A stretch of DNA of 64,000 nt. Source: Olleya sp. Bg11-27 (GTDB lineage: Bacteria > Bacteroidota > Bacteroidia > Flavobacteriales > Flavobacteriaceae). A model generated the notes under the pieces. It made no database searches. It was given only the letters and a program-made list of their open reading frames with translations, and was not told where the DNA came from. Location: contig NZ_CP025117.1 of NCBI RefSeq assembly GCF_002831645.1, positions 1,495,514-1,559,513 of the forward strand. The letters run 5' to 3'. Within the stretch, counting starts at the first letter, position 1. Each line of letters starts with the position of its first letter. The translations under genes were made by a program, and so were the position numbers. Of the stretch, positions 1 to 64,000 are shown piece by piece.

Positions 1-2
1 TG

Positions 3-203
3 GAAGAAGCGTGGCCATTTGGTAACGTTGCGACTGAAATCACGTATTTAGTACAAAGCGAAGCATTTGATTACTTAGATGCACCAATTATAAAAATAAA
101 CACAGCAGACACACCTGCACCTTACTCACCAGTATTATTAGCCGAATGGTTACCAGACCATACCGATGTTATTACTGCTGTTAAAAAAGTAATGTATAAA
201 TAA
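3..203 (+). CDS. pdhB: Pyruvate dehydrogenase E1 component subunit beta, C-terminal end (partial)
   Basis: The window opens inside this gene; only the last 66 codons are present, read in frame from base 3 to the TAA at 201-203. The peptide contains EEAWPFGNVATEITYLVQ, then APIIKINTADTPAPYSP and ends in ITAVKKVMYK. This is the transketolase C-terminal domain of the E1 beta subunit of the 2-oxo acid dehydrogenase complex, which with E1 alpha decarboxylates pyruvate using thiamine diphosphate and hands the acetyl group to E2. The TADTPAPYSP segment is typical of the bacteroidotal pyruvate enzyme; a branched-chain 2-oxo acid E1 is the alternative. The gene is complete only upstream of the window. 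Confidence 0.85.
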   Translation, partial: EEAWPFGNVATEITYLVQSEAFDYLDAPIIKINTADTPAPYSPVLLAEWLPDHTDVITAVKKVMYK

Positions 204-226
204 AAAAATAGTATTTTCTATTTATT

Positions 227-263
227 AAAAGCTTCATTAGCACGATTGTTGATGAAGCTTTTT
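227..263 (+). terminator. Rho-independent terminator after pdhB
   Basis: Inverted repeat AAAAGCTTCAT (227-237) and ATGAAGCTTTTT (252-263) with a 14-base loop, followed by a short T run. It sits 23 bases after the pdhB stop and ends 17 bases before the next start codon, so it separates the two transcripts. Confidence 0.75.
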
Positions 264-280
264 GTATTAAATGCCTAAAT

Positions 281-2782
281 ATGAACAGTAAACTTTTTTG
301 TCTTTTTTTTGTCTTCGGAAGTCTTTTTGCAATAGCACAAACTAAGGTTAGTGGTGTTGTTTATGACGAGTATAACCAGCCGATATCTTTTGCTAATGTC
401 GTTTTTAAGAACTCTTCTGTTGGGGTAATAACCAATGAGGAAGGTCGTTTTTATCTGGAAGATGATAATACATGGGAGACACTTGTAGTGTCATTTGTTA
501 GTTTTCAAACACAAGAAATTAAGCTTGATAAAAAAGTAAACTACGATTTGAAATTTGTTTTAAAAGAAGAAATAGCGGCACTTGATGAAGTGCTTATTAT
601 TTCGGGAAAACAATCTAAAAAAAATAACCCAGCAATTGATATTCTGAGAAAAATATGGGCTAATAAACGTCTTAACGGTCTAAAAAAATATAAGCAGTAT
701 CAATATGATAAGTACGAAAAAGTAGAGTTTGATCTTAACACGGTCGACAGTTCTTTAATGCAAAGTAAGCTGTTTAGAGGTATGGAGTTTGTGTTTGAGC
801 AAGTAGATACCTCCAATGTTACAGGTAAGACATACTTACCGATGTTTATTAATGAGTCTTCTAGCCAGGTATATGGTGATAATGAAATTAATGCTAAACG
901 TGATGTCTTAAAAGGAAACAAAAACTCAGGGTTTAGTAATAATCAAATTATAATTGATTTTGTAGACGATTTGTACTCTGATTATGACGTGTATGATAAC
1001 TATCTTAAATTTTTTGATAAAAGTTTTACAAGTCCAATTTCAAGAACAGGGATTCAGACTTATAATTATGTCTTAGCGGACAGTAGTTTTATCGATAATA
1101 AATGGTGTTATAATATTATTTATTACCCGAGACGTAAAAATGAATTAACCTTTAAAGGTGATTTTTGGGTGGCAGATTCAACCTTTGCTATAAAGGAAAT
1201 TAATATGCAAGCCTCTAAAAGTGCAAACATAAATTGGGTAAAAGAGATTTATATCGAGCAAGAATTTGAAGTGCTTAATGATTCTGTATTCTTAATAAAA
1301 AGAGATTACTTTATGAGTGATTTTGCTTTTAATAAAAAAGAAAAATCACAAGGGATTTATGGTAAACGTACCACGTTGTACGATAACTATAAGTTTAATG
1401 AGAAAAAAGACCCGAAATTTTATAAAGAAAAAGTTTATAGTTTTGATCAAGACCTCTATAATCAAGATGATAGTTTTTGGGATAAAAACCGCATGGAAAC
1501 CTTAAGTAAGGACGAAAAAGGGGTATATGTCATGTTGGATTCTTTAAAAAATACACAAAAGTTCAAACGACTTTACAATTTAGGGAGCATATTAGCTTCT
1601 GGTTATGTCGAATTTCCTGAACTTAATTTAGATTACGGACCAATTTTTTCCACTTTTGGGTATAATGCGGTTGAAGGCGTTAGGTTAAGAGCGGGAGGTC
1701 GTACTTATTTTGGTCAAAATGATTTATGGCGTATTGAAGGATTTACAGCTTACGGTTTTAAAGATGATAAATTTAAATATGGTTTATCAGGTAAATGGTT
1801 AATAGATAAGAAAAGTCGATTAATTATTTCAGGAGGAAACCGAAGAGATGTAGAGCAAATTGGAGCTAGTTTAACTACAAGTACGGATGTTTTAGGTCGA
1901 AGTTTAGCGAGTAGTTCTGTCGTGGGTACAGGAACAAATGATAAGTTGACAAATTTAAACTTAAGTACGTTGGCTATTGAAGCGGAACCCTTTAGGAACT
2001 TATTAACTCGTCTAAGTATAAGTTATAGAACATTAGAGTCTGCTTCTCCAACTTTTAGTTTAGATTATTTTACAGATGCGACACAAACCGCCACTAAATC
2101 AGAAGTGAAGCAATACGAAACAGCGTTTTCTATGTCCTACTTCCCAAAGCGAGAAATGACAGGATATGGTGTTGAGCGTCGTACTAAAAATGATGACTTT
2201 GCAAGGTTATTTGCACAAATATCTGTTGGAGATAATAGTGTTTTAAATAGTGATTTTGATTATACTAGATTGCAATTTTCATACACGCAACCATGGGCTT
2301 TAGGTGGATTTGGTAGATTGTTTACAACTATTGAAGCAGGAAAAACTTTTGGAGAAGTGCCTTTAGGGTTGCTTAGTATTGTGCCAGGTAACCAAAGTTA
2401 TTTTTCAATTTATAACACGTTTTCAAACTTAGATTTTTACGAGTTTGTAACGGATGAATATGCTACTTTACATATAGAGCATAACTTTAATGGACGCTTG
2501 TTTTCTCGTATACCATTTCTTAAAAAGTATAATTTAAGAGCAATAGTGGGAGCAAGAGGTGTTATTGGAGATATCTCTCAAGATAATAGAAATATTAATG
2601 CTTCTGGTTTGGTCTATAGAGCACCAAAAAAGGAAGCGTATTACGAGTATAGTGTTGGTGTTGGTAATATCTTTAAAGTGTTTAGGATAGACTTAAACTT
2701 TAGAGGGAATTACTTGGACCCAATCGCTAACCCTGATGCTAGAAAATTTGGCGTAACGGGTAGTTTTGGTTTTTACTTTTAG
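281..2782 (+). CDS. DUF5686/carboxypeptidase-like regulatory domain outer-membrane protein
   Basis: An 833-residue exported protein. Residues 1-19 form a signal peptide (MNSKLFCLFFVFGSLFAIAQ). Residues about 21-95 are a CarboxypepD_reg-like beta-sandwich (TKVSGVVYDEYNQPISFANV ... ITNEEGRFYL), the domain at the N-terminus of many Bacteroidota outer-membrane proteins. The remainder matches the DUF5686 layout: a mixed region and then long alternating beta strands ending in FGVTGSFGFYF, with the terminal aromatic expected of an outer-membrane barrel. No TonB plug is evident, so it is not a classical TonB-dependent receptor. The substrate or role is unknown. It stands alone between the pdhB terminator and a methyltransferase 80 bases downstream. 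Confidence 0.75.
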   Translation: MNSKLFCLFFVFGSLFAIAQTKVSGVVYDEYNQPISFANVVFKNSSVGVITNEEGRFYLEDDNTWETLVVSFVSFQTQEIKLDKKVNYDLKFVLKEEIAALDEVLIISGKQSKKNNPAIDILRKIWANKRLNGLKKYKQYQYDKYEKVEFDLNTVDSSLMQSKLFRGMEFVFEQVDTSNVTGKTYLPMFINESSSQVYGDNEINAKRDVLKGNKNSGFSNNQIIIDFVDDLYSDYDVYDNYLKFFDKSFTSPISRTGIQTYNYVLADSSFIDNKWCYNIIYYPRRKNELTFKGDFWVADSTFAIKEINMQASKSANINWVKEIYIEQEFEVLNDSVFLIKRDYFMSDFAFNKKEKSQGIYGKRTTLYDNYKFNEKKDPKFYKEKVYSFDQDLYNQDDSFWDKNRMETLSKDEKGVYVMLDSLKNTQKFKRLYNLGSILASGYVEFPELNLDYGPIFSTFGYNAVEGVRLRAGGRTYFGQNDLWRIEGFTAYGFKDDKFKYGLSGKWLIDKKSRLIISGGNRRDVEQIGASLTTSTDVLGRSLASSSVVGTGTNDKLTNLNLSTLAIEAEPFRNLLTRLSISYRTLESASPTFSLDYFTDATQTATKSEVKQYETAFSMSYFPKREMTGYGVERRTKNDDFARLFAQISVGDNSVLNSDFDYTRLQFSYTQPWALGGFGRLFTTIEAGKTFGEVPLGLLSIVPGNQSYFSIYNTFSNLDFYEFVTDEYATLHIEHNFNGRLFSRIPFLKKYNLRAIVGARGVIGDISQDNRNINASGLVYRAPKKEAYYEYSVGVGNIFKVFRIDLNFRGNYLDPIANPDARKFGVTGSFGFYF

Positions 2783-2862
2783 AAACTAAATAATAACTTA
2801 ACGATTTCAATCTTATGCTTTGTGCACGTAAATAGTGTGAGGCATTTCAATTTTAAATATAT

Positions 2863-3957
2863 ATGGCTGTATCAAAAGCAGAAGTAAATGATGTAACAGC
2901 GTTAGATCTAAATAAGCCTGAAATTATTGTTTCGGATAAACAATTGATGTTGTTTAGTAAAGGCACGGATATTAAATTAACGATAAAGACATTAGAAGCG
3001 GGGCATCCTGTGTTAATAACTGCTTTTTACAGTAATGGATTAACGTTATTAAAAGAGTTAAAAGTATACTTACATAAAAAGTTACCTAATAAGTCTTTTA
3101 AAGAACAACGAGAATATAGGGCACAATATAACAAGTTATCAAGTCTTATTTTAATTGAAGTTATTGATCATAAGTTGGCAGTAAAAAAGGGGCCAGCAAT
3201 TGGTTGGTTAGAAAAATTATATCCCGAAACCAGTAATTTTTTATTACCTTTTGTTAAAGTTCAAGGACTTAATAGCGCGTGGCAATGGTATGAAAATGGT
3301 ATTACTATTCCAGTGTTGCGTAATAAGATACATCCCTATTATGGGACTTATTTCCCAACGCGTTTTGACCACTTAATACTTTTTGATAATTGGTTAAAAC
3401 GTTACGAAGGGCCTAAAAAGTCAGCTATCGATGTTGGTATTGGAAGTGGTGTGTTATCGTTTCAAATGGTAAAGCATGGTTTTCAAACAGTATATGGTAC
3501 GGATACTAATCCTAATGCTATTTTTGGTTTAACCGAATCTATTAAGGATACAAAACTATCAAGAAAAATAACCTTGGAGTATGCTAGTCTTTTTGGTAAG
3601 TCGAAAAAACAGACCGAATTGATTGTATTTAATCCACCATGGTTGCCAACGTCTAGTCGATTAAATAGATTAGACGAAGCTATTTACTATAATGAAACGT
3701 TGTTCCCTGATTTTTTTGAAGGTGCAAAACAACAGTTATTGCCAGATGGTAAATTAGTCTTACTGTTTTCAAACTTGGCAGAGATTACAGAGGTGTCTAA
3801 AACGCATCCGATAGAAAAAGAACTTGCAGAAGGCGGACGCTTTGTTTTGGAAAAGTGTTTAAAAAGAAAGGTTAAATTATCTTCGGATAAAACAAAAAGA
3901 GATCAACATTGGCGTGCTCTGGAAGAAGTAGAACTTTGGATATTGACACATAAATAG
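2863..3957 (+). CDS. Class I SAM-dependent methyltransferase, 50S/HemK-like
   Basis: A 364-residue cytosolic protein. The C-terminal half is a class I methyltransferase: motif I is IDVGIGSGVLSFQMVKHGF (about residues 188-207), the acidic loop is YGTDTNPNA, and the catalytic motif is FNPPWLP (about 256-262). An NPPW/NPPY motif is typical of enzymes that methylate an amide or exocyclic amino nitrogen, such as PrmC/HemK or RsmC/TrmN6-like enzymes. The N-terminal 150 residues are not recognised and may bind the substrate. The start is the ATG 80 bases after the previous gene; no Shine-Dalgarno sequence is visible. The target (protein glutamine, rRNA or tRNA) cannot be decided from the sequence. 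Confidence 0.65.
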   Translation: MAVSKAEVNDVTALDLNKPEIIVSDKQLMLFSKGTDIKLTIKTLEAGHPVLITAFYSNGLTLLKELKVYLHKKLPNKSFKEQREYRAQYNKLSSLILIEVIDHKLAVKKGPAIGWLEKLYPETSNFLLPFVKVQGLNSAWQWYENGITIPVLRNKIHPYYGTYFPTRFDHLILFDNWLKRYEGPKKSAIDVGIGSGVLSFQMVKHGFQTVYGTDTNPNAIFGLTESIKDTKLSRKITLEYASLFGKSKKQTELIVFNPPWLPTSSRLNRLDEAIYYNETLFPDFFEGAKQQLLPDGKLVLLFSNLAEITEVSKTHPIEKELAEGGRFVLEKCLKRKVKLSSDKTKRDQHWRALEEVELWILTHK

Positions 3958-4100
3958 TCATATCATTTAGTGCGATTAATAGTGCTGTAATTAGGATTAG
4001 GTTTATTAGAGTTAAACAGAAAATTTAACAATGTAAATGGGTTTTTTTAAATAAAGTGTGTCTGATACTGTTGTACTTATTAAAAATCAGCGCGTTTCTC

Positions 4101-4131
4101 TTGCCAATACCTAAATAATCTCGTACTTTCG
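4101..4131 (+). promoter_or_regulatory. Promoter of ppa (Bacteroidota TTG / TAnnTTTG type)
   Basis: TTG at 4101-4103, a 20-base spacer and TACTTTCG at 4124-4131, one mismatch from TAnnTTTG. The predicted start near 4136 leaves a leader of about 60 bases before the ppa ATG. Confidence 0.5.
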
Positions 4132-4194
4132 CATCCCAAAAAAGTAAAAAATAATATTTAAATTCCGCTTGACGGAAACTAAAAATAAATAATT

Positions 4195-4722
4195 ATGAGT
4201 CCAGGAGGAAAATTAACATTTGATGTATTAATAGAGATACCAAAAGGAAGCAGAAATAAATACGAATACGATTTTGAATTAAATAAAATCCGTTTTGACC
4301 GTATGTTATTTTCTTCAATGATGTATCCAGGAGATTACGGTTTTATTCCAGAAACATTAGCATTAGATGGTGATCCATTAGATGTCTTAGTAATGGGAGC
4401 TGAACCAACTTTTCCAGGTTGTGTAATGGAAGTTAAGCCAATAGGTGTATTCCACATGGCTGACGAAAAAGGACCAGACGAAAAAATCATCTGTGTACCA
4501 ACTACAGATCCAATTTGGAACAGTTATAACGATATTGACGATTTAAATCCTCACAGAGTTAAAGAAATCACTCACTTTTTTCAAGTTTATAAGGACTTAG
4601 AAATGAAAAAAGTAGATATCGGAGCTTGGGGAGATGCTAAAGAAGCTTATGAGATTTTAAATAAATGTGTTGAACGTTATGAGAATAGCGAACATAAGAA
4701 AAACGGTAATTTTACTATCTAA
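4195..4722 (+). CDS. ppa: Inorganic pyrophosphatase, soluble family I
   Basis: A 175-residue protein of the usual length for family I. It hydrolyses PPi to two phosphates in the cytoplasm with Mg2+ and so drives biosynthetic reactions forward. The family signature DGDPLDVLV (about residues 61-69) supplies the metal-binding aspartates, and MMYPGDYGFIPET upstream of it is also conserved. The gene has its own promoter and a strong terminator, and it is followed by a membrane-bound pyrophosphatase gene. Two PPi-degrading enzymes therefore lie side by side, one dissipating the energy as heat and the other conserving it as an ion gradient. Confidence 0.95.
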   Translation: MSPGGKLTFDVLIEIPKGSRNKYEYDFELNKIRFDRMLFSSMMYPGDYGFIPETLALDGDPLDVLVMGAEPTFPGCVMEVKPIGVFHMADEKGPDEKIICVPTTDPIWNSYNDIDDLNPHRVKEITHFFQVYKDLEMKKVDIGAWGDAKEAYEILNKCVERYENSEHKKNGNFTI

Positions 4723-4745
4723 GAAGTAAATACACCTAAAATATT

Positions 4746-4780
4746 AAAACCCTTTTACTAAATAGTAAAAGGGTTTTTTA
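4746..4780 (+). terminator. Terminator after ppa
   Basis: ACCCTTTTACT (4749-4759) and AGTAAAAGGGT (4764-4774) form an 11-bp stem with a 4-base loop, followed by six T residues. Confidence 0.85.
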
Positions 4781-4968
4781 TGTTATATAAGTAATGGTAT
4801 TTAGGATGTATTAGTTTCTACTAGTACTTGAGTTTATTTTTAGTTTCAAATAGTTTTTTAATTATTGATAATATAAATATTATGTTAAAATATTTAGATA
4901 TTAATAATATTAGTTTTAATTGATTGTGTTACTTTAGTAGTAGTTAACCACTTAATAAACAAACTGAT

Positions 4969-7263
4969 ATGGAAGCAATGATGATTTACATGCCTATTGT
5001 TATGGCAATTTTAGGCTTAATTTACATGGTAATTAAAAAATCTTGGGTGATGAAGCAAGATGCTGGAGATGGCAAGATGAAAGAGATTTCGGATCATATT
5101 TATAAAGGGGCTTTAGCTTTTTTAAATGCCGAGTATAGATTGCTTTCAATTTTTGTAGTCATAGTCAGTGTCTTACTTGCTATAGTTGCCTATTTTGTAC
5201 CCACTACTAGTTACTTAATAGTCATTGCGTTTATATGTGGTGCTATTTTTTCTGCTTTCGCAGGAAATATTGGGATGAAAATAGCTACCAAGACTAATGT
5301 TAGAACAACGCAAGCAGCAAGAACAAGTTTGCCAAATGCTTTAAAAATCTCTTTTGGTGGTGGTACAGTAATGGGACTTGGTGTTGCTGGTTTGGCAGTC
5401 TTAGGATTAACGGTCTTTTTTATTGTGTTTTTTAATGTGTTTATGGATGGTGTTTGGACTACGACTATGGACATGACTATTGTATTAGAAACGTTAGCGG
5501 GTTTTTCTTTAGGGGCAGAGTCTATTGCATTATTTGCTAGAGTGGGTGGCGGTATTTATACTAAAGCAGCGGATGTTGGAGCGGATTTAGTAGGTAAAAT
5601 AGAAGCAGGTATACCAGAAGATGATCCACGTAACCCTGCAACTATTGCAGATAATGTAGGCGATAATGTTGGTGATGTTGCAGGAATGGGGGCTGATTTA
5701 TTTGGGTCTTACGTAGCAACAGTTTTAGCAGCAATGGTTTTAGGTAATTATGTTATTAAAGATATGGGCGGTGCAATACAAGATGCTTTTGGAGGTATTG
5801 GTCCTATTTTATTGCCTATGTCAATCGCTGGTGTGGGCATTATAATATCTATTATTGGTACGGTATTAGTTAAAATTAAAAGTAATGAGGCCAAAGAAGC
5901 ACAGGTAATGGGAGCATTAAATCGCGGTAATTGGGTGTCCATTGCATTAGTGGCTGGCGCGTGTTATGGTTTAGTGACTTGGATGTTACCCGAAACGATG
6001 CAAATGAATTTTTTCGGTGAAGGTCTTCAAGAGATTTCTAGTATGCGTGTGTTTTATGCTACTTTGGTTGGATTGTTTGTGGGGGCTGTAATTTCGTCTG
6101 TAACCGAATATTATACTGGGTTAGGTAAACCACCTATTTTAAAAATAGTACAACAGTCTAGTACAGGAGCAGGAACAAATATTATTGCGGGTTTAGCAAC
6201 AGGAATGATTTCTACATTTCCTTCGGTATTGTTATTTGCTGCAGCTATTTGGGCGTCTTATGCTTTTGCAGGCTTTTATGGTGTGTCATTGGCTGCCTCT
6301 GCAATGATGGCTACGACCGCTATGCAATTAGCAATTGATGCTTTTGGTCCGATATCGGATAATGCAGGGGGAATTGCAGAAATGAGCGAACAGGAACCAA
6401 TTGTAAGAGAACGTACGGATATATTAGACTCGGTTGGTAACACAACAGCAGCAACAGGAAAAGGGTTTGCTATTGCTTCCGCCGCTTTAACCTCATTGGC
6501 TTTATTTGCTGCCTATGTGACTTTTACTGGGATTGATGGTATTAATATTTTTAAAGCGCCTGTTTTAGCAATGCTATTTGTGGGAGGTATGGTTCCCGTT
6601 GTCTTTTCGGCATTGGCAATGAATGCTGTCGGAAAAGCGGCTATGGAAATGGTTGAGGAAGTGCGTCGTCAGTTTAGAGAAATTCCAGGAATTATGGAGG
6701 GAACTGGTAAACCTGAATATGATAAATGTGTTGCAATCTCTACTAAAGCATCTTTAAAAGAAATGATGTTACCGGGGTTGTTGACTATAGGTTTTCCGTT
6801 AGTTATAGCTTTTGTGCCTATGCTTTTTGGAATGAAACATTTAGCGATAGCAGAAATGTTAGGAGGGTACATGGCAGGAGTTACGGTGTCAGGCGTGCTT
6901 TGGGCTATCTTTCAGAATAATGCCGGTGGTGCCTGGGATAATGCTAAGAAATCTTTTGAAGCAGGCGTTATGATTAATGGAGACATGACATACAAAGGTT
7001 CTGATGCGCACAAAGCAGCCGTAACAGGTGATACTGTTGGTGATCCATTTAAAGATACGTCTGGACCATCCATGAATATCCTTATAAAACTAACCTGTTT
7101 AATAGGGTTAGTGATTGCTCCAATTTTAGGAGGTCATACAGAAGTAAGTGTAACGCATACTAAAAAAGTTATTGTTGGAGCTATAGTATGTAACGAAGTC
7201 GCTAGAAGTGAGGGAAGTTCAGCTTATGTTGTGGGTGTTGATAAAGCCATAGTTGTTGAATAA
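4969..7263 (+). CDS. hppA: Membrane-bound cation-pumping pyrophosphatase
   Basis: A 764-residue integral membrane protein with about 16 hydrophobic segments, the normal size of this family. It couples PPi hydrolysis to export of H+ and/or Na+ across the inner membrane. The substrate loops are present: [20 protein letters not shown] and the [20 protein letters not shown] segment near residues 200-250, and [17 protein letters not shown] near the C-terminus. The motif [10 protein letters not shown] has alanine where the potassium-independent proton pumps carry lysine, so this is predicted to be a potassium-dependent enzyme; whether it pumps Na+, H+ or both cannot be read from the sequence. It follows ppa but is separated from it by a terminator. 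Confidence 0.93.
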
Positions 7264-7416
7264 TTGTCTTTTAAAAGCCCTGATATTATTACCAATAATA
7301 ACTCAGATAGATTTTAACGGATTAACGGTTTTAGTAGGTTTAGATAGAAAATAATTTAAGAAGTAAGTCATCAAAATGTTAAAAAAGGTATGGCTTTATT
7401 GAAATTATAAATTTAA

Positions 7417-7449
7417 AACCTATTAATATTATTAGTAGGTTTTTTTTTA
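7417..7449 (+). terminator. Terminator upstream of the App1-like gene
   Basis: AACCTA (7417-7422) pairs with TAGGTT (7436-7441), with additional A/T pairing inside, followed by eight or nine T residues. It lies 154 bases after hppA and directly abuts the next promoter. Confidence 0.6.
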
Positions 7450-7452
7450 TAC

Positions 7453-7460
7453 TATATTTG
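7453..7460 (+). promoter_or_regulatory. -7 element four bases before the start codon
   Basis: TATATTTG is an exact TAnnTTTG match ending four bases before the ATG at 7465. Transcription would begin at or within a few bases of the start codon, giving a leaderless mRNA. No clear TTG is found at the -33 position. Confidence 0.5.
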
Positions 7461-7464
7461 AGTA

Positions 7465-8469
7465 ATGAGTTGGTTTAAGAAAGATCCATTACAAATTATT
7501 TCGTTTTTAAGTTACGGTACGTCCAGTCACTTTTACCATCGTGGTCGCGCTTTGGAGGATGAAACTATTGATTTAGATCAAAAAAGCTTATTTAATCTTA
7601 TCCTAAATACTTGGAAACGTTTTGAAACTGATGAAATCAAACATACCAAGCTAAAAATTACATTGCCAAATAATAAAGTCTTTTATACTGAAACCGATAA
7701 AGATGGGTATTACAAGATAGATGACACTATTTCTGAGCTTGATGATTTAATAAATTCGGAAGGTTGGTTAAATTTTGAAGTGTCTTATAATGAAGCCACC
7801 TTAAAACGTTCGATTCAGAATCAGAATAGATTCCCTGCCGAGTTGTTAATTCCAAATAAGAATTCAGATTTTGGAGTGATAAGTGACATTGACGATACTA
7901 TTTTACATACGGGCGTCGTGTCCATTTTAAAATGGCGCGTATTATATAATACGTTTTTAAAGCATGCACAAAATAGAATTCCGTTGGAAGGTGCTGCGGA
8001 GTTTTATCATATGCTACATAAAGGGCCGGCAGGAGATAAAGCCAATCCTATTTTTTATGTTAGTCATAGTCCTTGGAATTTATATCGTTACCTAGAGTTT
8101 TTTCTAAGAACTAATAATTTTCCGAAAGGGCCTATTTTATTAAGGGGATTTAAAACCATTTTCAGAAAGAAAACAGCATCGTGTAAGCCCGATAAACAAT
8201 TGGAAATTGAAAATATTTTGAAAACATATCCTAATTTGCCTATCATTTTAATTGGTGATAGTGGGGAAAATGATCCAGATATTTATTTAGAGCTTGTTAA
8301 TGCTTATCCTAATAGGATTAAAGCGGTATACTTAAGAAGTGTTAATGATAAGAAGAAAACTAAACGGGTTAAAAAACTACTTAGTGATTATAATACGATA
8401 CCTGTATTATTAGTAAACTCTAGTAAAGAGGCTATTGTCCACGCCAAAAATCATGGTTTAATTAAATAG
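7465..8469 (+). CDS. App1-family (DUF2183) HAD-type phosphatase
   Basis: A 334-residue protein with the catalytic core of the App1/DUF2183 family. FGVISDIDDTILHTGV (about 133-148) carries the DxDxT motif of HAD phosphatases. FYVSHSPWNLYRYLEFF and PKGPILLRGF are DUF2183 hallmarks, and LIGDSGENDPDIY near residue 265 is the HAD acidic motif. Yeast App1 is a phosphatidate phosphatase, so a lipid phosphatase role is plausible, but the bacterial substrate is unproven. The N-terminal 130 residues resemble an accessory beta domain of this family. No signal peptide is seen. Its promoter predicts a leaderless transcript. Confidence 0.75.
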   Translation: MSWFKKDPLQIISFLSYGTSSHFYHRGRALEDETIDLDQKSLFNLILNTWKRFETDEIKHTKLKITLPNNKVFYTETDKDGYYKIDDTISELDDLINSEGWLNFEVSYNEATLKRSIQNQNRFPAELLIPNKNSDFGVISDIDDTILHTGVVSILKWRVLYNTFLKHAQNRIPLEGAAEFYHMLHKGPAGDKANPIFYVSHSPWNLYRYLEFFLRTNNFPKGPILLRGFKTIFRKKTASCKPDKQLEIENILKTYPNLPIILIGDSGENDPDIYLELVNAYPNRIKAVYLRSVNDKKKTKRVKKLLSDYNTIPVLLVNSSKEAIVHAKNHGLIK

Positions 8470-8561
8470 CCCGCGTTAGTGATGGTAATGGCATCCTTTT
8501 TTTGCTGCCATATAGGGCGAAAAAAGATATAATGTACAGCGCGACCCTTGTGGTAACGCCC
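8469..8561 (-). repeat. Structured intergenic element, copy 1 (minus orientation)
   Basis: This 93-base element fills the gap between two convergent genes. On the minus strand it starts GGGCGTTACCACAAGGGTCG and ends in ATCACTAACGCGGGC. An inner near-palindrome pairs ATCTTTTTTCGC with GCAAAAAAAGGAT (plus strand 8493-8505 against 8517-8528). The same order of blocks (GGGCGT-ACC-AA-GGTC-GCT, a T-rich arm, a variable loop, a purine arm, CATCACTAACGC) recurs at 54268-54360. Similar elements are, as far as I recall, common between genes in Flavobacteriia. It may be a two-way terminator, a REP-like repeat or a structured RNA. Confidence 0.6.
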
Positions 8562-8569
8562 AAAAAAGT

Positions 8570-9184
8570 CTAAAATAATCCGTTGATCTCTGCGTCTATT
8601 TTGTTGATTATAATACCTAGGTCTTCAGGGTTTGCAACAAAATCCATATTATCTACATCAATGACCAATAAGTTGCCTTTTGTGTAACCATGTATCCAAG
8701 CTTCGTAACGCTCGTTAAGTCTGCTTAAATAATCGATGCTTATAGAATTTTCGTAATCACGTCCACGTTTATGTATTTGAGACACCAAATTCGGGATAGA
8801 ACTGCGTAGGTATATTAATAAGTCTGGCCCCGCAACAAAGCCTTCCATTAGGTCAAAAAGGGATTTGTAGTTTTCGAAATCACGATTAGTCATCAAGCCC
8901 ATAGCATGTAAATTTGGTGCAAAAATATGTGCATCCTCATAAATAGTTCTGTCTTGAATGATATCTTTTCCGCTTTCGCGAATTTGAGATACTTGTCTAA
9001 AACGACTGTTTAAAAAGTAAACCTGTAGGTTAAAACTCCAACGTTCCATTTGATTATAAAAATCGTCTAGGTATGGATTGTCTACAACGTCTTCTAATTG
9101 AGCTTCCCAGTTAAAATGTTTAGCTAATAATTTAGTAAGCGTCGTTTTTCCTGCGCCTATGTTTCCTGCTATGGCAACGTGCAT
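8570..9184 (-). CDS. Deoxynucleoside kinase (dCK/dGK family)
   Basis: A 204-residue cytosolic kinase of the deoxynucleoside salvage pathway that phosphorylates deoxyadenosine, deoxyguanosine or deoxycytidine. The P-loop GNIGAGKT is at residues 7-14. The DVVDNPYLDDFY segment, the QDRTIYEDAHIFA motif (the family's DRS/ERS-like region) and a GRDYENSI lid segment are all present. The gene starts two bases after the upstream gene ends, so the two are probably co-transcribed and translationally coupled. Substrate preference cannot be read from the sequence. The downstream end abuts the structured intergenic element. Confidence 0.88.
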   Translation of the reverse strand: MHVAIAGNIGAGKTTLTKLLAKHFNWEAQLEDVVDNPYLDDFYNQMERWSFNLQVYFLNSRFRQVSQIRESGKDIIQDRTIYEDAHIFAPNLHAMGLMTNRDFENYKSLFDLMEGFVAGPDLLIYLRSSIPNLVSQIHKRGRDYENSISIDYLSRLNERYEAWIHGYTKGNLLVIDVDNMDFVANPEDLGIIINKIDAEINGLF

Positions 9185-9186
9185 AG

Positions 9187-9966
9187 TTAGTCTGTTTTAA
9201 GTTTGTATTGAAATAGTGATTTACGATTGTAAATATAAAGGATTTGGTTGGTTACAAAAAACTGACTTATTAACATATTTTGTAATGCTATAGGGGTCAG
9301 TGTTTTGGTTTTGTGATTGTAAAAAATTAACGCTTTGTCTTTCTGAATAATTAAATCTTCGTTAGACGCCTTTATTTTTGAATACCCATCATTTTTGATT
9401 TTGTACACTAAACTCCCAAAATAGTTGTAACAGTACAAGTTGTTTTCTGTAAGTAACCAACAATAGTTATAGTTACTAGTAAGGTCTAATACTTTAGAGG
9501 CTACCGGTATTGTTTTGTATCGCGAGGTTTGTGTTTTGTAGTCGTAAAGTTCTAAGTATTGAAAATCCTGATTGAATAGCCAAATAGTATTGTCAAATCC
9601 TGTTGTGACATGAGAGACGTTTTTGTAAGGTTGGATAGTGTTAAAGTCAAGTTTGGAGACTTCAGCTAATCTATTGTCTAATATGATTACCGTATTTAAA
9701 TCTGCATAAAATACATTGATTTTTAAAGGATTAAAGGTGTGTACGGATGCTATTTTTCCTAATTGGATATTACTATAGTTTGAGGATTGTCTGTCGGACG
9801 TTTTTATCAAAACGTTGTCTTTGATAAGATATACGTTTTCAAAATTGTTTTTGGATATAAATATATCAGCGTCTATACTGTCTTTTTGTACCAAAGTCGT
9901 TGTAATACTGTCTTGGGCTAATAACGAAAAAGATAAAAAATATAATAAAATTAGTAGTGGTTTCAT
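9187..9966 (-). CDS. Exported protein of unknown function, possible beta-propeller
   Basis: A 259-residue protein with a clear signal peptide (MKPLLILLYFLSFSLLAQ), so it is predicted to be periplasmic or outer-membrane associated. The remainder shows repeated strand-turn patterns such as TIWLFNQDFQYLELYDYKT and YCWLLTENNLYCYNYFGSLV, which resemble the blades of a small beta-propeller. No catalytic motif, lipobox or type IX secretion signal is visible. It is the first gene of a two-gene operon with the deoxynucleoside kinase. That linkage does not explain its role; it may simply be conserved gene order. Confidence 0.6.
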   Translation of the reverse strand: MKPLLILLYFLSFSLLAQDSITTTLVQKDSIDADIFISKNNFENVYLIKDNVLIKTSDRQSSNYSNIQLGKIASVHTFNPLKINVFYADLNTVIILDNRLAEVSKLDFNTIQPYKNVSHVTTGFDNTIWLFNQDFQYLELYDYKTQTSRYKTIPVASKVLDLTSNYNYCWLLTENNLYCYNYFGSLVYKIKNDGYSKIKASNEDLIIQKDKALIFYNHKTKTLTPIALQNMLISQFFVTNQILYIYNRKSLFQYKLKTD

Positions 9967-10124
9967 GGGGTAACAATGTACAAAAACTAAACCAAAGGTT
10001 TAAAAAAATCCATATTTAGTGACGATCGATTTTTATAGAAAAGTATTATTCGATTTACATTAAACTATTTACTCATTTTGTTGTCTTAGTTAAGTATAAC
10101 GCATTAATTATAAAATTTATCAGA

Positions 10125-11036
10125 ATGACACTTAAAACGACTATTAATAATCTAACTATTCTATTAGTTATGATTGTATCATCTACAACTTTTGCGCAAA
10201 GTAGCTTTCAGGGCCAGGCGACTTATATGTCTAAAACCATCATGGATATGGATAATTTTGGAGGTCGAGAGCTTAGTCCAGAACGTAAAAAAGAGATTAT
10301 GGCGCGTATGAAAAGTAGGCTTGAAAAAACATTTGTTTTAGATTTTAATAAAACAGAGTCGTTATATAAGGAAGACGAAGCTTTAGAAGCCCCAAGCGGA
10401 GGACGAGGAGGTTTTAGATTTGGAGGTATTGCTTCAGGAATAATATACAAAGATGTAAAATCAAGCAAGTTGTTTCAGGATCAAGAATTTTTTGGAAAGC
10501 AGTTTTTGATTAAAGATAGTTTAGTCAAGTTGGAATGGAAAATGAGTGGTGAGTCTAAACAGATTGGGAAGTATACTTGTTTTAAAGCTACTGCTACTAA
10601 AAAAGCTGATCCTACCGATTTCACCAATTTTAGAAGAGGAGGAGGTAATGATAGAAAAGAGGATAAAAAGGAAACCGCAGAAGTTAAAAAAGATAGTACA
10701 CATTCTGATAAATCAAAAGACCCTTTTGATGAGATAGAAATGCCTAAAGAAGTTGAAGTTACTGCGTGGTACACTATGGATATCCCTGTTAATAATGGTC
10801 CTGGAGACTATTGGGGGCTTCCAGGTTTGATTTTAGAAGTAAATTCTGGTCAAACAACTATTTTATGTACTAAAATAGTAATGAATCCTTCAGAAAAAAA
10901 TGAAATAAAACAACCGACTAAAGGTAAGGAGGTTACTATGGAAGAATATCAGGATATTGTTAAGAAAAAAATGGAAGAGATGCGCGAAATGTTTAGATCA
11001 CGAGGTGGTCGAGGTGGTGGACGTGGACGTAATTAA
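10125..11036 (+). CDS. GLPGLI family exported protein
   Basis: A 303-residue protein with a signal peptide (residues 1-24, ending TTFAQ). It carries the defining family segment YWGLPGLILEVN near residues 226-237. GLPGLI proteins are restricted to Bacteroidota and typically sit next to a large outer-membrane barrel gene, as here 37 bases downstream; their function is unknown. Unusual low-complexity parts are present: a Gly/Arg-rich loop (SGGRGGFRFGG), a charged DRKEDKKETAEVKKDS stretch, and a C-terminal tail SRGGRGGGRGRN. The tail could bind acidic surface polymers, but that is a guess. Confidence 0.85.
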   Translation: MTLKTTINNLTILLVMIVSSTTFAQSSFQGQATYMSKTIMDMDNFGGRELSPERKKEIMARMKSRLEKTFVLDFNKTESLYKEDEALEAPSGGRGGFRFGGIASGIIYKDVKSSKLFQDQEFFGKQFLIKDSLVKLEWKMSGESKQIGKYTCFKATATKKADPTDFTNFRRGGGNDRKEDKKETAEVKKDSTHSDKSKDPFDEIEMPKEVEVTAWYTMDIPVNNGPGDYWGLPGLILEVNSGQTTILCTKIVMNPSEKNEIKQPTKGKEVTMEEYQDIVKKKMEEMREMFRSRGGRGGGRGRN

Positions 11037-11073
11037 TTTTCGATACAAAACAACCAACCGATAAAATAAACAG

Positions 11074-13809
11074 ATGAAACATATATTTACAGGACTACTT
11101 TTATTAGTAATTAGTACCTCTTTTGCACAAGTCAAATTTGAAGGTGTTGTCAAAGATAGTACGGGTGTTGCTTTAGAGTTAGCCAACGTGGTGGCTATAA
11201 ATCAAGCAACTAAAATTTTAGAAGCGTATGCTATAACTAACGATAAAGGGCGTTATAAGCTTAATTTAGAAGTTAATCAAACGTATAGTATACAGGTTAG
11301 TTATATTGGGATGAAACAGATTTCCAACATCGTTAGTACTAAGGAGAGTGACATAAATAAAGACTATACGATGTCTATAGATAATAGTTTAGACGAAGTA
11401 GAGATTACTTATGAAATGCCGGTAACCATAAGTGGTGACACGATTACTTATAACGCGGATTCTTTTAAAAATGGAACAGAACGAAAACTTGGTGATGTTT
11501 TAGAAAAAATGCCTGGTGTTGAGATTAATGATGATGGAGAGGTTGAGATTGAGGGGAAGAAAGTTGGTAAGGTTATGATTGATGGTAAAGAGTTTTTTGA
11601 TGGAGATACTAAATTAGCCACCAAAAATATACCTGCAAACGCTATTGATAAAGTTCAGGTTTTAAAAAATTATTCTGAAGTGGGGCAATTAAGTGGTGTG
11701 ACTAATAATCAAGATAATATTGCTATTAATATTAAATTAAAGGAGGGGAAGAAAAACTTTTGGTTTGGTACCGTTACGGGGGGATCAGGAAACTCTAAAG
11801 ATAGTGAGTTATATTTATTGCAACCAAAATTGTTTTATTACAGTCCTAACAAGAGTATTAATTTTATTGGGGATTTAAATAATATTGGTGAGTTAGCTTT
11901 GTCGCGCAGAGATATTTTTAATTTCTCAGGAGGTTTCCAACAACCGAGTCAGCAGAGTGGGACTAATATTAGTTTAGGTAGTAATGATTTAGGTTTTAGG
12001 CAACTTCAAAATAACCAAGCAAAAAGTATTAATACTAAGTTTGGAGCCGCTAACTTTAGTTATTCTCCAAAAAGTACTTTGGATGTTAGTGGTTTTGCCA
12101 TTTTTGCAAGTAGTAGAATAGCGTTACAAGAAAATAGCAACGTATTTTATACAGATCAAACTTTGGGTATACCTGATGAAAATACATCTAGTAACACCCA
12201 ACAAAAAAGTGATCTTGGATTAGTTAAGTTTAGTGCAAAGTATAAACCAGATGGTAATAACCAATTGGATTATGATATTCTGGGGCGCGTGTCTAAAGAT
12301 GAACAGTTAAATGGAACATTCTCTAATGTCGTAGGACCTATTGATCAAAACGAAGAAACGAATCCTTATAAGATAAATCAAAACCTGAATTATTATTATA
12401 CAATGGACGAGGATAATATTTTTGCTTTATCTGTACAACATCTATTGCAAGATGAAGATCCATTTTATAATGCGGTGCTACAAAATGATCCATTAAATAA
12501 TACAGATGTTGTTAATGATCCTTTTGATGACACAGCTCAAGATCTAGGATTAGATGGAACGCAGGTTACTTATGATGTCAATCAACAAAAACGTGTTAAA
12601 ACCAATCAGTTAGATGCTAAGGTCGATTATTGGAATATTTTAAATAAAAAGAGCGATATCAATTTTACTGTTGGGACCATTTATAGTAATCAACAATTTG
12701 ATTCTAATATTTTTCAAACGTTAGATGACGGAAGTGATTTAGAGACTAATACAACAATATCAGGCTTGTCTGATGTTAATAATATAAAATATACTTTTAA
12801 TGATATCTATGTGGGCGCGCATTATCGTTTTAAAACAGGTAAGTTTACAATTAGTCCAGGGGTTTCTGCACATGCTTATAGTGCCATTAATGATCAGTTT
12901 AATACTAAAACGACAGATAACTTTTTTAGAGTATTGCCAGATTTAAACGTCCGTGTACAATTAAAAGGTACGGAAACTTTAGATTTATCTTATAAGATGC
13001 AAACACAGTTTACAGACGTTAATCAGTTTGCACAAGGTTTAGTTTTAAATAATTATAATTCTACGTTTCAAGGTAATCCTAATTTGGAAAGCGCGTTGTC
13101 ACATAATATTAATTTGCGCTATTTTAGTTTTAATATGTTTAATTATACGAATGTTTTTGCGTTTATTAATTACTCTAAAAACATAGATAATATTAGAAAT
13201 GTATCGGAGTTTCAGCCGGGCTCTGTTATAAGGACAAGTACACCTTATAACTCTGGATTAGATGATGAAAGTTTAAATGTTAGTGGTCGTTTTCAAAGAC
13301 GTTTTGGTAAATTACAAGCTAGTTTAAGAGGGACTTTTGGTTATACTAAATACAATCAGTTTATTAATAGCCAAGTTTCGGTTAACGAAAACTATACCCA
13401 AAGTTATACTGCGGAGTTTAGATCTAATTTTAGAGATGCTCCTAATTTTCAATTACGATATACTTACGGTTTAAGTGATAATGACCAAGGTACTAGACGA
13501 ACTAAAATATATACTAATGCACCATCAGCAGAGTTTGATGCGTTAATATTTAAAACCTTTACTTTTAAAACAGATTATACTTATAGTCGTCAAACGTTGG
13601 ATGGGAATAGTAATAGTTTCGGATTATGGAATGCTAATTTAGCGTACAGAAAAAGTAGCGATAGTAAGTGGGAGTACGAGTTAAAGACGACCAATTTATT
13701 AGATACAGCTTCAAGAGTACAAAATAGTAATGATGCGTTTTCTGTAAGTACTAGTGAGTATTATATACAGCCTAGATTTGTAACAGTTAGATTTATTTAT
13801 AATCTTTAA
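11074..13809 (+). CDS. Outer-membrane beta-barrel protein, TonB-receptor-like, partner of GLPGLI protein
   Basis: A 911-residue outer-membrane protein. The signal peptide is residues 1-18. A CarboxypepD_reg-like domain follows (VKFEGVVKDSTGVALELANV). Next comes a plug-like region with LGDVLEKMPGVEI and ANAIDKVQVLKNYSEV, and then about 650 residues of alternating strands forming the barrel, ending in FVTVRFIYNL. No TonB box is obvious. Together with the GLPGLI protein just upstream it forms a two-gene operon of a type common in Bacteroidota; metal or peptide transport has been suggested for such pairs, but the substrate here is unknown. Confidence 0.82.
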   Translation: MKHIFTGLLLLVISTSFAQVKFEGVVKDSTGVALELANVVAINQATKILEAYAITNDKGRYKLNLEVNQTYSIQVSYIGMKQISNIVSTKESDINKDYTMSIDNSLDEVEITYEMPVTISGDTITYNADSFKNGTERKLGDVLEKMPGVEINDDGEVEIEGKKVGKVMIDGKEFFDGDTKLATKNIPANAIDKVQVLKNYSEVGQLSGVTNNQDNIAINIKLKEGKKNFWFGTVTGGSGNSKDSELYLLQPKLFYYSPNKSINFIGDLNNIGELALSRRDIFNFSGGFQQPSQQSGTNISLGSNDLGFRQLQNNQAKSINTKFGAANFSYSPKSTLDVSGFAIFASSRIALQENSNVFYTDQTLGIPDENTSSNTQQKSDLGLVKFSAKYKPDGNNQLDYDILGRVSKDEQLNGTFSNVVGPIDQNEETNPYKINQNLNYYYTMDEDNIFALSVQHLLQDEDPFYNAVLQNDPLNNTDVVNDPFDDTAQDLGLDGTQVTYDVNQQKRVKTNQLDAKVDYWNILNKKSDINFTVGTIYSNQQFDSNIFQTLDDGSDLETNTTISGLSDVNNIKYTFNDIYVGAHYRFKTGKFTISPGVSAHAYSAINDQFNTKTTDNFFRVLPDLNVRVQLKGTETLDLSYKMQTQFTDVNQFAQGLVLNNYNSTFQGNPNLESALSHNINLRYFSFNMFNYTNVFAFINYSKNIDNIRNVSEFQPGSVIRTSTPYNSGLDDESLNVSGRFQRRFGKLQASLRGTFGYTKYNQFINSQVSVNENYTQSYTAEFRSNFRDAPNFQLRYTYGLSDNDQGTRRTKIYTNAPSAEFDALIFKTFTFKTDYTYSRQTLDGNSNSFGLWNANLAYRKSSDSKWEYELKTTNLLDTASRVQNSNDAFSVSTSEYYIQPRFVTVRFIYNL

Positions 13810-13831
13810 GAGGAAATAAAATAAAATTTAT

Positions 13832-13867
13832 AATCCCTTTTAACGTTAAGTTGAAAGGGATTTTTTT
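13832..13867 (+). terminator. Terminator after the outer-membrane barrel gene
   Basis: AATCCCTTT (13833-13841) pairs with AAAGGGATT (13854-13862) around an AACGTTAAGTTG loop, followed by a T run. It lies 24 bases after the stop codon. Confidence 0.75.
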
Positions 13868-13962
13868 ATGTATAGTTTTAAACCGAAACAACTAGTTATT
13901 ATTAAGCTTGAGAAAGGATTCGGTTAGATATAATTCGTTTTAACTTTATTACCACCCAAAGG

Positions 13963-15237
13963 TTACCATTCATTAATACGATTAGAATCTAATTTAATAA
14001 AGATAAAAACAAGGATAGTGAATCCCCATAGTCCAGAACCTCCATAACTAAAGAAGGGGAGTGGTATACCAATCGTTGGAATTAGTCCCATTACCATTCC
14101 TATATTAATCAGAAAATGTAAAAATAATATGGCTCCAACAGCATACCCATACATTCTGCTAAATTGTGTTTTCTGTCGTTCGGCTAGAATAAGTATTCTT
14201 ACAATTAAAAGTAGAAATACGATTACCGTTAAAAAACTACCAATAAAACCCCATTCTTCACCGACTGTACTAAAAATGTAATCTGTGTGTTGTTCAGGCA
14301 CGAAGTTTCCTGTGGTACGTGTCCCTTCTAAAAAACCTTTCCCTCTAAAACCACCACTGCTAATTGCTTTCTCAGACTCGTTGAGATTATAAGCAACTGT
14401 TTTTTTCATGCGCTCTAATTTCTCCGGATCTTTTTCTAAACTTAGCCAAATAGTAATGCGGTCTTTTTGGTGTGTAGGTAAAATATTGTCATAAAAAAAA
14501 CGAACACTAAAAGCTAATGATGTACAAAGCAGTATTACTGTAAGGGGTTGTAATATTGAAGGTCTTTTTTTTCTAGTGAAATAATACGTTAATACTATAA
14601 TAGCTGTAATTAGTAGAGTGCTTACTGCTCCAAATTTTAAAGCGAATATTGATAGTAATATTAATAGAACACTAACAATTAAATAGATGTGAGGTAGCCC
14701 TTCTCTGTATAATACAAAGAAAAAGGCGCCGTATACTATTGCGCTTCCCGCATCTGGTTGTAAAAGGACTAATAAAGCAGGGACGACGATAATCGCAAAG
14801 GTTTTAAGTTGATCGCTAAAACGTTTTATGTCAGTGTTTAAATCACTTACATATTTGGCAACAGCAAGAGCAGTTGCTACTTTAGCAAATTCACCTGGTT
14901 GGAACGTAAAAGATCCAATGGGATACCAAGAGGTAGCCCCATTAATATTTTTTCCGAATACAAATAAGCCGGCTAAAGAGAACAGTGCTATGATATAAAT
15001 GACACTTGAAAACCGCTCGTAAAATTTAGATTCTATGGACAATACAAGTATTATTAATATAATGGATAATCCAATAAAAACGAGTTGTTTACTGTAAAAA
15101 TGTGAGAAGTTGAAAAACTCTAAGGCCTCACCAGAGTGTGATGCCGAAATGATATTAACCCAACCAAACATCACTAGTATAAAATATAGTAATATGGTTA
15201 ACCAATCAAATTTGTAATGTCTATCTGTTTGCCTCAT
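13963..15237 (-). CDS. rodA: Rod shape-determining protein RodA (SEDS glycosyltransferase)
   Basis: A 424-residue polytopic membrane protein of the SEDS family with about ten membrane segments. SEDS proteins polymerise lipid II into glycan strands and work with a class B penicillin-binding protein. Family landmarks are the FQPGEFAKVATALAVAKYV segment, LVLLQPDAGSA, and the C-terminal GIPLPFFSYGGSGLW motif. It is the last gene of the minus-strand shape operon, 33 bases after pbp2. FtsW is the closest alternative, but the mre/PBP2 context identifies RodA. Confidence 0.93.
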   Translation of the reverse strand: MRQTDRHYKFDWLTILLYFILVMFGWVNIISASHSGEALEFFNFSHFYSKQLVFIGLSIILIILVLSIESKFYERFSSVIYIIALFSLAGLFVFGKNINGATSWYPIGSFTFQPGEFAKVATALAVAKYVSDLNTDIKRFSDQLKTFAIIVVPALLVLLQPDAGSAIVYGAFFFVLYREGLPHIYLIVSVLLILLSIFALKFGAVSTLLITAIIVLTYYFTRKKRPSILQPLTVILLCTSLAFSVRFFYDNILPTHQKDRITIWLSLEKDPEKLERMKKTVAYNLNESEKAISSGGFRGKGFLEGTRTTGNFVPEQHTDYIFSTVGEEWGFIGSFLTVIVFLLLIVRILILAERQKTQFSRMYGYAVGAILFLHFLINIGMVMGLIPTIGIPLPFFSYGGSGLWGFTILVFIFIKLDSNRINEW

Positions 15238-15270
15238 CTAGTGTTATAGTGGTAACTTAAATTTGTTACA

Positions 15271-17196
15271 CTATGTTTTTTTCAGTGTTGTGTATGTGTT
15301 TTTTTTATTGGGAGCAGGAACAATTTGTAATTGTGAGCCTCTATTTATTGAAAAAGGTTCTCCCGATTGCGGTTTAGCATATTCGTTTTCTAAACTGTGA
15401 GTTAAAATCCATTGTTCTAAATCGGTTCTGCTAATGCTACCTTTTAAATACTGTTCTATCATTAAACTAGCCATTCGGCCAGCAAACCGACTTCCCCAAT
15501 ACCCGTTTTCAACAAATACTGCTATAGCTATTTTAGGGTTGTCTTTTGGTGCAAAGGCTACAAAAATAGAATGGTCTGTTAACTGAGTTTTTACACCATC
15601 AATTTTAGCATAATTTTCAGCAGTTCCTGTTTTTCCACAAATTTCTATTCCTTCGACTTGTAAGTTTTTGGCAGTACCTTTATTAAATACATCAAACATT
15701 CCTTCTACAACTGGTTCGAAGTGTTTTCTGTCTATCGTTGTATATCTTGGTGTGGTATATTTTTCGTCAATAGGTATGCCTTCAATTTCTTTTATGATAT
15801 GAGGTGTTACAAAATAACCACGATTAGCAATTGCTGCAACCATGTTTGCTAGTTGTATCGGCGTGGTTTCAACTTCTCCTTGCCCAATAGCATTAGAGGT
15901 CATAAATGTAGAGCTCCATCGATTTTTGCCATACCATTTATCGTAAAACTTACTATCAGGAATTCTTCCTTTTCTTCCAACCACTAAATCGTAACCTAAA
16001 TAGTCACCCAAGCCAAAACTTTTGACGTGATTACTCCAAACATCCATACCTTCAGCAGAGGTAGGATATTTTTCTAAAATTCGTCTGTAGACATTTACAA
16101 AATAGGAGTTACAAGATTCATAAATACCTAAATTCATATTAACGGGACTTCTATGACTGTGGCAACCGTGTAGTTTTTTTCCATTGTAGTAATAGCCCAT
16201 TCTACATGTAAATTGTTCTTGACTAGTCACGACTCCTTCTTGTAATCCAATTAAGGCATTGATTACTTTAAAGGGAGATCCAGGTGGGTATTGTGCTTGT
16301 AGGCCTCTGTCAAACGTTGGATTTGCTATGGAATCGTTATATAATTTTGTGAAATTTTTAGAGCGATCTCTACCTACCAGGATATTAGGGTCGTAACTAG
16401 GACCAGAGACTAAAGCTAAAATTTCGCCAGATTTTGGGTCTAATGCAATAATACCTCCACGTTTGTTGGTCATTAATAATTCACCATAAGCCTGTAATTT
16501 AGCATCAATGGTTATTTTAATATCTTTGCCTGCTTCAGGTAGTGTATCATGAATACCGTCTTGATAAGGCCCTAAGTTTCTATTGAATCTGTCTTTTTGA
16601 ATAAATTTAATTCCTTTTTGGCCACGTAAAGTCGATTCATAGGAGGCTTCAACTCCAGCTTTACCAATTAAATCTCCAGATTGGTAGTAGTTATCGTTTT
16701 TTATGTTTCTATCATTAACTTCTCCTATATCTCCTAAAACATTAGCGCCAATAGTTGTTTCGTATTTTCTTAAACTTCGTTTTTGAATATAGAAGCCTTC
16801 ATATTTTCGCATTTTTTCTTGTAGAATGGCGTAATCTTCTTTGGATAAATGGGATACAAATACAAAAGGTAATCTAGGTGAGCGTCTTTTAGCTTTCGCG
16901 TATTTGTCTTTAAAAGATTGTTTTGTGATTTTTAACAATTTACAAAACTCTGTCGTGTCTAAAGGTTTTACTTCTCTGGGTATAACCATGACATCATAAG
17001 ACGGTTGGTTGGATACTAGAAGTTTTCCATTTCTGTCGTAGACAAAACCACGTTTAGGATAGTCAAAAACTTTTCTAATGGCATTGTCTTGATATAAGTT
17101 AGTAGACCTTGCATTATAAATTTGAAGATAAAATAGACGACCAGTAAAAACAATCCCAACGATTATTACAGATAAAAGAAGTAAAAGTTTTCTCAT
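15271..17196 (-). CDS. mrdA: Penicillin-binding protein 2 (peptidoglycan DD-transpeptidase)
   Basis: A 641-residue class B PBP that crosslinks side-wall peptidoglycan as the partner of RodA. A single N-terminal membrane anchor covers residues about 4-24. The dimerisation domain starts at RGFVYDRNGKLLVSN. The transpeptidase motifs are all present: SPFK (SxxK, about residue 310) within YPPGSPFKVINAL, SCNSYF as the SxN region, and GKTGTAEN as KTG. The start codon overlaps the end of mreD by four bases, which suggests translational coupling. The C-terminal tail after about residue 600 is polar and poorly conserved. Confidence 0.93.
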   Translation of the reverse strand: MRKLLLLLSVIIVGIVFTGRLFYLQIYNARSTNLYQDNAIRKVFDYPKRGFVYDRNGKLLVSNQPSYDVMVIPREVKPLDTTEFCKLLKITKQSFKDKYAKAKRRSPRLPFVFVSHLSKEDYAILQEKMRKYEGFYIQKRSLRKYETTIGANVLGDIGEVNDRNIKNDNYYQSGDLIGKAGVEASYESTLRGQKGIKFIQKDRFNRNLGPYQDGIHDTLPEAGKDIKITIDAKLQAYGELLMTNKRGGIIALDPKSGEILALVSGPSYDPNILVGRDRSKNFTKLYNDSIANPTFDRGLQAQYPPGSPFKVINALIGLQEGVVTSQEQFTCRMGYYYNGKKLHGCHSHRSPVNMNLGIYESCNSYFVNVYRRILEKYPTSAEGMDVWSNHVKSFGLGDYLGYDLVVGRKGRIPDSKFYDKWYGKNRWSSTFMTSNAIGQGEVETTPIQLANMVAAIANRGYFVTPHIIKEIEGIPIDEKYTTPRYTTIDRKHFEPVVEGMFDVFNKGTAKNLQVEGIEICGKTGTAENYAKIDGVKTQLTDHSIFVAFAPKDNPKIAIAVFVENGYWGSRFAGRMASLMIEQYLKGSISRTDLEQWILTHSLENEYAKPQSGEPFSINRGSQLQIVPAPNKKNTYTTLKKT

Positions 17197-17699
17197 TTAG
17201 TTTTTTTGCTAAAAATGGACGTTATTAACATGCAGAGTATAATAGTGAATATACTTGAAAACAACGTGTTTTGTAACACAAAAAGTATCTTAGAAATGTT
17301 AAAAATTTCAAATAGAAAATAAACAAAGGTGTGGACAACGCTTAAAATAGAAATATAGGTTAATTTTTGACCAAAATCAATATTGTTAAACTTAAGGGCT
17401 TGGTGCTCGTAGACCGCACCAAAACTAAACTTTAAAATAGCAGGTCTTATAAACGCAGTCACTAAAGCAGCGCTGGCATTAATACCGCCTGAGTCCATAA
17501 AAACATCAATAATTAAGCCTAATAAAAAACTAAGAAATAAAAATAGAATCCGGTTGTTTTTTACGGGAAACAATATGATAAATAGGATATAAACGTGCGG
17601 GTTTATGTAGCCTAAAAAGTTTATTTTATTAAATAATAATACTTGTAGTAAAATAAGTATTATAAAACGTATAGTATGTATGGATAGAAGGTTATTCAT
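17193..17699 (-). CDS. mreD: Rod shape-determining protein MreD
   Basis: A 168-residue, very hydrophobic protein with five to six membrane segments, matching MreD in size and position. MreD links MreC to the inner membrane in the elongation complex. The sequence is weakly conserved in this family, so identification rests mainly on the operon order mreB-mreC-mreD-pbp2-rodA. Its start overlaps the end of mreC by eight bases, and its stop overlaps the pbp2 start by four. Confidence 0.88.
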   Translation of the reverse strand: MNNLLSIHTIRFIILILLQVLLFNKINFLGYINPHVYILFIILFPVKNNRILFLFLSFLLGLIIDVFMDSGGINASAALVTAFIRPAILKFSFGAVYEHQALKFNNIDFGQKLTYISILSVVHTFVYFLFEIFNISKILFVLQNTLFSSIFTIILCMLITSIFSKKTK

Positions 17700-18507
17700 T
17701 AGATTTTGATAAAGCTTCTATTAAGGGTTTGTCTTTGTTTTCAATAACGCTAACATGTTCTAAATTAGTCATGTCATTAAATAGTTGTACCTCAATTTCA
17801 AAAAAGTTTTGTGTAACGTCTAATTTGAACGTTTCAATTGTACCAACCAAAATACCTTTAGGGAATATTGCAGAACGTCCTGAAGTAACAATGGTGTCTC
17901 CTTTTACTAACTTAGCATTTTTCTGTATATCTGTTAACTGTACAAAATGCGGCGATTTGGCATTCCAACTTAAAGTTCCAAATTGATTGGTTTTTTTTAG
18001 TTGTGCACTAATCTTATTTGTGGTGTTTAAAATAGAGATTACAGTTGCAAATCTACTGTTACTATTGTCAATAATACCAATGATGCCTTTTGAAGAAATC
18101 ACTCCTAAATCTTCTTTAATACTGTCGTTTTTACCTTTGTTAATGGTAAGATAATTATTTTGAAGCGAATAGCTATTTTTGATAATTTTAGCAGTTGTAA
18201 ATTTATATTTTGTATCAAAAGAAGTGGAATCAATAAACACGTCAGAAGCGTCCTTTTGATTATACAATAAAGATCTTAAGCGCGTGTTTTCGTCGTGTAG
18301 CTTTTCGTTTTCTGCTTTCAGACCAAAATAACTACTTACCGAATGACTAGCATTATAAACGCCTCCAGTAATACTGTTTGCTGAGTTTATAAATTTGCTT
18401 TTATGGTAAGAATGTGATTGTATGGTAAGTCCGACAGAAACGCAAAGCAACAACAAGAAAAACAAAAAGGCTTTGTTTTTAAGTATAAAATTTACAATTT
18501 GTTGCAT
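17692..18507 (-). CDS. mreC: Rod shape-determining protein MreC
   Basis: A 271-residue periplasmic scaffold protein with an N-terminal membrane helix (about residues 12-31). A short coiled coil follows (ENEKLHDENTRLRSLL), then the beta-rich MreC core with GVISSKGIIGIIDN and GDTIVTSGRSAIFPKGILVG, the family's two conserved glycine-rich strands. MreC activates PBP2/RodA and connects to MreB through MreD. It lies 13 bases after mreB and overlaps mreD by eight bases. Confidence 0.92.
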   Translation of the reverse strand: MQQIVNFILKNKAFLFFLLLLCVSVGLTIQSHSYHKSKFINSANSITGGVYNASHSVSSYFGLKAENEKLHDENTRLRSLLYNQKDASDVFIDSTSFDTKYKFTTAKIIKNSYSLQNNYLTINKGKNDSIKEDLGVISSKGIIGIIDNSNSRFATVISILNTTNKISAQLKKTNQFGTLSWNAKSPHFVQLTDIQKNAKLVKGDTIVTSGRSAIFPKGILVGTIETFKLDVTQNFFEIEVQLFNDMTNLEHVSVIENKDKPLIEALSKSNE

Positions 18508-18520
18508 TTAGTTATTGTTA

Positions 18521-19549
18521 CTACTTAATCAATACGCTTTTGTATTTGGCTAGATTTTTTAGTGTGATTCCGGTACCTCTAACTACAGCACGTAAAGGAT
18601 CTTCGGCGATATAAACAGGTAAATCTGTTTTTTGAGACAGACGCTTGTCCAAACCACGTAACATAGATCCACCACCAGCAAGATAAATACCTGTATTGTA
18701 TATATCGGCAGCTAATTCTGGAGGCGTTTGTGATAATGTTTCCATTACAGCATCCTCAATACGTAAAATAGATTTGTCTAATGCCTTCGCAATCTCTCTA
18801 TAGCTAATTTGTACTTGCTTAGGTTTTCCAGTTAATAAATCACGTCCTTGAACGCTCATATCTTCAGGAGGAAGATCTAAATCTTCAGTCGCAGCACCAA
18901 TTTGTATTTTAATTTTCTCGGCAGTACGTTCTCCAACATATAAATTGTGTTGTGTACGCATGTAATAAATTATATCATTTGTAAAAACATCACCTGCAAT
19001 TTTTACAGACTTGTCACAAACAATACCACCTAAAGCAATAACGGCAATTTCAGTAGTACCACCACCTATATCCACAATCATGTTTCCTTTAGGTTGCATA
19101 ATATCAACTCCAATACCAATTGCAGCAGCCATTGGTTCATGTATTAAGTAGACTTCTTTTCCATTAACACGCTCACATGATTCCTTTACCGCACGCATTT
19201 CTACTTCTGTAATCCCAGAAGGAATACAAACAACCATACGTAAAGCAGGTGTGAATAATTTCTTTTTTAAAGCTGGTATATTTTTAATAAATAAGCTTAT
19301 CATTTGCTCAGAGGCGTCAAAATCTGCTATTACACCATCTTTTAAAGGTCTAATGGTTTTGATGTTTTCGTGAGTTTTACCTTGCATCATGTTGGCTTCT
19401 TGTCCAACTGCGATAATTTTTCCCGAAATACGGTCTCTTGCAACTATAGATGGCGCATCAACAACTACTTTGTCGTTATGAATAATTAGTGTGTTGGCAG
19501 TCCCTAAATCTATAGCGATTTCTTCTGTCAGGAAATCAAAAAATCCCAT
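18521..19549 (-). CDS. mreB: Rod shape-determining protein MreB (bacterial actin)
   Basis: A 342-residue actin-fold ATPase of the normal MreB length. It assembles into membrane-bound filaments that orient wall synthesis. Phosphate-binding loops are visible as IDLGTANTLI near residue 14 and DIGGGTTEIAVIALGG near 160; VYLIHEPMAAAIGIGVD is the adjoining conserved segment and YLAGGGSMLRGLDKRL the adenosine motif. It is the first gene of the five-gene minus-strand shape operon. The 275-base gap upstream holds the purH terminator and presumably the mre promoter. Confidence 0.96.
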   Translation of the reverse strand: MGFFDFLTEEIAIDLGTANTLIIHNDKVVVDAPSIVARDRISGKIIAVGQEANMMQGKTHENIKTIRPLKDGVIADFDASEQMISLFIKNIPALKKKLFTPALRMVVCIPSGITEVEMRAVKESCERVNGKEVYLIHEPMAAAIGIGVDIMQPKGNMIVDIGGGTTEIAVIALGGIVCDKSVKIAGDVFTNDIIYYMRTQHNLYVGERTAEKIKIQIGAATEDLDLPPEDMSVQGRDLLTGKPKQVQISYREIAKALDKSILRIEDAVMETLSQTPPELAADIYNTGIYLAGGGSMLRGLDKRLSQKTDLPVYIAEDPLRAVVRGTGITLKNLAKYKSVLIK

Positions 19550-19723
19550 GCGTTATATGTAATTATAAGGTGTTATTAAAAAGATACTGTAAAAGTAATA
19601 AAAGTATGGTAATATAAGGATTTTATTGTATCACAATTTTTATTAATTGTCGTACGAGTAAAAGATACGTTTAAAATTTAATTTTGGATGTTTTATGTTG
19701 TTCCTGAGAATTATCTCAACTAA

Positions 19724-19757
19724 ATAAAAAAAGCTTCGGTGCAATTACCGAAGCTTT
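19724..19757 (-). terminator. Terminator after purH
   Basis: AAAGCTTCGGT (19730-19740) and ACCGAAGCTTT (19747-19757) form an 11-bp stem with a 6-base loop. The A-rich flank on the plus strand (19724-19730) supplies the T run for minus-strand transcripts coming from purH. Confidence 0.85.
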
Positions 19758-19824
19758 AAGTTAACTGTATAACAATTGGTTATCTTCAATCGATGTCAGT
19801 GTTAATTTTATTTTAAAAAGAGGT

Positions 19825-21354
19825 TTAATGTTTAAAATGACGTGTACCAGTCATAACCATTGCAATGTTATTAGCATTACAGTAATCAATACTTAATTGG
19901 TCTTTAATAGAACCTCCTGGTTGTATTACACTAGTTATTCCTGCATTACCTGCTATTTCTACACAGTCTGGGAAAGGAAAAAAGGCATCACTAGCCATTA
20001 CGCTGTCTTTTAAATCAAAGTTAAAAGATTGTGCTTTATGTATGGCTTGGTTTAAAGCATCTACTCGGCTAGTTTGTCCAGTTCCACTGGCACAAAGTTG
20101 TTTGTTTTTAACTAAAACAATCGTGTTAGATTTTGTATGCTTACAGATTTTTGAAGCGAAAATCAAATCATCAATAGCAGCAGTTGTAGGTTTACTGTCT
20201 GTAACGTATTTTAAATCGTCTACTGTATCTGTTTTGTTGTTTTTATCTTGTACTAAAACACCGTTTAAACATGTTCTAACCGTCATTTCTGCAAAATCAC
20301 TATCTTTTAAAACTAATAAGATTCTGTTTTTCTTACCTTTTAAAATGCTTTCAGCTTCAGCTGAAAAAGAAGGTGCGATAACAACCTCACAAAATAAATT
20401 ATGAATAGCTGTAGCTGTTGCTGCGTCTATTTCTGTATTACTGATTAAAACACCTCCAAAAGCAGAAACAGGGTCACCAGCTAAAGCATCAGTATAAGCT
20501 TGAGATACGGTTTCACGTTGCGCAAATCCACAGGCGTTGTTATGCTTTAATATAGCAAATGTTGGCTTTTCTCCTTTAAATTCTTGAATTAAATTTACAG
20601 CAGCATCAACATCTAAAAGATTATTGTAACTTAATTCTTTACCATGTAGTTTAGTGAAAAGTGCATCAAAATTTCCGAAGAAAAAACCTTTTTGATGTGG
20701 GTTTTCTCCGTAACGTAGTACTTTACCATTGGTTTCACTTATTTTTAAAGCAGGAATACTATGGTCTGCGTTAAAGTAATTGAAAATGGCAGAATCGTAA
20801 TGGGACGATACGTTAAAAGCCTTAGCAGCAAACGCTTTTCTGTCGTCTTCGGATAAATCACCTTTTTTGTCTGTGATTAACTCTAAAAATTCAGAATAAT
20901 CATCTACAGAAGACACACAAATGACGTCAGCATAATTTTTGGCTGCAGCACGGATTAACGAAATACCTCCAATGTCTATTTTTTCAATAATATCTTGATT
21001 AGGAGCTCCTGAAGCTACTGTTTTTTCAAATGGATATAAATCTACGATAACGACATCTATTTGTGGGATATCAAAGTCTTTCATCTCTTTGACATCTCCA
21101 TCATGGTTTTGACGGTTTAAAATACCACCAAAAACTTTAGGGTGCAACGTTTTTACACGCCCGCCTAAAATAGAAGGATAAGACGTCACGTCCTCTACAG
21201 GAACGACAGCAATACCAAGATTTTTAATAAAAGTTTCGGTTCCACCAGTAGAGTAGATAGTGACACCTTGTTTGTTTAGTTCTCTAACAATAGGTTCTAA
21301 TCCCTCTTTGCTAAATACCGAAATTAATGCAGATTTAATTGTTTTGTTGCTCAT
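19825..21354 (-). CDS. purH: Bifunctional AICAR formyltransferase/IMP cyclohydrolase
   Basis: A 509-residue enzyme for the last two steps of IMP synthesis. It formylates AICAR with 10-formyl-THF and then closes the ring. The N-terminal MGS-like cyclohydrolase domain starts IKSALISVFSKEG and contains YSTGGTETF and LGGRVKTLHPKVFGG. The C-terminal transformylase domain has LRYGENPHQKGFF, KHNNACGFA, and ends SDAFFPFPDCVEIAGNAGI ... MVMTGTRHFKH. An upstream in-frame codon would add seven residues, but the ATG at 21354 (MSNKTIKSAL) is preferred because the predicted transcript begins just beyond it and homologues start there. Confidence 0.95.
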   Translation of the reverse strand: MSNKTIKSALISVFSKEGLEPIVRELNKQGVTIYSTGGTETFIKNLGIAVVPVEDVTSYPSILGGRVKTLHPKVFGGILNRQNHDGDVKEMKDFDIPQIDVVIVDLYPFEKTVASGAPNQDIIEKIDIGGISLIRAAAKNYADVICVSSVDDYSEFLELITDKKGDLSEDDRKAFAAKAFNVSSHYDSAIFNYFNADHSIPALKISETNGKVLRYGENPHQKGFFFGNFDALFTKLHGKELSYNNLLDVDAAVNLIQEFKGEKPTFAILKHNNACGFAQRETVSQAYTDALAGDPVSAFGGVLISNTEIDAATATAIHNLFCEVVIAPSFSAEAESILKGKKNRILLVLKDSDFAEMTVRTCLNGVLVQDKNNKTDTVDDLKYVTDSKPTTAAIDDLIFASKICKHTKSNTIVLVKNKQLCASGTGQTSRVDALNQAIHKAQSFNFDLKDSVMASDAFFPFPDCVEIAGNAGITSVIQPGGSIKDQLSIDYCNANNIAMVMTGTRHFKH

Positions 21355-21376
21355 TATAGTTGTGTTAATAAGCAAG

Positions 21377-21384
21377 CAAATTTA
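21377..21384 (-). promoter_or_regulatory. -7 promoter element of purH
   Basis: CAAATTTA on the plus strand is TAAATTTG on the minus strand, an exact TAnnTTTG match. The predicted transcript start near 21372 leaves a leader of about 18 bases before the purH ATG at 21354 and falls at the codon of the longer reading frame, which supports the shorter start. Confidence 0.45.
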
Positions 21385-21537
21385 AGTAAAAGTAAATTGG
21401 TTTAGTTGAAAAAAAATACAGCTTTTTCAACTAAAAGCATAAGTTGTTAACAAGCAGTGTAAAACGCAAAATTCCGAAAAGGATTAATTTTGATAATTAA
21501 TACCATTCGGAATGTATAAGCTCTATATTATTCAGTC

Positions 21538-21993
21538 TTAAAAAAGGGTTGCTACTTTAGCGCAAACAAATTCTAAAAAACGTTCATCTTCTTCTGTAAA
21601 AGGGTCAGGCGTATTGGAATCTATATCTATTTGTCCAAGGTTTTCACCATTAACAAAAATAGGTATTACAATTTCTGCTTTTACAGTAATACTACAAGCA
21701 ATATAGTTGTCTTGAGCGGCAACATCCGGTACAACAAAGTTCTCGTTACTTACTGCAACTTGCCCACAAATACCTTTTCCAAAAGGAATTATTATATGAT
21801 CTGTAGGTGCTCCAACGTAAGGCCCTAGTTTAAGTTCGTTTTTGTCTCCATTTTTAAAATAGAAACCAACCCAGTTATAATATGCTATGTTTTTATCTAA
21901 TAGTTGGCAAATTTGTAATAATTTATCATCAGTAGATAATGTTGTGTTAGAAACTATAGTTTCAACTTGAGGTTTTAAAGTTTCGAAAGTCAT
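21538..21993 (-). CDS. GAF-domain protein, free methionine-(R)-sulfoxide reductase-like
   Basis: A 151-residue single GAF domain resembling fRMsr (E. coli YebR type), which reduces free methionine-R-sulfoxide. Supporting motifs are YYNWVGFYF, LGPYVGAPT, IPFGKGICGQVA, YIACS and the IPIFVNGENLGQIDIDS strand. Two cysteines, C76 and C100, are spaced 24 residues apart, as are two of the three catalytic or resolving cysteines of characterised enzymes. The third, expected ten residues before C76, is His66. The enzyme may use a different resolving route or may be only a sensor. It is divergent from the exosortase F gene, 79 bases away. Confidence 0.7.
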   Translation of the reverse strand: MTFETLKPQVETIVSNTTLSTDDKLLQICQLLDKNIAYYNWVGFYFKNGDKNELKLGPYVGAPTDHIIIPFGKGICGQVAVSNENFVVPDVAAQDNYIACSITVKAEIVIPIFVNGENLGQIDIDSNTPDPFTEEDERFLEFVCAKVATLF

Positions 21994-22072
21994 TTGTTTA
22001 AAAATTTTGGTAAAAGTATTTAAAAAGACGTAATTTCAACCTTTAAAAAAATTATAATTCATTCTTTTTTAA

Positions 22073-22615
22073 TTGAAGGCATTACTATTAAAATATAAAC
22101 CTGTTATAAAATTCATAATGACCTTTTTGATCGTTTACGGAGGTTTAAGTTTGGCTTATAATTTCTATTTAGATTTATCTAAAGAAGGACAATATTATCC
22201 AGATTATATCACTTATTTGGTCGGAAATCAAACTCAAAACTTACTGGAGGTTTTTGGATATAATACGCAAATGTTGCCGCACCCAGAAGAGCCTTCTATA
22301 AAAGTTGTGGTAGAAGGTAATTATTTGGCTAGAGTTATAGAAGGTTGTAACGGTACGAGTATTATTATTTTATTTATGTCTTTTGTAATCGCCTTTGCAG
22401 GACGATTTAAAACGACCTTTTTTTATATTTTGGTGGGTAGTGTTTTGATATATAGTGTCAATCTAATTAGAATTGTTATTTTATCTATTGGTTTGTATCA
22501 TTACCCGTGGCGTGAAGAACTATTACATACTGTTGTTTTTCCTGCTATTATTTACGGGCTGGTATTTTTACTATGGATGTTTTGGGTTAATCGTTTTTCT
22601 AAAATTAATAAGTAG
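22073..22615 (+). CDS. xrtF: Exosortase F (XrtF)
   Basis: A 180-residue membrane protein with about five hydrophobic segments. It carries the exosortase catalytic residues in order: Cys92 in RVIEGCNGTSIIIL, Arg133 in VNLIRIVILS and His152 in ELLHTVVFPAI. Exosortases cleave C-terminal sorting signals at the periplasmic face of the inner membrane. XrtF is a flavobacterial type normally found with one small partner gene, as here, and its substrates are not known. Translation must start at the TTG at 22073 (or a later ATG at codon 17), because an in-frame TAA immediately precedes the TTG; the residues gained (MKALLLKYKPVIKFI) look like a normal family N-terminus. Confidence 0.85.
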   Translation: MKALLLKYKPVIKFIMTFLIVYGGLSLAYNFYLDLSKEGQYYPDYITYLVGNQTQNLLEVFGYNTQMLPHPEEPSIKVVVEGNYLARVIEGCNGTSIIILFMSFVIAFAGRFKTTFFYILVGSVLIYSVNLIRIVILSIGLYHYPWREELLHTVVFPAIIYGLVFLLWMFWVNRFSKINK

Positions 22616-23044
22616 ATGGGGATGTATTCAAAATATATAGGGATCTCTTTGTTGTTTATGCTATTAGTATTGGTCCGATGGTTTCAAAACGAGTTGTTTT
22701 ATGATCCTTACTTATTGTTTTTTCAAAACGATTATCTGTATATAGATTCTCCTAGGCAAGAAACGTTTAAATTAGTCACTAATACAGCATTACGATTTGT
22801 TATAAACTCGGGGATTTCTCTGTTGATTTTATTTATGTTTTTTAAAGATTTAAGTATTGTAAAATTCTCAGCTCTGATTTACCTTTTTTCTTTTTTTATT
22901 TTAATAATGCTTTACCTGTATTTTGTATTAGATCCTAAGCAAGAGCAGTATTATCTATTTTTTAATGTGAGACGGTTTTTAATTCAACCGATTCTATTGT
23001 TGTTATTATTACCTGCTTTTTATTATAACAGATTAAATCAATAA
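22616..23044 (+). CDS. Exosortase F system-associated membrane protein
   Basis: A 142-residue membrane protein with about four hydrophobic helices. Its ATG follows the xrtF stop codon with no gap, so the two are translated as a pair. The YYLFFNVRRFLIQPILLLLL segment near the C-terminus and the LFYDPYLLFFQNDYL segment near the N-terminus fit the small protein that accompanies XrtF in Flavobacteriia. Its biochemical role is unknown; it may be a structural partner or help present substrates. No PEP-CTERM-like target protein was recognised in the window. Confidence 0.75.
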   Translation: MGMYSKYIGISLLFMLLVLVRWFQNELFYDPYLLFFQNDYLYIDSPRQETFKLVTNTALRFVINSGISLLILFMFFKDLSIVKFSALIYLFSFFILIMLYLYFVLDPKQEQYYLFFNVRRFLIQPILLLLLLPAFYYNRLNQ

Positions 23045-23085
23045 TTGTAAATCATATATGTGGTTTGCATTAAAGGTTATAAAAT

Positions 23086-23117
23086 AAAAAAGCCTCAACA
23101 CATGTTGAGGCTTTTTC
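23086..23117. terminator. Bidirectional terminator between the xrtF pair and groEL
   Basis: AAAAAGCCTCAACA (23087-23100) and TGTTGAGGCTTTTT (23103-23116) give a 14-bp perfect stem with a two-base loop region. A and T runs lie on both sides, so it can end both convergent transcripts. Confidence 0.88.
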
Positions 23118-23140
23118 TATAATAATAAATACTGTGTTTA

Positions 23141-24847
<1,707 letters not shown>

Positions 24848-24886
24848 TTAAGATAATTGGCGTTTTAGCCAAAAGTAAAAAGCTAT

Positions 24887-25165
24887 TTAGATAATAGCCA
24901 TGATGTCATCTTCACGCATCATTAAGTATGCTTTACCATCTAATTTGATTTCTGATCCAGAATATTGACCATAAAGCACCTTGTCTCCAACTTTAACTGT
25001 TAAAGGTTCGTCTTTTTTTCCGTTTCCAACAGCAACAATTGTTCCTTTATGTTGCTTTTCCTGAGCTGTATCTGGTATATATAAACCAGAAGCTGTTTGT
25101 GTTTCAGCAGGTAATGCTTCTACTAGTACACGATCTGCAAGAGGTTTAATGTTTAATTTACTCAT
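24887..25165 (-). CDS. groES: 10 kDa co-chaperonin GroES
   Basis: A 92-residue co-chaperonin that caps GroEL. It shows the KPLADRVLVEALPAETQTASG start, the mobile loop (GLYIPDTAQEKQHKG) and VGDKVLYGQYSGSEI. It is the first gene of the groES-groEL operon, transcribed on the minus strand, and it is separated from secG upstream by a strong hairpin terminator. Confidence 0.97.
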   Translation of the reverse strand: MSKLNIKPLADRVLVEALPAETQTASGLYIPDTAQEKQHKGTIVAVGNGKKDEPLTVKVGDKVLYGQYSGSEIKLDGKAYLMMREDDIMAII

Positions 25166-25211
25166 AGTATATATGTTTGATTAATTATAAATGTAATGCT
25201 ATGTAACAAGC

Positions 25212-25242
25212 TAAAAATATGCCAATAGATTACAACTGACAA
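25212..25242 (-). promoter_or_regulatory. Candidate promoter of groES-groEL
   Basis: Read on the minus strand: TTG (25240-25242), a 20-base spacer, then TATTTTTA (25212-25219), close to TAnnTTTG. It lies 47 bases upstream of the groES start. No CIRCE-type inverted repeat was seen. Confidence 0.4.
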
Positions 25243-25254
25243 ACTTGCAGAAAC

Positions 25255-25287
25255 AAAAAATGCCAACTCTAAGAGCTGGCATTTTTA
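25255..25287 (-). terminator. Terminator after secG
   Basis: AAAAAATGCCA and TGGCATTTTT flank a second short CTC/GAG stem with a three-base loop. The hairpin ends the secG transcript (minus strand) before the groES promoter. Confidence 0.82.
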
Positions 25288-25312
25288 TTATATGTTTTAA
25301 AGGACTGTAGTG

Positions 25313-25663
25313 TTATTTAGCAGCCGGATCTACTACCTTAGTTGCATCATCTGTTGTAGGTGTTGCAGTTGGTGTTGGTAATTGTATATTATCACTTTCT
25401 AAAATTTTAGATTCTGCTGTCTGACCATTTCTGTCAATACCTAGACTAGAAGTTAATATTAGTGCCAATAAGATAGTTGCTAATGTCCAAGTACTTTTAT
25501 CTAAAAAGTCTGTTGTTTTTTTAACACCACCCATTTGTTGTGTACCACCACCTCCAAATGAAGACGATAATCCTCCACCTTTAGGGTTTTGTACCATAAT
25601 TACAACTATTAGTAGAAATGCTACTATTACTATTAAGATCAAAAAGATTGCAAATGTGCTCAT
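25313..25663 (-). CDS. secG: Preprotein translocase subunit SecG
   Basis: A 116-residue inner-membrane protein with two membrane helices (about residues 3-24 and 57-75). Between them is the family's GGGLSSSFGGGGTQQMGGVKK glycine-rich loop, including NPKGGGLSSSFG. SecG assists SecYE in protein export. The Thr/Pro/Ala-rich C-terminal 30 residues (LPTPTATPTTDDATKV) are an extension often seen in Bacteroidota. It lies 12 bases after a TPR gene in the lptE operon. Confidence 0.92.
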   Translation of the reverse strand: MSTFAIFLILIVIVAFLLIVVIMVQNPKGGGLSSSFGGGGTQQMGGVKKTTDFLDKSTWTLATILLALILTSSLGIDRNGQTAESKILESDNIQLPTPTATPTTDDATKVVDPAAK

Positions 25664-25675
25664 TATAATTGTTAT

Positions 25676-26590
25676 TTATTCTTGTAATTTATGTATTGCT
25701 TTAATTTGGTCTGCAAAGAAACCACTTTTTTCTGGATATTTCAAACTTAAAATTTTATAAGATTGAATTGCTTTTTTATAGTTTTTTTGTTCAACATAAA
25801 TACGAGCTAATGTTTCTGTCATCAAGGCCTCAGGTTGTATCATCTGTGCTTTTGCGATGTTATGTGACGAAGTTTTAGCTTTTTTTGCTTCAAGTTTTGG
25901 GTTTTTGGAGATGAATTTATCTATTAATTCAAACTTTTTAGCACGTTCTAGGTTGGGTTCTTCCTTTGGAGAATCTTCAATTTCTCTTTTTATTGGTTTG
26001 AATTTAGAAATATTTAGCCATTCGTTAAAACTATGTGTTTCTGTTTTAGCAAATTGAAATGGTTTTCCGATATTTAAAAATGATTCTATCTCCTTTTTAT
26101 CTAGATTAGAAATAGATACTGTCTTTTTATTTATTTCTTCTTCTTCCTTTAATTCTGAATTTTCAGTTCCTGCATCATCCTTTTTAGGTTGAAATAAATC
26201 AGGATCAAGTATTACTACAGTATCTTCAATATGTTGCTTTAATGTCTGATCGACATCTCCAGTAGTGTCCACTGAAATATCTTCCATCAATACCTCCAGA
26301 CCATTGATATAGTCAGCATTTTGTTTGATGTATTGGGAAATTTCGTTTTGGTTAAAAGTGTCGCTTGTAATAAAATCAAATAAAATACTTCTGTCGGAAG
26401 TATAAGCAGCAGTCACTTTTAAGGCTTGATTGTATTTAAAACTTTCTGTGTTTTTTAATCCTTTAAGGAACATAGCACGTGCTGATTGGAAATAAGGGAA
26501 TTCATCCAAAATATCACGTAGCATATAAGTTTGCTTTGGGCTAACTAATTGCGGTATTTGTAAAAGATCTGTTAATTCTTGACTAGTCAT
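25676..26590 (-). CDS. Tetratricopeptide-like protein of unknown function
   Basis: A 304-residue soluble protein with no signal peptide. The N-terminal 115 residues are helical. A long charged linker (residues about 125-215, with KEEEEINKKTVSI and EIESFLNIGKPFQ) follows. The C-terminus has a TPR-like helix pair, TETLARIYVEQKNYKKAIQSYKILSLKYPEKS. It is fixed between lptE (6 bases) and secG (12 bases). This hints at a link to envelope biogenesis, but there is no direct evidence of function. Confidence 0.65.
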   Translation of the reverse strand: MTSQELTDLLQIPQLVSPKQTYMLRDILDEFPYFQSARAMFLKGLKNTESFKYNQALKVTAAYTSDRSILFDFITSDTFNQNEISQYIKQNADYINGLEVLMEDISVDTTGDVDQTLKQHIEDTVVILDPDLFQPKKDDAGTENSELKEEEEINKKTVSISNLDKKEIESFLNIGKPFQFAKTETHSFNEWLNISKFKPIKREIEDSPKEEPNLERAKKFELIDKFISKNPKLEAKKAKTSSHNIAKAQMIQPEALMTETLARIYVEQKNYKKAIQSYKILSLKYPEKSGFFADQIKAIHKLQE

Positions 26591-26596
26591 TAGGGG

Positions 26597-27100
26597 TTAC
26601 CAATTTGCAAGTGAGGCGTTAAAAACATCTTGTGTTAAACGTTCAAAAATTTCATCGTGGGCTGTTGTTTTTGTAGATCCAGATAATAGTTCGCTACCCG
26701 TATAATCATAGAAAAATGAAAATGATTTTTCGAAATCCTTTTCACTATCTTTTTTATTATAAAATTGAACTTTCACACCTATTGTTAACCGGTTTTGTGC
26801 TGCTGTACTATTGGCAGTTGCTGTAGTTGGAGAGATGCGGTAATTTGTTATTTCGCCTTCGTAAATTAAATCAGCACCAGAATTAACTAAACTAAGACTG
26901 GTTTGGTTTTGAATTAAATCTTGCAGTGCTCTGGTGAAATCTAAGTCTAATCCCGGTTCTATTAGATTTGAGGTGTTTTTAAAATAATTGACTTGAAAAG
27001 TCTCGGCAGTTCCAATATCAGCACCTGTAAAAGAGTAAGCTCCGCAACCGATTAAAGTCGAAGAGGCAAAAAGTAGTAAAAGATATTTTAGCTTTTTCAT
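26597..27100 (-). CDS. lptE: LptE-family lipopolysaccharide assembly lipoprotein
   Basis: A 167-residue lipoprotein. The signal sequence ends in the lipobox LIGC with the lipidated Cys19, followed by GAYSFTGADIG. The LptE core is visible in FKNTSNLIEPGLDLDFTRAL and YEGEITNYRISPTTATA. LptE plugs LptD in the outer membrane and helps place lipopolysaccharide on the cell surface. It lies 29 bases after the sigma-54 activator gene and probably belongs to one operon with it, the TPR gene and secG. Confidence 0.85.
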   Translation of the reverse strand: MKKLKYLLLLFASSTLIGCGAYSFTGADIGTAETFQVNYFKNTSNLIEPGLDLDFTRALQDLIQNQTSLSLVNSGADLIYEGEITNYRISPTTATANSTAAQNRLTIGVKVQFYNKKDSEKDFEKSFSFFYDYTGSELLSGSTKTTAHDEIFERLTQDVFNASLANW

Positions 27101-27129
27101 TTGAGTTTTTTTATAATTAGAACGTGATT

Positions 27130-28401
27130 TTATAAATCAAATTGCTTAATTTTTCTGTAGAGTGTTCGCTCGCTAATACCTAGTTCTTCAGCAGCTAGCT
27201 TTCTTTTTCCTTTATGACGTTCTAAAGATTTTTTTATTAATTCTAGTTCTTTGTCGTGTAAAGACAAGGTTTCTTCTTCCTCTATTTCTTCTGCAAAATG
27301 ATATTTGTCTTGGGTGTTTTCGGAAGTTAAGTTAGGGTTAGGTTGGCTAGAGTTTTGTGATATTGATAATACTTCTAGATCTTCTATATGTTCGTCAAAT
27401 TCTGATTCACTCTCATTTTCTCCATAAATTTTCTGAATCAAACTTTCGTTTTCTTCCTGAACCTCTTTAGCATTACCTGTTTTCATTAACTCCATGGTTA
27501 GCTTTTTTAAATCGTTTAAATCGGCTTTCATGTCAAATAATACTTTGTACAAAATTTCACGCTCACTACTAAAATCACTCTCCGATTTTGTATTATTAAT
27601 TACCGCAGGTAAGTTGTTTCCGCTAGGTAAATAACTATTTAATGTAGCTGCACTTATGGTTCTATTCTGTTCTAAAACAGAAACTTGTTCGGCAACATTA
27701 CGAAGTTGTCTTATGTTTCCGCTCCAGCGATATTTAATTAACAGTTGTACGGCGTCATCAGTTAATTTAATAGTTGGCATTTTGTACTTTAATGCAAAAT
27801 CACTAGCAAATTTCCTGAATAATATATGGATGTCTTCTTGCCGCTCTCTTAAGGGAGGGAGGTTAATGTCTACCGTACTTAGACGGTAAAATAAGTCTTC
27901 TCTAAATTTTTCCTTTTTTATAGCTTCAAACATATTAACATTTGTTGCTGCGACAATACGTACATCTGTTTTTTGTACTTTACTAGAACCTACTTTTATA
28001 AATTCGCCATTTTCTAAAACACGTAATAATCGGACTTGCGTTGTTAAGGGAAGTTCTCCGACTTCATCTAGAAAAATGGTCCCACCATCTGCAACTTCAA
28101 AATAACCATTTCTAGTTGCTGTTGCTCCTGTAAAAGCTCCTTTTTCATGACCGAAAAGTTCACTATCTATAGTTCCTTCAGGTATTGCACCACAGTTTAC
28201 AGCAATATATTTACCGTGTTTTCTATGCGATAATTGGTGAATTATTTTAGGGATACTTTCCTTTCCAACACCGCTTTCTCCAGTGACTAAAACAGAAATA
28301 TCTGTTGGAGCGACTTGCATTGCTTTTTCGATAGCACGGTTTAAAGTTGGACTATTTCCAATAATCCCGAAACGCTGTTTTATAGATTGTATTGTTTCCA
28401 T
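27130..28401 (-). CDS. Sigma-54-dependent transcriptional activator without receiver domain
   Basis: A 423-residue enhancer-binding protein. The AAA+ domain starts almost at the N-terminus: Walker A GESGVGKES, the sigma-54 contact motif GAFTGA in FGHEKGAFTGAT, Walker B GGTIFLDEVGELP and the R-finger region FREDLFYRLS. A Fis-type helix-turn-helix ends the protein (KRKLAAEELGISERTLYRKI). A linker of about 120 acidic residues (for example EENESESEFDEHIEDLE) separates them. There is no N-terminal receiver, GAF or PAS domain, so activity must be set by another protein or by level. Its location upstream of lptE and secG is typical of Flavobacteriaceae. Confidence 0.88.
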   Translation of the reverse strand: METIQSIKQRFGIIGNSPTLNRAIEKAMQVAPTDISVLVTGESGVGKESIPKIIHQLSHRKHGKYIAVNCGAIPEGTIDSELFGHEKGAFTGATATRNGYFEVADGGTIFLDEVGELPLTTQVRLLRVLENGEFIKVGSSKVQKTDVRIVAATNVNMFEAIKKEKFREDLFYRLSTVDINLPPLRERQEDIHILFRKFASDFALKYKMPTIKLTDDAVQLLIKYRWSGNIRQLRNVAEQVSVLEQNRTISAATLNSYLPSGNNLPAVINNTKSESDFSSEREILYKVLFDMKADLNDLKKLTMELMKTGNAKEVQEENESLIQKIYGENESESEFDEHIEDLEVLSISQNSSQPNPNLTSENTQDKYHFAEEIEEEETLSLHDKELELIKKSLERHKGKRKLAAEELGISERTLYRKIKQFDL

Positions 28402-28523
28402 AGTAAACTCTAAAAGTGTTTAGTTTGCGTAATTAAAAGTTTTGTCTTCTACTATATCTGTTCTGTTTTACGAGCAGAGAATAGGTCTATTGATAAAAAT
28501 AAAACGACTATTTTTTATGATGC

Positions 28524-29972
28524 TTAATTATTTATTGATTTTCCAATAGCTTTACCTATAAGTGTTGCTTTTGTGCAATCTGTTACAGTTACGTTTACAA
28601 AATCACCAATATTATAATCACCTTTAGGAAACACCGCCACAATATTTTGTTGTGTACGACCAGACCATTCTTGGTTAGATTTTTTAGATTCTTTTTCTAC
28701 TAATACTTCTACAGTTGTATTTAGAAACTGTTTAGTCCTAAACTCGCTATGTTTAAGTTGTAGTGCTATAATTTCGCTAAGACGTCTACTTTTAGTTTTT
28801 TCAGGAACATCATCTTCAAATTTACGTTCTGCTAAAGTTCCTGGTCTTTCAGAATACGTAAACATATAACCAAAATTATATTTTACATACTCCATTAGGC
28901 TTAAGGTGTCTTGGTGGTCTTCTTCTGTTTCTGTTGGGAAGCCCGTAATCATGTCTTGGCTAATAACGCAATTCGGAATAATTTTTCTAATATTATCTAT
29001 TAAGGTAAAATATTCTTCACGAGTGTGTAAGCGATTCATCGCTTTTAATATCCTATTACTTCCACTTTGTACAGGTAAATGTATGTGGTTACAAATATTA
29101 TCATGCTTAGCCATCATTTGTATCACTTCAAGATGCATATCTTGTGGATTAGAAGTGCTAAAACGAATACGCATTTTTGGTTGCGCAGTAGCACATAGTT
29201 CTAAAAGTTTTGCGAAATCTGTTGCAGTTGCTTTTTCAAAATCAGAAGCTTTGTCAAAATCTTTTTTCATACCACCACCATACCAAAGGTAGCTGTCTAC
29301 GTTTTGACCTAATAATGTTATTTCTTTATAGTCTTTAGACCAAAGATCATTAATTTCTTCAATAATACTTTGTGGATCACGACTACGTTCTCTTCCTCTT
29401 GTAAACGGAACAACGCAAAACGTACACATATTATCACAACCTCTAGTTATAGAGACAAGTGCTGTAACACCATTGGTGTTTAAACGTACAGGACTGATGT
29501 CTCCATAAGTTTCTTCTTTAGATAGTACAACGTTTATAGCATCATGACCACCTTCAACTTCTGCAATTAAGTTAGGAAGGTCTTTATAAGCATCTGGACC
29601 TACAACTAGGTCTACTATTTTTTCTTCATCTAAAAATTTACTTTTTAAACGTTCTGCCATACAGCCTAGAACACCAACCTTCATTTTAGGATTAATGTCT
29701 CGCTTTATAGCGTTATATTTTTCTAGTCTTTTTCGTACTGTAACTTCAGCCTTGTCTCTAATAGAGCAAGTGTTGACTAGTACCAAGTCTGCTTCTTCAA
29801 GATTTTGTGTGGTATTAAAACCTTCGTTTTGCAGTATAGAAGCTACTATTTCGCTATCACTAAAATTCATAGCACACCCGTAGCTTTCAATAAAAAGTTT
29901 TTTGGTGTTTTTATCGTTTTTAGCAATAACCAATGTTTCGCCTTGTTTGTTTTCGTCTATTGTCTTTTCCAT
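28524..29972 (-). CDS. miaB: tRNA-2-methylthio-N6-dimethylallyladenosine synthase MiaB
   Basis: A 482-residue radical SAM methylthiotransferase that adds a methylthio group to i6A37 of tRNAs reading UNN codons. The N-terminal domain has FIESYGCAMNFSDSE and two further cysteines (NTCSIRDKA, GVLGCMAERL) for the auxiliary 4Fe-4S cluster. The radical SAM motif is CDNMCTFC within TRGCDNMCTFCVVPFTRGRE. A C-terminal TRAM domain is present. A frame nine codons longer exists, but the promoter at 30008-30038 puts the transcript start only a few bases before that codon, and the ATG at 29972 (MEKTIDENKQ) fits homologues. Confidence 0.94.
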   Translation of the reverse strand: MEKTIDENKQGETLVIAKNDKNTKKLFIESYGCAMNFSDSEIVASILQNEGFNTTQNLEEADLVLVNTCSIRDKAEVTVRKRLEKYNAIKRDINPKMKVGVLGCMAERLKSKFLDEEKIVDLVVGPDAYKDLPNLIAEVEGGHDAINVVLSKEETYGDISPVRLNTNGVTALVSITRGCDNMCTFCVVPFTRGRERSRDPQSIIEEINDLWSKDYKEITLLGQNVDSYLWYGGGMKKDFDKASDFEKATATDFAKLLELCATAQPKMRIRFSTSNPQDMHLEVIQMMAKHDNICNHIHLPVQSGSNRILKAMNRLHTREEYFTLIDNIRKIIPNCVISQDMITGFPTETEEDHQDTLSLMEYVKYNFGYMFTYSERPGTLAERKFEDDVPEKTKSRRLSEIIALQLKHSEFRTKQFLNTTVEVLVEKESKKSNQEWSGRTQQNIVAVFPKGDYNIGDFVNVTVTDCTKATLIGKAIGKSINN

Positions 29973-30007
29973 AAATATATTGAAATCACTCATCACCAAT
30001 AAGCACG

Positions 30008-30038
30008 CAAAGATAGGATTATTTTAAAATTATGACAA
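30008..30038 (-). promoter_or_regulatory. Promoter of miaB
   Basis: Read on the minus strand: TTG (30036-30038), a spacer of exactly 20 bases, then TATCTTTG (30008-30015), a full match to TAnnTTTG. It predicts a leader of about 30 bases before the ATG at 29972. Confidence 0.65.
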
Positions 30039-30100
30039 TCTGACAGACTTAAAATTTTAGCTAAAACTTATAAAATTAGGATGATAAATTTTTTTTGATA

Positions 30101-30108
30101 TACCTTTG
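30101..30108 (+). promoter_or_regulatory. -7 element of topA
   Basis: TACCTTTG, a full match to TAnnTTTG, ends 19 bases before the topA ATG at 30128. No clear TTG is present at -33. It indicates that the longer frame starting at 30095 lies upstream of the transcript start. Confidence 0.55.
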
Positions 30109-30127
30109 CACTCATAAAAATCGAAGA

Positions 30128-32686
30128 ATGGCGAAGAATTTAGTAATAGTTGAGTCACCTGCAAAAGCAAAAACAATTGAAAAATTTTTAGGAAAAGACT
30201 TCAAAGTCGAATCCAGTTTTGGGCATATCTCTGACTTACCATCTAAAGAATTAGGAGTAGATGTAGAGGGGGATTTTGATCCAAAATATGAAGTCTCTTC
30301 AGATAAAAAAGCACTAGTAAAAAAATTAAAACAACTTGCCAAGAAAGCCGAAATGGTTTGGTTAGCAAGTGATGAAGATAGGGAAGGAGAGGCAATTGCA
30401 TGGCATTTAGCAGAATCTCTAGACTTAGATAAAGATAAAACAAAACGTATTGTTTTTCATGAGATTACTAAAGCAGCCATCCAGAAAGCAGTTGAGAACC
30501 CAAGACAAATTGATTACGATTTAGTAGATGCGCAACAAGCCCGTCGTGTATTAGATAGAATTGTAGGTTATGAGTTGTCTCCGGTTTTATGGCGTAAAGT
30601 AAAAGGAGGTTTGTCTGCAGGTCGTGTACAATCGGTATCTGTTAGGTTAATTGTAGAGCGTGAACGCGACATCCAAAACTTTACACCAGAAGCATCTTAT
30701 AGGATAGATGCTGAGTTCTCAAATGAAGCGGGGCAATCGTTTAAAGCTAAATTACCAAAAACATTTTCGACTAAAAAAGAAGCCTTAGATTTCTTAGAAA
30801 GTAATGCTAGTGCCGATTTTAAAGTAGCAGACTTAACTAAAAAACCGGCTAAGAAATCACCTGCAGCACCATTTACTACGTCAACATTACAACAAGAAGC
30901 ATCACGTAAATTATATTTTTCTGTTAGTAAAACCATGACCATGGCACAACGTTTATACGAGGCCGGTTTGATTACTTATATGAGAACAGATAGTGTCAAT
31001 TTATCTGATGAAGCTAGAAAAGGAGCAGAGAAAGAGATTGTAGCAGCCTACGGTAAAGAATATAGTAAGGAACGTAATTTTAAAGGAAAGTCTAAAGGAG
31101 CGCAAGAAGCTCACGAAGCGATTAGACCGACAGATTTTAAAACACACAGCGTAGATATAGATTACGATCAAGCTCGTTTATACGATTTAATTTGGAAACG
31201 CGCCATCGCATCGCAAATGAGTGAAGCACAATTAGAGCGTACAAACGTAAAAATTGAAGCAAACACGCATAACCAAACGTTTACAGCAAACGGAGAGGTT
31301 ATTAAATTTGATGGATTTTTGAAAGTCTATTTGGAAGGTACAGATGATGAAGATTTGGAGCAAGAAGGCATGCTTCCTGCAATGAAGACTAACGAGACCT
31401 TACTTAATAAGTACATTACAGCAACGGAGCGTTACAGTCGTGCGCCGTACAGATATACGGAAGCTTCTTTAGTAAAGAAACTAGAAGAGTTAGGTATTGG
31501 ACGTCCGTCTACTTATGCACCAACAATTTCGACCATTCAAAATAGGAACTATGTAGAAAAAGGTGCTATAGATGGTGTCGAGCGTGAGTATACACAATTA
31601 GTATTAGAAGAAGGAACAGTAAAAGATAACATGCTTTCGGAAAAAGTAGGTTCAGATAAAGGTAAGTTAGTACCAACCGATATTGGGATGATTGTTACGG
31701 ACTTTTTGGTTAACCATTTTGAAAGTATATTAGATTATAATTTTACCGCTAAGGTCGAAAGTCAGTTTGATGATATTGCCGAAGGTAAAGAGGACTGGAA
31801 AAAAATGATGAAAACCTTTTATAAGAAGTTTCATCCAGTCGTTGTAGATGTTCAGGAAAATGCAGATAGAGAATCTGGTGAACGTATTTTAGGTAAAGAT
31901 CCAAAAACAGGAAAGCAAGTCAGTGTGCGTCTTGGTAAATTTGGTCCTATGGTACAAATGGGAACGGTAGATGATGAAGAAAAACCAACATTTGCAAGTT
32001 TAAGTCCTGATCAGCAATTAGGTAGTATTACCTATGAAGAAGCAATGGATTTATTTAAACTGCCTAGAACTTTAGGTCAGTATGAAGATGAAGATATTGA
32101 GGTCAACAATGGTCGTTTTGGACCGTATGTAAAATACGGTAAAAAGTTTGTGTCCTTAGCGCCAGGTCAAGATCCAATAAGTATAGAGTTTAAGGATGCT
32201 ATTGAATTAATTAAAGAAAAAGAAATAGCAGATGCGCCAGTTTATAGTTATAAAGGACATGGTGTAACTAAAGGTAAAGGACGTTTTGGTCCATTTATTA
32301 AGTGGAACGGGTTATTTATTAATGTGAATAAAAAATACGATTGGGACACTTTAACTAATGAAGAAATTGAAGAATTAGTAGATGCTAAAATTCAAAAAGA
32401 AATAGATAAAGTAATCCATAATTGGGAAGAGGAAGGTATCCGTGTAGAAAAAGCACGCTGGGGTAGACATAATATTTTAAAAGGTAAAGTTAAAATAGAG
32501 TTACCTAAAACAGTAGATGCTGCAGCTTTAACTTTAGAAGAGGTTAAGGATATGATTGAAAAGAAAGCGCCAAAAAAGAAAGCTGCTGCAAAAAAGAAAG
32601 CGCCGGCTAAGAAGAAAACAGCGACTAAGAAAACTGCTGCAAAAAAGCCAGCAGCAAAGAAAAAAGCACCAGCAAAAAAGAAATAG
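30128..32686 (+). CDS. topA: DNA topoisomerase I
   Basis: An 852-residue type IA topoisomerase that relaxes negative supercoils. The Toprim domain begins KNLVIVESPAKAKTIEKFLG and includes LASDEDREGEAIAWHL. The active-site tyrosine lies in YEAGLITYMRTDSV, and GRPSTYAPTISTI is a further family signature. Instead of C-terminal zinc ribbons the protein has topoisomerase repeats (GRFGPYVKYG, GRFGPFIKWNG). It ends in a Lys/Ala/Pro-rich tail of about 40 residues resembling histone H1 tails (AAKKKAPAKKKTATKKT). The start at 30128 is chosen because the promoter lies between it and the longer frame's first codon. Confidence 0.96.
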   Translation: MAKNLVIVESPAKAKTIEKFLGKDFKVESSFGHISDLPSKELGVDVEGDFDPKYEVSSDKKALVKKLKQLAKKAEMVWLASDEDREGEAIAWHLAESLDLDKDKTKRIVFHEITKAAIQKAVENPRQIDYDLVDAQQARRVLDRIVGYELSPVLWRKVKGGLSAGRVQSVSVRLIVERERDIQNFTPEASYRIDAEFSNEAGQSFKAKLPKTFSTKKEALDFLESNASADFKVADLTKKPAKKSPAAPFTTSTLQQEASRKLYFSVSKTMTMAQRLYEAGLITYMRTDSVNLSDEARKGAEKEIVAAYGKEYSKERNFKGKSKGAQEAHEAIRPTDFKTHSVDIDYDQARLYDLIWKRAIASQMSEAQLERTNVKIEANTHNQTFTANGEVIKFDGFLKVYLEGTDDEDLEQEGMLPAMKTNETLLNKYITATERYSRAPYRYTEASLVKKLEELGIGRPSTYAPTISTIQNRNYVEKGAIDGVEREYTQLVLEEGTVKDNMLSEKVGSDKGKLVPTDIGMIVTDFLVNHFESILDYNFTAKVESQFDDIAEGKEDWKKMMKTFYKKFHPVVVDVQENADRESGERILGKDPKTGKQVSVRLGKFGPMVQMGTVDDEEKPTFASLSPDQQLGSITYEEAMDLFKLPRTLGQYEDEDIEVNNGRFGPYVKYGKKFVSLAPGQDPISIEFKDAIELIKEKEIADAPVYSYKGHGVTKGKGRFGPFIKWNGLFINVNKKYDWDTLTNEEIEELVDAKIQKEIDKVIHNWEEEGIRVEKARWGRHNILKGKVKIELPKTVDAAALTLEEVKDMIEKKAPKKKAAAKKKAPAKKKTATKKTAAKKPAAKKKAPAKKK

Positions 32687-32694
32687 TATTATAA

Positions 32695-33861
32695 ATGAAT
32701 TTTAATTTTCTTTCTCCAGTTTCAGATACTGTTTTAGCGCATAATCAATTATTGTCGCCTTTATGTTTAGGTCAAAAAATTAAAATCCATTCTGAACAAC
32801 AAGGTATCCCTGATTTAGATGGGGTTAAAATTGTTATTTTAGGGGTTTTAGAAAATCGGAATGATGTTAATTATATTGGTGAAGATTTCAATTTAAACGA
32901 AATTAGAAAAGCATTATATACATTGTATCCTGGTAATTGGTCTACAAATGTGGTCGATTTGGGAGATATTGAAAAAGGTGAACGTGCTGAAGATACTTAT
33001 TTTGCTTTAAAAGAAACATTGACACTTTTAATTGAGAGAAGAATCATTCCAGTTATAATTGGGGGTAGTCAAGACTTAACGTATACGGCTTATCGAGCTT
33101 ACGACAGTTTAATTCCAATGGTTAATATTGTGAATGTTGATAAATCTTTTGATTTAGGAGATACATCTAAGCCAATAAACAACACAAGTTTTGTAGGTAA
33201 AATAGTACTGGAGCAACCATACAACCTGTTTAATTATTCGATCATCGGATATCAGACCTATTTTAATAGTCAAGAGGAGATAGATTTAATGGATCGCTTA
33301 TATTTCGAGTCTTATAGATTAGGAGAGGTGTCGAATGATATTACATTAGTGGAGCCAGTAATGAGAGATGCAAACATTGTTACTGTTGACTTAGGTGCTT
33401 TAAAAGCATCAGAAGTAAGCTTAAGACAAAAAGTGTCTCCTAATGGGTTAGATGGAAAAGAAATATGCGCAGTAGCGCGATATGCAGGAATAAGTAATAA
33501 GGTGACATCGTTTGGTATTTACGAGTATAAACCATCTCAGGATGATGAGATAACAGCTATGTTAGTGTCGCAAATGATATGGTATTTTATCGAAGGTGTT
33601 AATTGCAGAGTTAAAGATGATGATTTTTCTAATGACGATAATCACCAAAAATTCATTACTTTAGCCGAATCGCATGAATTAATTTTTTATAAAAGTACAA
33701 AAACAGGACGTTGGTGGATAGAAATACCATTTTTAGCAAATGTTAATAATAAATTAAAAAAACATACGTTATTACCATGCACGCATCAAGATTACATAGA
33801 TGCTTGTAATGATATTATACCTGAGAGATGGTATAAAGCCTATCAAAAGAATAGTGTTTAA
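32695..33861 (+). CDS. Arginase-fold (formimidoylglutamase-like) protein with degenerate metal site
   Basis: A 388-residue protein of the ureohydrolase (arginase/agmatinase/formimidoylglutamase) fold. The three metal-binding blocks can be aligned but are altered. GGDHS is GGSQD (residues 123-127), so the His ligand is Gln126. DAHxD is DKSFD (149-153), replacing His by Ser151. DxD is DLG (231-233), replacing the second Asp by Gly. Three of six manganese ligands are therefore gone, and hydrolase activity is doubtful. It sits eight bases after topA and just upstream of gldK, a neighbourhood I recall from other Flavobacteriaceae. A structural or regulatory role is possible. Confidence 0.75.
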   Translation: MNFNFLSPVSDTVLAHNQLLSPLCLGQKIKIHSEQQGIPDLDGVKIVILGVLENRNDVNYIGEDFNLNEIRKALYTLYPGNWSTNVVDLGDIEKGERAEDTYFALKETLTLLIERRIIPVIIGGSQDLTYTAYRAYDSLIPMVNIVNVDKSFDLGDTSKPINNTSFVGKIVLEQPYNLFNYSIIGYQTYFNSQEEIDLMDRLYFESYRLGEVSNDITLVEPVMRDANIVTVDLGALKASEVSLRQKVSPNGLDGKEICAVARYAGISNKVTSFGIYEYKPSQDDEITAMLVSQMIWYFIEGVNCRVKDDDFSNDDNHQKFITLAESHELIFYKSTKTGRWWIEIPFLANVNNKLKKHTLLPCTHQDYIDACNDIIPERWYKAYQKNSV

Positions 33862-33948
33862 TAGTTCAGAATTTGCAGATAAACGACCTTTTAAATCGTT
33901 CAAACGTAAATTTTTTACGATTAAATGTATTTTTTTTTGATTAAAAAG

Positions 33949-33979
33949 TTGTTTTTTAGGAAATATATAAATATGTTTA
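33949..33979 (+). promoter_or_regulatory. Promoter of the gldKLMN operon
   Basis: TTG at 33949-33951, a 20-base spacer and TATGTTTA at 33972-33979 (TAnnTTTG with the final G replaced). The predicted leader is about 40 bases and contains a hairpin at 33982-34000. Confidence 0.5.
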
Positions 33980-33981
33980 CG

Positions 33982-34000
33982 CTCTTAAAAAATTTAAGAG
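33982..34000 (+). other. Hairpin in the gldK leader
   Basis: CTCTTAAA and TTTAAGAG form a perfect 8-bp stem with a three-base loop, followed by TTTT. It begins three bases after the -7 element, at or close to the predicted transcript start. It could be a weak attenuator, a 5' stabilising hairpin or an operator. Confidence 0.4.
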
Positions 34001-34024
34001 TTTTAAATTAACCTCGAGTTTTCA

Positions 34025-35392
34025 ATGAATATGAAGAAGTTTGTATTATTAACAGCGGTTTTCGCACTTTTAGTAAGTTGTGGATCAAAAGATAAGGGTC
34101 AGCTAGTTGGTGCTAAAGGAAAAAAATGGCACCCAGAAAAACCTTACGGAATGACATTAGTTCCTGGTGGAGCATTTATTATGGGTAAAGCGGACGATGA
34201 TCTTGCTGGAATTCATGATGCACCTGCTAAGACAGTTACGGTAGCAGCATTTTACATGGATGAGACAGAAATCACGAATAGTGAGTATCGCCAGTTTGTA
34301 GAATGGGTAAGAGATTCTACTATTCGTACAAAATTAGCAATTTTAGCTGATGAAGTAGGTATGACATCTGAGGATGGTGGTATTGGAGAATTTGCATTTA
34401 AAGATGCAGATACTACAGATTCATCTGCTTACGAGAAGTATATGATGGATAACTATAGTGGTCTAGGAGAAACAGGCTACGAAGGTAGAAAGCTTAACTA
34501 TGATGTTGATTTGCTTTTTGATACTGCAGAGTATCCTGACGAATACTATGTAGAAGTAATGGATACTATGTATTTACCATTAGAAGAATCTTACAACGGT
34601 CAACGTACGTGGGATGTTACTAAGTTTAAGTTCCAGTATACTTACATGGATATTGCTAAAGCGGCAAAAAATAAAAACCTAAGACGTAAAGACGTTATTG
34701 TTAGAGAAGAAGTAGAAATCTATCCAGATACTACGTCTTGGATTAGAGATTTTGCATATTCTTATAATGAACCTATGCATAACGATTATTTCTGGCATGA
34801 TGCCTATAGTGATTACCCTGTAGTAGGCGTGTCATGGCAACAAGCTAAAGCGTTTTGTGAATGGAGAACAAAATACCATAACGATTATAGACGTTCAAGA
34901 AAAATACATAATGTAGGACGTTATAGATTACCGTCGGAAGCACAATGGGAATATGCTGCTAGAGGAGGTTTGCAAGCTGCAACTTTTCCATGGGGTGGAC
35001 CTTATGCTAAAAATGATAGAGGTTGTTTTATGGCAAACTTTAAGCCATTACGAGGGGATTACGCGGCAGATCAAGCTTTATATACTGTGGAAGCTGACGC
35101 TTATGAACCTAATGATTTCAATTTATATAACATGGCAGGAAACGTATCTGAATGGGTAGACTCTTCTTACGATCCAGCATCTTATGAATACGCTTCAACT
35201 ATTAACCCGAGTGTAAATGACCCAAGTAACAAACGTAAAGTGGTTCGTGGTGGTTCTTGGAAAGATGTTGCTTACTATTTACAAGTAAGTTCTAGAGATT
35301 ATGAATATTCAGATTCGGCTAGAAGTTATATCGGATTCAGAACTGTACAAGATTATATGGGTACGGATGTAACTGCTAATTCTGGACAATAA
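34025..35392 (+). CDS. gldK: Gliding motility/type IX secretion lipoprotein GldK
   Basis: A 455-residue outer-membrane lipoprotein. The signal sequence ends VSC with the lipidated Cys19, then GSKDKGQ. The body is a formylglycine-generating-enzyme-like (sulfatase-modifying) domain: MTLVPGGAFIMGK, FYMDETEITNSEYRQF, VSWQQAKAFCEWR, YRLPSEAQWEYAARGG, NMAGNVSEWVDSSY and KVVRGGSWKD. In GldK this fold is structural, forming with GldN the periplasmic ring of the type IX secretion system. It is the first gene of gldKLMN. An ATG two codons in (MKKFVLL) is an equally possible start. Confidence 0.95.
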   Translation: MNMKKFVLLTAVFALLVSCGSKDKGQLVGAKGKKWHPEKPYGMTLVPGGAFIMGKADDDLAGIHDAPAKTVTVAAFYMDETEITNSEYRQFVEWVRDSTIRTKLAILADEVGMTSEDGGIGEFAFKDADTTDSSAYEKYMMDNYSGLGETGYEGRKLNYDVDLLFDTAEYPDEYYVEVMDTMYLPLEESYNGQRTWDVTKFKFQYTYMDIAKAAKNKNLRRKDVIVREEVEIYPDTTSWIRDFAYSYNEPMHNDYFWHDAYSDYPVVGVSWQQAKAFCEWRTKYHNDYRRSRKIHNVGRYRLPSEAQWEYAARGGLQAATFPWGGPYAKNDRGCFMANFKPLRGDYAADQALYTVEADAYEPNDFNLYNMAGNVSEWVDSSYDPASYEYASTINPSVNDPSNKRKVVRGGSWKDVAYYLQVSSRDYEYSDSARSYIGFRTVQDYMGTDVTANSGQ

Positions 35393-35449
35393 AATTTAAT
35401 AATATTAACCAAACTAATAACAACTTAAACAACTAAAAACTTAGAAATT

Positions 35450-36088
35450 ATGGCACAAAAAGGAAAACTTTCAACAATGAATATGGTTTATGGATTGGGA
35501 GCAGCAATCGTAATTATTGGAGCTTTATTTAAAATTCAACACTGGCCTTATGGATCACTTATTTTAACAATAGGGATGATTGTAGAAGCAGTTGTATTTA
35601 CATTATCTGCTTTTGAAAAGCAAGGAGGCGAATTAGACTGGTCATTAGTTTATCCTGAATTAGCTGGAGGTGCTTCATTAGGGGCTAAAAAAGATGCAAA
35701 AGAAGAGCCTAAAGATGCTGAAGGTTTATTATCTAAAAAATTAGACAATTTATTAAAAGATGCTAAAATTGATGGTGAATTAATGGCAAGCTTAGGAAAT
35801 AGTATTAAAAATTTCGAGGGTGCTGCAAAAGGAATTTCTCCAACTGTAGATTCTATGGCTGCAACTAAAAAGTATGGTGAAGAAATGACCCTAGCTGCTG
35901 CACAAATGGAGTCTTTAAACAGTCTTTATAAAGTACAAATGGAAAGCGCTAGTCGTCAAGCATCAATTAATGAAGAAGCTGTAGAAAATGCAACTAAATT
36001 AAAAGAACAAATGCAATCTTTAGCATCTAACCTATCTTCTTTAAATGGAGTATACGGTGGTATGCTAACTGCAATGAACAAAAACTAA
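35450..36088 (+). CDS. gldL: Gliding motility/type IX secretion motor protein GldL
   Basis: A 212-residue inner-membrane protein. Two membrane helices lie near the N-terminus (about residues 12-30 and 35-55), and the second carries the buried glutamate E46 (GMIVEAVVF), the proton-conducting residue of the motor. IQHWPYGSL joins the helices. The remainder is cytoplasmic and helical (MESLNSLYKVQMESASRQAS). GldL pentamers with a GldM dimer convert proton flow into rotation. The gene lies 57 bases after gldK. Confidence 0.95.
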   Translation: MAQKGKLSTMNMVYGLGAAIVIIGALFKIQHWPYGSLILTIGMIVEAVVFTLSAFEKQGGELDWSLVYPELAGGASLGAKKDAKEEPKDAEGLLSKKLDNLLKDAKIDGELMASLGNSIKNFEGAAKGISPTVDSMAATKKYGEEMTLAAAQMESLNSLYKVQMESASRQASINEEAVENATKLKEQMQSLASNLSSLNGVYGGMLTAMNKN

Positions 36089-36136
36089 TTAGTGATTAAT
36101 ATCAACTAATATTAACAACTAAAAAACTAATTAGAC

Positions 36137-37702
36137 ATGGCAGGAGGAAAACAGTCCGCAAGACAAAAAATGATTAACCTAATGTATTTGGTATTTATTG
36201 CAATGATCGCGATGACAATGTCAAAAGAAGTATTATCTGCATTTGGGTTAATGGATAAAAAATTTGATAGAGCTAATGAATTGGCGATAGCATCAAATAA
36301 TGGAATTTTAACTCAGTTGAAAACACAAGCTGATGAGAAACCAGATGAATTTGGATCAGCAAATAAATTAGCGAATGAAATCAGTGCTATTTCGGATGAC
36401 TTTTATAAGTTTTTGGGAACAGTTAAAGCTGATGATATCGTTAAAAGTGGTCATTATGAGTTAGAAGAAAGCGGTGATTTACCTTACGAAGAAATGGATA
36501 AGGGAGATAAACTTGATGAGCTTTGGTTTACTGGTGACAGATTAACCAAAAGAGGTCAAGAAGTTTTAGATAGAATAGAAAAATATAAAACGGACATTAA
36601 AGCTGTTTTACCTAATGAAGGAAAATGGCAACCAGTAATTGAAAGTTTTGAAAAACGTTTTAGTACAGCTGCCGTTAAAGATAATGATGGTGTAGAGAAA
36701 AAATGGCTAGATTATCATTTTCAAGGATTTCCAGCTATTGCATCTTATACTAAGTTAACTGCAATGCAAAATGATGTAAAGGCTACTGAAACTAATATTT
36801 ATAATGGATTTTTAGGTAATCTTGTTAGTAATGCGACGTCTTTAAAGAACTACAAGGCTATTGTATTAGCTGATAAATCTGCATTTTTTGCAGGAGAGAA
36901 ATTTCAAGGTAGAGTTGTGTTAGGTAAGTATGCAAATGTTGTACCTACAAAAATGAGTGTAGGAGATAAGGAAATTGATTTAACAGAAGCAATTGATTCA
37001 ACAGGAGCAGCTACATTAGATTTTAATGTAGGTAATGTAGGAGAGCACGATATAGATGGTAAGTTTACTTTTGTTGAGGATGGTAAGGAACTAGAAATTC
37101 CAATAATTGGTAACTATGTTGTAGTACCAAGACCAAATTCTGCGACTATTTCTGCAGATAAAATGAATGTAGTATATAGAGGTGTATCTAACCCAATGAC
37201 TATTTCTTTTGCAGGTGTACCTGACAACAAAGTTAATGCTAGTGGATCTGGTTTATCTAAGTCAAGCGGTATTGGAAAATATACAATGAAACCTGGATCA
37301 GGTAAAGAGGTTACAATCAGTGTAACTGCCAAACTTGATGATGGATCAAGTGCTTCCGATAGAGCGGTGTTTAGAATTAAAGATATCCCTAAGCCATCTG
37401 GTACTATTGCAGGGAAGTCTGAAGGTTCTTTACCAAGAAACAATATTGAAATAGGTACTATTAAAGCAGTACTAGAAGATTTCGATTTTGATTTACCTTT
37501 AACAGTAACGTCATTTAAAATTAAAGTACCAGGTCAAGCTACGGTAAATGTATCGGGTAGTAGATTAAATGGACAAGCAAAAACGGCTTTAAGAAAAGCT
37601 AGACGTGGAGATGCTATTCAAATATTTGATATTAAATCGAAGTCTTCAGGAGGACCAAGAATTAAGCCAGCAAGTCCAATAGCTATTGAGTTATCAAACT
37701 AA
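36137..37702 (+). CDS. gldM: Gliding motility/type IX secretion motor shaft GldM
   Basis: A 521-residue protein with one N-terminal membrane helix (MINLMYLVFIAMIAMTMSK, about 12-30), which inserts into the GldL pentamer. A long periplasmic part follows with four domains that span to the outer-membrane ring; GNYVVVPRPNSATISADK and PKPSGTIAGKSEGSLPR lie in the C-terminal domains. GldM carries torque from the motor to GldK/GldN. It lies 48 bases after gldL. Confidence 0.95.
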   Translation: MAGGKQSARQKMINLMYLVFIAMIAMTMSKEVLSAFGLMDKKFDRANELAIASNNGILTQLKTQADEKPDEFGSANKLANEISAISDDFYKFLGTVKADDIVKSGHYELEESGDLPYEEMDKGDKLDELWFTGDRLTKRGQEVLDRIEKYKTDIKAVLPNEGKWQPVIESFEKRFSTAAVKDNDGVEKKWLDYHFQGFPAIASYTKLTAMQNDVKATETNIYNGFLGNLVSNATSLKNYKAIVLADKSAFFAGEKFQGRVVLGKYANVVPTKMSVGDKEIDLTEAIDSTGAATLDFNVGNVGEHDIDGKFTFVEDGKELEIPIIGNYVVVPRPNSATISADKMNVVYRGVSNPMTISFAGVPDNKVNASGSGLSKSSGIGKYTMKPGSGKEVTISVTAKLDDGSSASDRAVFRIKDIPKPSGTIAGKSEGSLPRNNIEIGTIKAVLEDFDFDLPLTVTSFKIKVPGQATVNVSGSRLNGQAKTALRKARRGDAIQIFDIKSKSSGGPRIKPASPIAIELSN

Positions 37703-37745
37703 TCAAAACCAATTTGATTAATTAAATATTAAAAACAATTTTCAG

Positions 37746-38645
37746 ATGAATTATAAATCTTTATTAGCAGTTGTATTCGGAGTATGTTTTGCATCTCAAG
37801 CAGTTGCACAATCTAATGTTCTAAATGCTAAATCTCCAAAAGAGATTGGTGTAAGAACAGAAGAACAAATAGCGTTGGATAACGACAATCCTCTAGAATA
37901 CGGTTATGTTGATGATAGAGATATTATGTTTGCAAAAATGACTTGGGAAAAAGTTGTTTTAGATGAGCGTGTAAACTTTCCTTTATACTATCCAGTGGAT
38001 ACAAATAATATCGGAAAAGAAAGGCGTTCTTTATTTGATGTTTTAACTAAGGCTATAGATGAAGGTAACATAAAAGACGTGTATAACGATTCTTATTTTA
38101 CTGGAAAACGTACAAAAAAAGAGTTAGCTCAAATTAGAACGGCTGTAGATACTATGGATATTGGTTACGATCAGTTAAACGCTGATGGTTTTGTAGATCC
38201 AGAATATATTACAACAACTACTATTGCGTCTTATGATGTTTCTGCATACTTAATCAAAGGACTTTGGTATTTTGATAAACGTCAAGGAGAATTGAAGTAC
38301 AGATTATTAGGTTTAGCTCCTGCTGCGCCAGACGTTAACTATGTTAACTCTAACGATGAAGCAAACAAAGAGCCTATTCCTTTATTCTGGATTTTCTATC
38401 CGGATGCAAGAGATGTGTTGCATGAAGCTAAAGCGTTTAACGCTAAAAATAGTGCTATTCCTTTTTCTTTTGATCACATATTAAACTCTAGACGTTTTAA
38501 TAGCGTTATTTTTAAAGAAGAGAATGTATTTGGAGATCGTAAGGTTGAAGAGTATATTGCAGAAAATTCATTAATGCAGTTATTAGAATCTGAAAGAATT
38601 AAAGAAAAAATTAGAAACTTTGAATTAGACATGTGGTCTTATTAA
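37746..38645 (+). CDS. gldN: Gliding motility/type IX secretion ring protein GldN
   Basis: A 299-residue periplasmic protein with a signal peptide (residues 1-21, ending AVAQ). Conserved segments are VDDRDIMFAKMTWEKVVLDE, YFDKRQGELKYRLLGLAP, FWIFYPDARDVLHEAKAFN and the terminal NFELDMWSY. It joins GldK in the outer-membrane-associated ring of the type IX system. It is the last gene of the operon and is closed by a strong terminator. Confidence 0.95.
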   Translation: MNYKSLLAVVFGVCFASQAVAQSNVLNAKSPKEIGVRTEEQIALDNDNPLEYGYVDDRDIMFAKMTWEKVVLDERVNFPLYYPVDTNNIGKERRSLFDVLTKAIDEGNIKDVYNDSYFTGKRTKKELAQIRTAVDTMDIGYDQLNADGFVDPEYITTTTIASYDVSAYLIKGLWYFDKRQGELKYRLLGLAPAAPDVNYVNSNDEANKEPIPLFWIFYPDARDVLHEAKAFNAKNSAIPFSFDHILNSRRFNSVIFKEENVFGDRKVEEYIAENSLMQLLESERIKEKIRNFELDMWSY

Positions 38646-38667
38646 AAGAATCCAATTTATCATATTA

Positions 38668-38699
38668 TAAAACGCCCACTGTAAAGTGGGCGTTTTTTT
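38668..38699 (+). terminator. Terminator after gldN
   Basis: AACGCCCACT (38671-38680) and AGTGGGCGTT (38685-38694) form a 10-bp stem with a four-base loop, followed by a T run. Confidence 0.9.
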
Positions 38700-38735
38700 G
38701 TTTATCTACTCTAGTAATTATCCAAGGATATAGTA

Positions 38736-38743
38736 TATTTTTG
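38736..38743 (+). promoter_or_regulatory. -7 element four bases before a start codon
   Basis: TATTTTTG matches TAnnTTTG and ends exactly four bases before the ATG at 38748, the same spacing as at 7453-7465. It predicts a leaderless transcript. Confidence 0.5.
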
Positions 38744-38747
38744 TAGT

Positions 38748-39788
38748 ATGAAAGTAGATTATATAATTGTTGGTTGTGGATTAGCGGGTATTTCTTTTTG
38801 CGAAAAACTTAAAGAGCAAAATAAATCATTCATTGTTTTTGATGATAACTCTCAACAGTCTTCAGTCGTAGCAGGTGGTTTATATAACCCTGTAACTTTA
38901 AAACGATTTACACCAGTTTGGAAAAGTGAATTACAGCTTGAAGTTGCTTTACCAGTGTATCGTAAATTAGAAGAGACATTAGATGTGAGATTGGATTTTA
39001 AAATCCCTGTTAAGCGTCGATTTACTTCATTAGAAGAACAAAATAATTGGTTTGGTGCTTCTGATAAAGAGGGATTGAAGCCGTTTTTAAATACGAGTCT
39101 TTTTGAGAATATCAATCCAAAAATTGATGCCGATTTTAAATTAGGTGAAGTGTTGCATACAGGTCGGTTAGATACGAAGCAATTAATAAAAAGTTATAAG
39201 CGTTACCTTTTGGACGCGGAGTTGCTTGTTACGGATACTTTTGATCATGACGCTTTGGTGGTACATGATAATCAAATAGCGTATAAAGATGTAACTGCTA
39301 ATCAAATTATATTTGCTGAAGGTTTTGGAATAAAACAAAATCCTTATTTTAAAGATTTACCATTGGGCGGTACTAAAGGCCAATTGCTAACTATTCATGC
39401 ACCCGACTTAAAACTCGACTATGTTTTAAAGTCAAGTGTCTTTGTTATTCCGCTAGGACAAGACACCTACAGAGTAGGATCTACTTACGAACAGAAGGAC
39501 AAAACTAACACGATAACGCCAGAAGCAAGAGAAATGCTTTTAGATAAGCTCAAAACGTTTATAAAATGTGATTTTGAAGTACTTAGTCAAGTTGCAGGAG
39601 TTAGACCAACAGTAAAGGATAGAAAACCTTTAGTTGGTAGGCATCCAGTCGCTAACAACGTGTATTTGTTTAACGGTTTAGGGTCTAGAGGTGTTATGAT
39701 TGCACCTTATATGGCAAATCAACTTTTTGACTTTATAGAGAATGAAGGCGCACTTGATAAAGAAATAGATTGTCTTCGTTTTTTTTAA
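38748..39788 (+). CDS. FAD-dependent oxidoreductase, D-amino-acid-oxidase-like
   Basis: A 346-residue flavoprotein of the DAO family. The dinucleotide motif is IIVGCGLAGISFCEKL near residue 6. The substrate-domain strands include LPLGGTKGQLLTIHAP, and the C-terminal FAD-contact region is AGVRPTVKDRKPLVG and FNGLGSRGVMIAPYMA. It is related to glycine/D-amino-acid oxidases and to the C-terminal half of MnmC; without the MnmC methyltransferase half it cannot be called MnmC. The substrate is unknown. No signal peptide is seen, so it is cytosolic. It ends six bases from the convergent DUF983 gene. Confidence 0.75.
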   Translation: MKVDYIIVGCGLAGISFCEKLKEQNKSFIVFDDNSQQSSVVAGGLYNPVTLKRFTPVWKSELQLEVALPVYRKLEETLDVRLDFKIPVKRRFTSLEEQNNWFGASDKEGLKPFLNTSLFENINPKIDADFKLGEVLHTGRLDTKQLIKSYKRYLLDAELLVTDTFDHDALVVHDNQIAYKDVTANQIIFAEGFGIKQNPYFKDLPLGGTKGQLLTIHAPDLKLDYVLKSSVFVIPLGQDTYRVGSTYEQKDKTNTITPEAREMLLDKLKTFIKCDFEVLSQVAGVRPTVKDRKPLVGRHPVANNVYLFNGLGSRGVMIAPYMANQLFDFIENEGALDKEIDCLRFF

Positions 39789-39794
39789 GACAAT

Positions 39795-40199
39795 TTACTT
39801 AGAGTCTAATTTTTTGTTTTTAAAAGCTAATTTTTTATCATAACTCATAAAAATATTGATCCATATATTTCTTGACAGTCTTACAATGATTGGATAAAAC
39901 ACGATCAATGTACATACTATTGCTATAAAGGCCACGTTTGGTGTGCTTCCTAAAAAGAAATAACTGATAACAAAAGCAGCAACAGCAAAGGCAATCCCTA
40001 CGCCATAGCTAACATACATGGAGCCATAAAAAAAAGAGGGTTCAATTTTATATTTAGTGTTACAGTGAGTACAGCGCTCGTGCATACTAAAAAGTTGACT
40101 TACGTGATAAGGGTTAGTATCTGTGTACATTGATTCTTTATGACACTTTGGGCAAGCACCTGTAAATATAGAGTATAATTTAGAGCCTTTTTTAAACAT
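39795..40199 (-). CDS. DUF983 membrane protein
   Basis: A 134-residue protein with an N-terminal zinc-ribbon-like half (ACPKCHKESMYTD and ERCTHCNTKYK, two CxxC pairs) and two membrane helices (about residues 54-77 and 82-102). This is the DUF983 architecture. Its function is unknown; in other bacteria such genes lie near cytochrome oxidase genes, which is not the case here. A frame seven codons longer exists, but the ATG at 40199 (MFKKGSKLYS) is the normal family start. Confidence 0.8.
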   Translation of the reverse strand: MFKKGSKLYSIFTGACPKCHKESMYTDTNPYHVSQLFSMHERCTHCNTKYKIEPSFFYGSMYVSYGVGIAFAVAAFVISYFFLGSTPNVAFIAIVCTLIVFYPIIVRLSRNIWINIFMSYDKKLAFKNKKLDSK

Positions 40200-40209
40200 A
40201 ATAATTGTG

Positions 40210-40217
40210 TACTTTTG
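40210..40217 (+). promoter_or_regulatory. -7 element upstream of the ABC-F gene
   Basis: TACTTTTG, an exact TAnnTTTG match, lies 89 bases before the ABC-F start codon. No TTG is visible at the expected -33 position, so the support is moderate. Confidence 0.35.
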
Positions 40218-40306
40218 CAATTCAAAAAAAAGAGTATTGAAGTTTAGACTTCTAATACAAATTTAAGTTTTATTCTTTCAATTTTAAGTAACATAAGTCA
40301 CAATTC

Positions 40307-42211
40307 ATGCTAAATATTCATAATTTATCAATTTCATTTCAAGGAGAGTACCTTTTTGAAGATATCACATTCAAATTAGGAAATGGGGATAGAGTAGGGC
40401 TTATCGGTAAAAATGGAGCTGGTAAATCTACCATGCTTAAAATTTTGTCTAAAGAATTAGAACCTGATTCTGGACAAATAGCAGCGGATAAAACTCTGAA
40501 AATTGGATTTTTAAAACAAGATATTGATTTTATTTTAGGACGAACGGTACTTGAAGAATCGTATCAGGCCTTTACGGAAATTAAAGAAATAGAAGGTAAG
40601 ATTGAGTATATCAATACGCAATTAGCGGAACGTACAGATTACGAAAGTGAAGCGTATCACGATTTGATGGTCGAGTTAAGTGATATTCAACACCAGTACG
40701 AAATCCTTGGAGGGTATAATTACCAAGGTGAAACTGAAAAAATACTTCAAGGTTTAGGTTTTAAACGTGAAGATTTTGAAAAGTTAACAGATACCTTTTC
40801 TGGTGGATGGCGTATGCGTATTGAGTTAGCGAAGTTATTATTGCAAAATAATGATGTACTACTTTTGGATGAGCCAACAAACCACTTGGATATAGAATCT
40901 ATTATCTGGTTAGAAGGCTTTTTACGAAATTATGCTGGAGCTGTAGCAATCGTATCGCATGATAAAATGTTTTTGGATAATGTTACTAATCGTACTATCG
41001 AGATAAGTTTAGGACGTATTTATGACTATCCAAAGCCTTACACACAATACTTAGTGTTAAGAGAAGAAATTAGAACACAACAATTAGCGTCTCAAAAAAA
41101 TCAACAAAAACAAATTGAGCAAACTGAAAAGTTAATCGAGAAGTTTAGAGCAAAAGCTAGTAAAGCAACGATGGCCCAGTCTTTAATGAAAAAATTGGAC
41201 AAAATTGACCGTATTGCGGTTGATGAGGATGATAATAGTGTCATGACTTTAAATTTTCCAGTATCTATTACTCCGGGGAAAATTGTTGTAGAAGCTAAAG
41301 ATGTGTCTAAAAATTATGGAGAGAATCAAGTGTTATCTGGTGTAGATTTATTAATAGAACGTGATGTTAAAACTGCATTTGTTGGGCAAAATGGACAAGG
41401 TAAATCAACATTGGCAAAAATATTAGTCGGTGATTTAAAACATGATGGACATTTAAAACTTGGTCATAATGTGCAAATTGGTTATTTCGCACAGAATCAA
41501 GCCGAGTATCTAGATGGTAGTAAAACGGTTTTAGATACCATGATTGATGCTGCTAATGAAACGAACAGAAGTAAGGTCCGTGATATTTTAGGATCATTTT
41601 TATTTAGAGGAGAAGAAGCTGAAAAGTATGTTAGAGTATTATCTGGAGGAGAGCGTAACCGTTTAGCTTTGGCTAAATTAATGTTACAGCCTTTTAATGT
41701 TTTAATAATGGATGAGCCAACAAACCACTTGGATATAAAATCTAAAAATGTTTTAAAAGACGCCTTAGAACGTTTTGAAGGAACTTTAATTTTAGTATCT
41801 CATGACAGGGACTTTTTAAAAGGATTGACTAATACTGTTTTCGAATTTAAAGATGGTAACATTAAAAAGTATTTAGGTGATGTAGATTATTACTTAGAAC
41901 AACGTAATGTTGAAAACTTAAGAGAAGTAGAAAAACGTACAGTGATCAAGAGTCAACCGAAAGAAACACCAAAACAATCTTACGAAGATCAGAAAAGACA
42001 AAAATCCTTAAATAATAAATTAAGTAACTGCGAGTCTAAAATTAACCAGTTAGAAAAGGAAATTAAAGATATTGATGCTCAAATGGCAGCTAACTATGAT
42101 GAGACTGTTGCAAAGCCTAATTTTTTCGAAAATTATCAAGGAAAAAAGGATCAGTTAGTAAACTTAATGCAAAACTGGGAAGATATTACACTGCAGCTGG
42201 AAGAGTTTTAA
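40307..42211 (+). CDS. ABC-F family ATPase
   Basis: A 634-residue cytosolic protein with two fused ATP-binding cassettes and no membrane domain. Cassette 1 has Walker A GKNGAGKST, signature FSGGWRMRIELAK and Walker B LLLDEPTNHLD. Cassette 2 has GQNGQGKST, LSGGERNRLALAK and LIMDEPTNHLD. Both are intact. The charged P-site tRNA-interaction linker lies between them, and a C-terminal coiled coil (residues about 555-630) resembles Uup. ABC-F proteins act on ribosomes as translation factors. Which subgroup this is (Uup, EttA-like or antibiotic-resistance type) is uncertain; the coiled-coil tail favours Uup. Confidence 0.9.
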   Translation: MLNIHNLSISFQGEYLFEDITFKLGNGDRVGLIGKNGAGKSTMLKILSKELEPDSGQIAADKTLKIGFLKQDIDFILGRTVLEESYQAFTEIKEIEGKIEYINTQLAERTDYESEAYHDLMVELSDIQHQYEILGGYNYQGETEKILQGLGFKREDFEKLTDTFSGGWRMRIELAKLLLQNNDVLLLDEPTNHLDIESIIWLEGFLRNYAGAVAIVSHDKMFLDNVTNRTIEISLGRIYDYPKPYTQYLVLREEIRTQQLASQKNQQKQIEQTEKLIEKFRAKASKATMAQSLMKKLDKIDRIAVDEDDNSVMTLNFPVSITPGKIVVEAKDVSKNYGENQVLSGVDLLIERDVKTAFVGQNGQGKSTLAKILVGDLKHDGHLKLGHNVQIGYFAQNQAEYLDGSKTVLDTMIDAANETNRSKVRDILGSFLFRGEEAEKYVRVLSGGERNRLALAKLMLQPFNVLIMDEPTNHLDIKSKNVLKDALERFEGTLILVSHDRDFLKGLTNTVFEFKDGNIKKYLGDVDYYLEQRNVENLREVEKRTVIKSQPKETPKQSYEDQKRQKSLNNKLSNCESKINQLEKEIKDIDAQMAANYDETVAKPNFFENYQGKKDQLVNLMQNWEDITLQLEEF

Positions 42212-42258
42212 CAACTTCTTTTAGGTTTTTTTTAACGTTTCTAGTCTAAACTATAGGC

Positions 42259-42266
42259 TAATTTTG
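42259..42266 (+). promoter_or_regulatory. -7 element of the RND efflux operon
   Basis: TAATTTTG, an exact TAnnTTTG match, lies 25 bases before the adaptor gene's ATG at 42292. Confidence 0.5.
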
Positions 42267-42291
42267 TGGTCATACTTTCAAAACCAATTAC

Positions 42292-43428
42292 ATGCGCAAA
42301 ATTATACTATCTATTTTAGGTGTTTTATTTATTATTGCTTCTTTTATTTTTGCTAAAAATTTAATAGACAATAAAAAGAAACCAAAACCTGTAGCTTCTA
42401 AAGTTATAAAAACGGTATTTATAGATACGGTTCAAAACGGAACAATTCCGATTGTTATAGCAGCAAATGGAAACTTGACTGCAAAGCAACGGGTAGAGTT
42501 GTATTCTGAAGTGCAAGGTGTGTTTCGTAATGGAAGTTATTTGTTCAAACCAGGTCAAACCTATCGTAAAGGACAAACATTAATTCGTGTTGATGCTTCA
42601 GAGTATTATGCAACGGTGCAATCTTCAAAAAGCAACTTGTATAATTCTATAGCAGCTATAATGCCAGATTTACGTTTAGACTTTCCTGATGTATTCCCAA
42701 AATGGCAAACGTATTTAAATAGTTTCGACTTAAATAAAACGACTCCAAAATTACCGGAAATCACTTCTGACAAAGAAAAATATTTTATAACAGGTCGTGG
42801 TATTATTACAAATTATTTCAATGTAAAAAATTTAGAACAACGGTTATCTAAATATACTATATCAGCACCGTTCTCTGGTATTTTAACGGAAGCTTTGGCT
42901 ACAGAAGGTTCTTTAATTAGAAGTGGACAGAAATTAGGAGAATTTATAAACCCTGAAGTTTACGAGATGGAAGTCGCTATTAGTAAAAGTTTTGCTAATA
43001 TTTTAAAAGTAGGCGAATCAGTAAGTTTAAGTAATTTAGATAAAACAGAAAGTTATACAGGTAAGGTTTCTCGTGTAAACGGAAGTATTGATGCTACGAC
43101 ACAAACTATTACAGCTTTTATAGAGGTCAAAGATGACAATCTAAAAGAAGGGATGTATTTAGAAGCTAATTTAAACGCAAAAAGTGTTGCTGACGCTATT
43201 GAGATTGATAGAAATCTATTAACAGATAGTCAAGAAATATATGTAATAAAGGATAGTTTACTAGATGTTATTCCTGCAAAACCCATTCATTTTTCAGATA
43301 CTAAAGTCGTCTTGCAAGGTGTGCCAAACGGGACTGTTATTTTAAAAAGACCAGTACCAGGTGCTTATTCAGGGATGTTAGTACAACCATTTGTAGAGCA
43401 ATCTAAATCTAACAATAACGCGGAGTAA
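42292..43428 (+). CDS. RND efflux periplasmic adaptor (membrane fusion) subunit
   Basis: A 378-residue adaptor of the HlyD/AcrA family. An N-terminal hydrophobic segment (about residues 4-20) anchors or exports it. The beta-barrel and lipoyl halves are seen in GNLTAKQRVELYSEVQGVF and YTISAPFSGILTEALATEGSLIRSGQKLG, and a barrel strand in YTGKVSRVNGSIDATTQTI. The helical hairpin is short. It bridges the permease in the inner membrane to a TolC-type channel. Its stop codon overlaps the permease start by one base. Confidence 0.9.
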   Translation: MRKIILSILGVLFIIASFIFAKNLIDNKKKPKPVASKVIKTVFIDTVQNGTIPIVIAANGNLTAKQRVELYSEVQGVFRNGSYLFKPGQTYRKGQTLIRVDASEYYATVQSSKSNLYNSIAAIMPDLRLDFPDVFPKWQTYLNSFDLNKTTPKLPEITSDKEKYFITGRGIITNYFNVKNLEQRLSKYTISAPFSGILTEALATEGSLIRSGQKLGEFINPEVYEMEVAISKSFANILKVGESVSLSNLDKTESYTGKVSRVNGSIDATTQTITAFIEVKDDNLKEGMYLEANLNAKSVADAIEIDRNLLTDSQEIYVIKDSLLDVIPAKPIHFSDTKVVLQGVPNGTVILKRPVPGAYSGMLVQPFVEQSKSNNNAE

Positions 43429-46400
43429 TGAGAAAAATAATCACTTATTTTATTAAATACCACGTTGCTGTTAATGTTTTTATTTTAGCATTTTCTGTCT
43501 TCGGAATCTTGGGGTATTCATCTTTAAAATCATCTTTTTTTCCTTTAACAGAATCTAAAATAATCAATGTCAGTATAGCTTATCCTGGTGCTTCTCCTCA
43601 AGAAATTGAAGAAGGTATTGTGCTTCAGATTGAAGAAAATTTAAAGGGACTGAAAGGTCTTGATCGTGTAACTTCGGTGTCTAGAGAGAATAGCGGAACT
43701 ATAACAGTAGAAATTGAAAAAGGTGAGAACCTCGATTTTATGTTGCTCGAAGTTAAAAATGCTGTAGACCGCGTGGCTACATTTCCTACCGGAATGGAAC
43801 CTTTAGTTGTGTCTAAGCAAGAGGCGGTAAGAGAAACTATTTCTTTCGCTTTAAGCGGAAAAGATATTCCGTTGGCAACATTAAAACAATTAGGTCGTCA
43901 AGTAGAAAACGATTTACGTGCAATTGATGGGATATCTCAAATAGAAGTGTCTGGATATCCACAAGAGGAAATTGAAATTGCAGTTAACGAAGGTAACTTG
44001 TTGGCTTATGATATTACTTTTAGTGACGTCGCTAATGCTGTTAGTGCATCCAATATATTAGTGACCGGTGGTAATATTAAAACAGATGCAGAGGAGTATT
44101 TGATTAGAGCGAATAACAAAGAATATTATGGGGACGAAATGTCCAATATTATTGTTAAAGCTTCGGCAGACGGAAAAGTCATTCGGTTAAAAGATGTAGC
44201 TATTATTAGAGATCGTTTTTCAGAGACGCCTAATGCGACTTATTTTAATCAGCAATTGGCTGTAAATATTTCGGTGACTAGTACAAATAATGAAGATTTA
44301 ATAACTTCTGCTGAAAAAGTAAAAGAGTATATAGAGGCTTACAATCAAAAGCATAACAACGCACAGTTAGATGTAGTAAGAGATTTATCTGTAACATTAA
44401 ATCAACGTACAGATTTATTAACAGAAAATGCTATTGTTGGGATGATATTAGTACTAGTGTTTCTATCGCTTTTCCTTAACATGCGCTTGGCATTTTGGGT
44501 GGCTTTTGGATTACCTATTTCATTTTTAGGGATGTTTATTTTTGCAGGTCAGTTTGATGTTACTATTAATGTGTTGTCGTTATTTGGTATGATTATCGTT
44601 ATTGGTATTTTGGTGGATGATGGTATTGTGATTGCCGAAAATATTTACCAACATTACGAAAAAGGGAAATCACCAAAGCAAGCAGCTATTGATGGTACGA
44701 TGGAAGTTATTCCTCCTGTCGTTTCTGCAATTATTACAACGTTATTAGCTTTTTCTCTATTCTTATTTTTAGATAGTCGTATAGGTGAATTTTTTAGTGA
44801 AGTGTCCGTCATTGTTATCTTAACACTTGTGGTATCTTTGGTAGAGGCGTTAATTATTTTGCCAGCTCACTTGGCACATTCAAAAGCATTAAGACCTCCT
44901 GTAGAAGAAGAGAATCCCTCAAAATTAAAGCAGTTTTTTGCTAAAATGAGATTTATAAATAGAGCAGGTGATAAACTAATGTCCTTTTTAAGAGATAGAA
45001 TTTATTCGCCAGCTTTAGATTTTGTTTTGGAGTTTAAAATATTGTCTTTAGGTATTTTTGTAGCACTTTTAGTTTTGACTTTTGGAGCAATGGGTGGCGG
45101 TGTTATTGGTGTTACTTTATTTCCTAGTGTGGCTAGTGATAGAGTGTCTATTACGCTAGAAATGCCTAACGGAACTAATGTAAGGGTAACAGACTCTATT
45201 ATTTCTTTAATTGAAGAAAAAGCATTTATTGTTAATCAAGAATTATCAGATAAGTATTTAAAGGGAACAGGTAAAGAATTATTTGAAAATACCATTTTGA
45301 CTATTAATAGTAGTTCTAGTGCATCACTTAGATTAAATATGTTACCAGGAGAAGAACGTCCTGATGCTATTAAATCGTCAATGGTGTCTAACCGACTAAG
45401 AGAATTGGTTGGTCCGGTTATCGGAACAGAACGATTGATTTTTGGTTCAGGTGGTAATTTTGGAGGTAGTCCAGTATCTGTCTCTTTATTAGGAAATAAC
45501 ATTGGGGAGCTAAAAGCTGCTAAGTTAGAAATGAAGGCATATTTAGACACCAATCCTTTACTTAAAGATATTGAGGATAACGATCCTGCGGGGATTAAGG
45601 AAATTAGATTGAAACTAAAGGAAAGTGCTTACTTATTAGGGTTGGATTTGCGTACAGTGATGAGTCAAGTGCGCTCTGGTTTTTTCGGAGCACAAGCACA
45701 ACGTTTCCAACGTGGACAAGATGAGATTAGAGTTTGGGTACGTTATGATAGACCAAACAGAAACTCTATTAACGATTTAGACGATATGCGTATTTTAACT
45801 CCAACAGGAGCACGTGTTAATTTAAAGGATATTGCAAGTTATACTATCGCTAGAGGAGACGTTGCTATTAATCACTTAGAGGGATTAAGAGAAATCAGAG
45901 TCAGTGCAGATTTAAAGGATCCAAGTACAAGTACAACGGATATATTGGATGATATTAAAACCGTGTTTATTCCTAATTTACAAGCTAAATATCCAACAAT
46001 CTCGGCTTCTTTTGAAGGTCAGAATAGAGAAGCAAGCAAGCTGTCTAGTTCTATCGGTAGTGCCGGTACTGTTATTTTATTGCTTATTTATATAACTATT
46101 GCGTTTACGTTTAGAAGTTATAGCCAACCTATTTTGCTATTGTTATTAGTGCCTTTTAGTTTAACAGCAGTAGCTTGGGGACACTGGTTATTAGGTTTTC
46201 CTGTAAATGTTTTGTCCTTATTGGGGATTATTGCATTAATAGGAATTATGGTGAATGATGGATTGGTGCTAATCGGAAAATTTAATACTAATTTAAAAGA
46301 AGGGATGACCTTTGACTTAGCATTGTCAGAAGCAGGTAAGTCACGTTTTAGAGCTATATTTTTAACCTCGTTAACTACTATTGCTGGTTTAGCGCCTTTA

Positions 46401-46625
46401 CTTTTAGAGAAAAGTAGACAAGCACAATTTTTAAAGCCTATGGCAATATCTATATCATTTGGTATTGCTTATGCAACCATATTGACACTGTTAGTATTAC
46501 CATTGTTTTTGTCTTTTAGTAATACTATTAAACAAAAATCAAAATGGTTAATGACAGGAAACGAAGTAACCAAAGAAGAAGTAGAACGCGCTATTAAAGA
46601 ACAAAATGAAGAAAATGAACATTAA
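43428..46625 (+). CDS. RND efflux transporter permease
   Basis: A 1065-residue inner-membrane pump of the AcrB/HAE superfamily with twelve membrane helices in two repeats separated by large periplasmic loops. PGASPQEIEEGI and GLKGLDRVTSVSRENSG are porter-domain strands. GMIIVIGILVDDGIVIAEN is helix 4 with the proton-relay Asp pair, and GIIALIGIMVNDGLVLIGKF is the matching helix of the second half. The substrate is unknown; related flavobacterial systems export drugs, dyes or metals. It is coupled to both neighbours by overlapping codons. Confidence 0.92.
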   Translation: MRKIITYFIKYHVAVNVFILAFSVFGILGYSSLKSSFFPLTESKIINVSIAYPGASPQEIEEGIVLQIEENLKGLKGLDRVTSVSRENSGTITVEIEKGENLDFMLLEVKNAVDRVATFPTGMEPLVVSKQEAVRETISFALSGKDIPLATLKQLGRQVENDLRAIDGISQIEVSGYPQEEIEIAVNEGNLLAYDITFSDVANAVSASNILVTGGNIKTDAEEYLIRANNKEYYGDEMSNIIVKASADGKVIRLKDVAIIRDRFSETPNATYFNQQLAVNISVTSTNNEDLITSAEKVKEYIEAYNQKHNNAQLDVVRDLSVTLNQRTDLLTENAIVGMILVLVFLSLFLNMRLAFWVAFGLPISFLGMFIFAGQFDVTINVLSLFGMIIVIGILVDDGIVIAENIYQHYEKGKSPKQAAIDGTMEVIPPVVSAIITTLLAFSLFLFLDSRIGEFFSEVSVIVILTLVVSLVEALIILPAHLAHSKALRPPVEEENPSKLKQFFAKMRFINRAGDKLMSFLRDRIYSPALDFVLEFKILSLGIFVALLVLTFGAMGGGVIGVTLFPSVASDRVSITLEMPNGTNVRVTDSIISLIEEKAFIVNQELSDKYLKGTGKELFENTILTINSSSSASLRLNMLPGEERPDAIKSSMVSNRLRELVGPVIGTERLIFGSGGNFGGSPVSVSLLGNNIGELKAAKLEMKAYLDTNPLLKDIEDNDPAGIKEIRLKLKESAYLLGLDLRTVMSQVRSGFFGAQAQRFQRGQDEIRVWVRYDRPNRNSINDLDDMRILTPTGARVNLKDIASYTIARGDVAINHLEGLREIRVSADLKDPSTSTTDILDDIKTVFIPNLQAKYPTISASFEGQNREASKLSSSIGSAGTVILLLIYITIAFTFRSYSQPILLLLLVPFSLTAVAWGHWLLGFPVNVLSLLGIIALIGIMVNDGLVLIGKFNTNLKEGMTFDLALSEAGKSRFRAIFLTSLTTIAGLAPLLLEKSRQAQFLKPMAISISFGIAYATILTLLVLPLFLSFSNTIKQKSKWLMTGNEVTKEEVERAIKEQNEENEH

Positions 46626-47934
46626 ATATAATTTAGTTGTCTTAGCTGCATTTTGTTGTTCTGCAATAGGAAGTGCACAAGATATTGTAACGCAAGAGCA
46701 AGCAGTAAAGTTAGCCTTAGAAAATAACTACGGAATTAAAATTGCTAAACAAGCGGTTGAAGTGGCAGAGAATAATACAAGTGTCCTAAACTCTGGTTAT
46801 TTACCAACTTTAACTGGCGCTGCAGGGGCAACTTATAATCTAGATAATACTGAGGCGCAATTTTCTGATGGATCATCAACCATTTTAAATGGAGCTGAGA
46901 GTGATAGATATAATGCTTCTGTGAATTTAAATTACACGCTTTTTGATGGATTAGGCCGACAGTATAACTATAAAAGTTTAAAAGAACAATACCAATTGTC
47001 AGAACTACAGGCCCGAGAAACAATTGAAAATACAGTGCTTCAATTGTTTTCCGTGTATTATTCAGTAGCCCAATTAACAGAGAATTTAGATGCATTACAG
47101 GAAACTTTGGAGGTGTCTAAAGATCGATTAGTACGTGCGCAGTATCAGTTTGATTATGGACAAAACACAAAGTTGGGGGTTTTAAATGCAGAAGTAGATA
47201 TTAATAATGATAGTATTAATATCATTTCATCATATCAAGAGTTAAAAAATGCGAAACGCGATTTAAATGTGGTTTTGGGTAATGCTTTAAATCCTGAGTT
47301 TACAGTGAGTACTGCAATAGATTTTAAGTTGCAATTTCAAAAAGACGACCTGTTTGAAAAAGCAAAAACACATAATGTAGCACTGCTTCAGACGGAGAAA
47401 AATATAGCGATTAGTGAACTTGATATTAAGTCTAATAAGTCTGGTTTTTTGCCAACTATAGGCTTGAGTGGGACCTATGGCTGGAATAAGAATAACAATA
47501 ACGGCGCATCATTTGTGTCTGTAAGTACAAATACAGGGTTGTCTGGAGGTTTAAATTTAAGTTGGAATTTGTTTGATGGTGGTAGCACAATAATAAAGGT
47601 TAGAAATGCTAAAGTTAATCTTGAGACTCAAAAACTTCAAAAAGAAAATATTTTAATAGGGATACAACGAGACTTCGAAAATGCTTGGGAAGATTTTGAG
47701 AACAAGTTGAAGATTTTTAATATTCAACAACAAAATATTATTACCTCACAGAATAATTTTGAACGTACTCAAGAAAATTTCAAAATTGGTCAAGTCAATT
47801 CAATCGAGTTTAGACAGGCGCAACTTAATTTATTAAATGCGGAGTTAAGCAGAAACCAAGCTAAATATCAAGCTAAATTAGCAGAGCTACAATTGCTACA
47901 ATTAAGTGGTGAATTACTTAATGTAGACTTTTAA
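46606..47934 (+). CDS. TolC-family outer-membrane efflux channel
   Basis: A 442-residue outer-membrane protein of the TolC family with a signal peptide ending IGSAQ. Two repeated coiled-coil halves are visible (EQAVKLALENNYGIKIAKQ; LQTEKNIAISELDIKSNKSG), with the NLSWNLFDGGST and NYTLFDGLGRQ strands typical of OEP repeats. It completes the tripartite pump with the two upstream genes. The gene overlaps the permease end by 20 bases; a second ATG nine bases later (MNIKYNLVV) is also possible and would reduce the overlap to 11. Confidence 0.9.
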   Translation: MKKMNIKYNLVVLAAFCCSAIGSAQDIVTQEQAVKLALENNYGIKIAKQAVEVAENNTSVLNSGYLPTLTGAAGATYNLDNTEAQFSDGSSTILNGAESDRYNASVNLNYTLFDGLGRQYNYKSLKEQYQLSELQARETIENTVLQLFSVYYSVAQLTENLDALQETLEVSKDRLVRAQYQFDYGQNTKLGVLNAEVDINNDSINIISSYQELKNAKRDLNVVLGNALNPEFTVSTAIDFKLQFQKDDLFEKAKTHNVALLQTEKNIAISELDIKSNKSGFLPTIGLSGTYGWNKNNNNGASFVSVSTNTGLSGGLNLSWNLFDGGSTIIKVRNAKVNLETQKLQKENILIGIQRDFENAWEDFENKLKIFNIQQQNIITSQNNFERTQENFKIGQVNSIEFRQAQLNLLNAELSRNQAKYQAKLAELQLLQLSGELLNVDF

Positions 47935-48119
47935 GTTATTGATTGATAGAGGGGTGTTTTATCGGAAATGTTAGAATGATTTTTGTTTAAATCGCTATTT
48001 TTCGATTAATAACCTCTTTTTTTATTCTAAATGTTAATTTTTTTAGCACTTAATCGAAATAATTTGTTTTTAATCCTCTTTCGTGTTATATTCATTTTAG
48101 TTAATCCCAAAACATTGAC

Positions 48120-48941
48120 ATGAAAACGATAAAACTAACCTTCCTGACCCTTCTTTTTGCTTGTGTATCATTTGCAGGTGTGTCAAACTCTGAGAAAGAA
48201 GCTTTAATAGCACTTTATAATAGCACAAACGGATCAGAGTGGGATACGACTTGGGATCTTGAGGCATCAATAGATACTTGGTACGGAGTAGTCGTGTTAG
48301 ATTCGAAAGTGGTGAGTTTAAACTTATCCTTTAATAACTTACAAGGAACGATACCTGCAGATATAGGCCAATTAACTAATCTACAAGTTTTAAACCTGAG
48401 TTTTAATAAGCTTAACGGGGAGATACCAGAATCTATTACCAACATGAAAGATTTATATTCTCTTCAATTATTTTTAAATCGATTTGAAGGAGAAATTCCA
48501 AATTGGATTGGTAACATAACTAGTTTAGAAGCCTTAGCATTATATAGTAATAAATTTACAGGGGAGATTCCAAATTCTTTAACGAACTTAACTCAGTTAA
48601 AAAGTTTAGAATTAGGAAGTAATTATCTAACAGGGAGTATTCCATTTAATATTAATAATTTAAAAGTACTTAAAAAGTTAAGCCTTTTAGATAATCAATT
48701 AGAGGGGCAAATTCCGGAAAGTATTGTTGAGTTAATTAACCTTGAAGAATTAATATTATCAAGTAACAATTTATCAGGTAGATTACCATTTGAATTGTCT
48801 CAATTATCAAACTTAAAATTAGTGATGGTTAGTGATAATGCATTGACCCAAGAGTATGTTACAGTTGAAGATAATACACCACATAAAATGTCTTTATTTT
48901 TAGAAGATACAGAAGTATTAGCTAGTAGCGTTAAGGAATAA
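48120..48941 (+). CDS. Exported plant-type leucine-rich-repeat protein
   Basis: A 273-residue protein with a signal peptide (residues 1-19). A cap region follows (SEKEALIALYNSTNGSEWDT) that resembles plant LRR N-terminal caps. About seven repeats of the LxxLxLxxNxLxGxIPxx type come next, such as LNLSFNNLQGTIPADIGQL and LELGSNYLTGSIPFNI. There is no membrane anchor and no visible type IX C-terminal signal; the last 35 residues are acidic. Such proteins bind other proteins, but the partner here is unknown. The gene stands alone with its own terminator. Confidence 0.8.
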   Translation: MKTIKLTFLTLLFACVSFAGVSNSEKEALIALYNSTNGSEWDTTWDLEASIDTWYGVVVLDSKVVSLNLSFNNLQGTIPADIGQLTNLQVLNLSFNKLNGEIPESITNMKDLYSLQLFLNRFEGEIPNWIGNITSLEALALYSNKFTGEIPNSLTNLTQLKSLELGSNYLTGSIPFNINNLKVLKKLSLLDNQLEGQIPESIVELINLEELILSSNNLSGRLPFELSQLSNLKLVMVSDNALTQEYVTVEDNTPHKMSLFLEDTEVLASSVKE

Positions 48942-48961
48942 CATATGTTAAAGATATATTT

Positions 48962-48990
48962 AAAAAAGTCAACCATTGGTTGACTTTTTT
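48962..48990 (+). terminator. Terminator after the LRR gene
   Basis: AAAAAAGTCAACC and GGTTGACTTTTTT form a perfect stem of about 13 bp with a short loop, followed by a T-rich stretch. Confidence 0.88.
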
Positions 48991-49012
48991 TATTTTTGGT
49001 AAAAAGTAAATT

Positions 49013-49195
49013 ATGTTCGAACATTATTTTCAATGTCCTTATTGTTGGGAAACGGTTTCCATGTTATTAGATCCTAGTATTATTATACAGACTTATGTGG
49101 AAGATTGTGAGGTTTGTTGTAACCCAATACAAGTCACACCAAATTTTTTTGACTTAGAACTTGTTGGTTTTGAAGCTCTTAATATCGAACAATAA
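49013..49195 (+). CDS. CPXCG-motif cysteine-rich small protein
   Basis: A 60-residue protein with two cysteine pairs, CPYC (residues 8-11) and CEVCC (about 32-36), the pattern of the CPXCG family that probably binds zinc. The protein is acidic (DPSIIIQTYVEDCEVC, NFFDLELVGFEALNIEQ). Its function is unknown. It lies between the LRR terminator and the tRNA promoter and is probably transcribed independently. Confidence 0.75.
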   Translation: MFEHYFQCPYCWETVSMLLDPSIIIQTYVEDCEVCCNPIQVTPNFFDLELVGFEALNIEQ

Positions 49196-49213
49196 AAAAA
49201 CAAAAAAAAAGGC

Positions 49214-49243
49214 TTGTTTTATCTAAAAAGGTTTGTATATTTG
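49214..49243 (+). promoter_or_regulatory. Promoter of the initiator tRNA
   Basis: TTG at 49214-49216, a 19-base spacer and TATATTTG at 49236-49243: a full match to the flavobacterial TTG / TAnnTTTG promoter. The precursor would carry a 5' leader of about 65 bases. Confidence 0.75.
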
Positions 49244-49314
49244 CAGTCCGAAACGGTTATGTCGCCATTATGAAGCGAAAGTTAAAAGCTAAGTTAAGCA
49301 TTCGGAATTTACAT

Positions 49315-49387
<73 letters not shown>

Positions 49388-49393
49388 CTAAGC

Positions 49394-49424
49394 AAAGCTT
49401 CACAGAAATGTGAAGCTTTTTTGT
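49394..49424 (+). terminator. Terminator after tRNA-fMet
   Basis: AAAGCTTCACA (49394-49404) and TGTGAAGCTTT (49409-49419) form an 11-bp stem with a four-base loop, followed by a T run. Confidence 0.88.
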
Positions 49425-49436
49425 TTTATATAGATG

Positions 49437-49460
49437 TCGTGATAATTTAGATTATCACGA
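49437..49460. repeat. Perfect inverted repeat, possible operator
   Basis: TCGTGATAAT and ATTATCACGA are exact reverse complements separated by TTAG. No T run follows, so it is not a standard terminator. It lies between the tRNA terminator and the oleate hydratase terminator in otherwise featureless DNA. Confidence 0.5.
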
Positions 49461-49532
49461 TAGTGTGATTAAATAATCTCAGACGCATCAGGATTGATTA
49501 ACTGTCCACTGCTACATAATTCCTTTCAAAAC

Positions 49533-49565
49533 AAAAAAAACCGAGGCAAATAGCCTCGATTTTTG
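49533..49565 (-). terminator. Terminator after oleate hydratase 1
   Basis: CGAGGC and GCCTCG form a stem extended by A/T pairs around a five-base loop. An A run precedes it and a T run follows it on the plus strand, so it should work for the minus-strand oleate hydratase transcript. Confidence 0.75.
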
Positions 49566-49602
49566 AATCCTTAAGATTGTATTCTAATTAATTCTTAACC
49601 TT

Positions 49603-51177
49603 TTATTTAATAGCTTTAAAAAAGGAATCTATAAGGACTTTGGGTGATTTATCATGTTTTGTAATTTTGGGTATTTCCAAATCAATATTTAATAATTGAT
49701 AGACTGCCGTTTGAGCAGCTCTTACAGAATATTCGACAGTAAATACAACATCATCAGCGAGTTCTACAAATTGGCTTACAAAGGCTAAGTTTTTAGAGCT
49801 TTCAGGTACAGGTTTTGGTCTGTCGTTGTAAGCGCGTGGCATAAACATAGACGTTATATATGGCATTCTGCAAGGTACGCAAACAGCATCATCAAAAACA
49901 TTATCATCAAAGTTAAAGTGTCCTGCTAACTCTTTAAGGATGTCTTGTCCGTTACTTTCAACCATTGTTTTTGGAATAAAATCTCCAACACGATTCCCGT
50001 GTAACGCATAGCCCCAAAGGATATAGACATCATCCGGTTGATCGATAAAGTGTGGTTGATTATAAAGTACAACAGACATGAGCCAATTAGAATCCTTGAA
50101 AGTTACTAAACCTCCAGTTCCTGCTTCATTGCCAGTCATTTTCTCAATTTTATCAAAAAACTCAGATGATTTGAATGTTACTGTAAACGATTCCCAAAAA
50201 GATTCAGGAATACTACTATTAAAAGGTGCTGGATTTCCAAAATCAGGTCTTCCTTTTGCTAATTTTTCCCAAAGGGTCCATCCTTTACTTTCTACTTTTG
50301 TTTTTTTAACCGGGGCTTGTGTCATAGAGCCTATACTTGAAGCATCAACCATAGAGCCATTTTGGAAAATAACAATATCATCAGGGGTAACACTAACTTG
50401 TTTGGGACCCTCTTGGTTAATTACTGTAAGTGAAGTAACGGTGACTTTTCCATTTATATCTTCTACAACTATATCATCTACGGTAGTCGCTAGTTCAAAA
50501 TTAACACCTTTGTCTTTAAGCCAAGCTATTAACGGAAGCACTAAAGAGTCATACTGATTATAAATGGTTCTTTTAACCCCACCAAGTGTATTAATTCTTG
50601 GAAACTCATTCATAAAACGATGTAAATAGCGTTTAAATTCTACTGCACTATGCCAAGGTTCAAAAGCAAACGTGGTCTGCCACATGTACCAAAAGTTAGT
50701 GTTAAAAAAACCAGGTGATAACCAATCGGTGATTTTTGAGGTACCTAATTTTTCTTCTGATGCTTCAAGAAGTTTTAAAAACTCTAGTCTATCATGCATA
50801 TCAAAACCCATGGTAGAGGTGTCTACAATATGACAGTTTTTGTCTATTAAACGACCTTGCGAGTGTGCGATATGTTTTTTATTAAAAGCAATCGTTTCGT
50901 CTTTTACAGACATGCCTTTATTATTGATGGAAGGGATGTCTTTAAATAAGCCCCAAAAGCATTCATAAGCATCTGTGGTTAACATTCTACCTCCTCGAAG
51001 GGAATAACTCCCGTCATCAAGTCGCGCACCATCTAGGCAGCCTCCTAATGTTGGTAGTTTTTCAAAAACAGTAATTTGATGTCCAGGAATACCGCCATCA
51101 CGAATCATGAATACAGCTGCAGATAATGAGCCAAGTCCACCGCCTAAACAATACGCTTTAAAATTATTAGTTGTCAT
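49603..51177 (-). CDS. ohyA: Oleate hydratase 1 (FAD-dependent, short type)
   Basis: A 524-residue enzyme that adds water to the cis-9 double bond of oleate to give 10-hydroxystearate. The FAD motif is CLGGGLGSLSAAVFMIRDGG near residue 10. The family block RGGRMLTTDAYECFWGLFKD follows near residue 62. WHSAVEFKRYLHRFM and YITSMFMPRAYNDRP are further conserved blocks. The Glu of the well-studied RGGRE motif is Met here, and the protein lacks the long C-terminal extension of dimeric enzymes; both features fit the shorter Rhodococcus-like subgroup as I recall it. It has its own TGA-N6-TCA promoter box (51245-51256). Confidence 0.88.
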   Translation of the reverse strand: MTTNNFKAYCLGGGLGSLSAAVFMIRDGGIPGHQITVFEKLPTLGGCLDGARLDDGSYSLRGGRMLTTDAYECFWGLFKDIPSINNKGMSVKDETIAFNKKHIAHSQGRLIDKNCHIVDTSTMGFDMHDRLEFLKLLEASEEKLGTSKITDWLSPGFFNTNFWYMWQTTFAFEPWHSAVEFKRYLHRFMNEFPRINTLGGVKRTIYNQYDSLVLPLIAWLKDKGVNFELATTVDDIVVEDINGKVTVTSLTVINQEGPKQVSVTPDDIVIFQNGSMVDASSIGSMTQAPVKKTKVESKGWTLWEKLAKGRPDFGNPAPFNSSIPESFWESFTVTFKSSEFFDKIEKMTGNEAGTGGLVTFKDSNWLMSVVLYNQPHFIDQPDDVYILWGYALHGNRVGDFIPKTMVESNGQDILKELAGHFNFDDNVFDDAVCVPCRMPYITSMFMPRAYNDRPKPVPESSKNLAFVSQFVELADDVVFTVEYSVRAAQTAVYQLLNIDLEIPKITKHDKSPKVLIDSFFKAIK

Positions 51178-51213
51178 ATTTTTAGTTTTTAGATTAAATC
51201 TTGTTGTGTCTTA

Positions 51214-51256
51214 CAAAATTAGGAAGCGCTATGGGCTTTAGAAATGATGCAGGTCA
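51214..51256 (-). promoter_or_regulatory. Crp/Fnr-type box plus -7 element of oleate hydratase 1
   Basis: Read on the minus strand the box is TGACCTGCATCA (51245-51256) and the -7 element is TAATTTTG (51214-51221), an exact TAnnTTTG match. Box start to -7 start is 35 bases, identical to the seven other boxed promoters of the region. The -7 element lies 36 bases before the start codon. Confidence 0.75.
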
Positions 51257-51333
51257 GTAAGCGTATTAATTTAAAATTAAAGAGCAATACTATTTATATA
51301 TAGTGTTTTGGTCGTTAAATACTAGCTCTAAAG

Positions 51334-51376
51334 TGACCTAGGTCATTTTACCTTAAATAGTTACTGTTTACATTTA
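51334..51376 (+). promoter_or_regulatory. Crp/Fnr-type box plus -7 element of the 51.4-52.5 kb operon
   Basis: The perfect palindrome TGACCTAGGTCA is at 51334-51345 and TACATTTA (TAnnTTTG-like) starts exactly 35 bases later at 51369. If transcription starts about seven bases past the -7 centre, the palindrome is centred near -41, the class II position. Confidence 0.8.
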
Positions 51377-51396
51377 CTTTTTAAAACTTTATTGAT

Positions 51397-51855
51397 ATGA
51401 GCGATTTTAGAAACAGACCAAAAGATAATTTTATGCACGAAGCCACATGGGAACAATTATATGTGCTTACGGAGCATTGGCAATCCGATATTGAGTTTTA
51501 TAAACAGGATTTAAATTTTTTACATCATCTAATTGATAAATATTTTTTATACCTATCAAAAAAGGAAAATATTGATTTAGTACTTGAAATTGAAGTAAAC
51601 TTACTAGATGTAGAAAAACAATGTAACACATTATTGGAAAGGATACATAAGCATTTGCATCATTTAAGCGCGTTGGTAGATGATCCTTTTACATACGTTT
51701 CAGATAAGTTTAGAGATGAACACGAACAATTAGAGGACGATTTAACTCAGTTTTTAAAAGACTTCAGACAAAATAGAAAAGAGGTTTTTTCAATAACAGA
51801 ACATATGATTGGGGGAGAAGAATTAATCAAACAACTAAATGTTTTACATAAATAG
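51397..51855 (+). CDS. Small helical stress-region protein A, unknown function
   Basis: A 152-residue soluble protein, predicted almost entirely alpha-helical with coiled-coil stretches (EQLYVLTEHWQSDIEFYKQD; DEHEQLEDDLTQFLKDFRQN). It is rich in His, Glu, Leu and Lys, with no signal peptide and no catalytic motif. Its N-terminal pattern (MHE..W...L..W..DI.FYKQDL.FL..L..K) is repeated in the 128-residue protein encoded at 52579-52965, so the two appear related. It is the first gene of an operon headed by a perfect TGACCTAGGTCA box. I do not recognise a named family. Confidence 0.75.
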   Translation: MSDFRNRPKDNFMHEATWEQLYVLTEHWQSDIEFYKQDLNFLHHLIDKYFLYLSKKENIDLVLEIEVNLLDVEKQCNTLLERIHKHLHHLSALVDDPFTYVSDKFRDEHEQLEDDLTQFLKDFRQNRKEVFSITEHMIGGEELIKQLNVLHK

Positions 51856-51889
51856 CGTATTTAATTTTTAACCATTAAAAAGAATCCTA

Positions 51890-52108
51890 ATGAAAGACCT
51901 ACAACAAGTATTAACAGACATAACACAACTTACCGGAAATATCGAAACCAATTATCCTGAACTCTATCGCTCTTTAGATGAGAATCCTTTGACATTACCA
52001 ATGAGCAAACATCCACACATGGATAAAAAAGTAATGACGGACTATTTAGAAGGTTTGAAACAACTTTTAAATCATTATATTGAGGAAGAAAATAATAAAA
52101 AGCAATAG
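51890..52108 (+). CDS. Small acidic protein, unknown function
   Basis: A 72-residue protein, MKDLQQVLTDITQLTGNIET at the start and a charged ENNKKQ end. It is predicted to be helical with a Pro-rich centre (NPLTLPMSKHPHMDKK). No known domain is recognised. It lies 34 bases after the 152-residue gene and 17 before the ArsC-like gene, so it is very likely part of the same operon. Its coding status is supported by this packing and by the ATG spacing rather than by similarity. Confidence 0.6.
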   Translation: MKDLQQVLTDITQLTGNIETNYPELYRSLDENPLTLPMSKHPHMDKKVMTDYLEGLKQLLNHYIEEENNKKQ

Positions 52109-52125
52109 ATTTTAATAATCAAATT

Positions 52126-52491
52126 ATGGGAGAGATTGCAACATCAAATAGGCAGATTACAGTATACTATAGCTCAAAATCCGAAAGAGCAAAACAGGCA
52201 TTGGCCTATGCTAAAGCAGATGGCTTTAAGGTTGAAGAAATAGATATATTAAAAACAAAATTAACAGGCACACAACTTGTAGAATTGGCAGAACGGTTAC
52301 ATGTTGAGGTCGCAGCTCTTGTAAATCAAGAGAGTCCAGCCTATCAATCTAGTTTTGAACCGCATAACCTGTCAACCGATGATTGGATAAAAATGATACT
52401 ACACAATCCGCAAATCATGAAACAGCCAATTGCATTACATGGGGATAAAACCATTCTGGTAGACACACCAACAGATATTCTTAAAATATAA
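52126..52491 (+). CDS. ArsC/Spx-fold protein lacking the catalytic cysteine
   Basis: A 121-residue thioredoxin-like protein of the ArsC/YffB/Spx family. The first strand and helix read ITVYYSSKSERAKQALAYAK, where active relatives have a Cys after the first strand; here the aligned residue is Ser19, and no cysteine occurs in the whole protein. The C-terminal block NPQIMKQPIALHGDKTILVD retains the family's NPxxxxxPI layout. Reductase activity is therefore unlikely; binding to another protein, as Spx does with RNA polymerase, is one possibility. It is the third gene of the boxed operon. Confidence 0.75.
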   Translation: MGEIATSNRQITVYYSSKSERAKQALAYAKADGFKVEEIDILKTKLTGTQLVELAERLHVEVAALVNQESPAYQSSFEPHNLSTDDWIKMILHNPQIMKQPIALHGDKTILVDTPTDILKI

Positions 52492-52509
52492 ATCTGGTTT
52501 TTATCAGAC

Positions 52510-52552
52510 TGACCTAGGTCATTTCATATACGGTAGTAAAATATAACCTTTG
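52510..52552 (+). promoter_or_regulatory. Crp/Fnr-type box plus -7 element of the 52.6-54.2 kb operon
   Basis: The perfect palindrome TGACCTAGGTCA is at 52510-52521, and AACCTTTG (one mismatch to TAnnTTTG) starts exactly 35 bases later at 52545. It drives the 128-residue protein and the MgtC-like gene. Confidence 0.75.
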
Positions 52553-52578
52553 TGATATAATAAAAATAATTAATTATC

Positions 52579-52965
52579 ATGGAAAAAGAAATTATATACA
52601 ACTCAAACATGCACTTTGAGCACGAACAATGGAAAGGTGAATTGGCATTTTGGAAACAAGAGTTATTGTTTTTTAATAATAAATTAAGCGAACTAGTAAC
52701 GCGATGGACTAATAAAGATGTGTTGGCACAATTAGAGCATTATCAAAACGAATTTATTCTTCATGGTGGTGTTATTGAAGACCTACAAGAAACTATAGAA
52801 AAACACGAAACACGTATCGCAGCACAAAGCATAGAAGGCGAGGATGCAATAGATGTTCGTCTAGCAGAACAACATGTTGCGTTTAGAGATAAAATGGAAA
52901 CACAACGTGAGATTTACGCAGATCTTAAAAAAGAATTTTTCAGGTTTCTAGAAAAGTACATGTAA
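52579..52965 (+). CDS. Small helical stress-region protein B, unknown function
   Basis: A 128-residue soluble helical protein. NMHFEHEQWKGELAFWKQEL near the N-terminus parallels the N-terminal part of the 152-residue protein at 51397, and the C-terminus is Lys/Phe-rich (KKEFFRFLEKYM). Heptad-like spacing suggests a coiled-coil bundle. It has no cysteine, signal peptide or recognised domain. It lies downstream of its own perfect TGACCTAGGTCA promoter and six bases before the MgtC-like gene, with which it is surely co-transcribed. Confidence 0.75.
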   Translation: MEKEIIYNSNMHFEHEQWKGELAFWKQELLFFNNKLSELVTRWTNKDVLAQLEHYQNEFILHGGVIEDLQETIEKHETRIAAQSIEGEDAIDVRLAEQHVAFRDKMETQREIYADLKKEFFRFLEKYM

Positions 52966-52971
52966 TATTAA

Positions 52972-54246
52972 ATGCAAATACAAGAAGAGATAAATCAGCT
53001 CGTGGGATCTTATATTCTAGGAGTATTGATAAGCTTAGGGATTGGTCTTATACTTGGTCTAGAACGGGAGTATGATAAACTCAAAGAAGACAATGGTATA
53101 GCAGGTATAAGAACATTTCCTATAGTGACTATTCTTGGATTTACACTAGGTAATCTTACTACAATTTATACCGTATGGCTCTTAATTATAAGTTTAGGAG
53201 CCTTTATTTTGTTTTTAGCATTCAATCAATATGCTCAAAATAAAGAACTCCCTAGTCAAGATTTAACAACTAATTTAGCCTTAATAACAACCTTTGTATT
53301 AGGGGTAATGGTTTCGGCGGAATATTATAGAGATGCAGTCGCGACAGCAGTTATCATAGTTACATTACTATCATTAAAAACAAGGTTTCGCACAGTCATT
53401 CAAAACATTACTTCAATAGAGCTTTTTGCATTTATAAAATTCGCAATAATAGCCTTATTAATACTTCCTTTTCTACCAAACAAAACGTACGGACCAGATA
53501 ATTTATTAAACCCTTACGAGATTGGTTCGATAATAGTCATTGTGTCTTTCTTAAATTTTATCGGTTATTTCCTGGTTAAGTTTATTGGCTCAAAAAGAGG
53601 GATCATACTAACAGCCATACTTGGTGGGCTTATTTCTAGCACAGCAGTAGCCTGGAATTATGCATCTAGTAGTAAGGCCTCTCCAGAACTCTCCAAAAAA
53701 TATAGTGCAGGAATCATTGTAGCTTCGGCGATTATGTTTCCCAGATTAGCCTTTTTGGCCTATATTTTTAATAGCGCTATATTGGTTAATTTAATACTGC
53801 CATTTGGACTATTAACACTAGTTTGTATTGTAGCAACCTTATTATTAATGCGCAAGGACGACCCTAAACCAGATACCAATATAAAATTAGGTAATCCATT
53901 AAATATGTTAAATGCGATTGGATTTGGTGCCGTGTATGTCATCATCCTTTTTGCTGTTTATTATAGCAATCAATTTTTTGGAGAAAGTGGTCTATATTAT
54001 TCGGCCTTAATTGCGGGACTAGCAGATACAGATGCCATTACAATAAGTATGTCCAAATTTGCTTTAGATCAAGACAAACTAACACTAGCATCTTCCGTAA
54101 TCATTGCTGCAACCATCAGTAATATGTTAGTCAAATTAGGTATAACCCTATTTAAAGGCTCTAAAACTACAGGTAAACTTGTTGGTTATGCGTTTGGAAC
54201 CGTCATTTTAGTTGGTATTATTTACATTCTTATTATTAGAAGTTAA
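52972..54246 (+). CDS. MgtC/SapB-type membrane protein with DUF4010 domain
   Basis: A 424-residue integral membrane protein with about twelve hydrophobic helices. The N-terminal MgtC/SapB part contains IGLILGLEREYDKLKEDNGIAGIRTF, whose GLERE and GIRTF motifs are the family signature. The C-terminal DUF4010 part contains GLISSTAVAWNYA and GLADTDAITISMSK. MgtC proteins modulate magnesium homeostasis or ATP synthase under stress; the role of the DUF4010 fusion is not established. It is the second gene of a boxed operon. The structured intergenic element lies 22 bases downstream. Confidence 0.85.
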   Translation: MQIQEEINQLVGSYILGVLISLGIGLILGLEREYDKLKEDNGIAGIRTFPIVTILGFTLGNLTTIYTVWLLIISLGAFILFLAFNQYAQNKELPSQDLTTNLALITTFVLGVMVSAEYYRDAVATAVIIVTLLSLKTRFRTVIQNITSIELFAFIKFAIIALLILPFLPNKTYGPDNLLNPYEIGSIIVIVSFLNFIGYFLVKFIGSKRGIILTAILGGLISSTAVAWNYASSSKASPELSKKYSAGIIVASAIMFPRLAFLAYIFNSAILVNLILPFGLLTLVCIVATLLLMRKDDPKPDTNIKLGNPLNMLNAIGFGAVYVIILFAVYYSNQFFGESGLYYSALIAGLADTDAITISMSKFALDQDKLTLASSVIIAATISNMLVKLGITLFKGSKTTGKLVGYAFGTVILVGIIYILIIRS

Positions 54247-54267
54247 TTATATTTTAATAATTAAAAG

Positions 54268-54360
54268 TTGGGCGTGACCATAAAGGTCAGGCTTTTCGCT
54301 GCAATTCCTCGCACCTCCTGCGTCGGGCTGTGGGATTTTCACTGCAATCCTTCACGCAAA
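54268..54360 (+). repeat. Structured intergenic element, copy 2
   Basis: This 93-base element on the plus strand begins TTGGGCGTGACCATAAAGGT and ends TGCAATCCTTCACGCAAA. Its leading arm is a TGACC-ATAAA-GGTCA hairpin (54274-54288). Blocks shared with the minus strand of 8469-8561 include GGGCGT, ACCA, GGTC, GCT, an inner arm and a closing CACGC/TAACGC block, while the loop differs completely (GC-rich here, AT-rich there). It follows the MgtC-like gene, which has no other terminator. Confidence 0.55.
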
Positions 54361-54395
54361 TTCACCCTTTTTAATAGCTTTTTTTTGCATCAAGT

Positions 54396-54438
54396 TGACC
54401 TAGGTCAGTGCAAGTGTTCTTTTAGAAAAGTAATTTTA
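54396..54438 (+). promoter_or_regulatory. Crp/Fnr-type box plus -7 element of the DUF5661 gene
   Basis: The perfect palindrome TGACCTAGGTCA is at 54396-54407 (preceded by T, giving TTGAC-N4-GTCA), and TAATTTTA starts exactly 35 bases later at 54431. It leaves a leader of about 50 bases before the ATG at 54495. Confidence 0.8.
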
Positions 54439-54494
54439 TGCTATAAGTTTTGATAGCCATTTTATTGGGATTCTGTCAAATAAAGCACAATACA

Positions 54495-54761
54495 ATGAAA
54501 AAAGTAAACACACAACAAGCAAAAGAGATTGGAGATCGTCTAGGTATCCAATGGAAGGATATTCAATTAGATGAATTTACAAAAGGAATAAATGTCGAGT
54601 TTGAACATGGAACAAGATATCCAGAAACCAATGTTACTAATAACGATAAAGCTTTAACAGGAAAAATAGCTTGGGCGCATTTAAAAGAGTTTCCTGATTA
54701 CTATACCCGTTTAGAAAAAATGGAAAATGAAGCAGAAGCATATTGGAGTGAAAAGGAATAA
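54495..54761 (+). CDS. DUF5661 family protein
   Basis: An 88-residue soluble protein with the DUF5661 pattern: AKEIGDRLGIQWKDIQLDEF, GINVEFEHGTRYPETNVTNN and KIAWAHLKEFPDYYTRLEKM. The family occurs widely, often near stress or phage-like genes, and its role is unknown. A longer frame starting at 54450 is rejected because it begins near the predicted transcript start; the ATG at 54495 is the natural start. A TGATTTAAGTCA sequence overlaps the region just after its stop codon. Confidence 0.85.
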   Translation: MKKVNTQQAKEIGDRLGIQWKDIQLDEFTKGINVEFEHGTRYPETNVTNNDKALTGKIAWAHLKEFPDYYTRLEKMENEAEAYWSEKE

Positions 54762-54763
54762 AC

Positions 54764-54775
54764 TGATTTAAGTCA
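54764..54775 (+). promoter_or_regulatory. Secondary, imperfect Crp/Fnr-type box
   Basis: TGATTTAAGTCA lies 24 bases (centre to centre) upstream of the main box of the oleate hydratase 2 promoter. It has no -7 element at the 35-base spacing and may be an accessory site. Confidence 0.4.
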
Positions 54776-54787
54776 GTTTAGGCAGGC

Positions 54788-54830
54788 TGACGCAGGTCAG
54801 TGTAGTAATCAACATAACATTCTAATTTTG
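54788..54830 (+). promoter_or_regulatory. Crp/Fnr-type box plus -7 element of the oleate hydratase 2 operon
   Basis: TGACGCAGGTCA is at 54788-54799, and an exact TAnnTTTG match, TAATTTTG, starts 35 bases later at 54823. The promoter serves the four-gene unit from oleate hydratase 2 to HdeD. Confidence 0.8.
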
Positions 54831-54917
54831 AAGTATTAATAAATAGTATGAGTAAGAGGTTCTTTTTGACACTTAAACAAAGAAGCTTTTTAATTTAACA
54901 AGACAAATAGACTTATT

Positions 54918-56519
54918 ATGAACACAAATAACAAAGACAAAAAAGCATATTTTATAGGGGGAGGGATTGGCTCTTTATCTGGAGCAGCATTTTTAATTCG
55001 TGATGGTGGCTTCGCAGGTAATAATATCACGGTCTACGAAAGTTTACCAGTATTAGGAGGTAGTTTAGATGCCGGAGGTAATCCCGAAGACGGCTACACC
55101 TTGCGTGGCTCCCGTATGTTTACATTAAATATTTACGAGTGCACGTGGGAGTTGTTTAAATCCATTCCATCACTTTCAGATCCTAACACATCTGTAACCG
55201 AAGAAACCATAGCCTTTAATAACAAAGTAAAATCACATTCTAAAGCACGTCTAATAGATAAAAACCGCGCAATTGTAGACTCATCTAAATTGGGGTTTTC
55301 AATGTCGGACCGCACAGAGCTTCTTAAGCTAAGTGAAGCAAGCGAAGAAAAATTAGGTAATAGTGCGATTTACGATTGGTTTTCGCCTTCATTTTTCGAA
55401 ACTAATTTCTGGTTTATGTGGCGTACAAGTTTTGCATTTTCACCTTGGCATAGTGCGGTAGAGTTTAAGCGATATTTACATCGTTTTATGCAAGAGTTTC
55501 CTAATGTAGAAACAATGACAGGTGTTAAACGTACCGTTTATAATCAGTACGACTCTATGATTTTACCATTAAAAGTTTGGTTAAAATCTCATGGTGTTAA
55601 TTTCAAAACAGGAAGTACAGTTACTGATATAGACACAACGTATGCTTTGGATCCAAAAACAGAAACCGAAAAAGTAGTTGTAAAAAAACTAATGTATGAT
55701 ACGGCAGGTCATTCTGAAACTGTAACAATTAATGAGGACGATTTAGTTTTCTATCAAAATGGATCAATGACAGATGCTTCTAGTTATGGGTCGATGACAA
55801 GTGCTCCAAAACATTTCACAAAAAAAGACAGTCAAGGTTGGGTGTTATGGGAGAAATTAGCAAGTAGATATCCTGGATTTGGTAGACCAGAAGTGTTTAA
55901 TACCAATATCGCAGAATCATTTTGGGAATCGTTTACTGTCACTTTAAAAGACACGGTGTTTTTTGATCAAATGGAACAATTTTCTGGTAACAAAGCTGGA
56001 ACAGGAAGTCAAGTAACTCTTAAGGATTCTAATTGGTTTATGAGTTTTTCATTAAATGAACAGCCTCATTATAAAGACCAACCAGATCATGTGCAAGTCT
56101 TTTTTACCTATGGATTACATCCAGACCGCGTGGGTAACTTTGTAGGTAAGCCCATGACAGAATGTTCTGGAGAAGACATTCTGAGAGAGCTTTGTGGGCA
56201 CTTAAAATTTGATTACGATATTGTATTTGCAAATGCAATCTGTATTCCATGCAGGATGCCATACATTACTAGTATGTTTATGCCACGTTTAAAAACAGAC
56301 AGACCACTTCCTGTGCCTAAAAACTCTAAAAATTTAGCTTTTATCAGTCAGTTTGTAGAGATTCCTGATGATGTTGTTTTTACAGTAGAGTATTCGGTTA
56401 GAGCAGCACAAATGGCAGTATATCAATTACTAGATATCGATCTTGAAATTCCGCCAATCACAAAATTTGATAAAACACTTAAAGTGGAACTTCAAACAGT
56501 TGCTAAAGCATTCCACTAA
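54918..56519 (+). CDS. ohyA: Oleate hydratase 2 (FAD-dependent, short type)
   Basis: A 533-residue paralogue of the enzyme at 49603. It has FIGGGIGSLSGAAFLIRDGG at the FAD site and then LRGSRMFTLNIYECTWELFK, so the first block reads RGSRM where the other two copies have RGGRM. WHSAVEFKRYLHRFMQEF is identical or nearly so to copy 1, as is MPYITSMFMPRLKTDRP. Copies 1 and 2 are clearly closer to each other than to copy 3. It is the first gene of an operon continuing into DUF1269, a lipoprotein and HdeD, controlled by the box at 54788. Confidence 0.88.
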   Translation: MNTNNKDKKAYFIGGGIGSLSGAAFLIRDGGFAGNNITVYESLPVLGGSLDAGGNPEDGYTLRGSRMFTLNIYECTWELFKSIPSLSDPNTSVTEETIAFNNKVKSHSKARLIDKNRAIVDSSKLGFSMSDRTELLKLSEASEEKLGNSAIYDWFSPSFFETNFWFMWRTSFAFSPWHSAVEFKRYLHRFMQEFPNVETMTGVKRTVYNQYDSMILPLKVWLKSHGVNFKTGSTVTDIDTTYALDPKTETEKVVVKKLMYDTAGHSETVTINEDDLVFYQNGSMTDASSYGSMTSAPKHFTKKDSQGWVLWEKLASRYPGFGRPEVFNTNIAESFWESFTVTLKDTVFFDQMEQFSGNKAGTGSQVTLKDSNWFMSFSLNEQPHYKDQPDHVQVFFTYGLHPDRVGNFVGKPMTECSGEDILRELCGHLKFDYDIVFANAICIPCRMPYITSMFMPRLKTDRPLPVPKNSKNLAFISQFVEIPDDVVFTVEYSVRAAQMAVYQLLDIDLEIPPITKFDKTLKVELQTVAKAFH

Positions 56520-56547
56520 ACAAATATTAATTTTAAAATCTATAAAA

Positions 56548-57366
56548 ATGGCAAATATTATTGTTGTTCCGTTTAAGGAAGAAAGTAAAGCTATTGAAGC
56601 TTTACATAGAATTAAAGAATTGGATGCCTATGGAGATATCACGCTGTATGAGCATATGATGATTCGTAAAAAAGATAACAAGCAATTCGAGATCTTAAAA
56701 AATCAAACCGATGGAGAAGGTTGGAGGTTGTTTACTGGTATGGCTCTAGGTGGGCTTGCAGGTGCTTTAGTAGGGTCTTTAGGATTTATCATTGGATTAT
56801 ATACAGGAACTGCAGTAGGTGCAGTTTGGGATGCTAGTCGGTATGACTTTGAAGCAGAGTTTCTTAAAAAGGTAAGTAAAAAAATGGCTGTCGGTACTAT
56901 TGCAATTGTTGCAGAAGTAGCAGAAGATAGTTCCGTATTTGTAGACAAAGCACTTAATGGACTATCCTCAGAAATTATTAGAAGTGAAGCTGGTATAGAG
57001 TTCGATGATTATGTAGATGAGCAAGTTGAAAATTTTGAAGATAGTATTGAAGACGAACGTCAAAAACTTAGAAAAGCAACAGCTCATGAAAAAGACACGA
57101 TTAAAGCTAAGATTGCCGATTTAAAGGCAAAACGAAAAGCGCATATCGTAGCGTTGGAAGCTAAAAGAAAAGCAACACTGAATAAGATTAAAAGTGACAC
57201 TAAATCTAGAATTCACAAACTAGAAACACGCTTGGATGGTTTTGAACAATCTGTGAGCGATGCATACGCTCAGGCTAGAAAAAATAGACTCAGTAAAAAA
57301 ATAAAAAAGGAAGAAGAAAAGTTATACCAATTGCATAGTGCAATAGGTGAGGATATTGTGGATTAA
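56548..57366 (+). CDS. DUF1269-like protein with glycine zipper and coiled coil
   Basis: A 272-residue protein. The N-terminal 50 residues (ANIIVVPFKEESKAIEALHR) form an alpha-beta domain as in DUF1269. A Gly/Ala-rich hydrophobic hairpin follows (TGMALGGLAGALVGSLGFII, GLYTGTAVGAVW), a glycine-zipper membrane element. The last 120 residues are a highly charged coiled coil (KAKIADLKAKRKAHIVALEAK). Membrane attachment by the zipper is likely. The role is unknown; related proteins occur in stress loci. A longer frame overlapping oleate hydratase 2 is rejected in favour of the ATG at 56548, 28 bases after that gene. Confidence 0.75.
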   Translation: MANIIVVPFKEESKAIEALHRIKELDAYGDITLYEHMMIRKKDNKQFEILKNQTDGEGWRLFTGMALGGLAGALVGSLGFIIGLYTGTAVGAVWDASRYDFEAEFLKKVSKKMAVGTIAIVAEVAEDSSVFVDKALNGLSSEIIRSEAGIEFDDYVDEQVENFEDSIEDERQKLRKATAHEKDTIKAKIADLKAKRKAHIVALEAKRKATLNKIKSDTKSRIHKLETRLDGFEQSVSDAYAQARKNRLSKKIKKEEEKLYQLHSAIGEDIVD

Positions 57367-57408
57367 TAACCAATAAAAAACTTAGTAATTAACTTAAATA
57401 ATTTAGAT

Positions 57409-57909
57409 ATGAAAGCAAAAATTTTAGCCTTAGCTGTAATCGTTTTTATGGCAGGAAGTATATTAATTGGTTGCGGGCAAGCCTCTAAACAAGATGCTAA
57501 ATCTGTTAAAGAGGATGCAAAAGTACTTGGTAACGATCTTAAAAAAGGAGCAGTAGATACCAGTAAAGATATTAAAATGACTGTAAATGAGAATTGGAAA
57601 AAGTTTGAAAAGACATCTCAGTCTGCTATTACAGCAACAGATGCTCAAATTAAAACATGGAGAACTAAAATGGAGTCGGCAGGTAAAGCAGAAAAAGAAA
57701 AGCTAACGATAGCTTTAAATCAATTAGAACAAAAAAACGAAGCACTTAAAAATAAATTAGCCGAAAGGGGTAAAGAATTTAAAGATGGTGTCATTTCTTT
57801 TAATGAAACGACCATGGCTAATGAACAGAAATTTGAACGCGAATTTACGCATGATATGGACGAGATAGGGGCTGCTTTAAAAGACCTTTTTAAAGATAAT
57901 GTTGATTAA
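57409..57909 (+). CDS. Coiled-coil stress-type lipoprotein
   Basis: A 166-residue lipoprotein. The signal sequence ends in LIGC with Cys22 lipidated. The mature part is a Lys/Glu/Ala-rich coiled coil (GQASKQDAKSVKEDAKVLGN; EKLTIALNQLEQKNEALKNK) without cysteine or enzyme motif. It resembles small stress-induced lipoproteins found beside DUF1269 and BON genes. It lies 42 bases after the DUF1269 gene in the same direction and is probably co-transcribed. It could tether the envelope or bind the neighbouring membrane proteins. Confidence 0.75.
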   Translation: MKAKILALAVIVFMAGSILIGCGQASKQDAKSVKEDAKVLGNDLKKGAVDTSKDIKMTVNENWKKFEKTSQSAITATDAQIKTWRTKMESAGKAEKEKLTIALNQLEQKNEALKNKLAERGKEFKDGVISFNETTMANEQKFEREFTHDMDEIGAALKDLFKDNVD

Positions 57910-57929
57910 TAAATTTAAATTATAACATT

Positions 57930-58493
57930 ATGGCAACTACAATTTTAAGTTCCACACAATCCACAGTAAAAAATTGGTGGATAACGTTTTTAATAGGTGT
58001 TCTATACATTATCGCCGGGGTTTGGGTTTTTCAAACACCAGTAGCGAGTTATGTCTCTTTAAGTATAATTTTTAGTGTATTCATTTTTATATCAGGAGGC
58101 TCACAAATTGTGTTCTCTATTTCTAATAGACACGAGATAAGTAGTTGGGGTTGGTATTTGGCAGGTGGTATTCTGGATCTTATTATAGGGCTACTATTAA
58201 TAATGCATCCATTAATGACTATGGCAATTCTGCCTTTTTATATTGGTTTCTGGTTATTGTTTCAGGGGTTTATGGCTATTGGATTATCATTTCAGATTAA
58301 AACATTTGGAATCCTATCTTGGGGTTGGTTATTGTTTTTGGGATGTCTAATAATACTCTTTTCGTTTCTGCTATTAGCTAATCCAATAATTGCAGGGTTA
58401 AGTATTGTATACATGACCGCTCTGGCATTTATTTCTGCAGGTATTTTTAGAATCGCTTTAGCATTCAATTTAAAAAATCAAAATCACAATTAA
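57930..58493 (+). CDS. HdeD-family membrane protein
   Basis: A 187-residue protein with six hydrophobic helices arranged as two repeats. The HdeD layout is seen in WWITFLIGVLYIIAGVWVFQ, WGWYLAGGILDLIIGLLLIM and GWLLFLGCLIILFSFLLLAN. In enterobacteria HdeD contributes to acid resistance at high cell density; in other bacteria it is a general membrane stress protein. It is the last gene of the oleate hydratase 2 operon, 20 bases after the lipoprotein gene. Confidence 0.85.
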   Translation: MATTILSSTQSTVKNWWITFLIGVLYIIAGVWVFQTPVASYVSLSIIFSVFIFISGGSQIVFSISNRHEISSWGWYLAGGILDLIIGLLLIMHPLMTMAILPFYIGFWLLFQGFMAIGLSFQIKTFGILSWGWLLFLGCLIILFSFLLLANPIIAGLSIVYMTALAFISAGIFRIALAFNLKNQNHN

Positions 58494-58628
58494 AACATTG
58501 TAAAGCATTGCTGTAACTGTAAATGCGTGGTAGTTTTAGTATTTGTTAATAGGTCCGAATAGTATAACTAATTTGAAGAAGACGACTAACAGTTACTGCT
58601 TTGCTTTTTAATTATTATAAACAAAGTT

Positions 58629-60221
58629 ATGAGTAAAACAAAAAATAAAAATCCAGAAGATGCTAAAGTTTATCTTATTGGAAGCGGAATAGCATCTCTG
58701 GCAAGTGCAGTTTATCTAGTAAAAGATGCGGGTGTACAAGGTAAGAATATTCATATTTTAGAAAAAGATAATATCTTAGGAGGTGCTCTAGATGGTGCAG
58801 GAGATAAAGAAGAAGGTTTTGTAGTAAGAGGTGGTAGAATGCACGAAGCGCATTATACATGTTATTGGGATTTGTTATCTAATATTCCGTCTTATGAAGA
58901 TCCCAATGTTTCTGTTAAAGACGAATCGTTTGAATTTAATAACCGATTTGTATCCAATGGGCAAGCAAGACTTTTAAAAGAAGGTAAAATTATGGATGTG
59001 TCGTCTTATGGATTATCTATAAAACAACAAGCGGAATTTTTAAAGTTGATATTCGCTTCAGAGAAATCGTTAGGAAATAAAAGAATCGAAGATTGGTTTG
59101 ATCAATCGTTTTTTGAAACTAACTTTTGGTACATCTGGTCTACGATGTTTGCTTTTCAAAAATGGAGTAGCGTAGTAGAAATGAGACGCTATATGAAACG
59201 CTTTATTCATTTAATTGATGGTTTAAAAAAGTTAGGAGGAGTTATGCGCACCAAGTACAATCAATACCATTCTGTAGTTATTCCTTTAAAAAATTATTTA
59301 AAAGATTATGGTGTAAATTTTGATGTGGGTCACGAAGTTGTTGATATTGATTTCAATTTGTCTTCAGATAAAAAAACAGCAACCGTTATTCACTTAAAAG
59401 ATAAAAACGAAATTGTTTTGGGAGCAAACGATTACGTCTTTATCACCAACGGTTCTATAACAGAAAGTACCGATAATGGTGCCTGGGAAAGACCTGCAAA
59501 ACTAAAAGGAATTGAAGCGTCTGGGTCTTGGCAATTATGGAAAACACTAGCAAAAAAAGATAAGGCTTTTGGTAATCCTGATCCCTTTTGTGATAACATC
59601 GATTTGCAAAAATGGTACTCTTTTACAGCAACATTAAAGGATAGTACGTTCCATGATTATATGGAGAATTTTTCAGGAAATGTTGACGGTACGGGTGGTT
59701 TGGTAACTATGACAGATTCTAATTGGTTAATGTCTATTGTCATTGCGCGTCAACCTCATTTTCCAAACCAACCGGAAGATGTTAAAATATTTTGGGGGTA
59801 TGGCTTATATCCAGACAGAAAAGGAAACTACGTTAATAAGACGATGGCAGAATGTACTGGTAGAGAAATATTAGAAGAATTGTGGTATCATTTAAAAGTC
59901 CAAGATATAATGAGTCCTGTTGTACAAGCAGGAAAGGTAAACTGTATCCCAACAGCAATGCCTTATATTGATAGTTTATTTATGCCAAGAAAAATTGGAG
60001 ATAGACCAAAAGTCTTACCAAAAGGAGCTACTAACTTTGCTTTTTTAGGACAATTTTCTGAGGTGCCAAAAGATGTTGTGTTTACTGTAGAATATTCTGT
60101 AAGAACAGCACAAACTGCTGTTTTTGGTTTATTTGAAACCGATAAAAAAGTACTGCCAGTTTATGACTCTATACACAGTCCAAAAGCATTATTAACTGCT
60201 GTAAAATCTATTAGCGGTTAA
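58629..60221 (+). CDS. ohyA: Oleate hydratase 3 (divergent paralogue)
   Basis: A 530-residue paralogue. The FAD motif is LIGSGIASLASAVYLVKDAG. The family block reads RGGRMHEAHYTCYWDLLSNI, one residue shorter here than in copies 1 and 2. WSSVVEMRRYMKRFI replaces their WHSAVEFKRYLHRFM. The C-terminal block AMPYIDSLFMPRKIGDRP is conserved. Its divergence suggests an older duplication or a different substrate, such as another unsaturated fatty acid. Unlike the other two copies it has no TGA-N6-TCA box in its 135-base upstream gap. It is followed by the DUF2238 gene after 59 bases. Confidence 0.85.
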   Translation: MSKTKNKNPEDAKVYLIGSGIASLASAVYLVKDAGVQGKNIHILEKDNILGGALDGAGDKEEGFVVRGGRMHEAHYTCYWDLLSNIPSYEDPNVSVKDESFEFNNRFVSNGQARLLKEGKIMDVSSYGLSIKQQAEFLKLIFASEKSLGNKRIEDWFDQSFFETNFWYIWSTMFAFQKWSSVVEMRRYMKRFIHLIDGLKKLGGVMRTKYNQYHSVVIPLKNYLKDYGVNFDVGHEVVDIDFNLSSDKKTATVIHLKDKNEIVLGANDYVFITNGSITESTDNGAWERPAKLKGIEASGSWQLWKTLAKKDKAFGNPDPFCDNIDLQKWYSFTATLKDSTFHDYMENFSGNVDGTGGLVTMTDSNWLMSIVIARQPHFPNQPEDVKIFWGYGLYPDRKGNYVNKTMAECTGREILEELWYHLKVQDIMSPVVQAGKVNCIPTAMPYIDSLFMPRKIGDRPKVLPKGATNFAFLGQFSEVPKDVVFTVEYSVRTAQTAVFGLFETDKKVLPVYDSIHSPKALLTAVKSISG

Positions 60222-60280
60222 CGGATAGTAACTCTAAGAGGTGATAATTTTATTGGCGATTATTAAAATATTTTTTTTAA

Positions 60281-60919
60281 ATGAAATTACAAAGCAGTGT
60301 TGTAACTGTCATCGGACATAAGCTTTTTTGGATTAGTATGTTCTTTGGTCTCATTTGGGCAAATGCGCTCATAGGTACTACGGATCTTAAAAATTGGCTT
60401 ATAGAAAATACGTTAACAGTTTTCGCGCTGCTTTTTTTAGTCTTTACATACACTAAGTATCGTTTTAGTAACACTAGTTATGTTTTAATTTGTGTTTTTC
60501 TATGCCTGTACGTCTATGGTTCTAAATATACTTATGCCCAAAACTTGTTTGGTTATTGGTTACAAGAACTGTTTCATACTTCAAGAAATAATTATGACAG
60601 AATAGTACATTTTAGTTTTGGCGCATTACTCTATTATCCTTTGCAGGACTGTCTTTCTAATGGACTTAAAATATCAAAAGACTTAGCCTTAAGATTACCC
60701 GTTTTAATCATTTTATCGGCAAGTGCATTGTATGAGATTTTAGAATGGCTAGTTGCAGATGTTTTTTTTGTAGAACAAGGATTATCATATCTGGGAACGC
60801 AAGGCGATATCTGGGATTCTCAAAAAGATATGGGACTTGCCTTTTTAGGGGTTGTATTGGTGGCTGTCTGTTTTTATTTATATTCAATATTGAAAAATAG
60901 AAAAAAAAGACAAAACTGA
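60281..60919 (+). CDS. DUF2238 membrane protein (YjdF-like)
   Basis: A 212-residue integral membrane protein with six to seven hydrophobic helices. Family motifs are YDRIVHFSFGALLYYPLQD, YEILEWLVADVF and GTQGDIWDSQKDMGLAFLG. Enterobacterial YjdF belongs here; the function is unknown. The stop codon TGA at 60917-60919 is also the first three bases of the Crp/Fnr-type box for dps, so the downstream promoter is embedded in this gene's end. Confidence 0.8.
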   Translation: MKLQSSVVTVIGHKLFWISMFFGLIWANALIGTTDLKNWLIENTLTVFALLFLVFTYTKYRFSNTSYVLICVFLCLYVYGSKYTYAQNLFGYWLQELFHTSRNNYDRIVHFSFGALLYYPLQDCLSNGLKISKDLALRLPVLIILSASALYEILEWLVADVFFVEQGLSYLGTQGDIWDSQKDMGLAFLGVVLVAVCFYLYSILKNRKKRQN

Positions 60920-60959
60920 CCTAAGTCATTACCAGTGTTTAAGACATCTAATACCTTTA
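60917..60959 (+). promoter_or_regulatory. Crp/Fnr-type box plus -7 element of dps
   Basis: TGACCTAAGTCA is at 60917-60928, overlapping the stop codon of the preceding gene, and TACCTTTA starts exactly 35 bases later at 60952. The leader to the dps ATG is about 20 bases. Confidence 0.8.
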
Positions 60960-60986
60960 CTTAATAATTAATTAAATTCTACAAAG

Positions 60987-61463
60987 ATGAAAACACCAAA
61001 CATAGGCATTTCAGCAGAAAACAGACAAGCTATAGCAGATCAACTATCTAAAATATTAGCAGACGAATTTGTATTGTATTCTAAAACTTTAAATTTTCAT
61101 TGGAATGTTGAAGGACCAGATTTTCATTCTGTACACCTGTACCTTGAAACATTATATGAAGCACAACAGGAGGTTGTCGATACGGTAGCAGAAAAAATAA
61201 GAATGCTAGGTCATTATGTACCTGCGACATTAGAAAAATATTCACAATTAACGCATCTTACTGAAAAAGTAAAAGGTAAAAATGATAGCCAAAGCATCTT
61301 CGCAGAATTGTTAGAAGATCATGAAAGTATTATTGTTTTTATTAGAGAAGAAATAAAACCTATTGCAGACAAATGGCAAGCCGATGGGATTAGTGATTAC
61401 ATTACAGGGCTTATGGAGCAGCACGAAAAAACAGCTTGGATGTTAAGATCACATTTAAAATAA
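60987..61463 (+). CDS. dps: Dps-family DNA protection/ferritin-like protein
   Basis: A 158-residue Dps mini-ferritin. It forms a 12-mer that oxidises and stores iron with H2O2 and protects DNA in starvation or oxidative stress. The intersubunit ferroxidase residues are in place: His38 in LNFHWNVEGPDFHSVH, His50 twelve residues later, Glu54, Asp65 and Glu69 in VVDTVAEKIRMLG. The N-terminus is short and not Lys-rich, so DNA binding is probably weak. It is a single-gene unit with its own boxed promoter and terminator. Confidence 0.93.
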   Translation: MKTPNIGISAENRQAIADQLSKILADEFVLYSKTLNFHWNVEGPDFHSVHLYLETLYEAQQEVVDTVAEKIRMLGHYVPATLEKYSQLTHLTEKVKGKNDSQSIFAELLEDHESIIVFIREEIKPIADKWQADGISDYITGLMEQHEKTAWMLRSHLK

Positions 61464-61495
61464 GTTAGTCAATTATTAGTTAAAGTGACCAATTT

Positions 61496-61532
61496 AAACC
61501 CAAGTAGCTACACGGCTGTTTGGGTTTTTTTT
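61496..61532 (+). terminator. Terminator after dps
   Basis: AAACCCAA (61496-61503) and TTGGGTTT (61520-61527) flank an inner GTAGC/GCTGT stem, followed by a run of T residues. Confidence 0.85.
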
Positions 61533-61596
61533 ATGAGCAAACGTTTTAAGGCATAAAATGATTTGTATTGTTAAATTTTAAAAATAAAATCAAGAC

Positions 61597-61639
61597 TGAT
61601 GTAGATCAGTGTCAGAAGGTTATAGTCGTAATATCTTTG
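61597..61639 (+). promoter_or_regulatory. Crp/Fnr-type box plus -7 element of BON gene 1
   Basis: TGATGTAGATCA is at 61597-61608, and an exact TAnnTTTG match, TATCTTTG, starts exactly 35 bases later at 61632. The leader to the ATG is about 30 bases. Confidence 0.8.
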
Positions 61640-61675
61640 ATATATATTAATTGTTTAATTTAAATCATAGAAATT

Positions 61676-62329
61676 ATGAGAACAGATTTAAGTATTAAAG
61701 TAGACATCTTAGACGAATTAGAATGGCAACCAAGTATTGACGAAACTCAAATTGGAGTTGTTGTAAAAGATGGAATTGTAACACTAACAGGAACTGTAGA
61801 TAGTTATGTTAAAAAACGTGAAGCAGAAAAGGCTGCTAAAAGTGTTGTAGGTGTTAAGGCTGTAGCCGAAGAGATAGAAGTGCAATACGGTGAGACGTCC
61901 CACAAATCGGATACCGAAATTGCTACAGCAGCTGTCAATGCATTAAAATGGAATATTTCTGTCCCTTCTAACAAAATCGAGGTTAAAGTTGAAGATGGTT
62001 GGGTGTATTTAAGTGGTGATGTTATGTGGGATTTTGAAAAAAATGCAGCTAAAAAAGCAGTTGAAAACTTGCAAAGTGTAAAATATGTAGTGAATAATAT
62101 TGCGTTAAAAAACACAGTGAGAGCGGAAGACATTAAAGACAAAATTAAAAAAGCATTCGAGCGTTCTGCAGATATAGATGCTAAGGATATTACAGTTAAA
62201 GCCGAAGGTCACAATATTAAATTGACCGGTAAAGTGCATACATTAAAAGAAAAAGACGATGCTAGACGAACCGCTTTTTATGCACCGGGAGTTTGGAGTG
62301 TAGAAAATGAGTTAGAAGTAGAGTATTAA
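61676..62329 (+). CDS. Triple BON-domain protein 1
   Basis: A 217-residue soluble protein made of three BON domains in tandem (about residues 3-68, 77-145 and 146-217). The glycine-centred strands repeat as GIVTLTGTVDSYVKKREAEK, GWVYLSGDVMWDFEKNAAKK and HNIKLTGKVHTLKEKDDARR. BON domains bind phospholipid or hydrophobic ligands, but no signal peptide or lipobox is present, so this form is cytosolic. It is closely related to the next gene and is a tandem duplicate. Triple-BON proteins are common in stress regulons of other bacteria. Confidence 0.88.
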   Translation: MRTDLSIKVDILDELEWQPSIDETQIGVVVKDGIVTLTGTVDSYVKKREAEKAAKSVVGVKAVAEEIEVQYGETSHKSDTEIATAAVNALKWNISVPSNKIEVKVEDGWVYLSGDVMWDFEKNAAKKAVENLQSVKYVVNNIALKNTVRAEDIKDKIKKAFERSADIDAKDITVKAEGHNIKLTGKVHTLKEKDDARRTAFYAPGVWSVENELEVEY

Positions 62330-62378
62330 ATCTTTTTTAAATCTATAAGAAACAATAATTAGGTTGTCTTATAAGAAA

Positions 62379-62418
62379 TCACCCTAACACAATACCATGT
62401 GTTAGGGTGATTTTTTTT
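62379..62418 (+). terminator. Terminator after BON gene 1
   Basis: TCACCCTAACAC (62379-62390) and GTGTTAGGGTGA (62401-62412) form a perfect 12-bp stem with a ten-base loop, followed by a T run. Confidence 0.9.
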
Positions 62419-62423
62419 GAGAC

Positions 62424-62466
62424 TGACTTAGGTCAGTATGTAATATAATTTAACGTAGTACATTTA
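62424..62466 (+). promoter_or_regulatory. Crp/Fnr-type box plus -7 element of BON gene 2
   Basis: TGACTTAGGTCA is at 62424-62435 and TACATTTA starts 35 bases later at 62459. The box begins just past the terminator of BON gene 1. A damaged second copy (TGACTTAGGCA) lies at 62470-62480, on the predicted transcript start. Confidence 0.75.
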
Positions 62467-62504
62467 TACTGACTTAGGCATTATAATATTTAAAAGGGAT
62501 AGAT

Positions 62505-63173
62505 ATGAAAACAGATTTTGAATTAAAAAAGAATGTTTTAGAAGAGTTAGCGTGGCTACCAAATATAGATGAAACTCAAATAGGTGTCACTGTAAACCAT
62601 GGTGTTGTAACACTTACGGGAGAGGTTAATGAGTTACCGAAAAAAATGGCAATTGAAGATGCGGTTAAGCGTCTCTCTGGTGTAAAAGCTGTAGCAGAGG
62701 CAATTACCGTAAAATATAGTAGTAGCGATAAGCAATCTGATATAGAGATTGCAAAAGCGGCAATAAATGCTTTGGAATGGAATGCCTCTGTACCTTCAGA
62801 AGCCATTATTGTTGAGGTGGAAGACGGGAGTATTTATTTAACGGGAGAATTAGAATGGCCTTATCAAAAAAGTTTTGCAAAAAGAACTATCGAACATTTA
62901 TATGGTGTAAAAGAAGTTGTTAATAATATCCATCTAAAGCCAAAACCAACACCAAGTAATGTCGAGCATCTAATTCACAAAGCGTTTACACGTTCGGCAA
63001 ATATTGATGCTAAAAATATTAAAGTGGCGGTCAATGATCATGAGTTAACATTAAGCGGGACAGTGCATTCTATTAAGGAAAAAGATGATGCCGAAATTGC
63101 AGCATATAATACACCAGGCATAAATAATGTGATCAATCAATTAAAAGTGGACTATTATCCAATGTATTTATAA
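62505..63173 (+). CDS. Triple BON-domain protein 2
   Basis: A 222-residue cytosolic protein with three BON domains, a duplicate of the preceding gene (both begin M.TD...K...LEEL.W.P.IDETQIGV). Repeats are GVVTLTGEVNELPKKMAIED, GSIYLTGELEWPYQKSFAKR and HELTLSGTVHSIKEKDDAEI. It ends 21 bases before a 3-hydroxyacyl-CoA dehydrogenase gene and is probably co-transcribed with it, placing that enzyme under the same box. Confidence 0.88.
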   Translation: MKTDFELKKNVLEELAWLPNIDETQIGVTVNHGVVTLTGEVNELPKKMAIEDAVKRLSGVKAVAEAITVKYSSSDKQSDIEIAKAAINALEWNASVPSEAIIVEVEDGSIYLTGELEWPYQKSFAKRTIEHLYGVKEVVNNIHLKPKPTPSNVEHLIHKAFTRSANIDAKNIKVAVNDHELTLSGTVHSIKEKDDAEIAAYNTPGINNVINQLKVDYYPMYL

Positions 63174-63194
63174 AAACAAATAAAAATTATTAAA

Positions 63195-64000
63195 ATGAAT
63201 TATAAAAATGTAACTGTAGCAGGAAGTGGTGTTTTAGGCTATCAAATAGCGTTTCAAACAGCATTTCATGGGTTTAATGTCACTGTTTATGATATTAATG
63301 ATGCTGTTTTAGAAAAAGCAAAAGCAAAATTCGATACCATGTGTGACGTGTTTAAAAGGGATTTAAATGCAACACAAGAGCAACTAGATGTAACACGTCA
63401 AAATCTAAGTTACACGTCCGATTTGGAAGAAGCGGTAAAAACTGCCGATTTACTAATTGAAGCCGTACCAGAAAACCCAAAAATTAAAATAGAGTTTTAT
63501 CATAAGTTAGCTAAGGTCGCTCCAAAAAAAACGGTGTTTGTAACAAACTCTTCCACGCTGTTGCCAAGTCAATTTGCAGAAGCAACAGGACGTCCAACAC
63601 AATTTTTAGCGTTGCATTTTGCGAATAATATTTGGAGTCATAACACTGCAGAAATTATGGGTCATGCCACTACAGATCCACAAATTTTTAAAGATGTAGT
63701 CGCGTTTGCTAAAGCTATTGGGATGTTAGCTTTACCATTGCATAAGGAACAACCAGGATATATCCTTAACTCTTTGCTTGTGCCATTATTAAGCGCAGCG
63801 ACTAACTTATTAGTAAATGAGGTTGCAGATGTGGAGACTATAGATAAAACATGGATTAAAGCAACGGGAGCACCTGTTGGACCTTTTGGTATCTTAGATG
63901 CTGTAGGGATTACTACGGCTTATAATATTAATAAAATAGCAGTAGAAAAAACAAATGATCCTTTAAAAATCAAAACCGTAAAATACTTAAAAGAACATTT
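63195..64000 (+). CDS. 3-hydroxyacyl-CoA dehydrogenase, N-terminal part (partial)
   Basis: The gene runs off the window; 268 complete codons are present from the ATG at 63195, with no stop. The NAD-binding Rossmann motif is VTVAGSGVLGYQIAFQTAFH, the second strand VTVYDINDAVLEKA follows, and the family blocks LIEAVPENPKIK, TNSSTLLPSQFA and LHFANNIW contain the conserved Glu and catalytic His. GAPVGPFGILDAVGI opens the C-terminal domain. The enzyme oxidises 3-hydroxyacyl-CoA (or reduces acetoacetyl-CoA) with NAD(P). The serine-rich NSSTLLPSQ segment is normal for the family. Its position after BON gene 2 suggests shared control. Confidence 0.85.
   Translation, partial: MNYKNVTVAGSGVLGYQIAFQTAFHGFNVTVYDINDAVLEKAKAKFDTMCDVFKRDLNATQEQLDVTRQNLSYTSDLEEAVKTADLLIEAVPENPKIKIEFYHKLAKVAPKKTVFVTNSSTLLPSQFAEATGRPTQFLALHFANNIWSHNTAEIMGHATTDPQIFKDVVAFAKAIGMLALPLHKEQPGYILNSLLVPLLSAATNLLVNEVADVETIDKTWIKATGAPVGPFGILDAVGITTAYNINKIAVEKTNDPLKIKTVKYLKEH

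Follow-up and report, generated by a model that had tools for sequence, protein, structure and literature searches.

A receiver-Crp protein as candidate reader of palindromic promoter sites in a gene island of Olleya sp. Bg11-27

Eight palindromes, each followed at one fixed distance by a -7 promoter box, precede genes for oleate hydratases, Dps, BON proteins and other products in Olleya sp. Bg11-27, and the best candidate for their reader is R1, a response regulator whose output part is of the Crp type and which is encoded 10 kb beyond the end of the analyzed window (64,000 nt of contig NZ_CP025117.1, assembly GCF_002831645.1, positions 1,495,514-1,559,513). We assign a probability of about 0.78 to this reading, in which a dimeric activator of the Crp type uses the palindromes as class II sites. 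It builds on computed features, namely the sites, their spacing, the island that holds them, the architecture and monophyly of R1, and the co-occurrence of R1 with the motif.

Sites, promoter boxes and genes of the island

The original prediction comprised eight 12-base palindromes, each with a -7 box TAnnTTTR starting exactly 35 bases downstream of the palindrome start. All eight palindromes were recovered at the predicted coordinates and strands, and the distance (12 bases plus a gap of 23) is exact in every case. The -7 box agrees with TAnnTTTR at seven sites and departs from it at 52510, where it reads AACCTTTG (5/6 scored positions). Six of the eight palindromes fit the proposed consensus TGAYNTAGRTCA perfectly on one strand or both, and those at 51245 and 54788 have one mismatch each. 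The target genes carry the names proposed for them, with MgtC-DUF4010 coming second after the 52510 promoter.

Site 1 (51214..51256, minus strand; palindrome TGACCTGCATCA at 51245-51256, -7 box TAATTTTG; model E 5e-4 in the window) lies upstream of its predicted target, oleate hydratase 1 (49603..51177, minus strand; 524 aa, above the NCBIfam oleate hydratase cut-off). Sites 2 to 8 and the genes behind them are on the plus strand. The predicted targets of site 2 (51334..51376; TGACCTAGGTCA, -7 box TACATTTA) begin with a 152-aa protein (51397..51855) of predicted all-helical structure (pLDDT 80), for which no Pfam or NCBIfam family and no Foldseek match at E <= 0.001 was obtained; the operon presumably continues (51890..52491) with genes for a 72-aa protein (51890-52108) and an Spx/ArsC-like protein (52126-52491). 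Site 3 (52510..52552; TGACCTAGGTCA, followed by the -7 box with one mismatch) precedes ORFs for a 128-aa protein (52579-52965) and the MgtC-DUF4010 protein (52972-54246; domain search), and site 4 (54396..54438; TGACCTAGGTCA, -7 box TAATTTTA) has a DUF5661 protein (about 54495-54761) as its predicted target. An extra palindrome, TGATTTAAGTCA (54764..54775), lies within a perfect inverted repeat of 20 nt, its centre 24 bp upstream of the centre of site 5; the site model matches it, and no -7 box of the strict form follows at gap 23. Site 5 itself (54788..54830; TGACGCAGGTCA, -7 box TAATTTTG) would serve oleate hydratase 2 (54918..56519; 533 aa, Pfam MCRA). Site 6 (60917..60959; TGACCTAAGTCA, -7 box TACCTTTA), the top genome-wide match of a model built from relatives only, precedes a Dps-like protein (60987..61463; 158 aa, Pfam Ferritin). 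The last two, site 7 (61597..61639; TGATGTAGATCA, -7 box TATCTTTG) and site 8 (62424..62466; TGACTTAGGTCA, -7 box TACATTTA), stand before BON protein 1 (61676..62329) and BON protein 2 (62505..63173), each with three BON stretches in the domain search.

The strict pattern, TGAYNNNNRTCA + 23 + TAnnTTTR, matches eight times in the window, at seven of the eight sites and at 38273 inside a 299-aa ORF, against an expected mean of 0.025 and a maximum of 1 in 200 whole-window simulations under an order-2 Markov null. That the first 49 kb lack such a promoter box was borne out: the 12-mer consensus is matched exactly there only once, at 7569, within a 334-aa ORF and without a -7 box, and the best site-model match before 51 kb has an E of 0.2. 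Genome-wide, seven of the ten copies of TGACYTARGTCA in 4.31 Mb fall in a 31-kb island (binomial 1e-13), to which the eight sites belong and which continues past the window edge. The palindrome TGACNNNNGTCA as such shows no enrichment in the genome (37 matches versus 56 for the reversed control). A motif scan of the Olleya genome gave six matches versus five in the reversed control, all five at gap 23 belonging to a single tandem repeat near 2267 kb (none at gap 22); once one mismatch is allowed, the loose pattern becomes noisy, with 86 matches versus 45 in the control. The relatives-only model, trained on 40 sites from other genomes, places all eight sites in the genome-wide top 16 and 11 of its 17 top own-genome matches inside the island, with 150 of 7831 first-look candidates scored in that scan. 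Clustering and spacing alone are unusual, not the genome-wide number of palindromes.

The postulated eight-promoter stress regulon is supported as a coherent unit by comparative evidence, but it is not confined to the window: it extends to about 1,577 kb, and at least one exact site lies elsewhere in the genome. The 109 genes downstream of sites include Usp (11), BON (8), HSP20 (4), PPDK (3), and PfkB (2), counted among the best 25 of 69 families and without a control gene set.

Spacing, palindrome core and predicted class II placement

In 15 R1 neighbourhoods, there are 116 cases of TGAYNNNNRTCA followed by TAnnTTTR at gap 23; of the other gaps between 5 and 44, none has more than four. In Flavobacterium psychrophilum, the -7 box occupies -12 to -5 according to the excerpted text of PMC9723704. 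Given this box, a gap of 23 would centre the two-fold symmetric palindrome at -41.5; comparative evidence is in line with the class II position near -41 that had been predicted. The transcript starts predicted from this geometry are 51209 (minus strand), 51381, 52557, 54443, 54835, 60964, 61644 and 62471, each to within 1-2 nt.

The spacing itself does not define the regulon: TGACNNNNGTCA + TANNTTTG is widespread among the Flavobacteriaceae. At one gap or another between 10 and 38 this pair occurs in at least 156 of 199 genomes, mostly at gap 23 among the matches listed, and its reversed control also matches many genomes (five versus five matches in Olleya); TGAC-N4-GTCA + 23 + TAnnTTTG likewise occurs in many genomes of the family among the matches listed. 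As regards the proposed code of palindrome plus fixed spacing, islands of R2, a paralogue of R1, and of an Fnr-like protein use the same spacing, and R1 is associated with the CTAG-like core. An R1-like core is present in 47 of the 116 sites near R1 (seven of them in Olleya); in R1-less genomes, where 77 sites adjoin receiver-Crp proteins of lower similarity, one site has it (p 1e-11, for a core pattern picked after the sites had been viewed). The other 69 sites near R1 have different cores, many of them AT-rich like those of the R2- and Fnr-like islands, and another regulator may therefore serve part of the island.

R1 and other candidate readers

R1 (genome 1569742-1570812, minus strand, 356 aa) combines receiver, cNMP-type and HTH_Crp domains, all above the Pfam cut-offs (PF00072, 97.9 bits; PF00027, 76.4 with cut-off 27.5; PF13545, 52.4 with cut-off 27; PF00325, 23 with cut-off 21). 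Its clade is monophyletic (support 100/98), and D52 is invariant in the 12 R1 proteins. The neighbouring gene encodes a multi-PAS histidine kinase with HisKA and HATPase_c, and a kinase-like ORF lies within 3 kb of R1 in 15 of 15 loci. Comparative evidence argues for the Crp/Fnr-type recognition that had been proposed, but the candidate is a response regulator with Crp-type output beside a histidine kinase gene and no ordinary Crp/Fnr protein. Aligned to Mtb CRP, R1 does not keep the residues at what we take to be the cAMP-contact positions.

The motif co-occurs with R1, though not in every genome. In a panel of 199 genomes, TGACCTAGGTCA + 23 + TAnnTTTR is present in 9 of 12 genomes named as R1 holders among the matches listed, versus 1 of 187 others (p 2e-12). 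Three holders (G108, G056, G054) have no exact strict site, G108 carrying TGACCTAGGTCA only with weak -7 boxes, and one genome with such a site (G111) has no R1. The reversed control matched eight times, in eight of the 199 genomes and always outside the R1 holders, versus at least 46 matches of the motif. Co-occurrence cannot tell R1 from other island-linked genes.

The main reader might instead be the stand-alone Fnr-like protein (genome 3393463-3394170, its gene adjoining cbb3- and cydAB-looking genes) or the receiver-Crp paralogue R2 (2393974-2395023). Their islands show the same promoter geometry, the recognition helices have E..IR residues in common, and AT-core sites are numerous inside R1 islands. 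Nevertheless, we regard this as unlikely: 74 of the 187 R1-less genomes encode a receiver-Crp protein (<=48% identity to R1), yet the exact CTAG-core site turns up in only one of the 187; near such proteins, the R1-like core is seen at 1 of 77 sites, as described above; and the strict sites of the R2 and R3 islands of Olleya have TGAT half-sites and AT-rich centres. Less probable still is that another DNA-binding protein linked to the island, such as the ECF-type sigma factor (1563734-1564510), is the reader, with R1 a mere neighbour. A similar gene is seen by eye near R1 in several relatives, and co-inheritance would yield the same association, but ECF sigma factors recognise asymmetric promoter boxes, and a symmetric TGAC-N4-GTCA at -41.5 suits a Crp-type dimer. 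Moreover, the downstream box corresponds to the general sigma-A type, which the excerpted text of PMC9723704 describes in a flavobacterium. Finally, although a palindrome alone cannot separate activation from repression, repressor operators or a shared repeat sequence are the most improbable reading, given a single spacing, exact to the base, at 116 sites and, in the YtxH promoters of 10 genomes, a constant distance from palindrome to -7 box, with both boxes kept across diverged spacers, a pattern not expected from a copied repeat.

Proposed mechanism and known systems

For R1 as the reader, we infer the following course from sequence. The PAS kinase would respond to a drop in oxygen, or to a related signal of redox or energy state, by phosphorylating the R1 receiver; the Crp-type output would then dimerise, bind [AC]TGAC-CTAG-GTCAT-like sites and touch RNA polymerase at sigma-A-type TAnnTTTR promoters. 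This would switch on a survival island that includes Dps, BON proteins, oleate hydratases, MgtC-like proteins and the ECF-type sigma factor, as in a FixL-FixJ-FixK system folded into two proteins. DosP and FixL are among the solved structures that the first PAS domain matches. Oxygen sensing by the kinase is unsure, because the haem-ligand histidine of FixL is aligned in only 8 of 13 first PAS domains (two further kinases were not aligned); because it is lacking in the other five, we do not propose haem-based sensing as a general property of these kinases. More tentatively, and with somewhat less than even odds, we suggest that dormancy-type survival in flavobacteria uses a fused switch, a kinase directly phosphorylating a Crp-type activator, and that R1, R2 and the Fnr-like protein share one geometry and differ by the central bases of their palindromes. 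The patatin, kinase and R1 genes sit behind an AT-core site, TGATAATAATCA. This counts against R1 as the reader, and under the tentative scheme it would place R1 below the Fnr-like protein or R2 in a cascade.

To our knowledge, few activator sites have been mapped in the Bacteroidota. In the sampled text of open PMC papers, TGACCTAGGTCA appeared in two papers, both on unrelated subjects, and none of those listed was devoted by title to this regulator. For a survival regulon of this phylum, the analysis names a candidate regulator, a DNA code and a set of targets, all concrete enough to test. If true, a single signal would govern oleate hydratase, Dps and BON proteins, phosphorylation-driven Crp-type DNA binding would have a natural example, and flavobacterial transcript starts would become predictable to the base.

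With Usp, BON, Hsp20, PPDK, PfkB, Dps and oleate hydratase among its genes, the predicted regulon resembles the DosR, OsdR and lxa low-oxygen regulons, and for this reason "stress" may be better read as survival of low oxygen or energy limitation. The lxa locus of Burkholderia contains Usp, BON, heat-shock and phosphofructokinase genes, with control via FixLJ and FixK suggested (excerpted text of PMC6127331). A PAS kinase, a receiver and a Crp/Fnr-type activator are common to FixL-FixJ-FixK, lxa and the Olleya system, but in Olleya the receiver and the Crp-type domain form one protein, the site has a CTAG-like core, the phylum is different, and oxygen sensing is putative. As far as the excerpted text of PMC5069765 goes, the DosR/DevR and OsdR regulons feature two-component control, universal stress proteins, pyruvate phosphate dikinase, and Usp genes near the regulator. 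The predicted R1 regulon has these features in common with the mycobacterial and Streptomyces systems. Their DNA sites differ from those of Olleya, however, and the output of R1 is HTH_Crp, whereas that of DevR/DosR is not known to be Crp-type. R1 resembles the class II activators of the Crp/Fnr family (CRP, FNR, FixK2, DNR) in its cNMP-type and HTH_Crp domains, and its putative sites resemble theirs in the two-fold TGA..TCA half-sites and the predicted centre at -41.5. Unlike them, R1 has an N-terminal receiver, and the outer base of the Olleya site is A or C, where FNR sites have T.

A fixed distance between palindrome and promoter box

The original prediction placed eight 12-base palindromes at window positions 51245 (minus strand), 51334, 52510, 54396, 54788, 60917, 61597 and 62424 (sites 1 to 8), each with a -7 box, and all were located exactly there. 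The distance of 35 bases from palindrome start to box start, equal to a gap of 23 bases, was likewise found in 8/8 sites; the box sequence TAnnTTTR held in seven and failed at 52510, which reads AACCTTTG. The strict pattern TGAYNNNNRTCA + 23 + TAnnTTTR has eight matches in the 64-kb window, where an order-2 Markov null yields a mean of 0.025 and a maximum of 1; seven are predicted sites and the eighth (38273) lies within a 299-aa ORF. Another palindrome, 24 bp upstream of site 5, lies within a 20-nt perfect inverted repeat, AAACTGATTTAAGTCAGTTT (54759-54778), which may be either a terminator or a tandem site. The class II position of CRP is -41.5. The palindromes would be centred there too if the placement of the Flavobacterium psychrophilum TAnnTTTG box, -12 to -5 (PMC9723704), applies to these promoters.

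In the 4.31-Mb genome (one contig; the window spans bases 1495514-1559513), the scan for palindrome plus box that had been proposed with the prediction gave six matches to TGACNNNNGTCA N22-24 TANNTTTR on both strands together, every one with a gap of 23, five of them within the window and one at 2938499. The reversed-pattern control had five genome matches, with none at gap 22; those at gap 23 all belong to a single tandem repeat near 2267 kb, one match in each of five copies. This repeat, from which the control matches originate, extends over about 2267273-2268047 with a period near 105 bp and at least five copies. TGACNNNNGTCA alone is not enriched genome-wide (37 copies vs 56 for the reversed control); eight of its 37 copies (binomial 2e-10) and seven of the ten copies of TGACYTARGTCA (binomial 1e-13) fall within a 31-kb island at about 1546-1577 kb. 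Beyond the window, this island has further palindromes at 1564536, 1568649, 1568713, 1574447 and 1576605, the first three followed by one-mismatch -7 boxes.

R1 as candidate reader of the palindromes

Beyond the window, the island carries a gene for a patatin-like protein and one for a 924-aa multi-PAS histidine kinase, whose end overlaps the gene of the 356-aa response regulator R1 (genome 1569742-1570812, minus strand). Its Response_reg, cNMP_binding and HTH_Crp_2 domains all exceed the Pfam cut-offs, and each is a known Pfam family; PF00027 has 15 matches in this genome. Relatives of R1 (E <= 1e-40) are encoded in 86 of 199 Flavobacteriaceae genomes, and their identity to R1 is bimodal, 57-100% in 12 genomes including Olleya sp. 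Bg11-27 (the R1 clade) vs 48% or less. A tree of 49 proteins unites the 15 R1 proteins in a single group with support 100/98. TGACCTAGGTCA + 23 + TAnnTTTR occurs in 9/12 R1 holders vs 1/187 other genomes (p 2e-12), and TGACYTARGTCA + 23 + TAnnTTTR in 10/12 vs 8/187. The gap is 23 in 22 of 24 matches listed for R1 holders vs 8 of 22 listed for the others, and the reversed control gave eight matches in eight of the 199 genomes, none an R1 holder.

Around 15 R1 genes (those of the 12 genomes plus loci of Flavobacterium sp. 7A, an uncultured Winogradskyella and W. thalassocola), 428 palindrome strands have TAnnTTTR 116 times at gap 23 and no more than four times at each of the other gaps between 5 and 44; A or C precedes the palindrome in 95% and T follows in 91%. 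The core TGA[CT][CTG][TC][AG][AGC][AG]TCA, a pattern defined only after inspecting the sites, is found in 47/116 of them, 40 outside Olleya sp. Bg11-27, vs 1/77 sites in 19 neighbourhoods of receiver-Crp genes from genomes without R1 (p 1e-11); the split is not clean, 69/116 sites near R1 lying outside the core. In ten YtxH promoters the spacer is only 36% identical while the distance stays constant; box identity is 77% and palindrome identity 74%, the latter, unlike the former, being partly fixed by the search itself.

A sequence model trained on the 40 R1-core sites from other genomes ranked all eight predicted sites within its top 16 matches in Olleya sp. Bg11-27, a test independent in sequence but not in descent, as some training sites are the relatives' own promoters of these genes. 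Eleven of its 17 best matches (E <= 0.037) lie within the island. The others are at 2938496 (before a DcaP porin, an aspartate-alanine-exchanger-like and an aminotransferase-fold protein) and, judged by eye, at 1371360 (before a CBS-like protein), 2872328 (upstream of small genes, among them one similar to an island protein), 1233446 (upstream of small genes that look lipoprotein-like), 2027539 and 793267 (both within ORFs). The genes behind the distal TGACCTAGGTCA promoter (2937162-2938418 and downstream, minus strand; DcaP-like porin, aspartate-alanine-exchanger-like protein, aminotransferase-fold enzyme) are perhaps an energy-saving decarboxylation operon. In a literature search, judged by title, TGACCTAGGTCA turned up solely in papers on unrelated subjects, and nothing dealing with this regulatory system was found; the regulon, its DNA code and its pairing with R1 appear undescribed within the literature searched.

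Probable switch, possible signal and similar islands

The receiver aspartate D52 and the recognition-helix residues E318, T319, A320, I321 and R322 are invariant in 12 R1 proteins. In an alignment to mycobacterial CRP, R1 is changed at the positions that we take to be cAMP contacts, which suggests that phosphorylation rather than cAMP is likely the switch. The first PAS domain of the kinase has a multi-sensor kinase, DosP and FixL as its top solved-structure matches, yet the haem-ligand histidine aligns in only 8/13 kinases, so that low oxygen is the leading, unproven signal.

The same geometry recurs in two further islands, at 2393-2411 kb, with the paralogous receiver-Crp protein R2 (2393974-2395023), and at 3344-3393 kb, with a stand-alone Fnr-like protein (3393463-3394170) adjoining genes that by eye resemble cbb3 oxidase, cydAB and hemN. 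Strict sites of both have TGAT half-sites and AT-rich cores. The R2 island (2392-2411 kb, TGAT-type sites) also holds genes for a 389-aa PAS kinase and, by eye, for patatin-, Usp- and DnaJ-like proteins. An AT-core site, TGATAATAATCA, precedes R1's own genes; another genome (G168) has it too, in front of its genes for the patatin, the kinase and R1. This suggests that the R1 genes may be controlled by the Fnr-like protein or R2.

Predicted target genes and known systems

An ORF starts within -60 to +260 nt of the box end at 111/116 sites (median 28 nt). Pfam counts for the 109 downstream proteins, taken from 25 of 69 families, comprise Usp 11, YtxH 9, BON 8, patatin 6, histidine kinase domains 5, HSP20 4, carboxymuconolactone decarboxylase 4, PPDK 3, outer-membrane efflux 3, and oleate hydratase (MCRA), PfkB, erythromycin esterase and ferritin/Dps 2 each. 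An ECF-type sigma factor gene outside the window (genome 1563734-1564510, minus strand; TIGR02937, 46.0 bits, cut-off 42.9) has an R1-type palindrome upstream of it, followed by a -7 box with one mismatch; by eye, a protein of the R2 island (2404743-2405513, minus strand) resembles it. Small proteins recur adjoining these sites (window 51397-51855 and 52579-52965, genome 1563174-1563713), and tblastn finds relatives of them around other R1 and R2 genes. They belong to no Pfam or NCBIfam family; the first is predicted to be all-helical, with no PDB match at E <= 0.001, and the 128-aa second has one sub-threshold Pfam match. Three oleate hydratase-like genes lie within 11 kb (49603-51177, 54918-56519 and, by eye, 58629-60221); the third has no site immediately before it and may belong to an operon starting from site 5.

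F. psychrophilum oleate hydratases are up under fish mucus (PMC9723704), another possible signal. Judged on the 109 downstream proteins, the predicted R1-site targets resemble in gene content the lxa locus of Burkholderia, for which the source suggests FixLJ and FixK control and draws a comparison with DosR (PMC6127331), and the OsdR/DevR regulons (PMC5069765).
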